Positions 1 to 64,000 of a stretch of 64,000 nucleotides of DNA are shown here, piece after piece. This stretch comes from Pedobacter deserti (lineage in GTDB: Bacteria > Bacteroidota > Bacteroidia > Sphingobacteriales > Sphingobacteriaceae). The notes beneath the pieces were generated by a model. It did no database searches and had not been told where the DNA came from. It worked only from the letters and a program-made list of their open reading frames with translations. The stretch lies in contig NZ_JAFMZQ010000001.1 of assembly GCF_024436415.1 (NCBI RefSeq), positions 1,178,001-1,242,000 on the forward strand, written 5' to 3'. Position 1 is the first letter of the stretch. Each line of letters begins with the position of its first letter. Both the position numbers and the translations under genes were made by a program.

Positions 1-123
1 ATGAGTACGGTAGCGGTAGTGTATCGTGAAACAAAGTCATGGAAGTGGCCGCTTATACAGCTAACCTATATGACGCTTCTGGCTTATGTCGCCAGTTTGA
101 TCGCCTATCAGCTATTGAAGTAA
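1..123 (+). CDS. feoB: Ferrous iron transporter B, C-terminal end (partial)
   Basis: The window opens inside a reading frame whose last 40 residues (beginning MSTVAVVYRETKSWKWPLIQ) match the C-terminal segment of FeoB, the inner-membrane Fe(II) transporter with an N-terminal G domain. Visible here are the conserved STVAVVxRET patch and the final hydrophobic helix (about residues 22-39), then TAA at 121-123. The GTPase domain and most of the membrane domain lie upstream of the window. The assignment rests on this short tail only, but the pattern is characteristic. A SprT-like gene follows 17 bp downstream on the same strand. Confidence 0.8.
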   Translation: MSTVAVVYRETKSWKWPLIQLTYMTLLAYVASLIAYQLLK

Positions 124-140
124 ATTGGTTATCTTGCAGT

Positions 141-758
141 GTGGATAAGGTTGCTATTTTAGCTCAGCATATGCCGGCGGTGGCGGCACCGATGATAGCA
201 CGATGGATCGATTATTTCCAATGTGAGTTCACCATATCGAAGGGCAGGGCTACGAAGCTTGGCGATTACCGGCATCCCTTTAAAGGGCTTGGGCATAAGA
301 TTTCAGTAAACAGGACATTGAATCCTTATGCTTTTTTGGTGACAACGGTGCATGAATTTGCTCATTTGGTGACCTGGAACGAGTATAAGAACCGTGTTAA
401 ACCGCATGGTGGCGAGTGGAAGCGCAACTTTCAGCGGATGATGGCTCCTTTTCTTGAACGCGACGTTTTCCCTGATGACCTAAGCCGTGCTATAGCAAGT
501 TACCTGAATAACCCTGCGGCAGCTAGTTGCACCGACCTTAAGCTTTCAAGAGCGTTAAAAAAATATGATTTAAGCGCTGATGGCGTGTTTAAACTCGAAG
601 AACTGCCGCCGGATGCGGTGTTCAGTATCAAAGACGGCCGACGGTTTAGAAAGGGCGAACGCTTGCGGAAGCGCTACAGGTGCACATGCCTGGACAACGG
701 AAAGATCTATCTTTTTAATCCTCTTGCTGAAGTTTTTGACGTTCCTGCCACTGCTTAG
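141..758 (+). CDS. SprT-like zinc metalloprotease domain protein
   Basis: The protein carries the SprT/spartan-type gluzincin signature HEFAH (about residues 71-75 from the chosen start), with a third candidate metal ligand His in KPHGGEW about 14 residues later. This is the arrangement of SprT-like proteins, whose eukaryotic relatives cut DNA-protein crosslinks; the bacterial substrate is not known. I chose GTG at 141 because the conserved region begins just after it and it follows the feoB stop closely. The frame is open back to ATG at 39, but that would overlap feoB; ATG at 171 is also possible. Its 3' end overlaps the convergent lutB gene by 44 bp. Confidence 0.75.
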   Translation: MDKVAILAQHMPAVAAPMIARWIDYFQCEFTISKGRATKLGDYRHPFKGLGHKISVNRTLNPYAFLVTTVHEFAHLVTWNEYKNRVKPHGGEWKRNFQRMMAPFLERDVFPDDLSRAIASYLNNPAAASCTDLKLSRALKKYDLSADGVFKLEELPPDAVFSIKDGRRFRKGERLRKRYRCTCLDNGKIYLFNPLAEVFDVPATA

Positions 759-2103
759 CAAAGGACTTTTCCGATACTAGCGGCATTTCCCTGTATTTTC
801 CCCACTTCTTCCTGAACAGGTATTTCAAAAGAAAGTTTTTGATGCGACCACCAAACCTGTCCATCAGTGAGCGCCGCTGCATTCCTGTTTTCCACATCTT
901 CCAGCCAATCTCCTCGGCTTTTGTATTGCTGCCACTGGAAGCCGCGTCGCGGCGGTTCAACAGGAGCATTTTATGGATGTCGATCTTCACGGGACAAACT
1001 TCAGAACATTTACCACACAGGCTCGAGGCATAACTCAGGTGCTTAAAGTTCTTCATCCCCTGGAAATGTGGGGTAATGATGGATCCGATTGGTCCGCTAT
1101 ACGTAGTGTTATAGGTGTGACCGCCAATATTTTTATACACGGGGCAGGCGTTCAGGCAAGCACCGCAGCGGATGCAATAGAGTCCCTGGCGCTGGTCTTT
1201 CTGTGCGAGCAGCTTCGTTCTGCCGTTGTCGAGCAGTATAACATACATCTCCTCCGGGCCATCTGTTTCGTCACCTCTTCTGGGTCCGCTGAGAACGGTA
1301 TTGTAAACTGTTAAGTTCTGCCCGGTTCCATGGCTCGCTAAAAGCGGCCAGAACAAATCCAAATCGGCGATGGAAGGGATCAGCTTTTCGATACCGACCA
1401 CCGCAATGTGAATCTTTGGGAAGGTGGTGGAAAGCCGGGCATTCCCTTCGTTTTCCGTAAGTGCTATGCTGCCCGTATCGGCGATCAGAAAGTTACCTCC
1501 GGTAATGCCTATGTCGGCAGTCAGATACTTGTCCCGAAGCAATTCCCGCGCTTTCTGGGTGAGCTGCTCCGGTGTATAGTCTACCGGCGTGCCGAACTTC
1601 TCATGAAAGAGCTGAGCGATCTCCTCTTTGCTAAGATGCATGGCAGGGGTTACAATATGGTATGGGTGCTGGCCAAGCAGCTGTACGATGTATTCGCCCA
1701 GGTCGCTCTCTAGCGATTCGATGTTGTTTTTCTCGAGAAATTCGTTCAGGTGAATTTCTTCGGTGGTCATAGATTTGGACTTTATTACAGATTTTCCGCC
1801 GGCATTATTGATGATATTTAATATCTCTTTCTGTGCCTCTGCAGCGTCGTTGGCCCAGATCACTTTACCACCTCTGCGCTGGAAGTTAGCTTCAAACTCC
1901 GGAAGATATTTATCCAGATTCTCCATAACGCGCCACTTGATCGCATGTGCCTTCTTCTTAGAGTTCTCCAGATTTTCAAATCTGGACAGTCCGCGTTCCA
2001 CAGCAGTATTGTACTTGCCAATATTGTAATTAATGGTGGTACGGTGACCGAGATCGAAAGCCTTTTCGTCCGATTTTACTAGAAACTCCTCTGCAATATT
2101 CAT
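715..2103 (-). CDS. lutB: LutB-type lactate utilisation iron-sulfur protein
   Basis: This 462-aa protein has the LutB/YkgF layout: an N-terminal LUD domain (about residues 65-295, with the TGGNFLIADTGS glycine-rich stretch) and a C-terminal ferredoxin-like domain with cysteines at 310, 313, 316 and 320 (CIRCGACLNACP) and 363, 366 and 370 (CGKCSEVCP), ligands for two 4Fe-4S clusters. Family members act with LutA and LutC in oxidising L-lactate to pyruvate. No lutA or lutC is visible nearby, so partners must be elsewhere. It is last in a minus-strand run (tatC, rpiB, M28 peptidase, lutB) and overlaps the SprT-like gene tail to tail. Confidence 0.9.
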   Translation of the reverse strand: MNIAEEFLVKSDEKAFDLGHRTTINYNIGKYNTAVERGLSRFENLENSKKKAHAIKWRVMENLDKYLPEFEANFQRRGGKVIWANDAAEAQKEILNIINNAGGKSVIKSKSMTTEEIHLNEFLEKNNIESLESDLGEYIVQLLGQHPYHIVTPAMHLSKEEIAQLFHEKFGTPVDYTPEQLTQKARELLRDKYLTADIGITGGNFLIADTGSIALTENEGNARLSTTFPKIHIAVVGIEKLIPSIADLDLFWPLLASHGTGQNLTVYNTVLSGPRRGDETDGPEEMYVILLDNGRTKLLAQKDQRQGLYCIRCGACLNACPVYKNIGGHTYNTTYSGPIGSIITPHFQGMKNFKHLSYASSLCGKCSEVCPVKIDIHKMLLLNRRDAASSGSNTKAEEIGWKMWKTGMQRRSLMDRFGGRIKNFLLKYLFRKKWGKYREMPLVSEKSFAKQWQERQKLQQED

Positions 2104-2154
2104 CGTGTCGCTGCTGTGAAAATAGATTGTTATAAAGCTAACGGTTTGCTGTGG

Positions 2155-3759
2155 TTATTGTTTTGGGGTGCCGTCCTCATTCTTATCCACCGCTGGCCGT
2201 TTTGCCCCGTTTGCAAGCTCCCAAGCAGTAAAATAAACCAGTTGGGCCCGCTTTGCAAGCATCGGAAAGTCAATTTTACTTACTTCGTCGCCAGGCTGGT
2301 GATAATCGTCGTGCACACCGTTGAAATAGAAGATCACCGGAATTCCGTGCTTGGCAAAATTGTAATGATCAGAACGGTAGTAGAACCTGTTTGGGTCTGT
2401 ACGGTTGTTATAACGCTCGTCCAGGTTGATATTTACATAGTCCTTGTTTGCCTTTTTTCCAATCCTGTCAAGTTCTGTACTTAACATGTCCGAGCCTATA
2501 ATATAAACGAAGTTGTTATCGCCGGCGTGATCGGCATCGCCGCGGCCAATCATATCGATGTTGAGGTTGGTAACCGTATTTGCCAGCGGAAATATGGGAT
2601 GATCTGAATACCATTCTGATCCGAGCAAGCCTTTTTCTTCGCCGGTAACGGTCATGAACAAAATACTTCTTTTAGGGCCTTTACCAGCCTTTTTCGCTTT
2701 CATAAAGGCATCTGCAATGAGAAGAACGCCTGTGGTCCCTGAGCCGTCGTCATCCGCACCATTGTTGATCTTATCATCGCCTTTTACGCCCGGGGTGATA
2801 CCGATATGATCGTAATGCGCCGTAATAACCAGAACTTCATCTTTCAGTTTTGGATCAGAGCCTTCAAGGTAGCCCAGCACGTTTTCAGCGCGTACTTTTT
2901 TCTCGCTTTTGCTAGCGCTGATATTGATTTGGGTTTTGATCACTTGCGTGGCGGGTTTGCCGCTTGTCCTGATTCTGGCTTTAACAGCTTCCAGATCCGT
3001 GCCCGCCGATTTAAGGATTCGGTTGGCCGTAGCCGTGGTGATGGTAACTACAGGCATTGATTGCGGCTGATTTAGTCGCGCAACGTTTTCTTCGCTCTTC
3101 ATCACCATTTGATCTTCACTGAGGTATGCCTTCAAATTGTCAGGCATGACGTCCACAGCCGGATCAATAACCAGCACCGCCGCTGCGCCGTTCTCGGCCA
3201 AATATCTTAATTTAGTATTCAAGGCAGCGCTTACAGCACGGGCGTTATTGTCTGTACGCTGACCGTCAGGCCTGCCGGATTTTAGGATGAGGACGATCTT
3301 GCCGGCTATGGTTTGATCTTTGTAATCGTTGTAACCTTCCGTATTGAGGCCATATCCTGCAAACAATACATCCTGGCTGCTCAGGTTGTATCCTTTTATA
3401 CTGACGGCCTGAGGCATGTTGTAGAAATCAGTGATGGGCATAGCAGCTTGTCCGGCGATCAAGAGCTGCTGGTTGAGGCTAAACGAGGCCATATCTACGG
3501 GCTGAAAGTAGTCACCGTTGACCGGCCCCTTAAGTCCAATAGCTTTAAAGTGATTTCTGATGTATTCAGCCGCCATCCAACCGCCCTCGGTTCCTGTTTC
3601 GCGACCTTCGTAGGCATCGGATGCCAGAACTGAAAGATGCTTATAAGCCGCATCTTTATTGACATGCTTTCCGAATTTAATTGCCTCTTTGTTTTGTCCG
3701 TATCCGTTGAGGCTGGCCAGAAGGACAGCTGCAATATATAAGTATCTGTACATTAGCAT
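2155..3759 (-). CDS. M28-family metallopeptidase with PA domain, secreted
   Basis: This 534-aa exported peptidase begins with a signal peptide (YLYIAAVLLASLNGYGQ). A protease-associated insert spans roughly residues 110-270, and the M28 catalytic zinc motifs follow in order: TAHYDHIG, NNGADDDGSGT, TGEEKGLLGS, NIDMIGR and DDYHQPGDE. The family covers two-zinc aminopeptidases that trim N-terminal residues from peptides, so a periplasmic or outer-membrane role in peptide scavenging is likely. ATG at 3759 overlaps the rpiB stop by 7 nt; ATG at 3753 is an equally plausible start. The overlap suggests translational coupling with rpiB. Confidence 0.88.
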   Translation of the reverse strand: MLMYRYLYIAAVLLASLNGYGQNKEAIKFGKHVNKDAAYKHLSVLASDAYEGRETGTEGGWMAAEYIRNHFKAIGLKGPVNGDYFQPVDMASFSLNQQLLIAGQAAMPITDFYNMPQAVSIKGYNLSSQDVLFAGYGLNTEGYNDYKDQTIAGKIVLILKSGRPDGQRTDNNARAVSAALNTKLRYLAENGAAAVLVIDPAVDVMPDNLKAYLSEDQMVMKSEENVARLNQPQSMPVVTITTATANRILKSAGTDLEAVKARIRTSGKPATQVIKTQINISASKSEKKVRAENVLGYLEGSDPKLKDEVLVITAHYDHIGITPGVKGDDKINNGADDDGSGTTGVLLIADAFMKAKKAGKGPKRSILFMTVTGEEKGLLGSEWYSDHPIFPLANTVTNLNIDMIGRGDADHAGDNNFVYIIGSDMLSTELDRIGKKANKDYVNINLDERYNNRTDPNRFYYRSDHYNFAKHGIPVIFYFNGVHDDYHQPGDEVSKIDFPMLAKRAQLVYFTAWELANGAKRPAVDKNEDGTPKQ

Positions 3760-4193
3760 GAAATTTTATTTACCCTGGCCGCGTGCCGGCCTCCCTCAAA
3801 GGGTGTGTTTATAAATGTCGTGGTCATTTGCCTGGCAAGATCAAGAGAGACAAATCTGGCCGGAATACAAAGGACGTTGGCATCATTATGCTGTCGTGCA
3901 AGGGCGGCCAGTTCGTTCAGCCAGCAAATCGCCGCACGTATCTGCTGGTGTTTATTTGCGCTGATTGCCACACCATTTGCGCTGCCGCAGATCAGGATGC
4001 CAAGCGTATACGCCTTGGATTCCACTGCTGAAGCAACCGGGTGGGCGAAATCCGGATAATCCACAGAATCCAGTGAATGGGTGCCGAAGTCTTTCAGCTC
4101 ATAAGCGCTTAAAAATTCCTTCAGGGCTTCTTTGTATTCAAAGCCGGCGTGGTCTGCGCCGATGGCTATTTTAATTTTCGTATTATCAGACAT
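3753..4193 (-). CDS. rpiB: Ribose 5-phosphate isomerase B
   Basis: The 146-aa protein matches RpiB/LacAB in length and motifs: IGADHAGF at the N terminus (Asp14, His15), the catalytic-cysteine loop ICGSANGVAISANK (Cys69), and HNDANVLCIPARF downstream. It should interconvert ribose 5-phosphate and ribulose 5-phosphate in the pentose phosphate pathway, in the cytoplasm. The gene lies 33 bp downstream of tatC and overlaps the start of the M28 peptidase gene, so these are probably co-transcribed. The related allose-6-phosphate isomerase activity cannot be excluded from sequence alone. Confidence 0.93.
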   Translation of the reverse strand: MSDNTKIKIAIGADHAGFEYKEALKEFLSAYELKDFGTHSLDSVDYPDFAHPVASAVESKAYTLGILICGSANGVAISANKHQQIRAAICWLNELAALARQHNDANVLCIPARFVSLDLARQMTTTFINTPFEGGRHAARVNKISC

Positions 4194-4226
4194 ACCTGTA
4201 TTTTTTATTAATATACAATTTGTTTC

Positions 4227-5105
4227 CTAGTTTGCCGCACTGTATAGTTCCCTTTTTCTTTTGTTTTCAATATGGGCAGAGATATAAATACTCACCTCAT
4301 ATAATATAAATAAAGGCAGGGCTACGATCATCATGGTAAAGGGGTCGGCCGTTGGGGTAACTACTGCTGCCACAATCAAAATGATCACAACGGCATATCT
4401 TCTGCTTGAACGCATAAAGGCCGGAGTCATTACGCCAAGTTTTGACAATACAAAAATAATGACTGGCAGCTGAAAGATCAGACCTGAGCCCAGCGTCAAT
4501 GTCATAATCGATGACAGGTAAGAATCGATGGTGAAGGTGTTCTCAATATCCGGGCTCACTGTAAAATTTGTGAGAAAATTTATAGAAAGCGGGCAAATGA
4601 GGTAATAGCCAAAAAGAATTCCCAAAAAGAAAAGAAACGAAGCAAAGAATACAAAACCACTTGCCGATTTTCGTTCGTTGTCGTGCAAGGCAGGCTTCAC
4701 GAACAACCAGATTTCGAAGAGAAGGTATGGAACCCCTAGTATAACACCGGCCATCACACAGGAGTTTAGCTGTAAGGTAAACTGCCCGGACATCTGTGTG
4801 TTGATGATCTTGGCGTCGATCTTCGTAATGCAAAATTCTGAACCTATCGATGGAAAGCGTTCATAAAGCTGGCACATCATTTTATAGGTCCAGAAATCAG
4901 GGTTTTTGGGGCCCATGATCACTTCATTGAAGATGAAGTCTGAAAAGTAAAACGCACCAATGGTCAACACAAAGATAACGGCCAGTGCCCTAAGCAAATG
5001 TTTTCGCAGGATATCGATATGGTCGAAGAAAGACATTTCGGCTTCAAGCGTCTTTCCTTTCTCCTTTATTGCGCCAATCAGTTTCTTCGTTCTAGTTTCG
5101 CTCAT
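4227..5105 (-). CDS. tatC: Twin-arginine translocase subunit TatC
   Basis: A 292-aa polytopic membrane protein with six predicted hydrophobic segments and the N-terminal cytoplasmic TatC signature (MSFFDHIDILRKHLLRAL, about residues 24-41), which helps recognise twin-arginine signal peptides. TatC forms the receptor core of the Tat pathway exporting folded proteins. The first 23 residues precede the usual TatC start and are charged, as often seen in Bacteroidota. No tatA/tatB is adjacent. It starts just after the terminator-like hairpin that follows accC, so it probably heads its own unit with rpiB and the M28 peptidase. Confidence 0.93.
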   Translation of the reverse strand: MSETRTKKLIGAIKEKGKTLEAEMSFFDHIDILRKHLLRALAVIFVLTIGAFYFSDFIFNEVIMGPKNPDFWTYKMMCQLYERFPSIGSEFCITKIDAKIINTQMSGQFTLQLNSCVMAGVILGVPYLLFEIWLFVKPALHDNERKSASGFVFFASFLFFLGILFGYYLICPLSINFLTNFTVSPDIENTFTIDSYLSSIMTLTLGSGLIFQLPVIIFVLSKLGVMTPAFMRSSRRYAVVIILIVAAVVTPTADPFTMMIVALPLFILYEVSIYISAHIENKRKRELYSAAN

Positions 5106-5119
5106 AATATGTTAAGCAA

Positions 5120-5153
5120 AAATACCATTCTAATTTTATTTAGAATGGTATTT
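5120..5153 (-). terminator. Hairpin terminator after accC
   Basis: A perfect 13-bp inverted repeat (5120-5132 with 5141-5153, 8-nt loop) lies between the accC stop and the tatC start. On the minus strand it is followed by a short T-rich stretch (ATTTTTG), as expected for the end of the lipid-synthesis transcript. The stem is AT-rich, so strength is uncertain. Confidence 0.6.
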
Positions 5154-5187
5154 CCGGTATATATCAAAATAAATCCTTTAGCTATCG

Positions 5188-6528
5188 TTATTCTGAAAAT
5201 TCGAAGGTTTCCATGAACTTGGTAGTGAAGTTACCGGCCCTGAAATTGGGGTCTTTCATCAGCTTCATGTGGAAAGGTATCGTTGTTTTTACCCCTTCAA
5301 TCACGAACTCGCTCAAGGCACGTTCCATGGTACTTATGGCTTCTTCTCTGGTTTGTGCAACGCAGATAAGTTTGGCGATCATAGAGTCATAATTTGGCGG
5401 AATCTGGTAGCCTGCATAGACGTGTGTATCGACGCGGACGCCATGTCCACCCGGAGAATGGAAGTTGGTTATTTTACCCGGGCTCGGACGGAAATTATTA
5501 AAGGGGTCTTCGGCGTTGATGCGGCATTCTATAGCGTGCATATCCGGCATGTAGTTTCTGCCGGAAATAGGTACACCCGAGGCAACCTTGATTTGCTCCT
5601 TGATGAGGTCGTAATTGATAACTTCCTCAGTTACCGGATGCTCCACCTGTATCCGGGTGTTCATTTCCATGAAATAGAAGTTGCGATGTTTGTCGACCAG
5701 GAATTCAATGGTTCCAGCGCCTTCATACTGCACCGCAATAGCTCCCTTGATAGCAGCTTCACCCATTTTTTCCCGGAGTTCGGGGGTCATAAACGGAGAA
5801 GGGGCTTCTTCTACAAGTTTCTGGTGGCGCCGTTGTATAGAACAGTCGCGCTCCGAAAGGTGACAGGCCTTACCATATTGATCGCCTATAACCTGGATTT
5901 CGATATGTCTCGGATCTTCAATGTATTTCTCCATATAAAGTCCGTCGTTACCAAAAGCGGCTCCAGACTCCTGTTTGGCACTGTCCCATGCATTTTCGAA
6001 ATCTTCATCTTTCCATACCACGCGCATTCCGCGGCCACCGCCACCTGCAGTAGCTTTCAGAATTACCGGGTATCCGATCTCATTGGCCAGCTTTATACCT
6101 TCCTTGATGTTATCAAGCAGGCCTTCCGACCCAGGAATCGTCGGCACACCAGCTTTTTTCATGGTTTCTTTGGCCGAAGCTTTGTCGCCCATCGAGTTGA
6201 TCTGCTCAGGTGTGGCACCAATAAACTTAATTCCGTAGTCTCTGCATACGGAAGAAAACTTAGCGTTTTCTGACAGGAAGCCGTAGCCGGGATGTATGGC
6301 ATCTGCGTTAGTCAACTCAGCCGCGGAAATAATATTTGGAATGCTTAAATAAGAATCTCTGCTTGGTGGTGGACCTATGCATACAGCTTCATCAGCGAAT
6401 CGTACATGTAAGCTTTCGCGATCGGCCGTAGAATAAACCGCAACTGTCTTAATGCCCATTTCTTTACAGGTTCGGATAATGCGCAAAGCAATCTCGCCCC
6501 TGTTGGCAATTAATATTTTTTTAAACAT
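5188..6528 (-). CDS. accC: Acetyl-CoA carboxylase, biotin carboxylase subunit
   Basis: The 446-aa protein has the length and motif order of AccC: N-terminal [20 protein letters not shown], the ATP-grasp glycine loop [12 protein letters not shown], the [20 protein letters not shown] segment and [15 protein letters not shown] near the active site. It carboxylates biotin carried on AccB using ATP and bicarbonate, the first half-reaction of malonyl-CoA synthesis. It is the last gene of the plsX-fabH-accB-accC run, 92 bp after accB. The carboxyltransferase subunits accA/accD are not in the window. Confidence 0.96.
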
Positions 6529-6620
6529 AGAGTTTTATTTTCGTGGTCCCGTGTTCTGCAACGCGGGACATGTTCTGATAATAAAGATGTAGGTTATGCG
6601 CTGTGAAACCGACTGACCGA

Positions 6621-7106
6621 CTAAACCGGCTCTACTAAAAATAGAGGCTGATCATATTCAACCGGGGAAGCATTGTCTACCAGTACTTTAACGATCCTTC
6701 CAGATACTTCGCTCTCAATCTCATTGAATAATTTCATTGCCTCTATGATGCAGATAACTTTTCCTGTGGAAATTTCATCGCCAACATTCACAAAGGCTGG
6801 TTTATCCGGACTGGATGAACGATAAAATGTTCCGATCATCGGAGATTTAACAGTGATATATTTTGAAGTGTCTTCAGTTGCAGGAGATTTGGCTTCCGGG
6901 GCCGCTGCCACAGGCTGAGGAGCGGCGGCCGCTGGCATAACATTAGCCGCAGGCGCAGGAGGTTGTACAGGAACTGTGGTCTGAATAACTGTAGGCGTTT
7001 GATTTGTTTTGATCGTGATCTTGAAATCATTTTGCTCTATAGCGACCTCGTTTACTCCCGAACGGGAAACAAATTTGATGAGTTCCTGAATCTGTTTAAT
7101 ATCCAT
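6621..7106 (-). CDS. accB: Acetyl-CoA carboxylase, biotin carboxyl carrier protein
   Basis: This 161-aa protein has the AccB layout: an N-terminal helix-rich segment (1-35), an Ala/Pro-rich flexible linker (about 37-78), and a C-terminal biotinyl domain with the canonical EAMKLFNE motif, biotinylated at Lys125. It shuttles carboxybiotin between biotin carboxylase and carboxyltransferase. It sits between fabH and accC, the standard Bacteroidota order, so expression with those genes is likely. Confidence 0.96.
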
Positions 7107-7176
7107 TTTGGTGTTATTTAAGAAAACAATGTTTTTTTAGAATCAGCTAAGTTATGATAAATTCAAGTAAATATTA

Positions 7177-8166
7177 CTAGTAGGCCCATTTTAAGTAGAC
7201 CGAGCCCCAGGTAAATCCGCCGCCGAAGGCAGCTAGTATGATATTGTCGCCTTTTTTCAGCTGATGCTCCCATTCCCATAAACAGAGCGGTATGGTGCCG
7301 TTTGTGGTGTTCCCGTAACGCTGAATATTGATCATCACCTTTTCGGCGCCTACGCCCATTCTTGAAGCTGTAGCATCGATAATACGTTTATTGGCCTGAT
7401 GCGGCACAAGCCAGGTCACATCGTCTGATGAGAGGTTATTACGTTCCATGATCTCGGCTGCAACATCTGCCATATTGGTTACAGCAAACTTAAATACGGC
7501 CTGACCTTCCTGATAAACAACATGCTCGTTATTATTAACTGTTTCATGTGAGGCCGGACGAACCGATCCGCCTGCTTTCTGATGCAGAAACTGCCTGCCT
7601 GACCCGTCCGTCTTTAAAACGGAATCCATAATGCCGACACCCTCTGTATTGGGTTCAAGCAAAACGGCCCCGCATCCGTCGCCGAATATAATGCAGGTCG
7701 TACGATCTTTGTAATCGATAATAGACGACATTTTGTCTCCACCGACCACAAGTACTTTTTTATGTTTACCAGACTCTATAAATTGTGCTGCTGTTGACAA
7801 ACCAAAGATAAACCCCGAGCATGCGGCCTGAAGGTCATAACCCCAAGCATTTTTTGCTCCTATTTTATCGGCCAGTATGTTTGCAGTAGCCGGGAAAGGC
7901 ATGTCTGGTGTGGTTGTACAGAAAATGATCAGTTCAATCTCATCAGCACCAATGCCTCTTTTCTGAAGCAAGCCGTTTACAGCCTGAACGGCCATATCCG
8001 AAGTCCCAAGTCCTTCGCCTTTTAAAATTCTACGCTCTTTTATTCCTGTTCTTGATGTGATCCACTCGTCCGTTGTATCTACAATGCTTTCGAGTTCTTT
8101 ATTTGTCAGTACGTATTCTGGAACATATCCGTTAACAGCAGTAATTGCAGCGTGAATTTTATTCAT
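7177..8166 (-). CDS. fabH: Beta-ketoacyl-ACP synthase III
   Basis: The 329-aa protein has the KAS III motifs: active-site cysteine in DLQAACSGF (Cys116), VPHQANKRI with the catalytic His, and [16 protein letters not shown] with the catalytic Asn. The [14 protein letters not shown] stretch near residue 33 is the FabH nucleotide/CoA-binding signature. It condenses an acyl-CoA primer with malonyl-ACP to start fatty-acid synthesis; Bacteroidota enzymes often accept branched primers, but specificity is not readable here. It starts 7 bp after plsX. Confidence 0.95.
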
Positions 8167-8173
8167 TTTTCTA

Positions 8174-9115
8174 TTAATTATTAAAAGCAGTCTGTATTTT
8201 ACCGACCAGCCCGGTGGTAATCATGTCCCGCGACTGCAATATCATATTTTTTACTGCGGTTGGACTCGAAATTCCGTGGCCTATTACAACAGGCGCGTTA
8301 ACGCCCAGAACCGGGCTTCCCCCGTAATTCTCGTAATTGAAGCGATCGAAAAACGCATCTTTTAGTCCGCGTTTCAGCGTAAGTACATAAAATGACTCCG
8401 CAAGTTTGAGTAATACATTGCCGGTAAAGCCATCGCAAACAACCACATCAGCTTTATCGTTGAAAAGATCCCGGCCTTCCACATTTCCAACGAAATTGAA
8501 CAGCTGTGTATCTTTCATCAATGGAAAGGTTGCCATACTTAGCATATTGCCTTTCTCATCTTCCTCCCCGATATTCATCAGCGCGACTTTAGGATTGTTG
8601 ATCTGCATGACGTTTTCTGCATATAAGCTTCCCAACACGCCGAACTGTAGAAGTGTGTCCGGTTTGCAGTCGGCGTTTGCACCCACATCAAGCATAAGGC
8701 CTACACCGCCGCTTAGTTTTGGGAGAAAAGTTGACAAACACGGTCGGATGATACCCGGAATTGTTTTTACGCTAAAAACAGCACCAACAAGCATAGCGCC
8801 GGAGTTCCCCGCGCTGGCGAAAGCATCAAGCTCGCCGTTTTTCAGCATATTAAAACCTACAGAAATACTTGAATTCGGCTTTTGAACAATAGCCTTGGTG
8901 GGGTGTTCGCCCATGCCGATTACTTCGGTTGTGTGGACGCATTCAAAAAGATGGGAATCAAACCCGGCTTCTTCGATGAGGGGTTTGATTTGCGAGGTGT
9001 CTCCAATAAGCACAATCTGCTCATTGGAAGATAACAATGGATGGGCAGCTATAGCTCCTAAAATATTTGCTTTAGGAGCATAGTCTCCGCCCATTATATC
9101 GAGACCTATTTTCAT
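8174..9115 (-). CDS. plsX: Phosphate acyltransferase PlsX
   Basis: The 313-aa protein begins [21 protein letters not shown], the PlsX signature, and includes the later conserved [17 protein letters not shown] segment. PlsX converts acyl-ACP to acyl-phosphate, the substrate PlsY uses to start phospholipid synthesis. Placement between rpmF and fabH is the widely conserved arrangement coupling ribosome and membrane synthesis. Confidence 0.95.
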
Positions 9116-9210
9116 AGTAAAATCAGTTTGTGTATAAAGCGGAATGCTTTGTTTCCAGCTTCTAAAGTTAACCTTTCGAAGACTTAAAACACAAACTATT
9201 TTTTGGAAAA

Positions 9211-9402
9211 TTAACCTATTGCGGTATTTTCTATAACCAATTTGCCGTTATAATACAGATTGCCATCTACATTGTAAGCTCTGTGAGGTGCATGTATAGC
9301 ACCAGTGGTCTGACAAGTAGCTAATGAAGGTGCCTCGGCTTTGTAGTGGGTTCTTCTTTTATCTCTTCTGCTCTTAGAAACCTTGCGTTTTGGATGTGCC
9401 AT
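9211..9402 (-). CDS. rpmF: 50S ribosomal protein L32
   Basis: A 63-aa basic protein starting [20 protein letters not shown], the L32 signature. The central [15 protein letters not shown] segment keeps a single cysteine instead of the four-cysteine zinc knuckle of some L32 proteins, as is usual in this phylum. The gene lies 19 bp after the DUF177 gene and 95 bp before plsX, the canonical neighbours. Confidence 0.95.
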
Positions 9403-9421
9403 TGCTGATTTATTTAATTTT

Positions 9422-9979
9422 TTATTTTAATTTTTTTAATTCGGCCCAACGAGGGTCTTCATTTTGTTCTTTTTCTTCAGTGTTGTTTTCTACAGAAAAA
9501 CTTTCAAGCTTCTCGATCATTTCCTGATCGCATTGTTGTCCGTCTCCGTTTTCTTCACAAACCTTAATATATGGTACCGATACCGTGATAAATTCATAGA
9601 TCAGTGGCGATATATCCAGTTCGCTCTCCTTTTTGCTCAACATAATAATTTCCAGATCGTCACTCTCCAGATTATCCTCAGCAAATTTTACAATTTGCCG
9701 CTCATGTATGTCGAGCGGTGAATTAAATTCAGACAGACACTTATCACAATCCAGTACAATAGTTCCGTAAATATGGAACTGTAGGATCATCATCGTCTCC
9801 TGCTTATCCAATTCAACGTCTGCTTTCAAACGACCCTTTTTTACGAGGGAGTATTCAAAAGCATCAAAAAAGCTGTTATCAATCTCAAAATCAAACTGAT
9901 GTTTGCCAATTTTTAAGCCTGTGAAAGGGATTGAAAATTGTTTTAATGGTTTCAATTGTAACAAAATTTTAGCCCGCAA
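9422..9979 (-). CDS. DUF177 (YceD-family) protein
   Basis: The 185-aa protein carries the DUF177 core with the [10 protein letters not shown] cysteine pair at about residues 85-88, followed by an acidic C-terminal tail. The family is encoded immediately upstream of rpmF in most bacteria and is linked to 23S rRNA/large-subunit assembly; its biochemical role is unsettled. The call rests on both the motif and the rpmF neighbourhood. Confidence 0.85.
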
Positions 9980-10023
9980 ATGTAGAGAATATTTTGATGC
10001 GGTGCAAATATTTTTTGCTTCGC

Positions 10024-11103
10024 CTAATTGGCGTCATCCTTAAGGTCGAACGCCGTTTCCACAACCTTTCCGCCGGTCCTCAATTGCGACTTCAACATAT
10101 CCTCCTGTTCTCTCCGGTTGTTTGAAATGTGGATGGCAGCAAATATCGCCTCCATAAAGGATGAGGGGTCTGCTAAATTCTTCCCCGCAATATCGAAACC
10201 AGTCCCGTGGTCTGGCGAAGTACGGATGATCTTTAATCCGGCAGTGTAGTTGATCCCACGGCCGAATGCAATGGTTTTAAACGGGATAAGACCCTGGTCG
10301 TGGTACATCGCCAATACGGCATCAAATTGCTTGTAAAGTGCATTACCGAAGAAGCCATCTGCCGGATATGGGCCGAAGCAAATAATTCCTTTATCAAAAG
10401 CATCCTGTATTGCCGGTGAAATGATCTCGGCATCTTCTTTCCCCAGCAGACCGTTGTCGCCGGCATGAGGGTTCAAGCCGAGTACAGCAATTTTAGGCTT
10501 TTCGATCCAGAAGTCCTTTTTCAAACTCTCGTTCATGAGTTTCAGCTTATGGACGATCTTTTCCCGGCTGATGTTAGCAGCAACTTCGTTCACCGGAATG
10601 TGGCCGGTTACCACGCCAACGCGAAGGCTGTCGCTAATCATGAACATCAGCACATTTTTGTCGCCGCTGCGTTGCTGTAAATATTCTGTATGGCCCGGAA
10701 AGTTGAAATTCTCAGCCTGTATATTGTGTTTGTTGATCGGTGCCGTAACCAGCGCGTCAATTTCTCCTGCCAGCAGGTCGTTCATCGCTTTTTCCAAAGA
10801 GATGAGTGCGTATTTTCCACCTATTTGTGTCGACTGTCCAAGTTCAAGTTTTACGTCCTCTTCCCAACAGTTCACCAAATTGGCTTTTTTAGGGTTCGCC
10901 GCACCCGCGTCACTAATCACATTGAAATTAAAATCATGCATGCCGAGCGCTTTGCGGTGGTAGGAAACAACTTTTGTGTGGCCATATACCACTGGTGTGC
11001 AATAATCCAGTATCCTGGCCTCCGAAAGTGATTTCATGATAACTTCTAACCCGATGCCATTAATATCGCCTATAGATATGCCGATTTTGATTTTACTACT
11101 CAT
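10024..11103 (-). CDS. pdxA: 4-hydroxythreonine-4-phosphate dehydrogenase
   Basis: The protein has the PdxA signatures: IGISIGDINGIGLEV at the N terminus, the metal-binding GHTEYLQ, MYHDQGLIP and SPDHGTGFDIAGK histidine motifs. PdxA oxidises 4-phosphohydroxy-threonine in the DXP-dependent route to pyridoxal 5-phosphate. I chose ATG at 11103 (MSSKIKIG); another ATG sits two codons upstream at 11109. It is divergent from ksgA with about 90 bp between them and probably leads the transcript running into DUF177-rpmF-plsX. Confidence 0.94.
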   Translation of the reverse strand: MSSKIKIGISIGDINGIGLEVIMKSLSEARILDYCTPVVYGHTKVVSYHRKALGMHDFNFNVISDAGAANPKKANLVNCWEEDVKLELGQSTQIGGKYALISLEKAMNDLLAGEIDALVTAPINKHNIQAENFNFPGHTEYLQQRSGDKNVLMFMISDSLRVGVVTGHIPVNEVAANISREKIVHKLKLMNESLKKDFWIEKPKIAVLGLNPHAGDNGLLGKEDAEIISPAIQDAFDKGIICFGPYPADGFFGNALYKQFDAVLAMYHDQGLIPFKTIAFGRGINYTAGLKIIRTSPDHGTGFDIAGKNLADPSSFMEAIFAAIHISNNRREQEDMLKSQLRTGGKVVETAFDLKDDAN

Positions 11104-11198
11104 GCGCACAAATTTAGCGCAAATTACAGATTTACGCGTAAACTTAGGCCGATACTGGCAAATGTTTGCTTATTTTGTAACAGATAAATACACGGGAT

Positions 11199-11984
11199 AT
11201 GAGTTTGGTAAAGGCAAAAAAACACTTGGGGCAGCACTTTTTGACAGACAAAAATATTGCGGCAAAAATTGTCAGCAGCCTGATCCATACGAATCAATAT
11301 AAGCATGTCCTTGAAGTTGGTCCGGGTATGGGGATTCTTTCCGATATATTGCTTGAGCGCTCCGACCTGGAGGCCTTCCTTATAGATATCGACACGGAGT
11401 CCTATCATTTTTTAAATCAGAAGTATCCACAGCTTGGAGATCGCCTGATAAACGGGGATTTTCTGGCGCTTAACCTATCGGCCATTTTTCACGATAAATA
11501 CGCGGTAATCGGGAACTTCCCCTATAATATTTCGTCCCAGATCCTATTTAAGATATTGGAAAACCGTCAACAGGTTGTAGAGATGGTTGGAATGTTTCAA
11601 AAGGAGGTCGCCGAGCGCTGCGCTTCCAAAGCAGGTACCAAAGAGTATGGCATCCTGAGTGTACTCATTCAGGCCTACTATAATATAGAGTATTTGTTTA
11701 CGGTAAAACCCGGCACATTCAACCCGCCGCCTAAAGTCAACTCCGGTGTTATCCGGCTTAGCAGAAACGAGGTAGAAACGCTTCCCTGCGACGAAAAGCT
11801 GTTTTGGCGGACCGTAAAAGCGGGATTTAATCAAAGAAGGAAGACCTTGAGGAATGCACTTTCCTCGCTTATACCTAAAGATAGGATGGACACGAATCCG
11901 TTCTTCGATAAACGAGCCGAACAGCTCACAGTGGCCGATTTCATTGCGTTAACACAACACCTCAGTAAACTTGCAGCAGCCTGA
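11199..11984 (+). CDS. rsmA: 16S rRNA dimethyladenosine transferase
   Basis: The 261-aa protein shows the KsgA/RsmA motif order: KKHLGQHFLTDKNI at the N terminus, the SAM-binding EVGPGMGILSDIL loop, and the catalytic motif IV GNFPYNISSQILFKI. The C-terminal FNQRRKTLRNAL helix is also typical. It dimethylates two adjacent adenines in helix 45 of 16S rRNA late in small-subunit assembly. The next gene starts 3 bp after its stop, so the two are likely co-transcribed. Confidence 0.95.
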   Translation: MSLVKAKKHLGQHFLTDKNIAAKIVSSLIHTNQYKHVLEVGPGMGILSDILLERSDLEAFLIDIDTESYHFLNQKYPQLGDRLINGDFLALNLSAIFHDKYAVIGNFPYNISSQILFKILENRQQVVEMVGMFQKEVAERCASKAGTKEYGILSVLIQAYYNIEYLFTVKPGTFNPPPKVNSGVIRLSRNEVETLPCDEKLFWRTVKAGFNQRRKTLRNALSSLIPKDRMDTNPFFDKRAEQLTVADFIALTQHLSKLAAA

Positions 11985-11987
11985 ATC

Positions 11988-12914
11988 ATGAATAAAGGAA
12001 AAATTTTAATCGTGGATGATCTCCATCCGGTGTTTAAGCAACGGGCGGAGGACATGGGATATGTGGTAGATGATGAACCTCAGATCACCAGGGCCGAAAC
12101 AGTCGCCAGAATTCCGGACTACGAGGGAATTGCCGTAAGGACGAAGTTCAAAATAGATCAGGAGATTTTTGACCGGGGCCGGAAACTTAAGTTTGTAGCC
12201 CGGGCAGGAGCAGGGCTGGATAACATTGACGTAAAGATCGCCCAAGCGCGTGGCATTAAGCTCCTTGCCGCCAACGAAGGAAATATGGATGCTGTGGGTG
12301 AACATGCGCTGGGGATGCTTCTTGCCATGATGAATAATTTCCGGAAAGCAGATATGGAAATAAGGCAGGGGGTGTGGGACAGGGAAGGCAACCGCGGATA
12401 CGAACTAAAAGGCAAGACAGTTGGTATCATAGGTTACGGTCATATGGGCCAAAGTTTTGCCCGGCGCTTGTCAGGATTTGGAGTACAGGTGATTGCCTAT
12501 GATAAGTATAAGACAGCGTTTTCCGATGAATACGCCCGTGAGGTTAGTATGGAAGAAATTGTGAAGCACAGTGATGTTCTAAGTCTCCACATCCCGCTAA
12601 CTGCCGAGACGCGTCAGATGGTCGATGATGAATACTTCTTTCATTTCCGTAAGCCTATTTTCTTCATTAATACGGCCCGTGGGGAAATCGTCAGCATCCA
12701 ATCGGTACTAAATGCCCTTAAGTCTGGCAAGGTAATCGGTGCGGGGCTCGATGTCCTGCAAACCGAGAAATTTCCGGGACTTGCACAGCAAGACTGGTAT
12801 TCGGAACTTATCAGTAACGACCGCGTATTACTCACGCCACACGTGGGCGGGTGGACCTTCGAATCTTACCGGAAAATCTCCGAAGTGCTGGCAGAAAAAC
12901 TGAGCACGATCTGA
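11988..12914 (+). CDS. D-2-hydroxyacid dehydrogenase (phosphoglycerate dehydrogenase-like)
   Basis: The 308-aa protein follows the D-isomer-specific 2-hydroxyacid dehydrogenase fold: an N-terminal substrate half with VARAGAGLDNIDV, a Rossmann NAD-binding half with VGIIGYGHMGQSFARRL (about residues 146-162), then INTARGEIV and LTPHVGGWT carrying catalytic Arg and His. It lacks the C-terminal ACT domain of long SerA forms, so it is the short type. 3-Phosphoglycerate is the likeliest substrate, but glyoxylate/hydroxypyruvate-type substrates cannot be excluded. It follows rsmA directly and ends before a terminator. Confidence 0.85.
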   Translation: MNKGKILIVDDLHPVFKQRAEDMGYVVDDEPQITRAETVARIPDYEGIAVRTKFKIDQEIFDRGRKLKFVARAGAGLDNIDVKIAQARGIKLLAANEGNMDAVGEHALGMLLAMMNNFRKADMEIRQGVWDREGNRGYELKGKTVGIIGYGHMGQSFARRLSGFGVQVIAYDKYKTAFSDEYAREVSMEEIVKHSDVLSLHIPLTAETRQMVDDEYFFHFRKPIFFINTARGEIVSIQSVLNALKSGKVIGAGLDVLQTEKFPGLAQQDWYSELISNDRVLLTPHVGGWTFESYRKISEVLAEKLSTI

Positions 12915-12966
12915 CAAAATAATTTGGTTTTCTGAAGATACCCGGTTATCTTCGTTTCAATTCAAG

Positions 12967-13010
12967 CAAGACTATGTAGGCAAATGCCCGTATAGTCTTG
13001 TTTGTTTTTT
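12967..13010 (+). terminator. Rho-independent terminator before greA
   Basis: A 9-bp perfect stem (CAAGACTAT at 12967-12975 with ATAGTCTTG at 12992-13000) plus an inner GGCA/TGCC-type pairing is followed by TTTGTTTTTT. It lies between the hydroxyacid dehydrogenase and greA on the plus strand and should end the rsmA transcript. Confidence 0.7.
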
Positions 13011-13036
13011 ATAGTAACTAATAAATTAACAGAGCT

Positions 13037-13510
13037 ATGACAGATGTAACTTATTACACCCAGGAGGGGTTAGATAAACTGAAAGAGGAACTGCAATATT
13101 TGAAGACTACAGGACGTCAGCAAATATCTAAAGCGATAGCTGAGGCCAGGGATAAGGGGGATCTTTCGGAGAACGCAGAATACGATGCAGCAAAGGAGGC
13201 ACAGGGGTTACACGAGGCTAAAATAGCTAAACTGGAGGCAACGCTTTCTACTGCCCGGCTGATCGACGAGTCAAAGCTCGACACATCAAAGGTGCTTGCC
13301 CTATCCATAGTGAAGATAAAAAATGTTAAGAATGGTGCCACGATGTCTTACCAGTTGGTTGCCGAATCGGAGGCCGATCTTAAAACAGGGAAGATCTCCG
13401 TTAAGTCGCCAATAGCCCAGGGCCTGTTAGGTAAGTCGGTAGGAGACAAGACCGAAATACAGGTTCCTGCCGGAAAACTGGAATTCGAAATACTGGAGAT
13501 CAGCAGATAG
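13037..13510 (+). CDS. greA: Transcription elongation factor GreA
   Basis: The 157-aa protein has the standard GreA length and domains: an N-terminal antiparallel coiled coil with the acidic hairpin tip motif DKGDLSENAEYDAAKEAQ (about residues 36-53), which enters the RNA polymerase secondary channel, and a C-terminal FKBP-like globular domain (about 80-157). It stimulates cleavage of backtracked transcripts. It is followed 4 bp later by the HIT gene, a common Bacteroidota pairing. Confidence 0.96.
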   Translation: MTDVTYYTQEGLDKLKEELQYLKTTGRQQISKAIAEARDKGDLSENAEYDAAKEAQGLHEAKIAKLEATLSTARLIDESKLDTSKVLALSIVKIKNVKNGATMSYQLVAESEADLKTGKISVKSPIAQGLLGKSVGDKTEIQVPAGKLEFEILEISR

Positions 13511-13514
13511 CATT

Positions 13515-13916
13515 ATGGCAAGTATTTTTTCAAAGATTGCCGACCGGGAGATTCCAGCCCATATCGTAGCTGAAACCACAGAGTTTATGGCCTTTCTGGA
13601 TGTTAATCCCCTGGTTATGGGTCATGTTCTTGTTATTCCAAAAAAAGAGATAGACTACATTTTCGATATGGATGAGGAAAGCTATTTCGGCCTTACCTTG
13701 TTCGCGAAGATCGTGGCAACCGGACTAAAGGAAGCATTCCCATGCCGGAAAGTGGGGGTGGCCGTAATCGGTCTTGAGGTTCCTCATGTGCATATCCACC
13801 TGATCCCGATGAACGATGTCAGCGATATGAACTTCAGTCGGCCTAAACTTAGCCCTAGCAAGGAGGAGTTGGAAGAAGCCGCCGCCAAAATAAAAGCTTG
13901 TCTTCGGGAAGATTAA
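13515..13916 (+). CDS. HIT-family nucleotide-binding protein
   Basis: The 133-aa protein contains the histidine triad HVHIHLIP (His91, His93, His95) and the DVNPLVMGHVLVIPK strand typical of HINT/HIT hydrolases. Such proteins cleave nucleotide-phosphoramidates or dinucleoside polyphosphates; the in vivo substrate is not known. It lies in an apparent operon with greA. Its stop region overlaps the convergent MazG-like gene by 4 bp. Confidence 0.9.
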   Translation: MASIFSKIADREIPAHIVAETTEFMAFLDVNPLVMGHVLVIPKKEIDYIFDMDEESYFGLTLFAKIVATGLKEAFPCRKVGVAVIGLEVPHVHIHLIPMNDVSDMNFSRPKLSPSKEELEEAAAKIKACLRED

Positions 13917-14239
13917 GTGAGCTTCTCATTGTTCCTGTGTCTCTCGGCGTCCCGGATTTCCTTCTTTTGCAGGTTTTGCTCAAGAGCTTCCGTAAGATCG
14001 ATTCCCGTCTGGTTAGCCAGGCAGATTAACACAAACAGGACATCAGCCATTTCGTCGGGTAAGTTAACCGCCTCGTCGCTTTTCTTGAACGACTGTTCGC
14101 CATATTTACGGGCCATGATGCGCGCGACTTCGCCAACCTCTTCCATCAGAATCGCTGTGTTGGTCAACTCGTTAAAATACCGGATACCCGTAGTGTTTAT
14201 CCACTGATCTACCGTTTCCTGTGCTTCTTTGATCGTCAT
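13913..14239 (-). CDS. MazG-like nucleotide pyrophosphohydrolase
   Basis: A 108-aa all-alpha NTP-PPase with the metal-binding pattern LMEEVGEVAR (EExxE, about residues 31-40) and DEMADVLFVL (ExxD type, about 61-70), as in short MazG/iMazG/dCTPase-like proteins. Members hydrolyse NTPs or dNTPs to monophosphates for pool cleansing. The minus-strand run dtd-MazG follows rsgA and the proteins look like housekeeping or translation-quality functions. Confidence 0.85.
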   Translation of the reverse strand: MTIKEAQETVDQWINTTGIRYFNELTNTAILMEEVGEVARIMARKYGEQSFKKSDEAVNLPDEMADVLFVLICLANQTGIDLTEALEQNLQKKEIRDAERHRNNEKLT

Positions 14240-14270
14240 ATGCCTAAGTTAAAAAATAATGTACAAGCCG

Positions 14271-14723
14271 CTACTCCCTGTTGTGCGTATCTACTATGAT
14301 AGTCACCGGCCCGTCGTTAACTAAACTGATTTTCATATCCGCTCCAAATATTCCGGTTTGCACGGTCCTCCCCGAAATCGCTGAAAGCCGCTCAATCATA
14401 AGTTCGTAGAGCGGAATGGCTTTCTCCGGACGTGCGGCCCGCGTAAAGCCCGGACGGTTACCCTTTCTGGTGGCGGCAAACAAGGTAAACTGGCTGATCA
14501 GCAAGATATCACCACCAACATCTGTAAGCGATTTGTTCATCATGCCCTGCTCGTCGGAAAAAATTCTCATGTTGACAATTTTTGCGGCCAGCCAGTCGAG
14601 ATCATCCCTGCCATCAGCATCCTCTATCCCTAATAACACCACCAAGCCTGTACCGATAGCGCCGGTTGCCGCGTCACCAACTACACAGCTTGCTTCAGAA
14701 ACTCTTTGTATAACGGCTCTCAT
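14271..14723 (-). CDS. dtd: D-aminoacyl-tRNA deacylase
   Basis: The 150-aa protein has the DTD signature start MRAVIQRVSEASCVV, the SQFTLFA active-site motif (about residues 77-83) and the C-terminal NDGPVTI Gly-cisPro loop. DTD removes D-amino acids, and glycine, mischarged on tRNA. It lies 17 bp downstream of rsgA and 31 bp before the MazG-like gene on the same strand. Confidence 0.95.
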   Translation of the reverse strand: MRAVIQRVSEASCVVGDAATGAIGTGLVVLLGIEDADGRDDLDWLAAKIVNMRIFSDEQGMMNKSLTDVGGDILLISQFTLFAATRKGNRPGFTRAARPEKAIPLYELMIERLSAISGRTVQTGIFGADMKISLVNDGPVTIIVDTHNRE

Positions 14724-14740
14724 TGTTTAATCCTATTTAA

Positions 14741-15661
14741 CTAGGCTCTGGTATCATGACCATGATAGATGCTTAGGTAACTTTCATAGCGGCTTAATTC
14801 CATTTCCCCTTGTTCCACAGCCTTGATCACAGCGCAGCCCGGTTCGTTTACATGACGGCAGTTATTGAAACGGCAGTCATGCATCAGCTCACGGATCTCC
14901 CGGAAATAGTGACCAAGTTCCTCTTTACCGATATCAAAAATTCCGAGTTCCCGGATGCCAGGCGTGTCAATCAAAAAACCGCCAAAAGGGAGTTCATGCA
15001 TCTCTGCAAAGGTGGTTGTATGCTGGCCTTTATCCGTTGCTTCAGAAACATCACCGGTCTTTATTTCCATTCCCGGCATCAATGCATTGATCAGGCTGGA
15101 CTTGCCTACGCCTGAATGACCCGAAAAAAGCGTGGTCTTATCCTTAAGTAGGGACTGTATCAGCGGGATATTTGTGCCTTCGAGGGCCGACACCGAATAA
15201 CAAGGATAACCAATATTTTCATAGATTGACGCATAGGTGGCTAACACTTTTAGCCCTTCTTCATGAAACAGGTCAAGCTTGTTGAAAATAAGCACAGCAG
15301 GAATGTCGTACGCTTCCGCCGTTGCCAGAAAACGGTCGATAAACCCAAGAGAGGTTCTTGGCGAAGCCAGTGTAACCACCAAAAATGCCTGATCCATGTT
15401 TGCCGCAATGATCTGGGCCTGGCGCGACAGATTAATCGACTTACGGATGATGTAGTTTTTACGTTCATGCAGGCGGTCGATCACCCCTCTATCCGAATTC
15501 GGTTCAAGTTCAAAATCTACAATATCGCCTACTGCAATAGGATTGGTGGTCTGTATGCCCTTAATCCTGAACTTACCCTTGATCCGGCAATCATAATCCT
15601 GCCCCGATTCCGTTCGGACCTGGTACCAGCTTCCTGTCGATTTAATCACTAATCCTTGCAT
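14741..15661 (-). CDS. rsgA: Ribosome small subunit-dependent GTPase A
   Basis: The 306-aa protein has the RsgA order: N-terminal OB fold, circularly permuted GTPase with FNKLDL (G4) preceding [14 protein letters not shown] (G1, about residues 180-193) and DTPGIRELGI (G3), and a C-terminal zinc segment CRFNNCRHVNEPGC. It checks late 30S assembly. Transcription is divergent from the threonine operon leader; the roughly 300-bp gap holds the thr promoter and attenuator. Confidence 0.95.
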   Translation of the reverse strand: MQGLVIKSTGSWYQVRTESGQDYDCRIKGKFRIKGIQTTNPIAVGDIVDFELEPNSDRGVIDRLHERKNYIIRKSINLSRQAQIIAANMDQAFLVVTLASPRTSLGFIDRFLATAEAYDIPAVLIFNKLDLFHEEGLKVLATYASIYENIGYPCYSVSALEGTNIPLIQSLLKDKTTLFSGHSGVGKSSLINALMPGMEIKTGDVSEATDKGQHTTTFAEMHELPFGGFLIDTPGIRELGIFDIGKEELGHYFREIRELMHDCRFNNCRHVNEPGCAVIKAVEQGEMELSRYESYLSIYHGHDTRA

Positions 15662-15763
15662 ATTCTTCTGTAAAGGTATTTATTATCAAGCCGAGTAACA
15701 AGACAAATGCCATTGCTGCAGATGATGCCGTCGAGGTATTCAGGAAATACTTTAAAATATTAG

Positions 15764-15794
15764 TTGCGAATTCAAAAAATATAACTTTACTTTG
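15764..15794 (+). promoter_or_regulatory. Candidate Bacteroidota promoter of the thr operon
   Basis: TTG at 15764-15766 and TACTTTG at 15788-15794 are 21 nt apart and resemble the Bacteroidota -33 TTG / -7 TAnnTTTG promoter with one base missing in the -7 box. Transcription would begin near 15800, about 20 nt before the leader-peptide ATG. No other better match was seen in the gap. Confidence 0.4.
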
Positions 15795-15822
15795 AGGAAC
15801 AGCACTTAGTGTACAATTTACA

Positions 15823-15891
15823 ATGTATTTAAACTCATCAATTATTACCATTATTATTACCGCCGGGATATTTCCGGGGAAGGTATGCTAG
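15823..15891 (+). CDS. thrL: Thr operon leader peptide (Ile/Thr-rich)
   Basis: A 22-codon open reading frame ends just upstream of a terminator in front of thrA. Its sequence is MYLNSSIITIIITAGIFPGK then VC; codons 7-13 read Ile-Ile-Thr-Ile-Ile-Ile-Thr. Clusters of Thr and Ile codons are the hallmark of attenuation leaders for threonine operons, since both amino acids derive from this pathway. Ribosome stalling at codons 7-13 would leave 15877-15883 free to pair with 15926-15932 and block the terminator. This is inferred from sequence, but the combination of content, position and pairing is strong. Confidence 0.8.
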   Translation: MYLNSSIITIIITAGIFPGKVC

Positions 15892-15918
15892 TGGTGTAAC
15901 TGAATACATAAAGAACAC

Positions 15919-15954
15919 AAAGGCGCCTTCCCAAACGGAAGGCGCCTTTTTTTT
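15919..15954 (+). terminator. Attenuator terminator of the thr operon
   Basis: A perfect 13-bp GC-rich stem (15919-15931 with 15937-15949, 5-nt loop) is followed by a T run to 15954, and thrA starts at 15958, so the terminator sits immediately before the coding region. The ascending arm includes CCTTCCC (15926-15932), which is complementary to GGGAAGG (15877-15883) inside the leader-peptide frame and can form a competing antiterminator. Confidence 0.9.
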
Positions 15955-15957
15955 AAC

Positions 15958-18414
15958 ATGAAAAAAATGAATATTTTAAAATTTGGAGGTACATCGGTAG
16001 GTTCAGCAGAGCGGATCAGCACTTTACTGTCGATACTCAAATCAGAACGCATAGACCAAAAGCCGGTGGTTGTGCTATCAGCTATGAGCGGAGTAACCAA
16101 CGCTTTGCTGAGCATGGCTGAAAAGGCAAGAAATCAGGACGATTACGGCACGATGCTGAAAGAAGTAGAAGAAAGACATTTTCATGTGATTCGTACGCTA
16201 CTTCCGGCAGCAGCCCAGAATCCGGTGCTTACCAGGCTTAAGATCTATTTCAACGAACTCGAAGACATATTGCAGTCGGTGCACAATATCCGCGAACTAA
16301 GTGCGCAAACGAAAGACCTTATCCTGAGTTATGGCGAACGCTGTTCAACGGCAATGATCAGCCACATCGCTAAGCAACAATTTCCTGAGGCAGTGTTTGT
16401 AGACGGTGCTCAGGTGATCAAGACCGACAGCAATTTCGGGCAGGCAAAAGTAAACACAAACCTTACCGAGATACTTATCCGTGATTTTTACGACGCGCAT
16501 CGGGATCAAATGCTATTCGTCACCGGCTTTATCGCCAGCAACGATGAAGGCCGGATCACGACATTGGGCAGGGGAGGGAGCGACTATACTGCGGCGATAT
16601 GGGCTGCGGCATTAGACGCAGCGGAGATCCAGATCTGGACCGATGTAGACGGTATGCTGACCGCCGACCCGCGAATGGTAAAGAAGGCGTTTTCTCTTCC
16701 CGAGCTGAGTTACACGGAAGCCATGGAGCTTTCCTATTTCGGGGCAAAGGTTATATATCCGCCTACCATGATTCCGGCTTTCCTGAAAAGAATTCCTATT
16801 GTTATCCGCAACACCTTCAATGTTGATTTCTCAGGAACCTACATCCGGCATAACACAGAACCCTCCACACTGCCGATCAAAGGAATATCCTCTATCGACG
16901 AGATCAGTGTGCTCAACCTGTCGGGCAGCGGAATGGTGGGTAAAGCCGGCTTCAGTGGTCGCCTCTTTTCGTTACTCTCACGCGAGCAAGTCAACGTCGT
17001 GCTGATCACACAATCCTCATCAGAACACAGCATCACTTTTGCCGTAAAACCATCTGATTCTTTAAAAGCTTTATCACTTATCAATAAGGAGTTTGAACTG
17101 GAACTTCAGGCAAAAAAGCTGGAGTATCCGGAGGTGGAAAACGGACTTTCGGTGCTCGCTATTGTCGGTGAGAATATGAAGCGTACCCCAGGCATGTCGG
17201 GCAAGTTATTCAGTGCCCTGGGCCGTAATGGTATCAATGTCAGGGCCATCGCTCAAGGTTCATCGGAGTACAACATATCGGTAATCATCTCCAAAACAGA
17301 CCTGTCCAAGGCCGTAAATGCAGTCCACGATGCCTTTTACGCCGATCTTAAGAAAACACTGCACATCTTCTGCCTGGGTACGGGCAATATCGGCAAAACG
17401 CTCTTTAACCAGCTGCAGGAACAGATGCCTTTTCTGGCCGACAACAATGATCTGCAGGTGAAGGTAATGGGCATTAGCAATACGCGCAAAATGCACCTTA
17501 ACGCCGATGGCATTGAACTGTCGACCTGGGAAGAAGAACTGGAAAGAGAAGGTACGGCAGCTAGTCTGCCCGAATTCATCAAAAAGATGAAGTCGATGAA
17601 CCTGCCCAACTGCGTGTTTGTAGACAATACAGCCAGTCAGAACCCGATCAACCATTACCTCGACGTGCTCCAATCGAGCATCTCGGTTGTTACCTGCAAC
17701 AAAATCGGTAATTCCTCGGACTACGAGCAATATGCTTCGTTTAAGCAGGCGGCACGGACATACGGAGTCGACTTTTTCTATGAAACCAATGTAGGTGCAG
17801 GTCTCCCTATTATCCGGACGCTCAAGGATCTGATGCTGAGCGGCGATAAGATTATGCGCATTGAGGCTATTCTTTCGGGTACCATTTCTTACATTTTTAA
17901 CAACTATAAAGCGGGCAAACAATTTCACGAGGTTGTCCGCGAGGCACAAGAAAAAGGTTATACTGAGCCAGACCCGCGCGACGATTTGAATGGCAAGGAT
18001 TTTATGCGCAAGATGCTGATCCTGGCCCGCGATGCCGGGTACGCGCTCGAAGAGAAAGATATTGAACTGGAAAACATGCTTCCAGCCTCATGTATGGCCG
18101 CGGAAAGCGTAGAGGACTTTTATGTGGAACTGCAAACAAACGCAGCGTATTTCCAGGAGCTCCAAACCAGGGCTGCCACAGAGAATAAAGTGCTCAGGTA
18201 CATAGGTAAGCTGGAGCAAGGCAAGGTATCCATCAACCTGCAGATGGTGGATGAAAGTCACCCTTTCTTTACGCTTTCGGGAAGTGACAACATCATTTCC
18301 TTTACCACAAACCGATATAAAGACCGGCCGCTGGTCGTAAAGGGTCCGGGCGCAGGAGCGGAAGTTACTGCCGCTGGCGTATTTGCAGATATCATCAACG
18401 TCGGAAAAAGATAA
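15958..18414 (+). CDS. thrA: Bifunctional aspartate kinase / homoserine dehydrogenase
   Basis: The 818-aa protein fuses an aspartokinase (KFGGTSVGSAERI near residue 8; FIASNDEGRITTLGRGGSD near 190-210), paired ACT regulatory domains (about 315-460), and a homoserine dehydrogenase (Rossmann GTGNIGKT near 470, then YFYETNVGAGLPII and a C-terminal catalytic part). It performs the first and third steps of threonine/methionine synthesis. ATG at 15967 is an alternative start three codons in. Length matches the E. coli ThrA/MetL type. The upstream attenuator and the downstream thrB-thrC show a threonine-controlled operon. Confidence 0.96.
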   Translation: MKKMNILKFGGTSVGSAERISTLLSILKSERIDQKPVVVLSAMSGVTNALLSMAEKARNQDDYGTMLKEVEERHFHVIRTLLPAAAQNPVLTRLKIYFNELEDILQSVHNIRELSAQTKDLILSYGERCSTAMISHIAKQQFPEAVFVDGAQVIKTDSNFGQAKVNTNLTEILIRDFYDAHRDQMLFVTGFIASNDEGRITTLGRGGSDYTAAIWAAALDAAEIQIWTDVDGMLTADPRMVKKAFSLPELSYTEAMELSYFGAKVIYPPTMIPAFLKRIPIVIRNTFNVDFSGTYIRHNTEPSTLPIKGISSIDEISVLNLSGSGMVGKAGFSGRLFSLLSREQVNVVLITQSSSEHSITFAVKPSDSLKALSLINKEFELELQAKKLEYPEVENGLSVLAIVGENMKRTPGMSGKLFSALGRNGINVRAIAQGSSEYNISVIISKTDLSKAVNAVHDAFYADLKKTLHIFCLGTGNIGKTLFNQLQEQMPFLADNNDLQVKVMGISNTRKMHLNADGIELSTWEEELEREGTAASLPEFIKKMKSMNLPNCVFVDNTASQNPINHYLDVLQSSISVVTCNKIGNSSDYEQYASFKQAARTYGVDFFYETNVGAGLPIIRTLKDLMLSGDKIMRIEAILSGTISYIFNNYKAGKQFHEVVREAQEKGYTEPDPRDDLNGKDFMRKMLILARDAGYALEEKDIELENMLPASCMAAESVEDFYVELQTNAAYFQELQTRAATENKVLRYIGKLEQGKVSINLQMVDESHPFFTLSGSDNIISFTTNRYKDRPLVVKGPGAGAEVTAAGVFADIINVGKR

Positions 18415-18440
18415 GATTTAGAAAGACATATAATTTATAC

Positions 18441-19376
18441 ATGAAACAATCTGTAAAAGTTTTCGCTCCCGCTACTGTAGCCAATGTTGTCTGTGGTTAC
18501 GACGTGCTTGGTTTCGCGGTAAATCAGCCTGGCGACGAAGTCGTGATGCGTCTTACTGGCGGCAGCGGGGTGACCATATCTAAGATCACTGGCGACGAGG
18601 GTAAGTTGCCGCTAGATCCCGAAAAGAATACCGTCAGTGCCAGTGTACAGCACTACCTCCGGCATATCGGCAAACCTGACACTGGGGTCGATATTGAACT
18701 GCATAAAAAAATGCCGATCGGCAGTGGCCTTGGCTCAAGTTCGGCAAGTACCGTAGCCGGACTCTTTGCCATCAATACCCTGTTTGACAGTCAGCTGAGC
18801 AACCGTGACCTTGTGCCCTTTGCTATGAAAGGGGAGGAGCTAGCTTGTGGTTACGGGCATGCAGACAACGTTGCACCGGCGCTTATGGGCGGCTTCGTGT
18901 TGATCAGAAGTTATGAGCCGCTTGATATCATCAGCCTGCCTTTCCCGCAGGGCATGCATGCGGCGGTAGTGTATCCCGAAGTCGACGTACCCACCAAAGA
19001 CGCAAGGCAAATGATCCGTGCCAAAGTTCAGCTAAAAGACGCCGTAACGCAGTGGGGCAACGTAGCCGGACTTGTCAGCGGACTTTTTATGAACGATTAT
19101 GAGCTCATTGGAAGGAGTATGACCGACGTACTCGTGGAGCCTACCCGCGCCATCCTGATCCCGGACTTCGCAGTGATGAAGTCGATGGCCCTGGAAGCAG
19201 GCGGTATAGGTTTTGGTATATCCGGATCCGGGCCATCCGTATTCGCGCTTACTAAAGACGCAGATACGGCCCGGCAGATTACACAAAAGCTTCAGGATCA
19301 TCTAAAAGGACTCGACATCAATAGCCTCTCCTTTGTTTCCGAGGTGAACAAAAAAGGACCGATAATACTAGACTAA
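18441..19376 (+). CDS. thrB: Homoserine kinase
   Basis: The 311-aa GHMP-family kinase has the ATP-binding PIGSGLGSSSAS loop (about residues 93-104), the N-terminal VKVFAPATVANVVCGYDVLG strand and the C-terminal GISGSGPSVFAL motif. It phosphorylates homoserine for threonine synthase. It is 26 bp after thrA and 8 bp before thrC, clearly in one operon. Confidence 0.96.
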   Translation: MKQSVKVFAPATVANVVCGYDVLGFAVNQPGDEVVMRLTGGSGVTISKITGDEGKLPLDPEKNTVSASVQHYLRHIGKPDTGVDIELHKKMPIGSGLGSSSASTVAGLFAINTLFDSQLSNRDLVPFAMKGEELACGYGHADNVAPALMGGFVLIRSYEPLDIISLPFPQGMHAAVVYPEVDVPTKDARQMIRAKVQLKDAVTQWGNVAGLVSGLFMNDYELIGRSMTDVLVEPTRAILIPDFAVMKSMALEAGGIGFGISGSGPSVFALTKDADTARQITQKLQDHLKGLDINSLSFVSEVNKKGPIILD

Positions 19377-19384
19377 GCAGCATC

Positions 19385-20698
19385 ATGAAATTATACAGTA
19401 CCAATAATCACGACCTGAGCGTCGATTTCCAAACCGCGGTATTTAATAGTATGCCGCTCGACAAAGGCTTGTACATGCCGAGTCATATTCCTAAGCTCGA
19501 TAGTGCTTTCCTGGATCAGATTGATCAATACAGTCTGCGCGATATCGCCTTTCATGTAGCCTCTTCACTTCTGCAGGAAGCCATCCCGGCATCGGATCTT
19601 AGAAAGCTTATAGATGACGCTATTGATTTTGATGCACCAGCGGTAAAACTTGATGAGCAGACCTATGTGCTGGAGCTTTTTCATGGCCCCTCTCTGGCAT
19701 TTAAGGATTTTGGCGCCAGGTTCATGAGCCGAGTGATGGGTTATTTTCTTAAGGACGGCGAAAAAATGCTGGATGTTCTGGTCGCCACTTCAGGCGATAC
19801 GGGCGGAGCAGTGGCGCTGGGTTTCCTGGGCGTTCCCAATACCAGGGTAACAATCTTATATCCGGAAGGTAAAGTAAGTGATATACAGGAACTGCAGCTA
19901 TGTACAAACGGGGAGAATATCCATGCAATATCGGTTCAGGGCACCTTTGATGATTGTCAGCGCCTGGTTAAAGAGGCATTTGCCGACGAAGCACTGAATA
20001 ATCATCTAAGGCTTACATCAGCCAATTCCATCAATATAGCAAGACTCATCCCGCAAACGTTCTATTATTTTTATACCTATGCGCAGTTGAAAAGACAGGG
20101 GAAAACGAATCTTATATGCTCTGTCCCAAGCGGCAACTTCGGTAATATCGCAGCAGGCTTGCTCGCCACAAAGATGGGTCTTCCTATGAGCAGGTTTATC
20201 GCGGCTACCAATGTAAATGATACTGTTCCGCGCTTCCTTCAGACCGGCGTTTATGATGCGCGACCATCCGTTCAAACCTATGCCAACGCCATGGATGTAG
20301 GTGCACCGAGTAACTGGGTAAGAATTATGGATATGTTTGACCAGGACGTTGAGGCTATTAGAAAGCTGGTTACAAGTTACCGGTTTACCGACGAAGAAAC
20401 CCTTAAAGGTATGGATGCTTTATATGAGCAATACAGCTATATCGCCTGTCCGCATACCGCGATCGCCTGGTTGGCTATACAGGAGCATCGAAAACAGTAT
20501 ATTTCAAGTGAGCAGGAAGATGCCGCAGTATTTCTTTCCACTGCCCATGCCTGCAAGTTTCCGGACGTGTTCTCAAAAGAACAACGGGCCAATATCCAGG
20601 TGCCAGCTCAGGTCGACGGGCTTAGGCAGAAAGAAAAGCAGGTTACTGCAATGGCTCCAAAGTTTGAGTCTCTGAAAGAAATCCTTATTTCTTATTGA
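19385..20698 (+). CDS. thrC: Threonine synthase
   Basis: The 437-aa PLP enzyme contains the PLP-lysine motif SLAFKDFGARFM (about residues 102-113), VATSGDTGGAVALGF for phosphate binding and SVPSGNFGNIAAGL. It converts O-phosphohomoserine to threonine and is the last gene of the operon. Its 3' end overlaps the convergent META-domain lipoprotein gene by 14 bp, so there is no room for a separate terminator between them. Confidence 0.96.
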   Translation: MKLYSTNNHDLSVDFQTAVFNSMPLDKGLYMPSHIPKLDSAFLDQIDQYSLRDIAFHVASSLLQEAIPASDLRKLIDDAIDFDAPAVKLDEQTYVLELFHGPSLAFKDFGARFMSRVMGYFLKDGEKMLDVLVATSGDTGGAVALGFLGVPNTRVTILYPEGKVSDIQELQLCTNGENIHAISVQGTFDDCQRLVKEAFADEALNNHLRLTSANSINIARLIPQTFYYFYTYAQLKRQGKTNLICSVPSGNFGNIAAGLLATKMGLPMSRFIAATNVNDTVPRFLQTGVYDARPSVQTYANAMDVGAPSNWVRIMDMFDQDVEAIRKLVTSYRFTDEETLKGMDALYEQYSYIACPHTAIAWLAIQEHRKQYISSEQEDAAVFLSTAHACKFPDVFSKEQRANIQVPAQVDGLRQKEKQVTAMAPKFESLKEILISY

Positions 20699-21119
20699 AC
20701 CTCATCATCGTGATATCTCCCGTCATAAAATTTAATGCCGTATCGGCAGTAATTTCATAACGGTTCACCTTACGAAGCATTTCAACAAAAATGGCCTCTC
20801 CTTCACCCGGGCAGGCCATTTTTGTCATCATAAAAGGTTGTGTAAAATCAATCGTGGTATCATCAGCTGAGAGTGTCCCGGAAAATGAATTGCAGCTCGT
20901 ATTGCCGCTGAAACGCTTTTCAGAAATATCGAATTTAATGCTGGGCCGTTTAGCCGGATACAATCCGTTGAAGGCGATTCTCGGGCCGGAAATGTAAACC
21001 AGCTCCCAGGTGCCTCCTAAAGCGGAAAGTCCACCATTACTGATTGTTCCCGGCTTCATGGTGGTGCAGCCCACGGAGCTCACTATAAAAATAAAAGCAA
21101 TGATCGCCAGTCTTTTCAT
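20685..21119 (-). CDS. META-domain lipoprotein
   Basis: About 144 aa from the chosen ATG. It has a signal peptide with a lipobox (IVSSVGC, about residues 12-18), then a META/HslJ-type domain with GGTWELVYISG near the N terminus and FSGNTSCNSFSGTL and MMTKMACPG further on. The family is found in heat-shock protein HslJ and other secreted proteins of unclear function. ATG at 21119 (MKRLAIIAF) is preferred because it places the signal peptide at the start; an ATG at 21164 adds 15 unlikely residues. Confidence 0.8.
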   Translation of the reverse strand: MKRLAIIAFIFIVSSVGCTTMKPGTISNGGLSALGGTWELVYISGPRIAFNGLYPAKRPSIKFDISEKRFSGNTSCNSFSGTLSADDTTIDFTQPFMMTKMACPGEGEAIFVEMLRKVNRYEITADTALNFMTGDITMMRFNKK

Positions 21120-21169
21120 ATTCTTTCGTGTTGATGGATACGAAAGATACAAAGAGTATTCCACAAATA

Positions 21170-22123
21170 TTAAAAAACCGCTTCCGCTATTTTTCTGGTT
21201 GGCTCCGGATTACTCATGGTATAAAAATGCAAAACCGGCGCACCAACTTTAATCAACTCTTTACACTGATGGATCATCCATTCAATGCCAACATCTTTCA
21301 CCTGTTTTTCGTCTTTACATGCCAACACTGCTTCCGTGAGTTCCTCCGGCAGGTCAATATGGAAAATCTTAGGTAAGCTGATCAGTTGCTTGGAAGAGGT
21401 GATCGGCTTTAGCCCCGGTATAATGGGTACATGAATACCGTTTTCGCGGCACTGTTTTACGAAATCGACATATTTGGTGTTGTCAAAAAACATCTGGGTT
21501 ACAATAAACTCTGCACCCATCTCTACTTTCTGCTTCAGGTACTTGAAGTCTATTTTCAGGTTAGGCGCCTCAAAATGCTTTTCCGGATAACCGGCCACCC
21601 CAATGCAGAAGTCTGTCTTAAAAGCAGAATGATCTTCATGCAGGTACTTTCCGCTATTCATATCCATCACCTGCTGAAGCAGTTCCGTAGCGTAGGCATG
21701 GCCCCCCGGGGTTGGTACGAACGAGGAATCCCCGTGCCGGGCATCACCTCTTAGTACCAGCACGTTGTCGATACCCAAAAACTGCAGGTCAATCAGCGCA
21801 TTCTCGGTTTCTTCTTTCGTAAATCCACCGCAAATCAGGTGAGGTACAGCGTCTACCTTGTAACGGTTCATAATCGCTGCGCAGATGGCTACGGTGCCCG
21901 GGCGTTTGCGATAGGAAACCTTTTCAAGCAAACCGCTGTCGTGCTGCTTGTAGATGTAGTCCTCACGATGGTAAGTGACGTCAATAAAAGGCGGCTTAAA
22001 ATCCATTAAAGGATCAATAGCCTTATATATCTCCTCTATACTTCTTCCTTTAACAGGGGGGAGCAGTTCGAAAGAGAACAGCGTCCTGCCGTTTGCGTTT
22101 TTTATATGGTCGGTAATTTTCAT
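21170..22123 (-). CDS. metF: Methylenetetrahydrofolate reductase
   Basis: The 317-aa TIM-barrel flavoprotein has the MetF signature FSFELLPPVKGRSIEEIY with the catalytic Glu, VDAVPHLICGGFT, VLRGD in the FAD region and AEFIVTQMFFDN. It reduces 5,10-methylene-THF to 5-methyl-THF, the methyl donor for MetH. It lies 24 bp downstream of metH on the same strand, so both enzymes of the methyl-transfer arm are probably made from one mRNA under the SAM riboswitch. Confidence 0.95.
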   Translation of the reverse strand: MKITDHIKNANGRTLFSFELLPPVKGRSIEEIYKAIDPLMDFKPPFIDVTYHREDYIYKQHDSGLLEKVSYRKRPGTVAICAAIMNRYKVDAVPHLICGGFTKEETENALIDLQFLGIDNVLVLRGDARHGDSSFVPTPGGHAYATELLQQVMDMNSGKYLHEDHSAFKTDFCIGVAGYPEKHFEAPNLKIDFKYLKQKVEMGAEFIVTQMFFDNTKYVDFVKQCRENGIHVPIIPGLKPITSSKQLISLPKIFHIDLPEELTEAVLACKDEKQVKDVGIEWMIHQCKELIKVGAPVLHFYTMSNPEPTRKIAEAVF

Positions 22124-22147
22124 GGTTGGTCGGTCTATAAATATGGA

Positions 22148-25100
22148 TTAATACGCCAGGTTCGGGCCCAGCCATCTCTCTGCTTCTTCGGTAGTCATGC
22201 CTTTTCGCACCGCATAATCTTCCACCTGGTCGCGGGTTATTTTACCCAGGCCAAAGTACCTCGATTGCGGATGGGCAAAGTAAAATCCGCTAACCGCCGC
22301 AGTAGGATGCATGGCATAACTCTCTGTGAGCCGAAGGCCAATCTTGCTTTCAGCTTCAAGGAGGCTAAACAATGTGCCTTTCTCAGTGTGTTCCGGGCAG
22401 GCCGGGTAACCCGGTGCAGGGCGGATACCCACGTATTCTTCTTTGATCAGTTCCTCATTGCTAAATGATTCCTCGTTTGCATAACCCCAGTAGTCCTTGC
22501 GTACCAGTTCGTGCATACGTTCTGCAAAAGCCTCAGCCAGTCGGTCGGCCAGCGCCTTGGCCATGATGCTGTTGTAGTCATCATGATTCGCCTCAAAACT
22601 TGCTACCAGTTCATCGCAGCCAATACCGGCAGTGAGTGCAAAGCCCCCGAAATAATCTTGTATTCCCGCGCTTTTAGGTGCAATAAAGTCCGACAACGCA
22701 TAGTACGGTTGACCGTCTGCTTTCTCGGCCTGCTGACGAAGTGTGTGGATCACGACCTCTTCTCCGTCAACATTCAGTACAATATCATCGCCAACCGCAT
22801 TGGCAGGCCAAAAACCAATTACCGCCTTAGCAGCCAGCAATTTCTCGGCTACAATGCGCTTAAGCAGCAACTGAGCGTCTTCAAACAGCTTTTTCGCCTC
22901 GTCGCCAACTATCTCATCCTCCAGAATTCTCGGATAACTGCCCCGAAGTTCCCATGTATGGAAAAACGGTGTCCAATCGATATAAGGCACCAGGTCTTCC
23001 AGCGGATAGTCCTCAAATACCTTTGTTCCTAAAAACCGGGGTGCTGTCGCAACCTGATCCAGATCCAATTTGAAACTACCCTCACGTGCTTCCTCCAAGG
23101 TCTTATACCGTTTGTCAGGCCGCTTATTCAAATGTGCTTCACGGGCCTTCTCATATTCAGCTTTAATGCCTGCTATATAATCGTCGCGCGTGTCCTGGTT
23201 CATCAGCGTGCTGCATACGGTCACACTTCTAGACGCATCGAGGACGTGGATAGCAGGGCCGGAGTAGTTTGGTGCCACCTTTACGGCTACGTGGATACGC
23301 GAGGTGGTTGCCCCGCCAATAATCAGCGGAATCGTAAACCCTTCGCGCTCCATCTCCTTGGCAAAATGGACCATCTCATCCAAGGAAGGCGTTATCAAGC
23401 CACTCAGACCGATAATATCTGCGTTGATCTCCCTAGCCTTTTTTATAATGTCCTGTGCAGGCACCATCACACCCATATCAACAATCTCAAAGTTGTTGCA
23501 GGCAAGCACTACACCAACTATATTTTTTCCAATGTCGTGCACATCGCCTTTAACAGTCGCCATCAGTACCCTTCCGGCCGAGGAATTCTGATCCTGATCC
23601 GGGTTGGCAAGCTTTTCCTGTTCAATGAACGGGAGTAGGTAAGCCACAGCTTTTTTCATTACGCGGGCCGACTTTACCACCTGGGGCAAAAACATTTTTC
23701 CAGCGCCAAAGAGGTCGCCGACAATATTCATACCGTCCATCAGCGGACCTTCAATGACCTGAATCGGGCGGTCATATTTCTGGCGTGCTTCCTCTACATC
23801 GGCATCCAGGTACTCGATAATCCCTTTAACAAGGGCGTGCGACAAGCGCTCTTCTACCGTTCCTCTGCGCCAGGTTTCATCGCGCACCACCTCTTTGCCT
23901 TTCGATTTAATGGTTTCAGCGTATTCTACCAACCGTTCCGTGGCGTCATCCCGCCGGTTCAGAAGAACGTCCTCTACCATTTCAAGCAGTTCAGGCGGAA
24001 TCTCCTGATACACCTCAAGCATACCGGCATTCACAATGCCCATATCAAGCCCCGCTTTTATGGCATGATAGAGAAAAGCAGAATGCATGGCTTCCCTTAC
24101 GGTGTTGTTGCCTCTAAATGAGAAGGATATATTGGAAACTCCACCGCTAACCTTAGCATAAGGGAGGTTTTCTTTAATCCAGCGCGTTGCGTTAATGAAG
24201 TCGACCGCATAATTGTTATGCTCCTCCAGGCCCGTCGCCACCGTCAGAATGTTCGGGTCGAAAATGATGTCCTCAGCGGGGAAGCCAAGTTCGTTAACCA
24301 GTATGTCGTAAGATCTCTTACAGATCTCGATCCTTCTTTCATAATTGTCGGCCTGTCCCCGTTCATCAAAAGCCATCACTACCACAGCCGCACCATACGT
24401 CATGATCTTCCGGGCACTTTCCCGGAATTTATCCTCGCCCTCTTTCAAAGAGATGGAATTCACAATGCCCTTGCCTTGCAAGCATTTTAGTCCGGCTTCT
24501 ATAACCGTCCATTTCGAGGAGTCGACCATGATCGGCAACTTTGAGATGTCCGGTTCCGAAGCGATCAGGTTCAGGAACTTCGTCATGGCCGCTTCAGAGT
24601 CGATCATTCCTTCGTCCATGTTCACGTCAATAACCTGGGCACCGCCTTCCACTTGCTGGCGGGCTACCGACAAAGCCGCTTCAAAATCACCACTCAGGAT
24701 AAGTTTGGAAAACTTAGGTGATCCCGTGATGTTTGTGCGCTCGCCGATGTTAACGAAGATACTCTCCGGTGTAATCGTAACAGGCTCCAAACCGCTAAGC
24801 CTCATAAACGGTTCAACCTGAGGAATCTTCCTCGGTGCAATACCTTTTGCTTTTTCGGCGATACAGCCAATATGGTCGGGCGTAGTGCCGCAGCAGCCAC
24901 CCACAATGTTCACAAAACCATGTTGTATGAAATCCTCAACCAGGTGAGCCGTTTCATGCGGTGTCTCGTCGTACGCCCCAAATTCATTCGGGAGTCCGGC
25001 GTTCGGATAGGCAGAAACATAACAGCCCGCCTTAGCTGAAAGCTCCTCAATATGCGGACGCATGTCTTTTGCGCCAAGCGCACAGTTAAACCCTATACTT

Positions 25101-25807
25101 AAAGGTTTAGCATGCATTACCGAATTCAGAAAGGCCTCAGCGGTTTGTCCGCTCAGGGTTCTCCCTGAAGCATCGGTAATGGTTCCGGATATCATGATCT
25201 CTATCTTGCGGCCAATTTCCGCTTCATATTTCTTTATAGAAAAAATCGCCGCCTTAGCGTTCAGCGTGTCAAATATCGTCTCAATCAACAACACGTCGGC
25301 GCCCCCGTCTACCAGTCCCCGCACCTGCCTGTCATACGCATCTACAAGTTCGTCAAAACTAATGGCCCTGAACCCAGGGTCGTTCACATCAGGTGAAATG
25401 GATAGCGTCCGGTTGGTCGGGCCAATGGCACCTGCCACAAAGCACTTCCGCTCCGGATTTGCCGCTATAAACTCATTGGCCGCTTCCTTGGCAATTTTAG
25501 CCCCCTCGAAGCTTAGTTCATAGTCGAGCTCCTCCATCTGGTAATCGGCCAGAGAGATGCGCTGCGTGCTGAAAGTATTGGTTTCAATAATGTCCGTACC
25601 GGCTTTAAGATATTCGGTATGGATGGCCTTAATGATGTCGGGCCGGGTGATGTTGAGCAGGTCATTATTGCCTTTTACATCACAGGGGTGATCCTTGAAA
25701 CGTTCCCCCCGGAAATCTTCCTCAGTCAGGGTATATCGCTGGATCATGGTGCCCATCGCACCGTCGATAATTAAAATACGTTTCTCTAGTTCTTCTCTAA
25801 TATTCAT
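22148..25807 (-). CDS. metH: Cobalamin-dependent methionine synthase
   Basis: The 1219-aa protein has all four MetH modules: homocysteine-binding barrel (about 1-325, zinc ligands Cys242, Cys305, Cys306 in NCALG and GGCCGTTP), pterin-binding barrel (about 345-620), B12-binding region with lower-axial His757 in DVHDIG (about 650-890), and C-terminal reactivation domain that binds SAM (about 900-1219, with [12 protein letters not shown]). It transfers methyl from 5-methyl-THF to homocysteine. Full length with no disruption seen. A SAM-I riboswitch lies about 150 bp upstream on the same strand, and metF follows. Confidence 0.97.
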
Positions 25808-25953
25808 TTAACGGGTTACACAATATGAGCATGTAAAAAGCTATTTTTGATAGTGGCGCAGCGCCAAAACAAGTGCCGAACTGATTACATACAAAGCTTA
25901 ATGGAAAGTTGCGGAGTTTAGCTGAATGTGCTCTAGCCAATGCTACCAGTTAA

Positions 25954-26056
25954 CTTATCTTTCGGGAGCAAAGAAGGCTCCAGTAGAATGTAGCACCTTG
26001 TAAGTACAGGTTGCTAAGACTTCGCAGGGTCTAATCCCTCCGTCTTTCTCTATAAG
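25954..26056 (-). promoter_or_regulatory. SAM-I (S-box) riboswitch upstream of metH
   Basis: Read on the minus strand this interval shows the S-box core in order: P1 CTTAT pairing with ATAAG at the 3' end, AGAGAAAGACGGAGGGA then TTAGACCCTGCGAAG, the GCAACC junction, a P3 stem (ACCT...AGGT) and a P4 stem (GGAGC...GCTCC). This matches the SAM-I aptamer consensus and is placed correctly for control of metH-metF by S-adenosylmethionine. The roughly 146 nt between the aptamer and the metH ATG hold only weak hairpins (for example at 25855-25865), so the expression platform is not resolved. Confidence 0.9.
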
Positions 26057-26209
26057 CGTTACAAAAATGCAACAAAGAAAAATCAATTCCAAATAAAGAT
26101 CAAGACACAAGCAGCTTCAGATTCCGAAAGCGTTCGGAGATAAAACTTCACATTAACTAAATATAGTGTTTACATAGTAACGCTAGCTTGCGACCAAAAC
26201 AGATCGATT

Positions 26210-26299
26210 ATGGCTACCATTTTTAACCCGTTTCTGCTCATCGACTTCTTCAAGGAGGTGTTTCTGCGTCAGATTATCAGGGCTTCATTTGCGGGTTAA
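26210..26299 (+). CDS. Possible 29-aa small ORF upstream of glycosyltransferase
   Basis: An ATG-started frame of 29 codons ending in TAA at 26297-26299, seven bases before the glycosyltransferase ATG. The peptide is hydrophobic with some charge (MATIFNPFLLIDFFKEVFLR at its N terminus). Its tight spacing suggests translational coupling or a leader, but length is too short to distinguish a gene from chance. No known family recognised. Confidence 0.3.
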   Translation: MATIFNPFLLIDFFKEVFLRQIIRASFAG

Positions 26300-26305
26300 C
26301 GCATA

Positions 26306-27292
26306 ATGAAGATACTTTATGCCGTGCAGGGCACGGGCAACGGTCATTTGAGCCGGGCAATGGATATTGTTCCGCTCCTTCGTGAGATGGGAGAGGTGGA
26401 TGTATTGGTCAGCGGCATCCAGGGCGATCTGGAACTTGCCTTTCCTGTCCGATACAAATTAAAAGGCATGAGCTTTATTTTCGGAAAGGCAGGCGGCGTA
26501 AATCTGTGGAAGACTATCGTAAAAGCCGATCTGCGCGCCCTGAGAAGCGCCATCCGATCCCTTCCGGTTCACGAGTATGACCTCATTATAAATGATTTTG
26601 AACCCGTTTCTGCCTGGGCCTGCTACTTCCAGAACAAACCATGTATCGGCCTGAGTCACCAGGCGGCGGTTATCGCACCAAATGCGCCGAAAGCTTCGCA
26701 TGCCGATCCTACGGGCAGGTTGATCCTGAATAACTACGCGCCAGCCAGCGTGCACTATGGATTCCATTTTGAGCGATACAATAAGAATGTTTTCACCCCT
26801 GTGATCAGGCAGGCGGTGCGAGACAAAGAGTTGAAGGATATGGGCTACTATACAGTATATCTGCCGGCTTACGATGATGAACGCCTGATAAAGCAGCTGA
26901 CGGCCTGTAAGAATGTGCAGTGGGAGGTGTTTTCCAAACACAACAAAAAAAGCCGCGTTGTTAAGAATGTAAGTATCCAGCCGGTGAATTCTGAAAAGTT
27001 TACGGCCAGTATGGCCATGTCGACGGGCGTACTATGCGGCGCAGGTTTTGAGACGCCGGCAGAAGCGCTGTTTATGAAAAAAAAGCTGCTGGTGATTCCT
27101 ATGAAAGGCCAATATGAACAGCATTTAAATGCAGCGGCGCTGATGGAAATGGGGGTTCCGGTTATGAAGAGCCTCAAGAGCAAACATAGTGACGTACTCA
27201 GTGCCTGGCTTGAAAGCAATGATCGGATAACGGTCGACTACCCTGATGAGACGAGAAATATTTTGGAAACTATAGTAGCCAGACATGGATGA
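26306..27292 (+). CDS. Glycosyltransferase family protein (GT-B type)
   Basis: The 328-aa protein starts KILYAVQGTGNGHLSRAMDI, the N-terminal motif of GT-B enzymes related to MurG/UDP-glucuronosyltransferases, and has GVLCGAGFETPAEALFMKKKLLVIP near residue 230-255, the typical C-terminal donor-binding stretch. A sugar-nucleotide donor is expected; donor and acceptor are not predictable. It overlaps the next gene (GH1) by 8 bp, pairing a glycosyltransferase with a glycosidase, which suggests a linked glycan pathway. Confidence 0.8.
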   Translation: MKILYAVQGTGNGHLSRAMDIVPLLREMGEVDVLVSGIQGDLELAFPVRYKLKGMSFIFGKAGGVNLWKTIVKADLRALRSAIRSLPVHEYDLIINDFEPVSAWACYFQNKPCIGLSHQAAVIAPNAPKASHADPTGRLILNNYAPASVHYGFHFERYNKNVFTPVIRQAVRDKELKDMGYYTVYLPAYDDERLIKQLTACKNVQWEVFSKHNKKSRVVKNVSIQPVNSEKFTASMAMSTGVLCGAGFETPAEALFMKKKLLVIPMKGQYEQHLNAAALMEMGVPVMKSLKSKHSDVLSAWLESNDRITVDYPDETRNILETIVARHG

Positions 27293-28625
27293 GCTAAGCA
27301 GAGCGTATTTTGGGGCTGATTTCCAATGGGGAGTGTCCACTGCAGCGTTTCAGACCGAAGGGAGCTGCGGAACCGATGGTAAAAGTCCCTCCATCTGGGA
27401 CGTATTCACCTCCAAGAAGAGCAGAGTAAAGGGCGGTCATCATGCGCAGACTGCATGCGATTTTTATGCGGAATACAAGCGGGACATCGATCTGGTGAAG
27501 CAGATGAACATTCCCAATTTCAGGTTTTCCCTGTCCTGGTCGCGCATCTTACCCGAAGGCACCGGGCGGGTAAACGAGAAAGGAATTGCCTTTTATAATC
27601 AGGTCATCGACTACTGCCTGGAGCTTGGTATTGAACCCTGGCCTACAATATATCACTGGGACCTGCCGCAGATTCTTGAGGAGAATGGTGGTTGGACCAA
27701 CCGCCTTATCGTCGACTGGTTTTCGGAATACGTTGAGGTCTGCGCCCTTCATTTCGGCGACCGCATCAAAAACTGGATGGTCATGAATGAGCCAATGGTC
27801 TTTACAGGAGCTGGCTACTTCCTTGGTGTACATGCACCGGGCAAAAAGGGACTAAGAAATTTCCTTCCGGCGGTTCATCATGCCGTATTGTGCATGGCTG
27901 AGGGCGGTAGAACCTTAAGGCGGCTATGTCCGAGTGCTCAGATCGGAACCACGTTCTCCTGTTCCCATGTAGAGCCCTATTCGCAAACGCCAAAAGATGT
28001 AGCCGCCGCGTTGCGGGCCGATGTATTGTTTAACAGGCTGTTTATTGAGCCGGTTTTGGGTCTGGGCTATCCGCTGAGTGAAGTTCCGGTACTTCGAAAG
28101 ATCGGTAAATATTTTTATCCGGGCGACGAAGAGCGTATGGTGTTCGACTTCGATTTTGTTGGCCTTCAAAACTATACGCGGGAAGTGGTCCGTTACTCGC
28201 TGTTCACACCCTATATTCATGCCGGGCTGGTTAAGGCGTCTACACGCGGTGTACCGTTAACCGAAATGCACTGGGAAGTGTACCCTCCGGCGATCTATTA
28301 TATATTAAAGAAGTTTGATGCTTACCCGCAAATCCGGCGGATCATCGTAACCGAGAATGGAGCAGCATTTCCGGATCAGGTCACGGCCAACGGGGAGGTG
28401 CAGGATGATCTTCGCAAGAAGTACTTGCAGGACCACATTACAGAGGTTCTTAAAGCAAAGCGGGAGGGTGCGAAGGTACACGGTTATTTTGTATGGACGC
28501 TTACAGACAATTTCGAGTGGGCTGAAGGATACCATCCAAGATTCGGGCTCGTGCATGTCGACTTTAGTTCCCAGCATCGGATCGTCAAGTCGTCAGGACG
28601 CTGGTATGCCAGCTTCCTATCCTAG
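27285..28625 (+). CDS. GH1 family beta-glucosidase
   Basis: The 446-aa protein matches GH1 in length and motifs: FQWGVSTAAFQTEG near the N terminus, acid/base Glu169 in MVMNEP and nucleophile Glu357 in IVTENG; the C-terminal TDNFEWAEGYHPRFGLVHVD is also canonical. It has no signal peptide, so it acts on cytoplasmic beta-glucosides or similar sugars. It is translationally coupled to the preceding glycosyltransferase (8-bp overlap) and overlaps the convergent phosphoesterase gene by 4 bp. Confidence 0.93.
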   Translation: MDELSRAYFGADFQWGVSTAAFQTEGSCGTDGKSPSIWDVFTSKKSRVKGGHHAQTACDFYAEYKRDIDLVKQMNIPNFRFSLSWSRILPEGTGRVNEKGIAFYNQVIDYCLELGIEPWPTIYHWDLPQILEENGGWTNRLIVDWFSEYVEVCALHFGDRIKNWMVMNEPMVFTGAGYFLGVHAPGKKGLRNFLPAVHHAVLCMAEGGRTLRRLCPSAQIGTTFSCSHVEPYSQTPKDVAAALRADVLFNRLFIEPVLGLGYPLSEVPVLRKIGKYFYPGDEERMVFDFDFVGLQNYTREVVRYSLFTPYIHAGLVKASTRGVPLTEMHWEVYPPAIYYILKKFDAYPQIRRIIVTENGAAFPDQVTANGEVQDDLRKKYLQDHITEVLKAKREGAKVHGYFVWTLTDNFEWAEGYHPRFGLVHVDFSSQHRIVKSSGRWYASFLS

Positions 28626-29509
28626 ATGTGCTCTGTTTTAAAGCGTTGAAACATGGCCTTTACATCCAGTTTCATCTTCAGATCTTCATTGTCGAGCAGA
28701 TCCGCATCGTCTACGTATGCGATAAAATCTTCAGGCAGGTATTTGTATAGGCTCCATGCGCCTTGATGATATTCAAGGGCAGTGAGGTTTTCGACCCAGT
28801 CGCCAGAATTCAGATAGCAGACCGAGCCCTGGTCGGTCGCTATTTCCCTGATCTCAGGCTGATGAATATGTCCGCACACCACATAACTGTAACCTTTATC
28901 TATAGCGAGCTCGGCCGCTGTAGTCTCAAAGTCGTTAATGAACTTAACGGCGTCTTTAAAGCTTGCTTTGATCTTTTTAGAGAAGCTCATTTTCTCTCGT
29001 TTTAAAAGGGTAAGCATCCAGTTGGCGAGGCTATTGATGAGGATGAGTGTGTCATACCCGATGGCGCCTAGTTTCGCCAGCCACTTAGAATGCTGCATAG
29101 TCACGTCAAATACATCGCCGTGAAAGAACCAGGCCTTTTTACCATCCAGTTCGAGCACAAGTTTGTCGGTGAGCAGGAAGCTGCCGATACTTAAATCGCT
29201 GAACTTGCGCAGCATCTCATCGTGGTTGCCCGTAAGGTAATATACCGGAACACCCTCCGTGCTAAACTTCATGATCCGGCGGATCACTTTCATATGAGAT
29301 TCGGGAAAGTAAGATTTGCTGAACTGCCAGATGTCGATGATATCTCCGTTGAGGATGAGTGCTTTTGGCTTAATGCTCTTGAGATAGTTGAGCAGTTCTT
29401 TTGCGTGGCAGCCGTACGTTCCAAGGTGTACATCAGAAATTACGGCCAGGTCCACTTCCCTTTTAGGCATATTTGGAGAATAAAATGTGTTCTCCAAATA
29501 TGCGTTCAA
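28622..29509 (-). CDS. LpxH-like UDP-2,3-diacylglucosamine diphosphatase / metallophosphoesterase
   Basis: A 295-aa calcineurin-like phosphoesterase with the full metal-binding set: SDVHLG (Asp26, His28), NGDIID (Asp56), GNHDE (Asn95, His96), FHGDVFD and CGHIHQPEI. In Bacteroidota this long form is usually annotated as the lipid A pathway pyrophosphatase that makes lipid X, replacing LpxH. The substrate is inferred from family, not visible. Convergent with GH1, and followed on the same strand side by the Bax-inhibitor gene upstream. Confidence 0.8.
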   Translation of the reverse strand: MNAYLENTFYSPNMPKREVDLAVISDVHLGTYGCHAKELLNYLKSIKPKALILNGDIIDIWQFSKSYFPESHMKVIRRIMKFSTEGVPVYYLTGNHDEMLRKFSDLSIGSFLLTDKLVLELDGKKAWFFHGDVFDVTMQHSKWLAKLGAIGYDTLILINSLANWMLTLLKREKMSFSKKIKASFKDAVKFINDFETTAAELAIDKGYSYVVCGHIHQPEIREIATDQGSVCYLNSGDWVENLTALEYHQGAWSLYKYLPEDFIAYVDDADLLDNEDLKMKLDVKAMFQRFKTEHI

Positions 29510-29549
29510 GGTTTGAAGTCAGTGTTAACTGACTGTGAATTTTGCGTGA

Positions 29550-30302
29550 TTATCTTCTGTCGCCGAAGATTCTTAACAGATACAAGAAAATGTTAAGGAA
29601 GTCAAGGTAAAGTGACAAAGCACCCATGATGGCCAATTTTTTGGTATCAGCATCTTCCATGCGTGCGCCGCTTTCTTCAAGACCAGCGCCTATACGTTTC
29701 AGTTTCTGAACATCATAGGCAGTCAGCGCTGTAAAGATGGCGATGCCGATGAAAGCCAGGAACAGGCTGAAGCTCTCGCTTTGTATAAAGGCATTTACTA
29801 TGGAGGCAATAATTAAGCCTACCAGACCAATCATTAGAATTGAGCCGAACCTGCTCAGGTCAATGTCCGTCGTATAACCCAAAAATGCCATCAAACCAAA
29901 AATACCCGCTGCGGCTGCAAAACAGCTTACCACAGAACTAGCGGTATAAGCCAGGAGTATGAAACTTAAACTCACACCAGTCAGCGCAGAATACAGCACA
30001 AACACCCCCAAAAGCGCGCCATAAGACAAACGGCTCATTCCGGCACTCATGAGCAATACCAGGCCAAGCGGCGCAAACATGGCTACCCATCCCAGTGCTG
30101 CCATTTTTCCGGTTTCCGGATTGAACATATAAGCAAGCAGTTCAGGTGTATTTGCAAAATAATAGGCAGCGAAAGTCGACAGACTGAGCGCTACAAACAT
30201 CCAGAGGAATACATTGGCAAAGAACTTCTTTGCAACCTTTCCCGTCACATCCTCTACATTGGTGTACTGGGAGGTCCAGTTATAATTGTTGTTATTTTCC
30301 AT
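29550..30302 (-). CDS. Bax inhibitor-1/YccA family membrane protein
   Basis: About 250 aa with seven hydrophobic segments and a C-terminal ALSLYLDFLNIFLYLLRIFG, typical of BI-1/YccA (TMBIM) proteins, which form pH-sensitive calcium leak channels or interact with FtsH. I chose ATG at 30302 (MENNNNYNW) because the 19 residues before it from 30359 are not conserved in character. It lies 64 bp after the 189-aa orphan gene on the minus strand. Confidence 0.85.
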   Translation of the reverse strand: MENNNNYNWTSQYTNVEDVTGKVAKKFFANVFLWMFVALSLSTFAAYYFANTPELLAYMFNPETGKMAALGWVAMFAPLGLVLLMSAGMSRLSYGALLGVFVLYSALTGVSLSFILLAYTASSVVSCFAAAAGIFGLMAFLGYTTDIDLSRFGSILMIGLVGLIIASIVNAFIQSESFSLFLAFIGIAIFTALTAYDVQKLKRIGAGLEESGARMEDADTKKLAIMGALSLYLDFLNIFLYLLRIFGDRR

Positions 30303-30366
30303 GTTTAATAATTTTGATGGTAATATTAGCTTGTTAAAGTTAGTAATACTTTGCCTCAAACAAAAG

Positions 30367-30936
30367 CTATGCCCCGAGTCTTTTTGTCAGGATTTCCTCA
30401 ACTTTTTTGAAAAACTGCAGAGGTTTTAAGGTTCGCCATGCCAAATCGTCAAGCTGTCCCCCAAAATTCAGGTAGTAATCAATGTTGTTGTTCCGGAATT
30501 CGGTAATTACATGTTCCTGGAAATTCACGCCGCTGATCCAGCCATCTTCCACATCCTGAAACCACTCTTCGTAATAACTGTCTTCCGAGGAATGGAAGTT
30601 CAGTACATTTTCGCCGATCAGGATAAACTTGTTGATGCCTTCGTCCATCATCATTTCAATAATTTCACGCTTAAGGAGCATAATGTCATTATTGATGGCA
30701 TCGTTCCATTCGCCAATCAACTCAATGATCGCATACCTTCTGTCGTAATCCACAAACAGGACTTTAATGTACAGGGTATTTGAGCCAAAGTCATCCCATT
30801 GCGGATGGATCAGAAAGTTATAAAGCTGCTTGTCGAAATAAAACTCGGAATATTGGGTATTAAAGAAAGGAGACCTGTCATCTTCCGACGCAATGTAATC
30901 GTCTCTCCACAAGTAAAAAGGTTCTATCTCGTGCAT
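30367..30936 (-). CDS. Conserved hypothetical protein, acidic
   Basis: A 189-aa acidic, aromatic-rich protein (begins MHEIEPFYLWRDDYIASEDD). No catalytic motif, signal peptide or transmembrane segment can be seen. It starts 6 bp after the murQ stop and is followed by the Bax-inhibitor gene, suggesting a murQ-orphan-BI-1 operon. It reads as a genuine gene by codon use and fit between neighbours. Function not recognised. Confidence 0.75.
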   Translation of the reverse strand: MHEIEPFYLWRDDYIASEDDRSPFFNTQYSEFYFDKQLYNFLIHPQWDDFGSNTLYIKVLFVDYDRRYAIIELIGEWNDAINNDIMLLKREIIEMMMDEGINKFILIGENVLNFHSSEDSYYEEWFQDVEDGWISGVNFQEHVITEFRNNNIDYYLNFGGQLDDLAWRTLKPLQFFKKVEEILTKRLGA

Positions 30937-30942
30937 CTGTTT

Positions 30943-31758
30943 TTATAGTTTGGTTTTTTGCGCAGCGGAAATTGCAGCTCTGACGCTGCCGTGTTGCGAG
31001 AGCAGTTCTGCAGCTTCCGTTTCACTGACATTCAACTCCGCCATAATCATCTGTGTACCGCGATCCACCAGCTTATGATTGGTTAACTGCATATCCACCA
31101 TTTTATTGCCCTTAATTCGTCCCAGGCGAATCATCACTGTGGTGCTCAGCATATTCAGAACCATTTTTTGTGCGGTGCCCGACTTCATTCTGGTTGAGCC
31201 CGTAAGAAATTCAGGTCCCACCACCACTTCCACAGGATACTCACAAGCCTGCGCAACCGGGCTATTTGCATTGCAGACAATACAACCGGTAAGGACACCA
31301 TTTTCCCTGGCGGCGTTTAATCCACCGATCACATAAGGCGTAGTGCCCGATGCAGCGAGTCCAACGACACAATCTTTGTCCGAAATATTATAAGCAAGCA
31401 AATCGGCCCAGGCCTGCGTTTCATCATCTTCTGCATTTTCAACGGCCCTGCGTATGGCCGTATCCCCACCTGCAATAATGCCCACAACAAGATCAAATGG
31501 CACGCCGAACGTTGGCGGACATTCAGAAGCATCCACAACACCCAGTCGGCCGCTTGTACCCGCGCCAATGTAAAACAGGCGACCGCCCTGCTGCATCCGC
31601 TCCGCAACTGCGGCAGTAAGACGTTCAATTTGAGGCAGGCATTTTTCAACCTGAAGGGCTACCGACTTGTCTTCATTGTTGATGCCGGTAAGTATTTCGT
31701 GTACCGACATCTGGTCAATATCACGGTAATTTGATTCCTGTTCTGTTGTTCTGATCAT
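30943..31758 (-). CDS. murQ: N-acetylmuramic acid 6-phosphate etherase
   Basis: The 271-aa SIS-domain protein contains GAGTSGRLGVVDASECPPTFG (about residues 65-85) and SGTTPYVIGGL, plus the C-terminal EAAELLSQHGSVRAAI helix, all diagnostic of MurQ. It cleaves the D-lactyl ether of MurNAc-6-phosphate during peptidoglycan recycling. No MurNAc transporter or murK-like kinase is adjacent. It is transcribed divergently from the CtpA-like protease. Confidence 0.95.
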   Translation of the reverse strand: MIRTTEQESNYRDIDQMSVHEILTGINNEDKSVALQVEKCLPQIERLTAAVAERMQQGGRLFYIGAGTSGRLGVVDASECPPTFGVPFDLVVGIIAGGDTAIRRAVENAEDDETQAWADLLAYNISDKDCVVGLAASGTTPYVIGGLNAARENGVLTGCIVCNANSPVAQACEYPVEVVVGPEFLTGSTRMKSGTAQKMVLNMLSTTVMIRLGRIKGNKMVDMQLTNHKLVDRGTQMIMAELNVSETEAAELLSQHGSVRAAISAAQKTKL

Positions 31759-31894
31759 AATAACTTGCGCCGGCTAAAATCGTGATTTTCCTATGAAATG
31801 GGAAATCCCTGCTTTTACTGTCAAAACAAATTAAAATCAGAAAGGTTGATAGTCAGTTTGGTATCTTTATTGCGTAACTTTGTGTATCTTAAAA

Positions 31895-33463
31895 ATGAAA
31901 AAGAGCACTCGCGAAAATGTCTTTGTCGCACTTACTTACTCGGTCACCCTGATCGCAGGTATGTTTCTCGGGTATAAGTTTTTAAAAGACCAGGGCTATA
32001 CTTTTACCAAAGTAACCCAGTATGCTCATAATAATTCTGATAAGGCTGAAGAAATCATGCACATCATCCGCAAAAACTACGTGGATGAGGTAAACCCAGA
32101 TACGCTTACGCACCTGCCTATCGACAGCATGCTGCACAAGCTTGATCCGCACAGCGTGTACCTGCCGCCAACCAAGGCGAGCGAATTTGCCCGGGAAATG
32201 GCTGGAAATTTTGAGGGGATAGGCATTGAATACTATATCTTAAAAGACACCCTTCTGGTCACCAACGTGGTCAAGGGCGGACCGGCATACTTATCCGGGA
32301 TACGGCAGGGTGACAAGATCCTGAAGGTTGATACGTTTGAGGTCAGCGGTAAAGCGCTGCCGCGTGAACAGATGACCGGACGCATAAAAGGGAGAAAAGG
32401 TACAGCTGTAAAGCTAACGCTTTTGCGGCCGGGACTGGCCGAGCCTCTGGTGCTCAACATCAAAAGGAACCGGGTTAGGGTGAGTACCATCGACGCAGCC
32501 TATATGCTGAACAATGAAACCGGATACGTCCGGATAAGCAGGTTTGGCGCCGAGACCGACAAAGACTTTGTCGACGCCATAAAAAGCCTCAAAGCTTCCG
32601 GCATGACCAAGATGGTGCTGGACTTGCGCGACAACGGCGGTGGTTACTTAACTGCGGCGACGGCATTGGCCAACCAGATTTTACACGAGAATGCCCTGAT
32701 TGTATATACAGAAGGAAAGCACGAACCCCGGACAGAGTATATCGCAACAGGCGGAGGGGAGTTCGAAAATGGTAAGCTCGCGGTACTGATCAACGAAAAT
32801 TCCGCCTCGGCAAGTGAGATACTTGCAGGAGCCGTGCAGGACTTAAACCGGGGCGTTATTATCGGTCGCCGTTCTTTCGGAAAGGGCCTTGTGCAGGAGC
32901 AATTTCCTTTTGGAGATGGTTCTGCTTTAAATCTTACCATTGCCAGGTATTACACGCCTTCGGGCCGAAGCATCCAGAAACCTTACAGCAGAGGCTATCA
33001 TGCATATCAGCAGGAACTGAATCGCCGCGTTAGGGATTCGGCCCTTTCAAAGCATTTGAAAGACAGCATCAATGCAAAACGCTTCACAGGCGGGGGCATC
33101 CAGCCCGACATTTATGTGCAGCCTGATACCCTGGGCTTCAACCAGTTCTATGCAGGTCTGGCCGAAAAGAAAGTGCTTTCAGACTTTGTATATGATGTGT
33201 TGTCGGGCAGGTACACGGCAAACTATGTTGAGGAAAACCTGGTAGATTTCAATGTCAGCGAGACCGACTTCAAAGATTTTATCCGCTACGCATTAAAGAG
33301 AGAGGTTATCATAGATCCGAGGCAGCTCGCAGCATCCAAGCCCTTGATCATAAATGATATGAAAGTTCTTTTGGCTAAATATTACCTTGGTTCGGCAGGT
33401 TACTATAAGGCACTAAACCTTAGCGACCCCATCGTAAAACAGGCACTTACCGCACTCGAATAA
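31895..33463 (+). CDS. S41 family C-terminal processing protease
   Basis: About 522 aa. An N-terminal signal anchor (about residues 9-28), a PDZ domain (about 80-165) and an S41 catalytic domain with the nucleophile serine in NENSASASEILAGAVQ and the general-base lysine in RRSFGKGLVQ. The protein probably trims periplasmic or lipoprotein substrates like CtpA/Prc. ATG at 31895 (MKKSTRENV) is preferred; an ATG at 31880 also exists. A TAACTTTG element at 31875-31882 resembles a -7 box, and if real would exclude the earlier start. Confidence 0.92.
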   Translation: MKKSTRENVFVALTYSVTLIAGMFLGYKFLKDQGYTFTKVTQYAHNNSDKAEEIMHIIRKNYVDEVNPDTLTHLPIDSMLHKLDPHSVYLPPTKASEFAREMAGNFEGIGIEYYILKDTLLVTNVVKGGPAYLSGIRQGDKILKVDTFEVSGKALPREQMTGRIKGRKGTAVKLTLLRPGLAEPLVLNIKRNRVRVSTIDAAYMLNNETGYVRISRFGAETDKDFVDAIKSLKASGMTKMVLDLRDNGGGYLTAATALANQILHENALIVYTEGKHEPRTEYIATGGGEFENGKLAVLINENSASASEILAGAVQDLNRGVIIGRRSFGKGLVQEQFPFGDGSALNLTIARYYTPSGRSIQKPYSRGYHAYQQELNRRVRDSALSKHLKDSINAKRFTGGGIQPDIYVQPDTLGFNQFYAGLAEKKVLSDFVYDVLSGRYTANYVEENLVDFNVSETDFKDFIRYALKREVIIDPRQLAASKPLIINDMKVLLAKYYLGSAGYYKALNLSDPIVKQALTALE

Positions 33464-33474
33464 TATCCTGAATG

Positions 33475-34776
33475 CTATTTCTGGCGGAAGTAGATCTGGA
33501 TCGGCACACCGCTGAAATCGAAGTTCTCCCTTAACTTGTTCTCCAGAAACCGCTTATATGGCTCTTTGATATACTGAGGTAGATTGCAGAAGAAAGCAAA
33601 CATCGGAGAACTTGCACTGATCTGGGTGATGTATTTGATCTTGATGTATTTTCCTTTCGTAGCCGGAGGCGGGTATTTCTCGATAATCGGAAGCATAACG
33701 TCATTCAGTTTAGACGTAGGTACCTTCTTGCTTCTATTCTTATATACCTCGAGCGCTGTTTCAATGGCCTGGAAGATACGCTGCTTATTAATTACCGAAG
33801 TAAAGAGTATCGGCACATCAGTAAAGGGCTGCAGCTTCTGCTGAATCTGCTCCTTGAAAACATTGATCGTCTTGCTGTTCTTTTCTACCAGGTCCCATTT
33901 GTTGACCAGGATAACCACACCCTTTTTGTTTTTCTCCGCGAGGTGGAAGATGTTCACGTCCTGCGATTCAAGACCTTCCATAGCATCCACCATCAGAATT
34001 ACCACATCCGCCTCTTCCAGGGCTTTAATGGTTCTCATCACCGAATAGAACTCAATATTTTCCTTAACCTTGGTTTTTTTACGCAAACCAGCGGTATCAA
34101 TGAACATAAACTCATGACCAAACTGGTTGTAATGGATATGGATTGAGTCGCGCGTAGTCCCAGCAATTGGAGTCACAATATTACGGTCTTTCCCAATCAG
34201 CGCGTTGATCAAAGACGATTTCCCTACGTTAGGTCGACCTACTATCGTAATCTTAGGCAGTGAGTTTTCCTCTTCAGGAATATCTTCAAAATGTTCAACC
34301 ACATCATCAAGAAGATCGCCGGTGCCCGAGCCGGTCATTGACGAAATAGGGTAGATCTCACCCAATCCGAAACCGTAAAACACAGAGGCATCATTTTGAA
34401 GCTGTGTATTATCTACTTTATTTACAACAGTGAACACTGGCTTCTTGCTTCTTCTAAGCAGTTGCGCAATTTCATCATCCAGGTCGGTGATGCCGGTTGT
34501 CACGTCCACCATAAACAGCAGCACGGTAGCTTCCTCTATCGCAATAATGACCTGCTCGCGGATAGCCGCTTCAAATACATCTTCCGAATTGGCTACATAA
34601 CCGCCCGTGTCTATCACTGTAAACTGCTTGTTTGTCCATTCCGCCGAGCCATAATGGCGGTCGCGCGTTACGCCGCTGAAATCATCTACAATAGCTTTCC
34701 GGCTTTCGGTGAGGCGATTAAAAAGTGTCGACTTGCCTACGTTGGGTCTTCCTACGATTGCGATAATATTGCTCAT
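33475..34776 (-). CDS. der: Ribosome-associated GTPase Der (EngA)
   Basis: The 433-aa protein has two tandem GTPase domains, each with GRPNVGKS (about residues 8-15 and 180-187), VNKVDN and VNKWDL, followed by a C-terminal KH-like domain, the defining architecture of Der. It acts in 50S subunit assembly. It lies 47 bp after era on the same strand, so two ribosome-assembly GTPases are neighbours. It converges on the S41 protease with an 11-bp gap. Confidence 0.96.
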
Positions 34777-34823
34777 GTTGTACTAGTGAAATGGTTTGAC
34801 AATAGGGGGCGGTAAAGGTAAGG

Positions 34824-35702
34824 TTAATTTTCGTAGCCGAAGCTTTTTAAGTAGTTCTTTTTGCTCCTCCAGTCGGGAACTACCTTCACAAACGTCTCCA
34901 GAAAAACCTTCTGATCAAGAAACTTTTCGATGTCTTTACGCGCTTCCGTGCCCACCTTTTTCAAGCTGGCCCCGCCTTTCCCGATCAGGATATTCTTTTG
35001 AGAGTCGCGTTCAACGATAATCTCAGCACTGATGCGGGTGATCTTTTCCTCTTCTTTAAATGAGGTAACGATAACCTCAGTGCTATAAGGAATCTCCTTT
35101 TGATAGTTATTGAAGATTTTCTCACGGATAATCTCCGATACAAAAAAGCGCTGACTCCGATCAGTCAGATCTTCCTTATCATAATAGGCTTCATGCTCGG
35201 GCAGGTAACTGAGTACAGTTTCCATGATTCCGTTAAGGTTGTAGTTCTCAAGCGCCGAGATCGCAAAAATCTGCCTGGGCTTTAATGTTTCCTGCCAGTG
35301 GCTGATTTTCTCTTCCACCTGCTCCTGTGTAGCCGTATCTATTTTGTTGATCAGTACAATCACCGGAACCTCCGTTTTCGACAATCTCTCGATCACATCG
35401 TTCTCGTCATACTGCTCATTAATGTCGGTCACCAACAAAATTAAGTCAGCATCCGTAAGCGCCCCTTTCACAAAATTCATCATAGAATCCTGCAATTCGT
35501 ACTTAGGTTTTATGATTCCCGGCGTGTCCGAAAACACAATCTGGTATTCCGGTTCGTTCACAATGCCAAGTATACGATGTCTGGTTGTCTGCGCTTTAGG
35601 TGTAATGATAGACAATTTCTCACCAACCAAAGCATTCATTAAGGTCGATTTGCCTGCGTTAGGCTTACCAATGATGCTGACGAAACCTGCTTTATGGGAC
35701 AT
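34824..35702 (-). CDS. era: GTPase Era
   Basis: About 292 aa with a GTPase domain (GKPNAGKSTLMN near residue 11, SDTPGI, INKID) and a C-terminal KH domain (NILIGKGGASLKKVGTEARKDIE), the Era layout. Era binds 16S rRNA and supports 30S maturation. ATG at 35702 (MSHKAGFV) is the canonical start; the frame is open further to 35762 but those 20 residues overlap the tRNA promoter. It is divergent from the tRNA genes. Confidence 0.95.
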   Translation of the reverse strand: MSHKAGFVSIIGKPNAGKSTLMNALVGEKLSIITPKAQTTRHRILGIVNEPEYQIVFSDTPGIIKPKYELQDSMMNFVKGALTDADLILLVTDINEQYDENDVIERLSKTEVPVIVLINKIDTATQEQVEEKISHWQETLKPRQIFAISALENYNLNGIMETVLSYLPEHEAYYDKEDLTDRSQRFFVSEIIREKIFNNYQKEIPYSTEVIVTSFKEEEKITRISAEIIVERDSQKNILIGKGGASLKKVGTEARKDIEKFLDQKVFLETFVKVVPDWRSKKNYLKSFGYEN

Positions 35703-35723
35703 AAAAAGTTTTTTAAAATAAAT

Positions 35724-35754
35724 TTGCAGTGCAAAGAAACGAATTATATCTTTG
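35724..35754 (+). promoter_or_regulatory. Bacteroidota promoter for tRNA-fMet/tRNA-Glu
   Basis: TTG at 35724-35726 and a perfect TATCTTTG (TAnnTTTG) at 35747-35754 are 20 nt apart, fitting the Bacteroidota sigma-A consensus. Transcription would start around 35760, about 50 nt before the initiator tRNA. Confidence 0.6.
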
Positions 35755-35812
35755 CATTCCAATTCGGAAGGAACGTTAAGGATTTAACAAACACCAAAAG
35801 AATTGTATATAG

Positions 35813-35885
<73 letters not shown>

Positions 35886-35927
35886 CCTAAAGGTTCACAG
35901 TTGTAAAGCTGGGGCAATCTTTAAAAA

Positions 35928-35999
35928 GGCCCGTTCGTCTAGGGGTGAGGACGCCAGATTTTCATTCTGGAAACAGGGGTTCGATTCCCCTACGGGCTA
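35928..35999 (+). tRNA. tRNA-Glu (TTC), copy 1
   Basis: A 72-nt cloverleaf with anticodon TTC in loop TTTTCAT, D arm and T arm (TTCGATT) intact. It differs from the second copy at 37758-37829 by one base, G instead of T at 35947 in the D loop. It is probably co-transcribed with the initiator tRNA 42 bp upstream. Confidence 0.95.
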
Positions 36000-36000
36000 C

Positions 36001-36041
36001 AAAAAGGGAAAGAGTTTTAAAAAACTTCTTTCCCTTTTTTT
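36001..36041 (+). terminator. Terminator after tRNA-Glu copy 1
   Basis: An AAAAGGGAAAG / CTTTCCCTTTT stem with a loop of about 15 nt, followed by a T-run, lies directly after the tRNA. It ends the fMet-Glu tRNA transcript. Confidence 0.75.
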
Positions 36042-36199
36042 ATGCCTTTTAATTTCTCTTAGTCACGAGCTGCAATCAGTCACTTATTGTCTGGCTGTTG
36101 TATGTATAACGCAGAAATTTCAGTCTTTGTACGCCCGGGAAAATATAGTTTAAAACGCACTTCTTTATGGTTCTGACCCGCTATATTCGAACAAATTCA

Positions 36200-36955
36200 A
36201 TGAATATGACTACAGAATTTCATCCAGATAATCCTATCGTTAGGCTCTGCATGCAGGGGATGCGTTTAGAGGAGCAGGGAAAACTTGAAGAAGCCGCAGT
36301 TCTTTTCCTTCAGGGCTGGGACGAAGCCACTAATGATTTTGAAAGATTTCTTATCGCCTGGTTTACTGCGCGCGTTCAGTCTAATGTCTCAGACAGAATT
36401 ACGTGGTATGAGAGCGCCCTGGAGCTTGCGGAAAAGGTTGGGGACAACGCGGTTCAAAGTGCATTTCCTTCGCTGCACACCAATTTGTCCAAATGCTATG
36501 AGGAGGTAGGTAATCCAGAAAAAGCAGCAATGCATCAGGAGCTGGCCATTGAGTCTGTAAGCCAGCCTGCCGACAAAGGACCATTTTATCATGGTACTAA
36601 AGCGCAGCTCAATATGGGTGACTTACTGACTCCCGGCCGGGTTTCCAACTACCAGTCAGACTTGCTGATGAATCATATCTACTTCACCGCCCTGCCAAAT
36701 GGGGCAGGCCTGGCGGCGGCACTCGCACCAGGTGAAGGCCCGGAACGCGTGTACATCGTAGAACCTACCGGCAGTTTTGAGGATGATCCCAATGTGACCA
36801 ACCTGAAATTCCCAGGCAACCCCACGCGTTCCTACCGGAGCAGCGAACCGCTGAGGATAATTGGGGAAGCGAATGAATGGCAAAGAACATCACCGGAACA
36901 AGTACAGCGTATTCGCGACAGGTTTGCCGGTAAAAAAGATGACATTATTAATTGA
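36200..36955 (+). CDS. TPR-like domain fused to rifampin ADP-ribosyltransferase (Arr)
   Basis: The C-terminal ~115 residues match Arr: FYHGT near the start with a conserved His (about residue 131), HIYFTALP, YIVEPTGSFEDDPN and FPGNPTRSYRS. The His and the Asp of EDDPN are 65 residues apart, as in mycobacterial Arr-ms. Arr uses NAD+ to ADP-ribosylate the rifampin C23 hydroxyl. The N-terminal ~120 residues are a helical TPR-like module (MRLEEQGKLEEAAVLFLQGW, TNLSKCYEEVGNPEKAAMHQ) known as a separate protein family. ATG at 36200 or 36206 is preferred over 36167. The gene lies between the two tRNA-Glu copies. Confidence 0.8.
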   Translation: MNMTTEFHPDNPIVRLCMQGMRLEEQGKLEEAAVLFLQGWDEATNDFERFLIAWFTARVQSNVSDRITWYESALELAEKVGDNAVQSAFPSLHTNLSKCYEEVGNPEKAAMHQELAIESVSQPADKGPFYHGTKAQLNMGDLLTPGRVSNYQSDLLMNHIYFTALPNGAGLAAALAPGEGPERVYIVEPTGSFEDDPNVTNLKFPGNPTRSYRSSEPLRIIGEANEWQRTSPEQVQRIRDRFAGKKDDIIN

Positions 36956-37018
36956 CGACTGTTTAACCTCTTTTTTTTAGCCCGTTTATTTCCGATCTTT
37001 ATATCAAAGATATCTACT

Positions 37019-37654
37019 ATGAGAGATAACGAAATTATACAAGGTACTCCGGTTTGGGTTTTGAACAGCATCGTTACCGAACTCATGCGTTACGGTTACA
37101 GTATCGCCATGCACGGAGAACTTGCCGACTTGAATGGCATGGTTAACACCGGAAAAGACGAGTTTATGAGAGAGGACTCCGATGAAGTGGAGATCATTTC
37201 CATAGACGACGATCTGGAACTGTTAAGTACGGTGAGCGATCCCGCAGTAAAATTAATTATGTCTGGTATAGAAAAGATCCTGGAATGCAAACGTACGTAT
37301 CTGCTTGTCACCGGAATAGACGAATTTGAACTGCTGGAAGATGAAGACTGCGGCGATGAAGCAGAAGGTATTATGTTTGTCTACAACATCGACCTGGAGT
37401 GCGACGGATCTTACGCAAGTAAGGTCAGAAACCTGAGTACGTTTTACGGACATATCAGTTTCATGATCTACAGTTGTATCGGACGGCTGGAACTTGGTCA
37501 GCTGGATATCTTTGACGAAGGCGAGGCCTTATACTTCGACACTTCACAGGAAAAGCAATTGCAAAATAAATATTCCCAGTTGCTGGCCGACCTCAATCGC
37601 GACCTCATCACCGAGCAGAATGCCATTTGGGATTATGAGGGTACCCTTACTTAA
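37019..37654 (+). CDS. Hypothetical acidic protein
   Basis: A 211-aa strongly acidic protein without signal peptide or membrane segment. The central ~100 residues are rich in Asp/Glu (EVEIISIDDDLELL, FELLEDEDCGDEAEG). No family recognised. It begins 63 bp after the Arr-fusion stop on the same strand, so both genes may form one small unit between the tRNA-Glu copies. Codon use resembles the core genes, so it looks real. Confidence 0.65.
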   Translation: MRDNEIIQGTPVWVLNSIVTELMRYGYSIAMHGELADLNGMVNTGKDEFMREDSDEVEIISIDDDLELLSTVSDPAVKLIMSGIEKILECKRTYLLVTGIDEFELLEDEDCGDEAEGIMFVYNIDLECDGSYASKVRNLSTFYGHISFMIYSCIGRLELGQLDIFDEGEALYFDTSQEKQLQNKYSQLLADLNRDLITEQNAIWDYEGTLT

Positions 37655-37680
37655 ACTTTAAAAGCATTGGAAAAATATTT

Positions 37681-37708
37681 TTGCATTTTCCAAAAAACTC
37701 TATCTTTG
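37681..37708 (+). promoter_or_regulatory. Bacteroidota promoter for tRNA-Glu copy 2
   Basis: TTG at 37681-37683 and TATCTTTG at 37701-37708, 17 nt apart, fit the phylum consensus. Start of transcription would be near 37715, about 43 nt before the tRNA. Confidence 0.6.
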
Positions 37709-37757
37709 CACGCGTTCGGAAATAAGAGGTAGCTTTTACTACGTTCCGAATGATCAT

Positions 37758-37829
37758 GGCCCGTTCGTCTAGGGGTTAGGACGCCAGATTTTCATTCTGG
37801 AAACAGGGGTTCGATTCCCCTACGGGCTA
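37758..37829 (+). tRNA. tRNA-Glu (TTC), copy 2
   Basis: Same 72-nt cloverleaf with anticodon TTC as copy 1, with one base difference (T at 37777 in the D loop). It has its own promoter and terminator. The accessory defence island begins immediately downstream, so its 3' end is the likely integration point of that island. Confidence 0.95.
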
Positions 37830-37831
37830 CT

Positions 37832-37868
37832 TAAGGAAATAACATGTCATGGTTGTTTCCTTTTTTTA
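37832..37868 (+). terminator. Terminator after tRNA-Glu copy 2
   Basis: AAGGAAATAAC pairs imperfectly with GTTGTTTCCTT across a short loop, followed by seven or more T. It lies 3 bp after the tRNA. Confidence 0.7.
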
Positions 37869-38150
37869 TACGCTTAAAACCTATTGGCCACTGCCGCGCT
37901 GTGATTAAGTCAAATAATTCTCAATAATCCTGAATCTACGATTGTCGTTACTGTGTTTTAGCTTGCTTACAATTCCCATTATTTCATAGGCATGTAGGTG
38001 TTATGGCTAAATCTTATCCATTTGACGCACAAATAGTATTTTTCAATGGCCTCTTAATGATTTGCTACTGAACTCTTCCATCATTGCCGATTGAAATTCT
38101 TTGCAGAAAATCTCTCAAAACACATCTATGAACAGATTATTACACTCTCA
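37869..38150. other. AT-rich gap at the left edge of the island
   Basis: About 280 bp between the tRNA-Glu terminator and the first candidate frame. I see no gene, no RNA structure and no clear direct repeat of the tRNA 3' end. Composition is AT-rich, as in the island that follows. Confidence 0.5.
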
Positions 38151-38336
38151 ATGTTTTCAAAAGGCGATCTTCCCGTCTCTGAGTGGGTAGCCTTTTCTTC
38201 GAATGAAAGGTACTCTACTTCAAATTTCGGTCTGATCCTTAAGGAGATCTGTGATCAGAGCAATAAAGCGATCTTTATTATATTTATCATTCCTTTTTTT
38301 ATCTTGTTGGAAATTAATGCGCTACAAGCCACCTGA
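38151..38336 (+). CDS. Possible small membrane protein coupled to helicase gene
   Basis: A 61-aa frame from ATG at 38151 (or 81 aa from TTG at 38091) ends in TGA at 38334-38336, sharing its last base with the helicase ATG (TGATG). The C-terminal part has one hydrophobic segment (AIFIIFIIPFFILLEI). Stop-start overlap hints at translational coupling, but the composition is not convincing and no family is recognised. Confidence 0.3.
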   Translation: MFSKGDLPVSEWVAFSSNERYSTSNFGLILKEICDQSNKAIFIIFIIPFFILLEINALQAT

Positions 38337-41300
38337 TGACAAGACCATACTTCAATTACACAATAGAACAACTGGAAAAGGAGTTTTCTAATAAATCGAA
38401 TGATCATGCGCTGGTGAAGGGCTTATTGATCGAACTTAATCATCGGAATACACTAAGAGCGAAAAAATTGGTGGCTCTGATTATGGATCAGGAGGAAAAG
38501 CAAGTTGCGGAAAAAGCGACAACATTAGAGTCGTTATCCCAAAGTAATATGGATCCAATTACATCAATAAAGGAAAACCTTGAACCTGCCAAAGTTAGTA
38601 AAGAAACGAGCCAAAATATTTTATCTGCATGGACCTGCCTAGAGGTGTTATCACCACAAACTTTCACTGAACCTAAGGACCTGGCCCAAAACGGAGATCC
38701 TCAGCTTATTTTATCGTTCCGAAGTGGAAAAGCTCCCTGGGAAGGGCCGGGTGGAATCTCAAAGCCCAACTATCAGTTATTTTACAATATCGTCATCGGT
38801 ACAATAAAAGTTGACGAATCTTTTAAACTGCTTTTGAAAGTATATAATGATACCAGTGAGGAAAAGGCGACGAGAAAAGGAGAGGCGATCCTGGCGTCGG
38901 TTCTGGTCAACAACAAGGGTTTCATGGTTGAACCTCTATCGGTTTCCATATCCAGCTTTGCCTGGGCACTCGCGTATGCAATTGACGGACAACTGCCCAA
39001 ACTTGATAATTGGTCCAATATTGAGCAGAAATTGCATGAAGAGCTAGATAGCATTCTAAGGCGAAAAGATGAAAATGGAGAGCCGATTCCTCTAGACCTT
39101 AATATCATTGACAAAGGATACAAGTGGCTGATAAAGAGACTGAGCATACCGCAAGATTTAGCCAGGCAAAATCAATTTGCGATTAAATACTATCATTACT
39201 ATAAGAGCGGAGGCTCACCTGAAGGGCTGTTGTTGAATAGTTTTTATTTAAATGATCTGGCTACAGCAAAAAAGCTTGCCCAGAAAAAAAGTACAACAGC
39301 CAATTTAAAACGGTACCTGGGCGCCACCAGTCCAGAGCACTATTATAATCTTTTGGAAGATAATACAGCTCTTGAAAAATTATTAGCACCAATAAATATG
39401 CCTCCTGCAAGGTGGCCGGGAAAAGGCCTGCATCCTTTAGTCTTGCTTCAACAGGCAGCAGTTAACCTTACTTTCATGAGTCTGGAAAATAATGGCATTT
39501 TACCTGTAAACGGTCCTCCGGGAACAGGAAAGACTACACTATTGCGGGACATTGTTGCAGGGGTTATCACCCAACGTGCAGAAGCTATGTGCAGTTTCCA
39601 TGATCCCAAACAAGCATTTCATACTACGGGGCAGAAAATTAATATTGGACAGGCCTGGCTTCATTTCTATGAACTCGACAGTAAGCTCAAAGGTTATGAA
39701 ATGCTCATTGCATCGTCAAACAATAAAGCTGTTGAAAATGTAAGTGCAGAACTTCCCACCCTTGAGGCGGTGAGCAACGAATATCCGGAGCTACGTTATT
39801 TTAAAAGCATGTCTGATAGACTCCATAAAAAGGAAACCTGGGGAATTGTTGCGGCTGTGTTAGGAAATGCAAAGAATAAAAATGTGTTCCAGCAAACTTT
39901 TTGGTGGGATAAAGATTTTGGATTACGTACTTACCTCGCTGAAGCATCAGGAACGCCTCAATGGATAGAAGTAACGGATCCGAAAACGGGAGAGGTCAAA
40001 CATGAACGCCCTAAGATTGTAACAGAAGAACAAGCACCTTCAAATCCTGAGAGTGCGCTTATGAAATGGAAGTTGCTGCGCCAGGAACATTTATCGCTCC
40101 TTGAAGAGAGTAAAATAAAGCTTAAAGAACTGGAGAAAACCAGAGCGCTCGTTATTTCATTAGAAGCATTTAAAATTAAGGCGGGTAAACTCAAAGCGGC
40201 TATATCTGTTTTTTCTCTTGAATATGAAAATGCTCAAAAAAAATATGGCCCTATTGTAAAAGATTTAGCCTATGCTAAAATAGAGCAACAGCAGATAGAA
40301 ACCAGAAAAGCTGTCCATAGGCAATCAAGACCTGGCTTTTTTTCCAGGTTGCTCCGGTCGGCTGAGTTTTTACGATGGAAAGCCGGAGATTTAGCCTTAT
40401 TAAATGAACTTTCCGCCATACTCACTAAAATCCAAAATCTGACAAAGCAAGAGGCTGAGCAGTCAAAAAATGTAAGTGAAAGCTTATCCAAAATGCAGGC
40501 AGCTGAGAAAGATTTAGGAATAGAAACAAACAACATAAATTCGACCCAAGAAAAATTAGAAGAGGCCAGTAAAAAAATTGGCAAGCATCTTCTTGGAGAA
40601 ACTTTCTGGAGTCAAACCAGGGAAGAAATACATTTAATCTCGCCATGGTGTAATGACGAGGTGCAGCGAATAAGAGATAAGATTTTTATTTCAGCAATAG
40701 CTGTACACAAGGCTTTTATCGATGCGTCAGCACAAAAAATCAGGCATAATTTATCACTTATGATGATGGTGCTTTCGGGTAAGAAAATGCCGGATAAGGA
40801 AAAGGAAGCGCTTGTCCCAGATCTTTGGTCTTCGCTATTCCTCATTGTTCCTAGTATTTCCACCACATTTGCATCCATTGAACGAATGCTAGGCAAGATA
40901 CCGCCCGAAAGTCTTGGATGGCTATTAATCGATGAGGCAGGCCAGGCAGTGCCACAGGCAGCAGTAGGTGCAATCATGAGAAGCAAAAGAGCAGTAGTAG
41001 TAGGCGACCCCATCCAGATCGAGCCGGTAGTCATCCTCCCCGAAATACTGACTAAAAGTATTTGCCAATATTTCAAAGTAGACGCCGACCGCTTTAATGC
41101 ACCGGATGCGTCTGTCCAGACCCTCGCAGATGCTACCTCTAAGTACATCGCAGAATTTGATGGAAATGATGGAACCAGGAAAGTAGGGATTCCATTGCTC
41201 GTTCACAGGCGTTGTACAGAACCAATGTTTACCATATCGAACAGTATTGCCTACAGCGGAAAGATGGTACAGGCTAAACAAAAGGGAGAGTCTAAAATAA

Positions 41301-41788
41301 GGGATCTCATAGGAACTTCTCAATGGTTTGATGTAAAAGGACGATCGCTCGATAAATGGAGCCAGAAAGAAGGTGAATTGGTACTACAATTACTCCAGAA
41401 AATAAAGGAAGGAGGAATCAATCCGAATCTTTATATCATTAGTCCGTTCCTGATCGTGGCAGAAAATCTTAGAAAGCTCATTGTTAATAGTGGAATATTA
41501 GATGGTTGGGTGGAAAACCCATATCTATGGCCGAATGAGCGAATAGGAACAGTCCATACCGTTCAGGGCAGAGAAGCCGAAGCAGTTATATTCGTACTTG
41601 GAGCACCATCTCCCGAGCAAATAGGGGCAAGAAAATGGGCCGGAAACAAGCCCAATATCCTTAACGTAGCAGTTACACGGGCAAAAGAAGTTATTTACGT
41701 TGTAGGAGATAAAACACTGTGGAATACTGCAGGTATATTTAGCGAATTATCCGCTAATGTTGGTGTTTCTTGGACACAAACCCACTGA
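38336..41788 (+). CDS. Large SF1 (UPF1/DNA2-like) helicase
   Basis: A 1150-aa helicase. Visible: N-terminal YTIEQLEKEF/ELNHR module (1-50) seen in other bacterial helicases of this class; Walker A GPPGTGKT (about 393-400); a long charged coiled-coil insertion (about 600-790); Walker B LLIDEAGQAVPQA (about 864-876); motif III VVGDPIQIEPVV; motif V IGTVHTVQGREAEAV; motif VI NVAVTRAKE (about 1110-1118). This is the SF1B UPF1/DNA2 type acting on DNA or RNA with 5'-3' polarity. No nuclease domain is recognisable. It stands alone at the left of the defence island, so an anti-phage or plasmid role is inferred from context only. Confidence 0.85.
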   Translation: MTRPYFNYTIEQLEKEFSNKSNDHALVKGLLIELNHRNTLRAKKLVALIMDQEEKQVAEKATTLESLSQSNMDPITSIKENLEPAKVSKETSQNILSAWTCLEVLSPQTFTEPKDLAQNGDPQLILSFRSGKAPWEGPGGISKPNYQLFYNIVIGTIKVDESFKLLLKVYNDTSEEKATRKGEAILASVLVNNKGFMVEPLSVSISSFAWALAYAIDGQLPKLDNWSNIEQKLHEELDSILRRKDENGEPIPLDLNIIDKGYKWLIKRLSIPQDLARQNQFAIKYYHYYKSGGSPEGLLLNSFYLNDLATAKKLAQKKSTTANLKRYLGATSPEHYYNLLEDNTALEKLLAPINMPPARWPGKGLHPLVLLQQAAVNLTFMSLENNGILPVNGPPGTGKTTLLRDIVAGVITQRAEAMCSFHDPKQAFHTTGQKINIGQAWLHFYELDSKLKGYEMLIASSNNKAVENVSAELPTLEAVSNEYPELRYFKSMSDRLHKKETWGIVAAVLGNAKNKNVFQQTFWWDKDFGLRTYLAEASGTPQWIEVTDPKTGEVKHERPKIVTEEQAPSNPESALMKWKLLRQEHLSLLEESKIKLKELEKTRALVISLEAFKIKAGKLKAAISVFSLEYENAQKKYGPIVKDLAYAKIEQQQIETRKAVHRQSRPGFFSRLLRSAEFLRWKAGDLALLNELSAILTKIQNLTKQEAEQSKNVSESLSKMQAAEKDLGIETNNINSTQEKLEEASKKIGKHLLGETFWSQTREEIHLISPWCNDEVQRIRDKIFISAIAVHKAFIDASAQKIRHNLSLMMMVLSGKKMPDKEKEALVPDLWSSLFLIVPSISTTFASIERMLGKIPPESLGWLLIDEAGQAVPQAAVGAIMRSKRAVVVGDPIQIEPVVILPEILTKSICQYFKVDADRFNAPDASVQTLADATSKYIAEFDGNDGTRKVGIPLLVHRRCTEPMFTISNSIAYSGKMVQAKQKGESKIRDLIGTSQWFDVKGRSLDKWSQKEGELVLQLLQKIKEGGINPNLYIISPFLIVAENLRKLIVNSGILDGWVENPYLWPNERIGTVHTVQGREAEAVIFVLGAPSPEQIGARKWAGNKPNILNVAVTRAKEVIYVVGDKTLWNTAGIFSELSANVGVSWTQTH

Positions 41789-42071
41789 GATAAAATCTTG
41801 GTACGTAACGTTGATTCCTTACCATTTCGATTCAATTCAATCAACAAGGGTTGCTAATCAACGCTTGTGCTTAACAATAAGATTATACATCTTTTAATGG
41901 CATCTGAATCATAGTGACATGTTCAAAAAGCTGTCGTTTTACTAATGCTAGGCCCCATGCAATATAACAAGGATAACAATTCCTTGGAAACATATATTTA
42001 TAGAGACTACTATGGAAGTTTTTACTGCTTATTACTCACGTTTTCGGGTTGTCAACATTGTACTTTGAATT

Positions 42072-42950
42072 TCAAGCCAAGCATTCAACAATTCCAATAT
42101 GCTCTAATAGATCACTGGTTAATTTTGAGAGTGGTCGTCGTTCATTACTCGCTCTGTCTATATGATTTCCAAAAATTAAACGTTGAATTTCATTTTTGCT
42201 TTTGCCCATTTTAGAAAAATTCTCGGTTAAGCCTTGGTAATAGTCCTCATTGTAAGAGTAAGCTTTGATAATGATCTCTTCAGCATAGTCTAAGTGTTGC
42301 TCATACAACTCTTGTAAAGCAAATGTATGTATACTGTTATTGCATCTTGCTTTAAAATGTTCGTCACATTCAGTTATTGTTTCAAGTTGAATTTCGAGTT
42401 CTTTTCTATTGATCATAAAATCCACATGATTTGTCTTAAAGTAACATTTGCTCTCGAATCCTTCGTCGTAGGGGTATAGAAGCTCTTCTGCCGTGTCCGA
42501 TTTAATGTGATTACAGGTCGGACAACATGGAATGAGGTTGTAAAACGATAAGGCAAAGTGCGGGTGTTTAGATTTTGATAAGAAATGGTCAAACTGTGGC
42601 CTGATTTTCTTTTTCTTGTCAATCGTGAAGGTATATTGTCTGTTGCAATAAGGACAGGTATTTACATTTAACTCTTTAGCTAACCAGTTGCCTATTTCCA
42701 TGCACATTCTTTTGTATTGGTTGTCCATGTATGCGCGAAATGAATGGAAGTCTGCCTTATGAAGAGCATAGAGGCTTAGGAATTTTTGATTAATCTGGTC
42801 CGTTGCTGCTGGTTTCACCAATATGATCTCATCAAGATGATCTACATAATAAGTGGCTATAGGATTTGTTTTTCTAAACCTCCGGCTTTTTATGCTGTTC
42901 AGATACTGTAGTGCAATATCTTCAATATTCTTACGGTTGATCTTAATCAT
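42072..42950 (-). CDS. HNH endonuclease, Septu PtuB-like
   Basis: The 292-aa protein has a zinc-ribbon HNH nuclease: CPYC (Cys99, Cys102), QFDHFLSKSKHP with His122, FYNLIPCCPTCNHIKS with Asn138, Cys143, Cys146 and His148. Its ATG overlaps the end of the ATPase gene by 8 bp, so the two are translationally coupled. An AAA-ATPase followed by an HNH nuclease is the arrangement of the Septu anti-phage system (PtuA-PtuB); the same pair is also recruited by some retrons, but no reverse transcriptase is present. Sequence is intact. Confidence 0.8.
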   Translation of the reverse strand: MIKINRKNIEDIALQYLNSIKSRRFRKTNPIATYYVDHLDEIILVKPAATDQINQKFLSLYALHKADFHSFRAYMDNQYKRMCMEIGNWLAKELNVNTCPYCNRQYTFTIDKKKKIRPQFDHFLSKSKHPHFALSFYNLIPCCPTCNHIKSDTAEELLYPYDEGFESKCYFKTNHVDFMINRKELEIQLETITECDEHFKARCNNSIHTFALQELYEQHLDYAEEIIIKAYSYNEDYYQGLTENFSKMGKSKNEIQRLIFGNHIDRASNERRPLSKLTSDLLEHIGIVECLA

Positions 42951-44715
42951 TTAATCTATCTTTAAGGATTCTTATTTCTTTTTCCAGTTCAGCTATTCTT
43001 CTGTTCACTTCTTCGGGAACCCCTTCCCTTTGCTTGTACAGTTTCATAAGTTCATCACGGATAATTGGTTCACCGATCATTTGGATTTCCTTCAATATTG
43101 TCGGCCTGATCGCTTCAGCATTTTCGAGTTCATCGAATAGTTGATTGATCTTCTTTTTTGCAAATTCACCGATTGGAAGTCCGTCAATGAAAAAACTGTT
43201 CCTGTATAATGTGTGTATGTTTGCGCCAAAAGTATTGTCCCGGCTGATCGAGTTCACGACCCTACAGGTCCCATTGATCTCATTTTTATCCAGGAAAATG
43301 ATGTTGTCTTTTGGGAAATCAGAAATAATTATCGGAGAATGGGAGGCTAGTATGATCTGGAAAGTGTGATATGGAGTAGTCTTATTCAGGAAATCCAGCA
43401 AATTACTCAAAAACAATCTTTGCCACTCGGGATGAAAGGAATTTTCAGGTTCGTCAAGCAGTAGGATGATATTCTTATAGGTTTGGGGTGGTCTCTGCAC
43501 GTTCTTTTCTTGGCCGTGGTCAATAATGACTTCATTGATGGAGGCATAAATACGAGATAGTAAATTGAGATATTCCAGCTCTCCAGCAGACAATCCGTGC
43601 CATCCTATTGTTAAATCACTAGCTGCTAAGCCTCTATGGTCTAGTGAACTAGGGTTTGAAAAAACGTCTCCCTTGAAATAGTAACGATATAGACCAATAC
43701 GCAGGTTAAAAGATAGGTCTACTGTTTTGACGCCAAAAGTCCAGCTATAATCTGACCTCATTCCCATATTGTCAGGGTATTTGGTGAATAGAATTTTACC
43801 TGTTTCGTTCAAGCTGATCAGTTCGCTATACAGTTCTCCAGCATAGCTTTTTTTGATAAACTCCTCAACCGTGAGATCTTCTGGTACAATCTCCAAATCC
43901 GATGCGTTCTTTGGATCATTAAAATAGGCGTATAAAAATCTATTGGTGAAATGTTCGATAAAATCCATTTCGGGTAATGGCTTATCGATAAACAGTTTGT
44001 CATATACAGGATTGTCAATCTTTAGCTTGTTTGCACCTTTCTTAAACGTTATATTCAGGGCTTTTGGCAAGCTGATGCCCTTAAAATACGTAGCATTCGA
44101 AGAAGTGATCAATTCAATTTGTCTGAAAGTATCATCAATCATCAACCTCTCTATATCTGAAGAAGTGGCCTCTGGAAACTTCATTACTTTCCTATCTTCC
44201 CCGTATTTTCTCAGCAAGCCTCCGGTAGAAATGTCTTCAGATGTAATGCCTCCACCAAGGTCAAAAAGAATATTCTTTTCGTAGTGTGTTGAATAGTGCA
44301 GGAATTTTGTACTGACATCCTTCCTAAAATTGTTCAAGGGATACTGCACGTAATGCTTGTTGCGAAAGTTGTAGTTGCTGGCTATATCATTTCTATTTAT
44401 GTACAAATATCCATTTCGCCGATAAATATGAATCAACTTCATTCTAGGTAGGTTACTTAGTCCAGATGAGCTGGTATAATACCTGAAGATAAATTCTAAC
44501 AAGTTGCTTTTTCCAGCCCCATTTTTCCCGATGATCGCAGTGATGTTGTAGATGTTGTTGGCTTCCCAAAAATTCGGTAGATGTGCCTCATTCTTATTTA
44601 CGTTGATATAATTTTTGTTTTGGTCATAGGATATTCGAAACTCGGGAGAAAAGTTGAATTCACAGTCTTTTATGTTCTTTCCATCGTCTCCAATGTATAA
44701 GTAAATTATTTCCAT
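42943..44715 (-). CDS. AAA/ABC-type ATPase, Septu PtuA-like
   Basis: The 590-aa protein is an SMC/OLD-like ATPase: Walker A IIGKNGAGKS (Lys69, Ser70), ABC signature GLSAGELEYLNLL, Walker B ILLLDEPENSFHPEWQ and the H-loop ILASHSP. The C terminus (about 540-590) is charged and coiled. This set matches PtuA, which forms oligomers that hold the HNH subunit PtuB and are thought to respond to NTP levels during phage infection. The partner HNH gene follows with an 8-bp overlap. Subtype not determined. Confidence 0.8.
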   Translation of the reverse strand: MEIIYLYIGDDGKNIKDCEFNFSPEFRISYDQNKNYINVNKNEAHLPNFWEANNIYNITAIIGKNGAGKSNLLEFIFRYYTSSSGLSNLPRMKLIHIYRRNGYLYINRNDIASNYNFRNKHYVQYPLNNFRKDVSTKFLHYSTHYEKNILFDLGGGITSEDISTGGLLRKYGEDRKVMKFPEATSSDIERLMIDDTFRQIELITSSNATYFKGISLPKALNITFKKGANKLKIDNPVYDKLFIDKPLPEMDFIEHFTNRFLYAYFNDPKNASDLEIVPEDLTVEEFIKKSYAGELYSELISLNETGKILFTKYPDNMGMRSDYSWTFGVKTVDLSFNLRIGLYRYYFKGDVFSNPSSLDHRGLAASDLTIGWHGLSAGELEYLNLLSRIYASINEVIIDHGQEKNVQRPPQTYKNIILLLDEPENSFHPEWQRLFLSNLLDFLNKTTPYHTFQIILASHSPIIISDFPKDNIIFLDKNEINGTCRVVNSISRDNTFGANIHTLYRNSFFIDGLPIGEFAKKKINQLFDELENAEAIRPTILKEIQMIGEPIIRDELMKLYKQREGVPEEVNRRIAELEKEIRILKDRLND

Positions 44716-45000
44716 ATTGCATTCTGAAAATTAGCCGGTCTCCTATTGATGACCACCAGCTTTTGAGTCTATTTACGCTTAAAGATACATTTCTTTAAAT
44801 GATATATACAGTATACGATTTATGGTCAAATCCTAAGTCTCGTTCTATTATTTGTCATCGATGGTATTTTTTAAGATTGACCAGGTGAATAGGCCGATGG
44901 TGAACACGGTCAGTGCTTTCCTTTTTCCAGTTGCGCCGCTTTTCCACTTCCTAGATAGGGTTTGCTGTCCGCCCGTTTCCTGCGGGAGAGCCAACATTAT
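44716..45000. other. AT-rich gap upstream of the PtuA-like gene
   Basis: Holds the presumed promoter of the PtuA/PtuB-like pair (reading left) but no box could be assigned with confidence. No gene visible. Confidence 0.4.
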
Positions 45001-45126
45001 AACTTCAATCCCCATGACACGCTGATCGAATCCTACGAAGAAAATAAAGCTATACGAGCTACTGATTGAGGTGGAAGAGGAGAAGTTGCTTATTTGGAGC
45101 GGCTTGTAAATAGCAGAAAAGATTGA
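45001..45126 (+). pseudogene. Decayed C-terminal remnant, probably a small helix-turn-helix regulator
   Basis: Frame-shifted stretches read in sequence as NFNPHDTLIESYEENKA, then LYELLIEVEEEKLL, then AYLERLVNSRKD and a stop. Joined across two frameshifts they form the kind of coiled C-terminal tail seen in small XRE-type regulators of Bacteroidota mobile elements. The N-terminal DNA-binding part is not recognisable. Identity is inference from this tail; the disruption itself is seen directly. Confidence 0.4.
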
Positions 45127-45346
45127 AAACAGTAGTGTTCTTATTGCGGTTTTTTTATTTAACTGTTAACAGCTAAACTAAGAAAGCCATACAGAATGGA
45201 CGACGGACCAAAAGACCCAGCAATATAAAGTAAGACTCTTAAAAGCAGCTATTTGTGTTGGAAAATTAAAATATTTGACGATCCTTGCATACAAAATATT
45301 ATTGCAGTTATTTTAAATTAGCTAACATTTTTTAAGACCACTAATT

Positions 45347-46138
45347 ATGATTATTGACCCGGAAAGCTCAAAAGAAATTGTCAATGAAGCAAAAGCTTTA
45401 GCTCCTGAAGTTTATAAAGATGTGGCAAAGCCAGCATTGCAAGAAGTCGGTAGTGTCGCTGGAAGGACTGTGAAAGCATTTTTAGCGCCTTTAAGGGGTT
45501 TGTTGTGGGGTTGGGAAAGAATTGAAGATTTTGTAGAAACTGAAGTAAAGAAAAGGTTAGACAAAATCCCAGAAGAAAAAAGGAAATCGCCTGAACCAGA
45601 AATTGCTGTTCCCCTTCTGCAGGCTTTAACTTATACCGCTCAAAATGAAACATTAAGAGAGATGTACGTTAACTTACTCGCGAACGCCATGAATGTAGAT
45701 AAAAATAACGTCGTTCATCCATCCTTTGTTGAAATTATTAAACAAATGAACTCATTGGACGCTAAAGTATTTGATGAATTAGCGAAAATTAATGCATATC
45801 AAAAAATTCTAAATCCTAGAATTACGATAAAAGGACAAGGGAAGTTCTTTACGGGTGCTACCCCAGAATGGTATGCAGGCTGGACAATTGAAGGCTATTC
45901 TGAATTTGATGTTTCTGCTAGTTTAGTGAGGTTGAGTAAATTTGGTTTAATAGAGTTAATGTTCGACAGAACAGCAGGTAAAGATGGCTACGATAGTATT
46001 AGAAGCACTCCTTTTTTACGTTCGATACTAAACAAATATCAGACTGGAAATGCAGATCTAGAATTGGAGATTGGAGGTACAGAAAGTATCGTGTACGTCA
46101 ATGAATATGGTATACAATTCAAAAATGCGTGCAAGTAA
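45347..46138 (+). CDS. Abi-alpha (DUF4393) family protein
   Basis: The 263-aa protein matches the Abi-alpha/DUF4393 pattern: an N-terminal helical region with APEVYKDVAKPALQEVG and a FLAPLRGLLWGWERIEDFVE amphipathic stretch, then EPEIAVPLLQALTYTAQNETLREMYVNLLANAMN (about residues 85-118), the family core. The family was named after abortive-infection genes; the mechanism is unknown. It stands alone on the plus strand between the decayed regulator and the IS21 remnant. Confidence 0.75.
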   Translation: MIIDPESSKEIVNEAKALAPEVYKDVAKPALQEVGSVAGRTVKAFLAPLRGLLWGWERIEDFVETEVKKRLDKIPEEKRKSPEPEIAVPLLQALTYTAQNETLREMYVNLLANAMNVDKNNVVHPSFVEIIKQMNSLDAKVFDELAKINAYQKILNPRITIKGQGKFFTGATPEWYAGWTIEGYSEFDVSASLVRLSKFGLIELMFDRTAGKDGYDSIRSTPFLRSILNKYQTGNADLELEIGGTESIVYVNEYGIQFKNACK

Positions 46139-46486
46139 AACCATTTGTTAATACATACTTGGCTAAGTGTTATCTAAACATAAGTTTTCCACTTCGCTTT
46201 TCTATCACACCAAGCTCCGTCGGGTTAGCCACCATTTAAACAAGTGAAAATTTCAGAAAATACTTGAAGGATTAAAAGATAAAAGTCAATTCCATTACTC
46301 TGAGGTTGGCAAGAAAGATTTGGAAACTATGAGTTTGCCCAGACCTCCATGAAAGATATCTCCGATATCATTTGGAGGAATCTCAAAGTCATATTACGTT
46401 GAAATGTGCTTCTTAACAAAATTAGGAGTGGTAAACTAATTAATATCGAAAAACAAAATCCAACGAACTTGGAAATTTGATTGGAT
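46139..46486. other. Non-coding gap before the IS21 remnant
   Basis: No gene is visible. Only an imperfect inverted repeat around 46347-46382 (CCTCCA...GGAGG with GATATC arms) stands out. Probably degraded island sequence. Confidence 0.4.
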
Positions 46487-47036
46487 ATTCCGGAGCATAT
46501 TGACCCTCAGTTCGGTTAGCCTTTTGAAGTACCTAAGTGCTTGTAAAGCTTTAATTCCGTGGATGCTGCCCCCTTTGATTTGACATACGTATACTATTCC
46601 GGAGCATACTAGCCCCAGGGCGCGGCTATTTTGGAGGTTGTTCCGGAGCAAGCTGAACCTCCTTCGATAATTGTATTGATTTAGGTTGCTTTGGTGATTT
46701 GTTCACTAAAGCATACTATGATGGCCGGAATAGCACGACCTATGAGCCAGATCAAACAATTATTACGGCTGCACCAGCAGCACAGCGGGGATCAAGACCA
46801 TTGCCCACGAAAACTGGGTATCAGCAAGAATACGGTAAAGAGTTACCTTTCCGAGCTATGCCAGATTAACTGGTCCATTCAGGAACTGTTATTATTGGGG
46901 GATCCTGTTTGGAGGCCCGTTTCCATGCCGGCAACCCGGCTTATAAAGATCCGCGCTATGACCACGTGGCGTCAAACTGGATTACTTTTGCTGAACAACT
47001 CAAGCTCACCAGGGTGACCTGGCTTTTGCTTGGCCC
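46487..47036 (+). mobile_element. IS21-family element remnant (left end plus truncated istA)
   Basis: Three repeats with core TTCCGGAGCA at 46487-46510, 46596-46618 and 46640-46662 are followed by the start of an IstA-type transposase. Multiple short terminal repeats that bind transposase are typical of IS21 ends. No istB, no right end and no target duplication are seen, so this is a dead fragment. Confidence 0.75.
46718..47036 (+). pseudogene. istA: istA transposase, frameshifted and truncated
   Basis: Starts MAGIARPMSQIKQLLRLHQQ and continues KLGISKNTVKSYLSELC, the N-terminal HTH of IstA. A shift before the LGISKNT segment and another after GDPV are needed; the second recovers LEARFHAGNPAYKDPRYDHV then a truncated FAEQLK segment. 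Only about 100 residues of a ~500-aa transposase remain. Confidence 0.8.
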
Positions 47037-47366
47037 ATAGAGGGAGGGTGCCAAAGACACCGTTACCCGAGAACCTGATGTCTGCCATGATCAGGTCCGC
47101 TATGAACCAGAACTCAAACGCGCGCTGGAAGGATCTTTCAATCAAAGGGAGGAAGTCAGAATGAACAAAGTTCACATCACACTCCCATCATTGTCGATGC
47201 GAGCGTTGCGGTCAAGTGATCCATGAAGCCCACACTATAACAGGTTCAAATCCCACACCTGACAGAGGCAGATTTTAGTATTGAAATAATATACTCTGTA
47301 AAGGCCGCCAAAATTTGGGGCGGCTCCTTAAGCAGGCATATGTGTTTATAATAACTAAAAGTGATT
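47037..47366. other. Non-coding debris between IS21 remnant and invertase
   Basis: No intact gene. Contains a T-arm-like GGTTCAAATCC near 47241 that does not extend to a full tRNA, and a GC-rich hairpin (AAAGGCCGCC...GGGGCGGCTCCTT, about 47299-47331) downstream of the invertase that may be its terminator. Confidence 0.4.
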
Positions 47367-47963
47367 CTAAGCCTGTTGTAATTCAATCCATTTCTTGACG
47401 GTGTGTCTATGAACCTTTAACTTTCTAGCTATGTCAATCTGTTTCGCACCCAAAGCAATCTGTTCCTTAATAAAATTTTTATGGATGGCCAGAATTGGAT
47501 TGCTCTTTTTGCTTCCTTTCGGACGTCCTAACTTTACACCTTGTGATTTTTTCCTGGCTAAGGCCTCCCGGATTCTTTGAGAAATTAATGAACGTTCAAT
47601 CTCCGCTGAAAGACCAAAAGCAAACGCAAGTACCTTGGAATTAATATTATCACCCAATTCGTACCCCTCTTTAATAGCATACACCCGTACCTGTTTCTCC
47701 ATGCATTGGTTTAATATGCTCATAATCTGCATGAGATTTCGCCCCATGCGCGATATTTCAGACACAATTAAGATATCGTCATCTTTAAGCTCATTTAATA
47801 ATTTACCAAAGGATCTAATCGAAAGGTCTTTTCTGGAACTAATAATTTCTTCCACCCACTTAGAAATATGGAAGTTTCTTTGCTGGGCAAATTTTAGAAT
47901 TTCAAATCGTTGGTTTTCAACTGTTTGTTTGTCTGTGCTTACTCTGAGATAGGCGTATACCAT
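47367..47963 (-). CDS. Serine site-specific recombinase (Mpi-like DNA invertase)
   Basis: About 198 aa from ATG at 47963. N-terminal resolvase/invertase domain with the catalytic serine in YLRVSTDKQ (Ser9), SRMGRNLMQIM, and AFGLSAEIERSLISQRIREAL, followed by GVKLGRPKGSKKS and a C-terminal HTH (QIDIARKLKVHRHTVKKWI). This is the small serine invertase type known from phase-variable Bacteroidota promoters. A longer frame to 48005 exists, but those 14 residues are antisense to the restriction cassette and inside the inverted repeat. The ATG is 22 bp from inverted repeat 1, so the enzyme is ideally placed to flip the adjacent segment. Confidence 0.9.
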   Translation of the reverse strand: MVYAYLRVSTDKQTVENQRFEILKFAQQRNFHISKWVEEIISSRKDLSIRSFGKLLNELKDDDILIVSEISRMGRNLMQIMSILNQCMEKQVRVYAIKEGYELGDNINSKVLAFAFGLSAEIERSLISQRIREALARKKSQGVKLGRPKGSKKSNPILAIHKNFIKEQIALGAKQIDIARKLKVHRHTVKKWIELQQA

Positions 47964-47985
47964 TTTTGGCTTTAATGTAGAAACA

Positions 47986-48006
47986 AAACACCAGTTTTTT
48001 ACCAAC
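47986..48006 (+). repeat. Inverted repeat 1 of the invertible segment
   Basis: Exact 21-bp repeat, reading K-H-Q-F-F-T-N in the plus-strand cassette frame. Its reverse complement is at 48663-48683. Flanking bases diverge, so identity stops abruptly. Confidence 0.85.
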
Positions 48007-48390
48007 CAAAAATGTTTTGTTATAACTGGTACTCAGTTAAGTTATTTAACTGCCTTTTTTAGTTCCAGACTATTTCGTTTTGCCTTTAAGGAATACTTTC
48101 CAGAACTTCTAGGAGATACCCGTGAATTGAGCAAAGTTTTTTTTGAAACTGTCGCAGTGAAGGAAATAGATAACGACACCAATCTTGCATTTGAAAATTG
48201 TTTGACAGAATTGGTTAAGGCGAAGTTGTCAGGTCTGCCAACCCTGTTAATTCAGCAATTAGTCGACAGAAAACTATTCGAGATTTATATGCTCACAGAC
48301 GAAGAGATTAAGCTAGTAAATTTGTCAGAAACAACAGGTAACGAGGAAGATTCTTCGATAATAGATATCTCAGAACTGGTTAAATCATAG
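48007..48390 (+). other. Silent alternative C-terminal cassette of the R-M gene
   Basis: Read in phase with repeat 1 it encodes 127 residues (QKCFVITGTQLSYLTAFFSS, then RLFRFAFKEYFPELLGDTRE and onward) and stops at 48388-48390. The first ~50 residues parallel the active cassette (YLTAFxxSxLFxFAFKxYFPELLGDTRE), but the DNA is clearly diverged and the last ~75 residues differ strongly. It lacks a start codon and promoter of its own, as expected for a silent exchange cassette rather than an independent gene. Confidence 0.75.
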
Positions 48391-51300
48391 TGCTCAAAAA
48401 TCAGTTTGTTTATTTCATTTTCTTCAACAATAGTTGATAGATTTTGGGCTTTCTGCTGTTCTATTGATATAACTTTTTGATCAAATATTTCTGTCTTAAT
48501 AGGAGGCTTGATGGTTATGGTTTCGAAAAAAATTTTACGTATTTCTCTGGTATCACCCAGCAATTCAGGAAAATAATCTTTGAAGGCGAATTTGAAAAGT
48601 TTAGAGTTTAGAAATGCTGTTAAGTAACCAGGTGTCGAACTACTGAGGATAAATGATTTGTCGTTGGTAAAAAACTGGTGTTTATCATATACAAACGGCA
48701 AGTATTTTGTCATGTTCGGATAGATTATCTTAGGTTTTAAAAAATCCTCGTAATATGCAATGCTATCCTGCGTCTCAAACCACTTATATGACCCGGACTT
48801 GCGGCCTTTCCATTTACCTAATCTTTCATTATAATTTTTGGGTTTAGGTTCAATACGTTCTCTGAACTGCATTAAATGTTCTTTGATACCAGGATATTGA
48901 TCAATATCGATTTTGAGGGCTGGGAACGTTCCGATTAACCATAGGTCATTCCATTCAGGGACGTATGCTTTAATGTCTTCTCCCCGAAGAAGAGGTTTGA
49001 TAAGCTCAGCACTTTTAGGATCTTTCATAATGATCTCCTCCTTTATCTTTGTAGGTACGATAAAGGCCTCATTACAGCCGGTAAGTATTCCCCGATTGAT
49101 TTTAATGTCCCACTCTTTCAGGGGTTTACCTTGTTCAACTATTTTCTTTATCAATTTATATTCGGCTTTTTGATAACAAACCCAACTTTTTTTGCCCGGG
49201 TTATCGATGTCCACAGAAAAGTAGTCAATATATTCTTCTAATATTGTATTCATATCAAACTTATCATTGACTCTACACATTTTTATCGATGTGGGCGGAG
49301 CGGCTTTCTCAAAAAACAACATATTAGTATAGGTCGTAGCAGATTCGAAAATTTGTTTCATCCCAAAATCAACTACAAGTGTAGGTCGGCATTTAGTAGC
49401 AAGGTATTCTCGCGTACAATCTCCATAATCAGTTCGCATCCATTTGTTACTTGTTATAAAAGCTAGGCGCCCACCTTCTTTAAGCAAGTTTAAGCCGTGC
49501 TCATAAAATAACTGGTAGATGTCACCTGTTTTTCCAAACGTCTTGAAATTTTGCTGTTCGAGTCCCTTCTTGATCTCTTCATTTAGTTTTTGCAGTTGGA
49601 TATATGGCGGGTTGCCGATAATTACGTCAAACCCTTCAAATTCACCGTTATTTTTAAGAACCTCCGGAAATTCAAACCGCCACTCGAAAGCGTTTTTGTA
49701 AATAGCATTGTTTTTTATATCCTCAACAATTTGGCTGAACTTTTTAAGTTTCGAAGTGAGTAACCCTATATTGTCGTTGTACTTTTTCTTTTCCTTAGCA
49801 TTTAGTTCAAAAATTCCTAGCTGAGCAGTGGTTTTATCTAGCTCGCTCTTAGCGTTGTACCAATTGGTGTAGTCCTTACTTGTCTTGTGTATTTCAGTCT
49901 TGAAATCTGCTTTTATGCTATTAATTATGCCTTGTAAGTCACGCTTTACTTCCCGACTTTTTTCATTTTTATATTGGTCAACGAAATCGCGATAGGTTTT
50001 TATGTCGTATTTAACACTTTTTAATGCTTTGGTTAAGTCTGCATCAAGTTTAAAACGGCTTAGTAAGCTATTGCCAGTTTTGATATTTATATCAATATTA
50101 GGCAATGTCTCCAATTGAGAAAATGAGGTCTCTTCTTTATAGTATGCATTTTTCAGTAATTCAATCCATAGACGTAAACGGCAAATTTTAACTGAGTTAG
50201 GATTGATATCTACACCAAAAAGGCAATTTTCTATGAGTAACTGCTTTTCATGAAAAAGAGTCTTCTGCAGGTGTTGGATGTCTTTAGAAACAGGTTTGCC
50301 GTCTTTAAGCTTATAGCCAAGCAGGTTGCCCTTTGGATCAGTAATGACAAGCTCATCATTAATTATATCAAACTCGTAATTACTGATGCTATTGCCTTCA
50401 TGGTCAGCAAGTATTCCTAACTCTGCTTTAATATGGATTATCTCGTTCAACGCAGAAACCAGAAAGTGCCCAGAACCAACAGCTGGGTCACAAATTTTAA
50501 TTGAGTTTATGATTTGATTGGCCTCTAATATTTCCACTGATTTGAATAGACGCCGAGTATAGTTGCGAAGATCCTTAAAGTCATCAAACAGCTTTTTTCC
50601 AACCCCTGCTAATGAGTCATTAAATTTTGCAACAATTGCTTCTCTAATGATTCGTTTACACATATACATGGTGATAAACGCAGGCGTAAAGATAGACCCG
50701 TCTTTATAACCATTGATCTTTTCAAACACAGTACCAAGTACTGAAGCACTAATTATAGTTTTATTTTCCTCTTGTACTGTATCATCTCCTTCACTTGCAA
50801 AATCATAAGCATCCAAAAATTGGAAAATATAATCCAATGTAGGAAGGGTACCCGCATCCTTTTTAGCCTCTTTTAGAACTGTTTGAGGAAAAAGTGGTAA
50901 TCGTTCAGCTTGGTCTAAGGCCTGGATTTTAACAGTTTGATCTTCAAGTTCACTTATGTCAAACAAAGAACTATTAAGGTAAGGGACAAATGCGTATTTA
51001 GTCTTTACATTTTCCGTCCGTTCTTCAACTGGTACAGCTAATACTTTATGGAACAGTTTATATAGTTCTTTAAAATTGGGAATCATCTGACTGTTAAGGA
51101 ACCTAAATCCCTCATCACCATAATGGTATGTTTGGAGTTGTCCTTCCAGTAACTTTAAAAATAAAATACGGTTAACCCAAGTAATACAGAGTTCAAGAGC
51201 AATAGTGAATGTTCGCGCCTCCAGGTCAGTACCATAACTAGCGAGGTCAGGAACGTGGTGTAACACATCTTCAGTCTTTAAAGCATCGATTGTTGCTTCT

Positions 51301-52166
51301 ATCAATGATGCATTGTGACGACCCTCCTTCTTTCTTCGGATAATTGCCTTGTTATTTTCTTTAGCCTCTTCTAGCCCGATTAAATGCAAAAGCTCTTTAT
51401 AGAACTTTTCATTAAGAGAGTTGCCGTCATTAGGCACGCCTACTTTTAATAAATATTGTGGTGATAGGACCCTGAACAATGCACTTAACTGCTTGTCATC
51501 ATCTTTTTTATTATTATTATTATTAATGATTTTCGTATATTCTCTGATATCAAAATAGACACAAGGAAGGTCAATTTCCAAGTTTGCGAGAATCTTACGG
51601 ATTTCTTCGTAAAAGAATGGGTTGTCCTTTCGGTCGTTTATATAAATGTCATATAATCTTTTAATCGCAGTATTGCGGTAAATGTATTTATCAAAGTAAT
51701 TGGCATCAATAATATACCATTCATATATATTGGTGATCACTAACTTTTTGAGCTGATTGTTTCCTGCACGGCTGCGTTCGTCTAGATAATATAAGATCAG
51801 CTCATGCATGGCTTTCTTGTTAAGGTTAATAGCCGTAATCATTTCATTGGTATTGTTCGGTCGTTTAGCCTCGATAATAACACCAACCTCGCTTACTGTA
51901 GACTTGCCGATATGCACAACCAGATCCTTCTTGTCTTTCGTATTAATTGCATGAGAATCGCGATAATATGTGTCACGTAAAAAATCGCGTATGTCATTTT
52001 TTAAATGCTCCTCACTCTCATCCTTTGGCCTGTTTTCTATTACACTAATCTTATCAAGCAACGCAGCTAAGTTTAGTTTGAAAATATCAATCTCACTTCT
52101 TAACGGTTTTTGCTTGACAAATGCCTTTAATGCTTTTTTAGGTGAATGGATTATCAGGTTTATCAT
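48285..52166 (-). CDS. Type IIG restriction-modification enzyme (Eco57I-like), current C-terminal version
   Basis: About 1293 aa from ATG at 52166 (a TTG six codons earlier is possible). N-terminal PD-(D/E)xK-type nuclease region with DLVV and VIIEAKRP (about 81-102); SAM-dependent N6-adenine methylase with DPAVGSGHFL (about 560-569) and NPPY (852-855); C-terminal target-recognition region from about 1000 with GILTGCNEAFIV, RGEDIKAY and LKPKIIYPN. Cutting and methylation in one polypeptide define type IIG. The last 125 residues after KHQFFTN lie inside the invertible segment. No separate methylase, specificity subunit or BREX gene is near. Low-GC composition suggests horizontal origin. Confidence 0.85.
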   Translation of the reverse strand: MINLIIHSPKKALKAFVKQKPLRSEIDIFKLNLAALLDKISVIENRPKDESEEHLKNDIRDFLRDTYYRDSHAINTKDKKDLVVHIGKSTVSEVGVIIEAKRPNNTNEMITAINLNKKAMHELILYYLDERSRAGNNQLKKLVITNIYEWYIIDANYFDKYIYRNTAIKRLYDIYINDRKDNPFFYEEIRKILANLEIDLPCVYFDIREYTKIINNNNNKKDDDKQLSALFRVLSPQYLLKVGVPNDGNSLNEKFYKELLHLIGLEEAKENNKAIIRRKKEGRHNASLIEATIDALKTEDVLHHVPDLASYGTDLEARTFTIALELCITWVNRILFLKLLEGQLQTYHYGDEGFRFLNSQMIPNFKELYKLFHKVLAVPVEERTENVKTKYAFVPYLNSSLFDISELEDQTVKIQALDQAERLPLFPQTVLKEAKKDAGTLPTLDYIFQFLDAYDFASEGDDTVQEENKTIISASVLGTVFEKINGYKDGSIFTPAFITMYMCKRIIREAIVAKFNDSLAGVGKKLFDDFKDLRNYTRRLFKSVEILEANQIINSIKICDPAVGSGHFLVSALNEIIHIKAELGILADHEGNSISNYEFDIINDELVITDPKGNLLGYKLKDGKPVSKDIQHLQKTLFHEKQLLIENCLFGVDINPNSVKICRLRLWIELLKNAYYKEETSFSQLETLPNIDINIKTGNSLLSRFKLDADLTKALKSVKYDIKTYRDFVDQYKNEKSREVKRDLQGIINSIKADFKTEIHKTSKDYTNWYNAKSELDKTTAQLGIFELNAKEKKKYNDNIGLLTSKLKKFSQIVEDIKNNAIYKNAFEWRFEFPEVLKNNGEFEGFDVIIGNPPYIQLQKLNEEIKKGLEQQNFKTFGKTGDIYQLFYEHGLNLLKEGGRLAFITSNKWMRTDYGDCTREYLATKCRPTLVVDFGMKQIFESATTYTNMLFFEKAAPPTSIKMCRVNDKFDMNTILEEYIDYFSVDIDNPGKKSWVCYQKAEYKLIKKIVEQGKPLKEWDIKINRGILTGCNEAFIVPTKIKEEIIMKDPKSAELIKPLLRGEDIKAYVPEWNDLWLIGTFPALKIDIDQYPGIKEHLMQFRERIEPKPKNYNERLGKWKGRKSGSYKWFETQDSIAYYEDFLKPKIIYPNMTKYLPFVYDKHQFFTNDKSFILSSSTPGYLTAFLNSKLFKFAFKDYFPELLGDTREIRKIFFETITIKPPIKTEIFDQKVISIEQQKAQNLSTIVEENEINKLIFEHYDLTSSEISIIEESSSLPVVSDKFTSLISSSVSI
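48663..48683 (-). repeat. Inverted repeat 2, inside the R-M gene
   Basis: Exact 21-bp reverse complement of 47986-48006, reading K-H-Q-F-F-T-N in the restriction-enzyme frame at codons about 1162-1168. Confidence 0.85.
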
Positions 52167-52184
52167 TGTCAGAATTGAGTACAA

Positions 52185-52772
52185 TTTGTTTATGGATCAA
52201 TAAAGATATTAATAATACCTACGTTTAGAAATTATCGTCAAGGCATCGGCAATACCGCATGCTCGTGGTATTTCGGGTATAGTTGTACGAATTCATTCAA
52301 CAGTTATCAATATTATAAGGCTCGTCGAATCAGAGAACCGTATGGAAACCTTCGGCCTAGGCTATCTCCTTTGTAACTCATTTGCTTGTTTACGATTCGA
52401 ACAGGAGGCCAATGTTACCTCTGCCAGCCCAGTAACAAGAAGTGTTTTAATCTCATTCGACATACTTTGGCCACAAAGATCAATTATCATAGAGTTGTGT
52501 CCAAAGCAACATAACCATTTTATAAAATAACAAGCCATCGAGCAAACGCGATATAAACGTGTAAGAGATGTCTGCAAAATCCCAAGAAGTTCAAATGCGA
52601 TAGTAAGGTTCCGCAAGGGCTAGACCTCCTACGCAAATCCTAACAGGGGCCTAGCTGATCACTAGTTGGACCGTATAATTGGAATCGAATATCGAATCCT
52701 AGTTAAGCCTTCAAGTGTAGTGGACGGCGACTGCCACACACACACACATTCCGGCTACCCCACGGTCCCCGT
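52185..52772. other. Non-coding right flank of the island
   Basis: Between the R-M gene start and the nested palindrome I see only short chance frames and a (CA)7 microsatellite at 52735-52748. No gene, tRNA fragment or att-like repeat was recognised. Confidence 0.4.
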
Positions 52773-52876
52773 GTTCGGTCATTCTTCGGGCTTAGACCGT
52801 ACTTTCTTCGGGAAAAGTACCCGGTTTCCCGAAGAAAGTACGTAGAAAGCCCTGATTAAGCCCGAATCACCCGAAC
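52773..52876. repeat. Three-tier nested palindrome
   Basis: Inner stem 18 bp (52798-52815 with 52825-52842, 9-nt loop), middle stem 10 bp (52785-52794 TTCGGGCTTA with 52857-52866 TAAGCCCGAA), outer stem 6 bp (52773-52778 GTTCGG with 52871-52876 CCGAAC). The nested pairing spans 104 bp. It could be a mobile-element end, a strong bidirectional terminator or a REP-like element at the right edge of the island. Confidence 0.7.
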
Positions 52877-53007
52877 AACAGGATCCTTGTTGAATGTATC
52901 AAAACCTTTACTTAGCCAGCAATCGAATCTGGTTTTCTCTTCATAGTTTTAAGTAGTAAACCAAATACTTAGCCGCTTTTCTGAAGCGATTGTTTTAAAA
53001 CACCGTT

Positions 53008-55248
53008 ATGAACGCAAGACTTACCTTAGTAGCATTCTGTATGCTGGGATCTGCTGTATTCGCGCAGCAGAAAAATACCGCAACTGCACAGCAGCCATCA
53101 AAAGCACCGGCCGATTATGTCGACCTCTACATCGGCAGCATTAACCCTAAAACGCGCAGTACGCAACCGGTTATTAAGGCGCCGGGGGGCAACATGAGTA
53201 TTTTTCCGGCTTTTAATCCTGCTATCGAAGATTTTTATCTGAGTGATAAGATCATGGGCTTTCCCTTGGGTTTCGGTACCCTGATGATCGCTAAAGGAGA
53301 TGCGCTTGATCCAAATTCCCGGCCTTCGCGGTTCGATCATGATCTGGAAACGGCTACGCCATATTACTACCAGGTCTTGCTGGAAGATCCGAATGTCAAC
53401 ACGGAATATACGATGACGGACAACGCGGCCATATTCAGGTTTACCATTCCGGCCAACCAGGCCACTTCGCTGGTGTTGTCGGTGCCGGGCAACTCAAGCC
53501 TATCGGGTACGCAAAGTATACTCAAGGGCAACGTGCCTTCTGGTCGCCGCGGTGGCCCGCAGGAAAAGAGGTATTTTCACGCTGAGGTCAGTAAGCCGGC
53601 TAATCCATCGGGTAATCAGCCCGGCAACAGTGGAAATACCGGTTACTTTCACTGGGCCGCTTCCGCGCAACCGCAAACGGTCGAGTTCAGGGTAGGTATA
53701 TCCAATGTTAGCGAGGATGATGCTAAGGCTACCCTCGATAAAGAGATCGGCAAATCGACGTTTGATCAGGTTAAAAACAAGTTAAAGGAACGCTGGAATG
53801 CGGAGCTTAATCTCATTAACATTAAAGGCGGCTCCGAGCGGCAGCGCGGCATCTTTTACAGCACCTTATACCGCACCATGGTATTGCGCATGGGCAATGT
53901 GTGGGATACATACCGCAGTGCTTATGCATTGCAGAACCTGATCAGGCCGCAGGAAACGGTGAAAGCGATCAACAACTTTATCCGGGCATATGAAACCAGT
54001 GGCTGGCTTACCAGCTCTGGCGCTATGATCGGGCATCATTCTACCTCCGTAATTGTAGAGGCTTACCGCAAAGGCCTGCGCGGTTTCGATGTGGAGAAGG
54101 CTTATGCGGGCATGCGCAAAAATCATATGGAGGCTACCATGATCCCCTGGAAAGATGGCGGGCAGGCACCGATCACCGAGCTGGAGCAATGTTATTTCGA
54201 TAAGGGTTTTTACCCGGCGCTGCCTGTGCGCGCCGATGCAGGCAAGAAGGACGAGGTCGATAAATACAGTCGCCTGCCTTACCAGGTGCGGTGGTTGCCC
54301 GAGGTGGGCGTAGAGGAAACCGTGAAAGAGGTAGATGGCTGGCACCGCCGGCAGTCGGTTTCGGTGACACTGGAGCACGCGTACGACGATTGGTGCCTGG
54401 CGCAAATGGCTAAGCTTTTGGGTAAAACGGCCGACTATGAATTGTTCATGAAACGGGCGGGCAATTACCGCAATGTGTTTAATCCTGCTATCGGGATGAT
54501 GGCACCGAAATCGGCCGATGGTAAATGGGTAGCGCCCTTCGATCCAATCTTTTCAGGCGGTTTTGCTGGTGAAGGTTACTTTGCCGAAGGTAATTCCTGG
54601 ACCTATACCTGGCACGTGCAGCACGACGTTCAGGGTTTGATTAACCTGATGGGTGGTAACGATAATTTCAATCGGAAGCTGGACTCCCTGTTCATCGTGG
54701 GTCACCGTCCTGCCGATAAGCTGGCCTTTCTGGGGCAGTTTCCCGACATGACGGGCCTGGTGGGGATGTACTCGCAGGGCAATGAACCGGTCTACCATAT
54801 TCCGTATATGTATAACTATTCCGGTCAGCCCTGGAAAACGCAGAGCCGGGTACGCATGCTTATGGACCTATGGTTTGACATCACTCCGCATGGCATCAGC
54901 GGCGATGAAGACGGGGGTGCAACTTCAAGCTGGTATGTGCTGAATTCCATAGGCATCTATCCCCAGAATCCGGGTAGTACGGTGTTTGATATCGGCAGCC
55001 CATTGTTCAACGAAACCACGATCAACGTAGGCGGGGGCAAAAGCTTCGTCATAGAGGCCAGGAATGTATCCAAACAAAATAAGTACATCCAGTCAGCCAC
55101 CCTGAACGGCACCGCCTTAAATAAGCCCTGGGTTGACAACGCCGACCTGATAAAAGGTGGAAGAATGGTGTTGGTGATGGGTCCGCGGCCTAATAAAAAC
55201 TGGGGCAGCAAGCCGGGAGATGCAGCGCCGTCTATGTCGGCATTATAA
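53008..55248 (+). CDS. GH92-family alpha-mannosidase, secreted
   Basis: The 746-aa protein has a signal peptide (LTLVAFCMLGSAVFA-QQ) and the GH92 fold: the N-terminal beta-sandwich (about 35-260) and an (alpha/alpha)6 domain with YFAEGNSWTYTWHVQHD (catalytic-acid region), QPWKTQSRVRMLM and HGISGDEDGGATSSWYVL (catalytic base region). GH92 enzymes are calcium-dependent exo-alpha-mannosidases acting on yeast mannan or N-glycans. No SusC/SusD pair or other glycosidase adjoins it, so it is not part of a clear polysaccharide locus. It starts 130 bp after the nested palindrome. Confidence 0.88.
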   Translation: MNARLTLVAFCMLGSAVFAQQKNTATAQQPSKAPADYVDLYIGSINPKTRSTQPVIKAPGGNMSIFPAFNPAIEDFYLSDKIMGFPLGFGTLMIAKGDALDPNSRPSRFDHDLETATPYYYQVLLEDPNVNTEYTMTDNAAIFRFTIPANQATSLVLSVPGNSSLSGTQSILKGNVPSGRRGGPQEKRYFHAEVSKPANPSGNQPGNSGNTGYFHWAASAQPQTVEFRVGISNVSEDDAKATLDKEIGKSTFDQVKNKLKERWNAELNLINIKGGSERQRGIFYSTLYRTMVLRMGNVWDTYRSAYALQNLIRPQETVKAINNFIRAYETSGWLTSSGAMIGHHSTSVIVEAYRKGLRGFDVEKAYAGMRKNHMEATMIPWKDGGQAPITELEQCYFDKGFYPALPVRADAGKKDEVDKYSRLPYQVRWLPEVGVEETVKEVDGWHRRQSVSVTLEHAYDDWCLAQMAKLLGKTADYELFMKRAGNYRNVFNPAIGMMAPKSADGKWVAPFDPIFSGGFAGEGYFAEGNSWTYTWHVQHDVQGLINLMGGNDNFNRKLDSLFIVGHRPADKLAFLGQFPDMTGLVGMYSQGNEPVYHIPYMYNYSGQPWKTQSRVRMLMDLWFDITPHGISGDEDGGATSSWYVLNSIGIYPQNPGSTVFDIGSPLFNETTINVGGGKSFVIEARNVSKQNKYIQSATLNGTALNKPWVDNADLIKGGRMVLVMGPRPNKNWGSKPGDAAPSMSAL

Positions 55249-55298
55249 TTTACAAAGTTTACATTTTTATTTACAATCCAGACCCTTCATCTTGAAAA

Positions 55299-55319
55299 TC
55301 ACCAAAGTAGATTTGGTGA
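55299..55319. repeat. Inverted repeat upstream of hypothetical gene
   Basis: TCACCAAA and TTTGGTGA form a perfect 8-bp pair separated by 5 nt, 11 bp before the next ATG. It could be an operator or a terminator of the GH92 gene; no T-run follows directly. Confidence 0.35.
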
Positions 55320-55330
55320 AATCAATTTGA

Positions 55331-55891
55331 ATGGTTATGAAAAATAAAAGAAATGTCAGCTACGCGCTGATCTTGTTGCTGGTTGTGGCCGGCGGACTGG
55401 TATTCGCAAACCGCGAAATTAAAAACGAAAATGAGCGCTCGCCAAGGCCCTTATCGAATGCCGAAAAGAAAGCTGCCCGGGATGCCAGAAAAGCCTGGGA
55501 GGCTACTCCCGACGGCATAAAGTTCAAGGAATGGGAGAACTCTCCGGCGGGTCGGAAAATACATGCCAGTCATGATAAAATAAGAAAGCACATAAAGGAT
55601 TTTTCCAATATGGAGGCTGTGGTAACCTCTGTTACTTTTCAGCGTACCTACGCACAACCATCACCAAAATGGCTCATTGTCCGCATCGAGGACGAGGAGT
55701 ACATGATGCAGTTTATTCCTAAGGATTTTCAGCGGTTAAAAAGCCTGAAAGTTAACGACAAAATTACTTTGAGAAGTCGCAGTGCAGGCTATTCGCCTAA
55801 TCATCCCTATCTGATCATATCGGGCGACTATATCGAAAAAGACAATAAGGTGCTTTTTAAAGCTGATCCGAGCAAAAACAACGGCTGTTGA
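55331..55891 (+). CDS. Hypothetical membrane-anchored/exported protein
   Basis: A 186-aa protein with an N-terminal hydrophobic segment (YALILLLVVAGGLVFA, about 11-26), a charged helical middle and a C-terminal beta-rich part (residues about 90-180). No recognised domain. It probably faces the periplasm. Start chosen at the ATG at 55331; a second ATG two codons later is possible. Confidence 0.6.
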   Translation: MVMKNKRNVSYALILLLVVAGGLVFANREIKNENERSPRPLSNAEKKAARDARKAWEATPDGIKFKEWENSPAGRKIHASHDKIRKHIKDFSNMEAVVTSVTFQRTYAQPSPKWLIVRIEDEEYMMQFIPKDFQRLKSLKVNDKITLRSRSAGYSPNHPYLIISGDYIEKDNKVLFKADPSKNNGC

Positions 55892-55920
55892 GGGGGAGCT
55901 GTCTGGCCTCTGCTATTGCT

Positions 55921-55975
55921 TGCTGCCCGGATACTACCCGGATACTGCCCGGTTGCTACCCGGATGTTGCCCGGG
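55921..55975 (+). repeat. 11-bp tandem repeat x5
   Basis: Five consecutive 11-bp units with core CCCGG (TGCTGCCCGGA, TACTACCCGGA, TACTGCCCGGT, TGCTACCCGGA, TGTTGCCCGGG). They lie in the intergenic region 30 bp after the hypothetical gene stop. Confidence 0.85.
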
Positions 55976-56073
55976 TTGAAGCGCTTAGCTTCCGACCAGG
56001 ATCGGGGTGGTATCCGGCTAGCATAGCTTAGCTGTTTTTTCACTACTTTGCGCTTAGAAAAGGAATAAATACT

Positions 56074-56640
56074 ATGAGCAATACCGAAAAAAAGCTGCCA
56101 TCAGAACGCCAGGAAGAGTTGCTGGCCATACTTAAGGAAAGGTTTGAGAAAAACATGGGCCGTCATGAAGGATTAAAATGGGCCGACGTACAGGCGAAAC
56201 TCCTCGCCGCTCCTGAGAAGTTGTGGATACTCGATGAAATGGAAGTTACCGGCGGCGAACCTGACGTGGTGGGATATGACGAAAAAACGGGGGAATATAT
56301 CTTTTTTGATTGCGTAGCAGAGAGCCCTAAAGGACGGCGAAGCATATGCTACGATCCTGAGGCGCTGGAATCGCGGAAGGAGCACAAGCCGGCCAATAGT
56401 GCCCTGGGCATGTCCAGGCAGATGGGCATAGAGATACTGACCGAACAGCAATACCGGGAACTGCAGCAAAAAGGGAAGTTCGACACCAAAACATCCAGCT
56501 GGATCCGCACGCCAGAGGAGATCAGGAAACTGGGCGGGGCTATCTTTGCTGATTACCGGTATGGAACGGTGTTCGTATACCACAACGGGGCAGAATCTTA
56601 CTACGGGGCAAGGGGCTTCCGGGGTTCGCTGAGGGTCTGA
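56074..56640 (+). CDS. DUF4256 domain protein (YhdA-like)
   Basis: The 188-aa protein matches DUF4256: ILKERFEKNMGRHEGLKWADV, LDEMEVTGGEPDVVGYD, FFDCVAESPKGRRSICYDPEAL and AIFADYRYGTVFVYHNGAESYYGARGFRG. The family is widespread but has no known function. Soluble, no signal peptide. It has its own spacing on both sides and is not obviously in an operon. Confidence 0.8.
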   Translation: MSNTEKKLPSERQEELLAILKERFEKNMGRHEGLKWADVQAKLLAAPEKLWILDEMEVTGGEPDVVGYDEKTGEYIFFDCVAESPKGRRSICYDPEALESRKEHKPANSALGMSRQMGIEILTEQQYRELQQKGKFDTKTSSWIRTPEEIRKLGGAIFADYRYGTVFVYHNGAESYYGARGFRGSLRV

Positions 56641-56738
56641 TAACCTGATGGGTATCACCGTCTTGAAATGTGAATAAATGTTAAATTTTCAAATCGCTTG
56701 GTTTTTGTAATTACTTTTAGTTTACCAAAAACAAAACG

Positions 56739-59717
56739 ATGAACGGATTTAAAAAGCTTAACAACCTCACGGGCTGGGCTGTGTTTCTTTTTTCGCTTAC
56801 CATCTACTGGCTCACGATGGAGCCTACGGTAAGTTTCTGGGATTGCGGTGAGTTTATCGCTGCGGCCGACAAACTTCAGATTGGTCACCAGCCGGGTGCA
56901 CCGCTTTTTCTCATGATCGGAAAGATGTTCTCGCTGCTGGCTGCAGGTGAACCGGACAAGGTGGCGTATTGGATCAACTTTTCCTCTGCTTTGTTTAGTG
57001 CGTCTACGGTAATGTTTTTGTACTGGACCATAGTGCTGCTCGTGGCCAGGGTTTACAAGTCAGAATCTTTTGTCGCCATAGCAGCGGGCATAACAGGTGC
57101 GCTGGCGCTAACCTTTTCTGATACGTTCTGGTTCTCTGCCGCAGAGGCTGAAGTGTATTCCCTTTCTATTCTGTTTACGGCCATCGTGTTTTGGTCGGCC
57201 CTGATGTGGGAGCGGAAAAATGACGACCGTTGGCTCGTGCTCATCGCCTTCATTGTCGGATTGTCTATAGGTGTGCATTTGCTTAGTCTGCTCGTTATCC
57301 CTGCTGTAGTGCTTATCGGCTATTTCAAAAAAACTGCCCGTGCTACGCCTTTCGGCCTGTTGAAAGCGATTGGTCTATCTGCCCTGCTTTGGGTGCTGGT
57401 TCAGTATGTGGTAATCCAGTACACGGTTCTAGTAGCCGCAAAATTCGACATGTTCTTCGTAAACCAACTTAATTTTGGTTTCGGTTCTGGTGTATTGTTC
57501 TTTCTGCTGCTCCTTTCTGCAGGTTTAGTTGCGGCGATCATGTACAGCGTCAGACACAAAAAGTATGTACTTAATCTGGGCGTTACCTGCCTTACCTTCC
57601 TGTATTTCGGATTTAGCGCATACGCGCTGATCATTATCCGGGCCAATGCCAAGCCGGACCTGAACCTTTCTGATCCCGATAATGCTTACGGCTTATACAA
57701 TTATCTTGGTCGCACCAACTACGGCAGCAGGCCGCTGCTGTTCGGACCAACCTTCGACGCTCAGCCTGTCGACGTGAAAGAAACGGGCGTTGAATACCGC
57801 AGAGGCAAGGATAAATATGAGGTCGCCGGAGAAAAGCTGGACTACGTGTATGGCGAGAATATGTTTTTTCCTCGGGTGTACAGCAGCAAACCGCACCATA
57901 TCCAGTTTTACCAGCAATGGATGAGGCTGGCAGAGGGCGAAACACCTTCGTTCATGAAGAACTTGAAGTTCTTTTTCACGTATCAGCTTGATTTTATGTA
58001 CTGGCGCTATTTCTTCTGGAATTTTGCGGGCCGGCAAAACGATGTGCAGGGCTACGCCGGTAAGATGGAGGGCAACTGGCTCAGCGGCATCAAGTGGCTC
58101 GACAATATGCGTTTGGAGAAACAGCAGAATCTTCCGCCGAGTATTACGCAGAACGAGGGTTATAACCGGTTTTATGCCTTGCCGCTTGTGCTAGGTGTTG
58201 TGGGACTGGTATTCATGTTTAAACGGAGCAGGCGCGATGCGCTTGTCGTCCTGGCCTTTTTCTTTATGACCGGTCCCGCCATCATTTTATATCTCAACCA
58301 GGATCCGATGCAGGTGCGGGAGCGCGACTATGCTTATGTGGGGTCTTTCTACGCTTTTGCTATCCTGATCGGATTTGCTATACCTGCGATCAAGGCTATG
58401 CTTCAGCGGGTTTCCAAGCCTTCGCTGGCCTTGGTTGCCGCTACGGTGACAGGCTTACTGGCCGGGCCGGTAATTATGGGCTTTGAGGGTTGGGACGATC
58501 ATAATCGCTCGGGTAAAACCACGGCTCTGGAATGGGCCAAAAACTATCTTAATTCCTGCGCTCCAAATGCCATACTGATCACCAATGCCGATAACGATAC
58601 TTTTCCCTTATGGTATGTGCAGCAGGTGGAAGGCTTCCGGACCGATGTAAGGGTCGTTAATTACCAGTATTTGTCGAGCGACGACTACATAGATCAGTTA
58701 AAGCGACCAATGGGTAAGTCGGCCCCGCTGCCGGTCAGCATGGACGAAAGCAAATATGTGCAGGGTCGGAGGGATTTCATGCGCTATGTAGATTACGGGA
58801 TCCAGGACAGCGTTGAACTGGGCGAACTCCTGTCGGTGCTTACCTCTGACAACAACGAAGATAAGCTGCCTATGAATGATGGGAGTTACGAGAATTTTCT
58901 TCCGACCAGGAAGCTGAAGATTGCGGTCGACGCCGCTCAGGTGATACAAACGGGCACTGTAGCTGAAAAGGATAAAGATAAGATTGCGCCCAGAATGGAA
59001 TGGGAATTCAACCGGAACGCAGTCGGCAAAGCAGATCTGGTTATCTTTGATTTGCTGGCAACGAACAACTGGAAGCGGCCGGTGTATTTTGCGAGTACGG
59101 TAGGAGAGGAGACCTATGTGGGGCTCGACAAATACTTGTACCTGGAGGGTTTTGCCCATCGCTTACTGCCATTGAAGCGATCGGCCGGCGACGACCGTTC
59201 AAAAACGGAGGTGACCAATTCAGATGTGATGTACCACAATGTGATGAACCGCTTTGATCAGCGCGGATATAAAACGGCGCGGTACCTGGATCCGGAGAGC
59301 AGACGCATAGCCAAGGGCACTTGGCTGATCGTAAATACCTTGTCGGCCAACCTGCTCACGGAAAACAAGTCGCACATGGCGCGCAACCTTATGCTGAAAA
59401 GTGTAAAGGAACTGCCACTTAAAATATATAGCATTGATGATACGCTGGTCAGGCTCCAAACGGCTGAGCATTTGTATCTGACTCATAACGCGAATGCGGC
59501 AGATCAGCTGGTAAAGCAAACGGCCGACTTTCTGAACGCTGAACTGGCTTATTTCGGTTCCTTAGGCTCAGACCGCTTCCTGTATTATGAGCGTGATATC
59601 CGGGCAGGCTTATTTGTGCTGAATAAATTGCAGTTGCTGACCGCCGCCTTTGGAAAAACTGAACTAAGCAATTATGTAAAAGATCGTTTTGAAAAGCAAA
59701 AGGCCACCTTTATTTAG
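56739..59717 (+). CDS. DUF2723 / GT117 family membrane glycosyltransferase-like protein
   Basis: A 992-aa protein with around ten to twelve hydrophobic segments in the first ~600 residues and a soluble C-terminal part. The N-terminal TMEPTVSFWDCGEFIAAADKLQIGHQPGAP is the DUF2723 signature with the acidic residue of GT-C enzymes. The family is nearly restricted to Bacteroidota and related phyla and is linked to protein O-glycosylation; donor and acceptor are not known. The 3' end overlaps the convergent TlpA-like gene by 8 bp. Confidence 0.85.
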   Translation: MNGFKKLNNLTGWAVFLFSLTIYWLTMEPTVSFWDCGEFIAAADKLQIGHQPGAPLFLMIGKMFSLLAAGEPDKVAYWINFSSALFSASTVMFLYWTIVLLVARVYKSESFVAIAAGITGALALTFSDTFWFSAAEAEVYSLSILFTAIVFWSALMWERKNDDRWLVLIAFIVGLSIGVHLLSLLVIPAVVLIGYFKKTARATPFGLLKAIGLSALLWVLVQYVVIQYTVLVAAKFDMFFVNQLNFGFGSGVLFFLLLLSAGLVAAIMYSVRHKKYVLNLGVTCLTFLYFGFSAYALIIIRANAKPDLNLSDPDNAYGLYNYLGRTNYGSRPLLFGPTFDAQPVDVKETGVEYRRGKDKYEVAGEKLDYVYGENMFFPRVYSSKPHHIQFYQQWMRLAEGETPSFMKNLKFFFTYQLDFMYWRYFFWNFAGRQNDVQGYAGKMEGNWLSGIKWLDNMRLEKQQNLPPSITQNEGYNRFYALPLVLGVVGLVFMFKRSRRDALVVLAFFFMTGPAIILYLNQDPMQVRERDYAYVGSFYAFAILIGFAIPAIKAMLQRVSKPSLALVAATVTGLLAGPVIMGFEGWDDHNRSGKTTALEWAKNYLNSCAPNAILITNADNDTFPLWYVQQVEGFRTDVRVVNYQYLSSDDYIDQLKRPMGKSAPLPVSMDESKYVQGRRDFMRYVDYGIQDSVELGELLSVLTSDNNEDKLPMNDGSYENFLPTRKLKIAVDAAQVIQTGTVAEKDKDKIAPRMEWEFNRNAVGKADLVIFDLLATNNWKRPVYFASTVGEETYVGLDKYLYLEGFAHRLLPLKRSAGDDRSKTEVTNSDVMYHNVMNRFDQRGYKTARYLDPESRRIAKGTWLIVNTLSANLLTENKSHMARNLMLKSVKELPLKIYSIDDTLVRLQTAEHLYLTHNANAADQLVKQTADFLNAELAYFGSLGSDRFLYYERDIRAGLFVLNKLQLLTAAFGKTELSNYVKDRFEKQKATFI

Positions 59718-60324
59718 ACTGGCCGCCCGATAGCAGGTGGTCAAGGAAGTCGGCCACTTTCTGGTTGCCGTAGTCGGCCGCGCCTACGCCTCTGTATACG
59801 ATCTGACCTGATTTATTCAGGATCACCGTAGTGGGAAGCGATCCTGAAAACATGGTGTCGGGGATGTCGCTGGCTATCGTATGCACTGGGAGTTCAAATC
59901 CTTTTTTCTTCATATAGGCAAGTGCAGCCTCCGGCTTGCCATCGGCATCTGCCATAATGAAGACCAGGTCTGGCTTGCTTTTGTAATTGTTGTACAGCTT
60001 GTTTATGCCCGGCATCTCTGCGCGGCAGGGCGGGCACCAGGTCGCCCAGAAATTAATAAACACCACCTTTCCTTTTAAGTCGCCCGTACTTATACTGCGC
60101 CCCGACGCATCTTTAAATATTACGTTCTGCGTCGACGCTGCGCTATGTTTAACAGCCGGCATCTCGGGCTGAAAGAGGCCCACCGCCATTAAACCCCTTA
60201 GCAGTACGGATTTGACATCGGGGAAAACGAACATGGATACCGCTAAACCGATCAGCAGCACCGTGCTAAGGTTGGAAAAAGAAAACCAGGTCTTTTTGTC
60301 TTTTGTCGGAATCTCTGCAAGCAT
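59710..60324 (-). CDS. TlpA-family thiol:disulfide oxidoreductase
   Basis: A 204-aa thioredoxin-fold protein with an N-terminal membrane anchor (about residues 18-35) and the active site WATWCPPC (Cys97, Cys100), followed by the cis-Pro region GSLPTTVILNKSG. Such periplasmic thioredoxins reduce disulfides, for example in cytochrome maturation. Divergent from the SDR gene; convergent with DUF2723. Confidence 0.88.
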   Translation of the reverse strand: MLAEIPTKDKKTWFSFSNLSTVLLIGLAVSMFVFPDVKSVLLRGLMAVGLFQPEMPAVKHSAASTQNVIFKDASGRSISTGDLKGKVVFINFWATWCPPCRAEMPGINKLYNNYKSKPDLVFIMADADGKPEAALAYMKKKGFELPVHTIASDIPDTMFSGSLPTTVILNKSGQIVYRGVGAADYGNQKVADFLDHLLSGGQSK

Positions 60325-60454
60325 AAAATGGTTTTTAGGTAAAGATGGTGATTAAAAATGAGAGGATTGTTTGAATTTTGCAAGGATCTGTTTGAACAGG
60401 GATAACGCCGCCCTTGCCGGCGCAAGCATCTTTGTATCATAAATTTAAATCATT

Positions 60455-61297
60455 ATGAAAACAAGAAAAACATGGTTCGTTACAGGTGCTTCTAAAGGTC
60501 TGGGTTTAACCCTTGTCAAAAGACTACTGGCACATGGTTATCAGGTAGCAGCTACCTCAAGAACAGTCGACGCCCTAAGAAAAGCGGTGAATGCCGATAC
60601 GGAAAACTTTTTACCGCTGAGCATGGATTTGCTAAACGAGGCCGATGTGCAGCGCGCGGTAGCAGACGCCCGCGAGCGGTTTGGAACTATCGATGTGGTG
60701 GTCAACAATGCCGGCTACGGATTGATGGGCGGACTGGAGGAACTCACCGACGAGGAAGCGAGAAAGAATTTTGATGTGAACGTGTTTGGCTCACTCAACG
60801 TGATCCGCGCCATACTTCCGCACTTCAGGGAACAACAGAACGGTCAGATATTTAATATTTCCTCGATCGGAGGTTTTTCGGGCGGCTATCCTGCCTTTGG
60901 TATTTATTGTGCCACGAAGTTTGCGGTCAACGGCTTCACAGAATCCTTGTATCAGGAAGTAAAGCCTTTCGGTATCAACGTTACCCTGGTTATGCCCGGT
61001 TATTTCCGTACCAACTTTCTTGAAAGCGATTCGCTTGTGGCTCCGAAAACGCAGATTGACGCGTACGAAAACGTCAGACAAATGCAGGTCCTGCATCAGG
61101 AGACAATAAATCGCAATCAGCCCAATGATCCTGAAAAGGCAGCGGCAGTTTTAATGGAGGTTGCACTTCAGGATGAGCCGGTTCTGCATCTGTTCCTTGG
61201 GGCAGACGCCTATGAAACTGCAGAAGGCAAGATAGCGATGGTGCAAAAAGACATGGAATCTGTGCGTCATCTGGCAACTCAGACAGCTTTTGACTAA
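60455..61297 (+). CDS. SDR-family oxidoreductase
   Basis: A 280-aa classical short-chain dehydrogenase: cofactor motif TGASKGLG (about 10-17), NNAG, Ser136/137 and catalytic YxxxK (Tyr151, Lys155). The substrate is not predictable. It starts an apparent two-gene operon with an AraC regulator 9 bp downstream, so the regulator may control this locus. Confidence 0.9.
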   Translation: MKTRKTWFVTGASKGLGLTLVKRLLAHGYQVAATSRTVDALRKAVNADTENFLPLSMDLLNEADVQRAVADARERFGTIDVVVNNAGYGLMGGLEELTDEEARKNFDVNVFGSLNVIRAILPHFREQQNGQIFNISSIGGFSGGYPAFGIYCATKFAVNGFTESLYQEVKPFGINVTLVMPGYFRTNFLESDSLVAPKTQIDAYENVRQMQVLHQETINRNQPNDPEKAAAVLMEVALQDEPVLHLFLGADAYETAEGKIAMVQKDMESVRHLATQTAFD

Positions 61298-61306
61298 ATT
61301 AGCTTT

Positions 61307-62206
61307 ATGAAATCCACTGAAACTCTGGAAGATTTTTATCGGGTCAAGTTCGGCATCAACTACGAAGGCATTAATGCCGATCTTGGCCACTTTAATGTCT
61401 TTAAAATGGAAGATTGTTCTGGTCCCGGCAAACCACCTGTGCAATACAGTCGCCGGGACTTTTACAAAATTGCTTTACTGCGCGGCACGCATCTTTATCA
61501 TTATGGCGATAAGACCTTGCAGGTGTCGGGAAGTACGCTGATCTTCTTTAATCCGCAGATACCTTACACCTTTCAGCCGCTTACCGAAACGCAGGAAGGA
61601 TATTTCTGTATTTTCAAAGACGCCTTTTTTACAGGTCATCTCCGCAGTGGCATTAAAGACCTGCCTATGTATGCACCCGGCTGTAAGCCAGCCTATGTAC
61701 TGAACAGCGAGCAGGATGAGGCATTCGCCCGTATCTTCGATAAAATGGTTGAGGAGATGCAATCCGATTACGTGTTCAAATCAGATCTGATCCGCACATA
61801 TATCATGGAGATTATCCACGGCGCCTTAAAGCTGCAGCCCTCGGAAACGCTCTATAAGCATACCGACGCCAATGCCCGCATTGCGGCGGTCTTCACCGAG
61901 CTCCTGGAAAGGCAGTTTCCGATAGAGTCGCGGTCGCAGCACTTCCAGTTGCGATCGGCCAAGGATTTTGCAGAGAAACTTAACCTGCATCCCAATCACC
62001 TGAACAGGGCGATCAAAGCAGTGACAGGCAAAACCACGACCTCGCATATTGCCGAACGTGTGGTAACAGAAGCTATTGCGCTGCTTAAGCATACCGACTG
62101 GAATATTTCGGAGATCAGTTTTACCCTGGGCTTTGAACAGCCGGCACATTTTACCAACTTCTTTAAGAGGCAGACCAGCTTAACACCCAGCGCTTTCCGG
62201 GTGTAG
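61307..62206 (+). CDS. AraC-family transcriptional regulator
   Basis: A 299-aa regulator with an N-terminal cupin-like ligand region (about 1-150) and two C-terminal AraC helix-turn-helix motifs (AKDFAEKLNLHPNHLNRAIK and WNISEISFTLGFEQPAHFTNFFKRQTSLTPSAFR). It probably senses a small molecule and regulates the upstream SDR gene. Spacing suggests co-transcription. Confidence 0.92.
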   Translation: MKSTETLEDFYRVKFGINYEGINADLGHFNVFKMEDCSGPGKPPVQYSRRDFYKIALLRGTHLYHYGDKTLQVSGSTLIFFNPQIPYTFQPLTETQEGYFCIFKDAFFTGHLRSGIKDLPMYAPGCKPAYVLNSEQDEAFARIFDKMVEEMQSDYVFKSDLIRTYIMEIIHGALKLQPSETLYKHTDANARIAAVFTELLERQFPIESRSQHFQLRSAKDFAEKLNLHPNHLNRAIKAVTGKTTTSHIAERVVTEAIALLKHTDWNISEISFTLGFEQPAHFTNFFKRQTSLTPSAFRV

Positions 62207-62211
62207 TATCA

Positions 62212-62234
62212 TCACATTATGTGACGGTGGTCAC
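62212..62234 (+). promoter_or_regulatory. CRP/FNR-like palindrome upstream of the scaffold-USP operon
   Basis: Two overlapping palindromes: TCACA-TTA-TGTGA at 62212-62224 and GTGAC-GGTG-GTCAC at 62221-62234. TGACnnnnGTCA-like sites are typical of the CRP/FNR superfamily. They lie 47-69 bp before the first ATG of the operon. Confidence 0.4.
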
Positions 62235-62280
62235 GTTTCTTCATGGCATTTAGGGGCAACTTTGAATATCAAACCTTGAT

Positions 62281-63054
62281 ATGAAAAGTTTACTGCTCAC
62301 TGTTTTTCTGGGTGCTCTCTGGTTCGGGACATTTGCTCAGGACAGTCCCGTGAAGGATCCGGGACGCATACGGTTTAAGTCGGCCCGGTCTTTCCCCGAT
62401 GCCTATTATCCACTAGCGCTGAAGCGCTTTTATGATGCTTCAGGTGGCAAGCTCGTCTGGCTCAGCCGCGATCAAAAGAAGCTGACCCAGGTATATGATG
62501 CACTGCTCTTGCTCGATTGTGTAATTCAATATGGTCTTCAACCGGGCGACTACCATAACGATAAGCTTTCTTTTGAGCGGTTAAAGGCGGTGCAGGAAAT
62601 GAAAGGCAAGACTGGCGAAGCTCAACGTCTGGAGTTCGACCTGCTCCTCAGCGATGCACTGATTACATTTATCAATCATCTTCATTTCGGAAAGTTTAAT
62701 CCTGATTATTCTTCAGCTTTGCTCGACAAGGCCCCCGTCAAAGGCTTCGATGCCACTGTAATTTTGCGAGGGGCTTTGGCAGGAAGGGATTTTCGTGCAG
62801 CTATTCTGAACGTTCAGCCTAAAACTGCTGCGTACAGGCAGTTGCAGGCACATATGCGCCTGATGAATGGCCAATATACGGGCGACTGCTACGAGTTCCC
62901 TGAGGGCGAGGTACGAAAGATTGCCATGAATATGGAACGTGCAAAATGGAATCACGTTGCGTACCAGACCTGTGCCGTTAAGGATGGTGTGCCGGTGTTT
63001 TTTGACGATCCGGATAAGTTGGATGAGAAGCTTGAAAAATTGATGTTTAAATGA
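62281..63054 (+). CDS. Stand-alone L,D-transpeptidase scaffold-domain protein (no catalytic domain)
   Basis: A 257-aa protein with a signal peptide (LLLTVFLGALWFGTFAQ). The rest resembles the scaffolding region of YcbB/LdtD: QYGLQPGDYHNDKLSF, LEFDLLLSDALITFINHLHFGKFNP and the segment ending RKIAMNMERAKW, which in full enzymes is directly followed by the YkuD catalytic domain with its HGT and SxGC-type cysteine motifs. Here the protein ends about 35 residues later without them. It overlaps the next gene by 4 bp. It may be an accessory factor or a reduced derivative. Confidence 0.65.
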   Translation: MKSLLLTVFLGALWFGTFAQDSPVKDPGRIRFKSARSFPDAYYPLALKRFYDASGGKLVWLSRDQKKLTQVYDALLLLDCVIQYGLQPGDYHNDKLSFERLKAVQEMKGKTGEAQRLEFDLLLSDALITFINHLHFGKFNPDYSSALLDKAPVKGFDATVILRGALAGRDFRAAILNVQPKTAAYRQLQAHMRLMNGQYTGDCYEFPEGEVRKIAMNMERAKWNHVAYQTCAVKDGVPVFFDDPDKLDEKLEKLMFK

Positions 63055-63668
63055 AAAAGATCGTTGTTTCGGAGGCAGGAACTGCGTCAAACGCTAATCT
63101 GCTTAGTTATGCACACTCGCTGGCCGAGCCATTAAGCGCAAAGGTAGAAGTTCGGGATAATTTAGCAGAGAACGGCCGGTCTGACGTGATGTTAACCGTT
63201 GTGGAGCCAGATACTGTGCTGGATACCCCTTATCTCGTTGTGCCCGATGGCTTTAAGTACCGGCCTGTACGTCGAATCGCCCTTGCCGTAGATTTTTTAA
63301 GTGCAGATATCCATGCGGTTCAGTCGGCCGCCAGCTTTGCCCGACGGTTTAATGCAGATCTCGTGATTGTATATATTACAGGGGATGAAAGGGAGGCTGT
63401 AAAGTCGCGCAAGCATGGTGCAGATTTTTTAAATGAAGTCACCTGCAAGATCAATTACGATCGCATCTATTTTCGGCAGGTCTCTGCTGTCAGCGTAGCC
63501 CAGGGGCTCGATTGGTACAGTGAATTTGGACTGGTCGACATCCTGATCATGACGCACCGCAGCACCAATGATTCGGCATCTGTAGGCGAGGGATTTTGCA
63601 GAGCGCTTGCGCCGCTGACCAACATTCCGCTGCTTGTACTTCCTGAAGGGGTTTATCCGGTATTCTAA
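63051..63668 (+). CDS. Universal stress protein-like protein
   Basis: A 205-aa protein whose C-terminal ~135 residues resemble a USP domain: RRIALAVDFLSADIHAVQSAASFARRFNADLVIVYI, then DILIMTHRSTND and RALAPLTNIPLLVLP near the end. The GxxGxxS/T nucleotide loop is weak (STNDSASVGEGFCRAL). The ATG overlaps the previous stop by 4 bp (ATGA), so translation is probably coupled. Function is likely stress-related but unproven. Confidence 0.7.
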   Translation: MKKIVVSEAGTASNANLLSYAHSLAEPLSAKVEVRDNLAENGRSDVMLTVVEPDTVLDTPYLVVPDGFKYRPVRRIALAVDFLSADIHAVQSAASFARRFNADLVIVYITGDEREAVKSRKHGADFLNEVTCKINYDRIYFRQVSAVSVAQGLDWYSEFGLVDILIMTHRSTNDSASVGEGFCRALAPLTNIPLLVLPEGVYPVF

Positions 63669-63686
63669 TCCTTAGCAAACTACCAC

Positions 63687-64000
63687 ATGAACAAATCAGA
63701 AATCGTATTCCTCGACGGTCCCCAATCAAGATGGAAGGAGTTCAAGTTTACACTAAATATCTTGTCTCAGTTTATACGCGGGTTCAGGTCACTCCATTTT
63801 GTCGGCCCCTGTATAACAGTATTCGGATCGGCCAGGTTTAAAGAAGATCACCCTTATTATGATTTCACCAAAAAAGCCTCTGCTGAGATTGCCAGACTGG
63901 GCTTCACCATAATGACCGGTGGCGGGCCCGGATTGATGGAGGCGGCCAATCGCGGAGCGAAGGACGTCGGCGGGCGCAGTGTCGGATGCAATATCAAATT
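63687..64000 (+). CDS. LOG-family protein (TIGR00730-type), N-terminal part
   Basis: The frame starts MNKSEIVFLDGPQSRW and runs off the window after ~104 residues. GPCITVFGSARF and MTGGGPGLMEAANRGA show the LOG/lysine-decarboxylase-like fold; the GGGPGxME loop is the phosphate-binding motif. The family includes nucleoside 5'-monophosphate phosphoribohydrolases. The catalytic PGGxGTxxE motif lies beyond the window edge. It is 18 bp after the USP-like gene, extending the same operon. Confidence 0.85.
   Translation, partial: MNKSEIVFLDGPQSRWKEFKFTLNILSQFIRGFRSLHFVGPCITVFGSARFKEDHPYYDFTKKASAEIARLGFTIMTGGGPGLMEAANRGAKDVGGRSVGCNIK

Follow-up and report, generated by a model that had tools for sequence, protein, structure and literature searches.

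A predicted two-state inversion switch exchanging the C-terminus of a type IIG-like restriction-modification enzyme in Pedobacter deserti

The 3' end of a restriction-modification (R-M) gene of Pedobacter deserti lies between two short inverted repeats and beside a recombinase gene, which raises the question of whether the locus can rearrange and, if so, what would change in the encoded enzyme. We used sequence comparison to address this question, starting from a window of 64,000 nucleotides, i.e., the whole stretch of DNA that was analysed. Our assessment is that the locus is quite probably a two-state inversion switch of a type IIG-like enzyme: an element of 698 bp would invert at its 21-bp repeats, likely through the Mpi-family serine recombinase encoded next to it, every such event would replace, in frame, the final 125-127 residues of the single-chain R-M enzyme, and the changed C-terminus is predicted to change the DNA sequence that is recognised.

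The left repeat (47986..48006, forward strand, on the recombinase side and in the zone termed S4 below) encodes KHQFFTN of a silent cassette, and the right repeat (48663..48683, reverse strand, within the R-M gene) encodes KHQFFTN as residues 1168-1174 of the present protein. The two are exact reverse complements over 21 bp, cannot be extended exactly at either end, and are 656 bp apart. Between them, cassette A (48285..48662, reverse strand, 125 residues, with D1175 and R1216) is currently in frame with the R-M gene, while cassette B (48007..48390, forward strand, 127 residues) is a silent alternative C-terminus, which would supply Q1175 and S1216 after inversion. The 3' ends of the cassettes overlap in antiparallel fashion over 106 bp (48285..48390), a length that is identical in two relatives discussed below (L004 and L033), and the cassettes are about 44% identical to each other (42-45% in local alignments). 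Read from the TTG at 52184, the R-M frame encodes 1299 amino acids in its present form and 1301 after in-silico inversion; both forms have the first 1174 residues in common, ending ...PFVYDKHQFFTN, with the junction directly after KHQFFTN. Inversion at these repeats replaces one in-frame gene end by another, as in programmed inversions. A promoter and terminator scan returned nothing exceeding shuffled sequences.

The adjacent gene (47367..47963, reverse strand) encodes a predicted invertase of 198 amino acids, which matches Pfam Resolvase and the Mpi family model NF009949 (296.2 bits, curated cut-off 272). Its ATG at 47963 lies 22 bp outside the left repeat, and its frame remains open into the repeat, giving 212 amino acids if translation starts from the TTG at 48005. 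It is the sole match at E <= 1e-5 in the genome searched, which is 95% complete and in which no other Mpi-like gene and no additional exact 21-mer were found. We infer that this recombinase acts on the 21-bp repeats. Mpi of Bacteroides fragilis is the master invertase of many capsule promoter segments; the recombinase in the window belongs to the same family, its NF009949 score being above the cut-off, but whereas Mpi acts on many promoters, here one gene stands beside one coding-sequence element.

The R-M gene (48285..52184, reverse strand) encodes a type IIG-like protein, for which the best PADLOC model is REase_MTase_IIG (883.6 bits, residues 16-1279). The TTG start is doubtful because the homolog database uses an ATG six codons later, at which P0001 starts, giving 1293 amino acids, and this ATG is probably the true start. 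The constant part (residues 1-1174; 48663..52184, reverse strand) contains DUF7149 (14-253), DUF7814 (255-478), an Eco57I and MmeI_Mtase core (552-946) and the first part of the recognition domain. The methyltransferase motifs DPAVGSGH and NPPY, representing motifs I and IV of a gamma-type N6-adenine core, are kept in an alignment of 13 homologs, as is a D...E-x-K pattern in DUF7149 (D87, E105 and K107; alignment numbers plus 6). A fused nuclease in the same chain is predicted from the DUF7149 match, the E-x-K motif and the PADLOC model. The chain also carries a C-terminal target-recognition domain, matched by TaqI_C (1063-1217) and spanned by alignments to CamA and M.BseCI, and the junction at residue 1174 splits this TaqI_C domain. 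The initial annotation had described, from the letters alone, exact 21-bp inverted repeats around 656 bp, two homologous but diverged C-termini in opposite orientations, a swap phased by KHQFFTN with 1174 shared residues followed by 125 or 127 variable ones, a variable part within the target-recognition region, and an Mpi-like serine invertase starting 22 bp outside the first repeat; direct sequence comparison, in-silico inversion, the TaqI_C match together with the CamA mapping, and the NF009949 score bear out each of these. BREX PglX was considered as an alternative identity and rejected on score (80.5 vs a cut-off of 500 bits for NF033452, 53.5 vs 900 for NF033455, and 53.3 vs 400 for NF033451).

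What the exchange would do to DNA recognition can be approached through CamA of Clostridioides difficile, which its source introduces as an orphan methyltransferase (PMC8187626). In a mapping that rests on about 20-22% identity, the junction corresponds to S472/A473 at a base-reading loop, and position 1216 corresponds to Y521. The flip exchanges D1175/R1216 for Q1175/S1216, whose counterparts in CamA each contact base pair 4 of the 6-bp site. On this mapping, the two forms are predicted to share most of their motif, with the difference between A and B expected around the base pair that lies two positions 5' of the methylated adenine. Since the nuclease and the methyltransferase are predicted to share one recognition domain, a single flip would retarget both. 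Across 116 sequences, the (1175, 1216) pairs included QS (28), DR (22), DQ (17), NI (11) and AK (9). Among 323 positions, 1216 covaried most strongly with 1175, by a statistic that ignores ancestry, while in the reverse ranking 1175 was only the fourth-ranked partner of 1216.

Of the five contact positions mapped in the cassette, only two distinguish A from B in the window, so that the change in specificity could be small or nil. This observation would also fit an on/off or activity switch, in which one cassette is active and the other lacks restriction or any activity. We regard such a switch as unlikely, since both cassettes are full-length and predicted to be alike in fold, A and B are each found in frame in several relatives, and the cassettes vary at covarying positions that resemble base contacts. 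Structure models of state A (from the window) and state B (from the relative G297) have the same order of elements. A change of recognition remains our preferred reading of what the exchange would accomplish.

Whether the element still flips was examined through its relatives. The homolog search returned at least 7993 homologs among 7996 scored candidates, the best 120 of which were listed, and tails were labelled in the first 45 of these 120 proteins. Among them, 22 contain the KHQFFTN motif and 19 were kept, each with A and B scores at least about 22 bits apart; excluded from the tree were P0011 and P0029, which have no tail, and P0039 (104 vs 100 bits), and P0009 is without the motif. The closest protein besides the window's own, among the matches listed, is P0002, which is 91% identical over 94% of the query and ends in cassette B. 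The tail of P0003 (84%) is A and that of P0004 (84%) is B, both after KHQFFTN. A-tailed homologs are P0001, P0003, P0005, P0007 and P0012, and B-tailed homologs, after the identical KHQFFTN, include P0002, P0004, P0006 and P0008. In a tree built from the first 960 residues of the 19 homologs (5 A and 14 B), at least five tail changes are needed, the maximum possible for five A tails, and well-supported sister pairs are in opposite states (P0001 A and P0002 B, P0003 A and P0004 B, P0012 A and P0016 B). Tail exchange between strains, as opposed to flipping in place, could be a partial source of these mixed states.

Two relatives keep the complete arrangement. L004, which is genome G297 assembled as one 6.16-Mb contig, and L033, a Flavobacterium sp. 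MAG, have shared R-M parts that are 86% and 68% identical to that of the window, respectively, and recombinases that are 89% and 83% identical. Both carry the same 21-mer, the 656-bp spacing, the 106-bp overlap and both cassettes, in the orientation opposite to that of the window; cassette B is accordingly in frame in L004, as it is in P0002, P0004 and P0006. Of 400 genomes of the order, two (the window's and G297) contain the 21-mer, with one copy on each strand, and a reversed-pattern control gave 0 matches in the same 400 genomes. Outside the site, the codons of identical residues agree in only about 46-53% of cases, and all seven codons are identical in 2 of 182 windows of seven identical residues in the comparison with L033 and in 5 of 483 in the comparison with L004, whereas the 21-bp site is identical in all three genomes. 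The site, identical despite synonymous divergence around it, is kept as DNA. The initial annotation had named two outcomes that would speak against a switch, namely a single orientation in all reads from many populations and related strains, and non-identical repeats beside conserved cassettes in related genomes. Neither occurred among the relatives compared: both orientations are present, and the repeats are identical in the two found to keep both cassettes here.

These data bear on the possibility that the locus is a frozen relic, i.e., that an inverted spare C-terminus was left by an old duplication-inversion and no longer flips. The window assembly, on an unbroken 3.34-Mb contig, is in a single orientation, as would be expected of a relic. 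We nevertheless consider a relic very improbable, because the repeats match exactly, both inside each genome and across diverged ones, while nearby synonymous sites have changed, sister sequences are found in opposite states, the frame of cassette B is intact, and the 106-bp overlap is kept in three genomes. We infer that flipping continues in P. deserti. A plasmid collection searched at E <= 1e-80 gave 12 records, all below 60% identity and none a near-identical record in the opposite orientation, and four of the 12 were inspected and have no inverted repeat longer than 13 bp between the gene and the downstream DNA. In a phage collection, no record matched the R-M protein at the same threshold.

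The association of repeats and recombinase was then examined across loci drawn from a family search (30), a phylum search (30, with 2 in common) and a scan of named genomes (the best 80 of 575), which gave 138 loci with an R-M match, of which 117 have a stop codon and a match that reaches residue 900. Inverted repeats of at least 17 bp that pair the 3' end of the R-M gene with downstream DNA are present in 20 of the 117 loci, the window included, corresponding to 19 distinct loci (L015 and L099, whose contigs are both 652,577 long, are apparently one genome). Each of the 20 has at least one repeat pair whose inversion yields an in-frame C-terminus like the resident one. Control comparisons at the same length gave direct repeats in 5/117 loci, inverted repeats upstream in 1/117 (a run of N) and inverted repeats mid-gene in 2/117 (partly palindromic). 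An Mpi-like recombinase lies within 2.6 kb in 20/20 repeat loci vs 0/97 others, some of the 97 having little downstream DNA. When the comparison was restricted to the 64 loci whose downstream DNA extends for at least 1.5 kb, 11 had both repeats and recombinase, 53 had neither and 0 were mixed (Fisher 1.3e-12). No repeats of at least 17 bp were found in 14 further family loci, nor in 28 new loci of the phylum sample among those with a stop codon and a match past residue 900. Within the family, 12 intact loci and 7 broken ones with recombinase and shared repeat make 19 of 44 examined. One locus, L172 (in G348), has an Mpi-like recombinase and no repeats, next to an R-M frame that is terminated ahead of the recognition domain, and told against a strict pairing of repeats and recombinase.

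Assembly breaks in relatives provide a further indication of flipping. In eight genomes the R-M contig stops within the recognition domain or where that domain begins, and a search for the recombinase found it in seven of them but not in G376. In G039, G099, G194, G245 and G096, the R-M contig terminates on the final base of a repeat that also occurs on the recombinase side; the recombinase-side contig ends at the same base in G039, G099, G194 and G096, and runs past the repeat in G245. The pattern is absent from three of the eight: in G366 and G276 the recombinase is present and repeats are shared, yet the R-M contigs do not end at a repeat, and G376 is the third. The shared repeat is 17-18 bp in G099, G194, G245 and G096, which is too short to stop an assembler if reads came from one orientation only, and this suggests that both orientations coexisted in the sequenced DNA of these four relatives. 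In G039 the shared 260 bp could break an assembly without flipping, so that this genome alone proves nothing. In the genome of the window, no comparable break occurs at the repeats. Six named loci (L034, L039, L045, L067, L170 and L171) also end in this region; by eye, the ends of L039, L067 and L170 fall in or at a site zone and those of the other three do not, and the contig-end counts of 7/12 and 8/14, having been chosen by eye, were excluded from the evidence. Homologous recombination or gene conversion between the repeats, with the recombinase incidental, would fit the long identical stretches in some relatives (81, 62 and 260 bp), but it is very improbable, given the perfect joint occurrence of repeats and recombinase in the 64 loci and the four R-M contigs whose last base coincides with the inner edge of a 17-18-bp repeat; a length of 21 bp is, moreover, very short for RecA-type exchange.

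Inversion by the recombinase, which we prefer, may extend beyond a single site in other loci. A list of repeats of at least 13 bp in the 19 loci has 42 entries, 33 of which fall within four zones of the protein (S1, ~981-992; S2, ~1050-1070; S3, 1145-1155; and S4, 1167-1174) and nine outside. S4 is the zone used by the window, L004 and L033. Repeats in at least two of the zones S1-S3 are found in 11 of the 19 loci, with all three occupied in L098 (Bacteroides oleiciplenus), L104 (Chryseobacterium sediminis) and L107. Mapped onto CamA, the zones correspond to residues 293-301, 371-376, 443-452 and 466-472, which lie between groups of base-contacting residues, S472 being the only mapped contact inside a zone. 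Positions 1031 and 1034 read Y..K in one cassette and R..L in the other in 11/11 loci where both are swapped. Inversion at one site swaps everything downstream, and inversions at two different sites swap the stretch between them, so that three sites would allow eight combinations; combinatorial shuffling of the recognition domain is thus predicted in the multi-site loci. We tentatively propose, with somewhat less than even confidence, that these loci form a module widespread in Bacteroidota, in which one Mpi-family invertase would reshuffle how a single-chain restriction enzyme recognises DNA, using as many as three or four sites embedded in the coding sequence of the recognition domain, between the residue groups that read different base pairs, and giving up to eight restriction and methylation specificities per gene, with the window as a minimal form that would toggle about one base pair via Asp-Arg vs Gln-Ser. 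If the switch reading is right, the multi-site relatives would also suggest natural rules for building chimeric recognition domains.

Inversion of type I specificity genes is well known, e.g., in SpnIII of Streptococcus pneumoniae, and phase-variable R-M of type I was reportedly described in Bacteroides fragilis by Ben-Assa in 2020. In type I hsdS inversion, likewise, recombination at repeats exchanges inverted specificity segments of partial homology and alters which target is recognised. However, the hsdS specificity subunit is separate, whereas the window protein combines recognition, methylation and predicted cutting in one chain, and the recombinase here is an Mpi-family serine recombinase. 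Assignment to the type I hsdS inversion systems was rejected, the R-M protein being single-chain. In BREX, PglX is a single-chain methyltransferase with a C-terminal recognition domain, and inversion of its 3' end occurs in lactobacilli; the window protein differs in scoring far below the PglX cut-offs and in having a predicted fused restriction domain. CamA and M.BseCI are methyltransferases that are not known to have either a fused restriction part or an inversion cassette, both of which (the former as a prediction) are present in the window. Milman, Yelin and Kishony are said to have reported in 2023, in NAR, that type II R-M genes are a new inversion-targeted family, with long-read support. 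The remark in the initial annotation that it knew of no described type IIG case with this layout was too strong in view of these reported type II targets, and the window locus is probably an instance of the class of gene-altering programmed inversions that includes type II R-M. Our literature searches gave no type IIG inversion case of such a layout among the matches listed, which is weak evidence of absence. The kind of event, programmed inversion, is known; what appears to be new here is that the enzyme is a single chain, that an Mpi-family recombinase is encoded beside it, and that the site zones are placed between base-reading loops.

If the switch operates as proposed, cutting and protection would change in one step, in one protein and with no separate specificity subunit, and the question arises of how a cell survives while its genome is unmethylated at the new sites. 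Populations would be supplied with alternative phage barriers and methylation patterns. In addition, the natural forms differ at about 70 residues, few of them at positions resembling base contacts, which offers a ready experiment on how type IIG enzymes read DNA.

The switch lies in a variable defence island of 15 kb (37832..52884), which is absent from the conspecific genome G785. G785 aligns with the window (96-98% identity) only as far as 37831 and again from 52885 onwards, has about 3.4 kb of other DNA in place of the island, and is without both the 21-mer and the island. No BREX genes were found among the neighbours examined, and six island proteins gave no HsdM, HsdR or HsdS among the matches listed. 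The island also contains a MkoC-like helicase protein, a PDC-M62A/B pair and an Abi_alpha (PDC-S47) gene.

The invertible restriction-modification (R-M) unit lies within a variable defence island that spans 37832-52884 of the window and is missing from the conspecific genome G785. The island carries, in order, a MkoC-like helicase (38336-41788), the PDC-M62A/B pair (42072-44715), Abi_alpha/PDC-S47 (45347-46138) and then the invertible R-M unit. The same position in G785 is occupied by approximately 3.4 kb of other DNA, which includes a putative RtcB-like frame.

The coding ends of the two alternative C-terminal cassettes overlap by 106 bp on opposite strands (48285-48390 of the window). An overlap of the same length is present in L004 and L033, the relatives which carry the same 21-mer and 656-bp spacing in the opposite orientation, and some overlap of the cassettes was found in 17 of 19 loci. 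Several homologous loci, including L098, L104, L107, L008 and L043, have two or three repeat zones each. In all 11 loci that swap positions 1031 and 1034 (numbered after the window protein), one cassette encodes Y..K and the other R..L.

In L172 (G348:C70), an Mpi-like recombinase (3156-3785) is located 48 bp past an R-M frame that terminates ahead of the recognition domain, and no repeats were found beside the recombinase and the shortened frame; L172 is possibly a decayed module. A related R-M gene is also found in L141 (NZ_OY725960.1, Bacteroides finegoldii), a 15.5-kb circle that additionally codes for one recombinase-family protein and two site-specific integrases. No inverted repeats longer than 12 bp were found between this R-M gene and its downstream DNA.

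In L017, L072, L078, L085 and L106, direct rather than inverted repeats, 22-39 bp long, are shared between the extreme 3' end of the R-M gene and the DNA beyond its stop codon. It looks as though additional C-termini were stored there in the same orientation, and switching through deletion or conversion is possible at these loci. The protein record of the metagenomic homolog P0029 ends exactly with KHQFFTN, the residues encoded by both 21-bp repeats, and the source contig may have stopped there, right at the repeat's inner edge.
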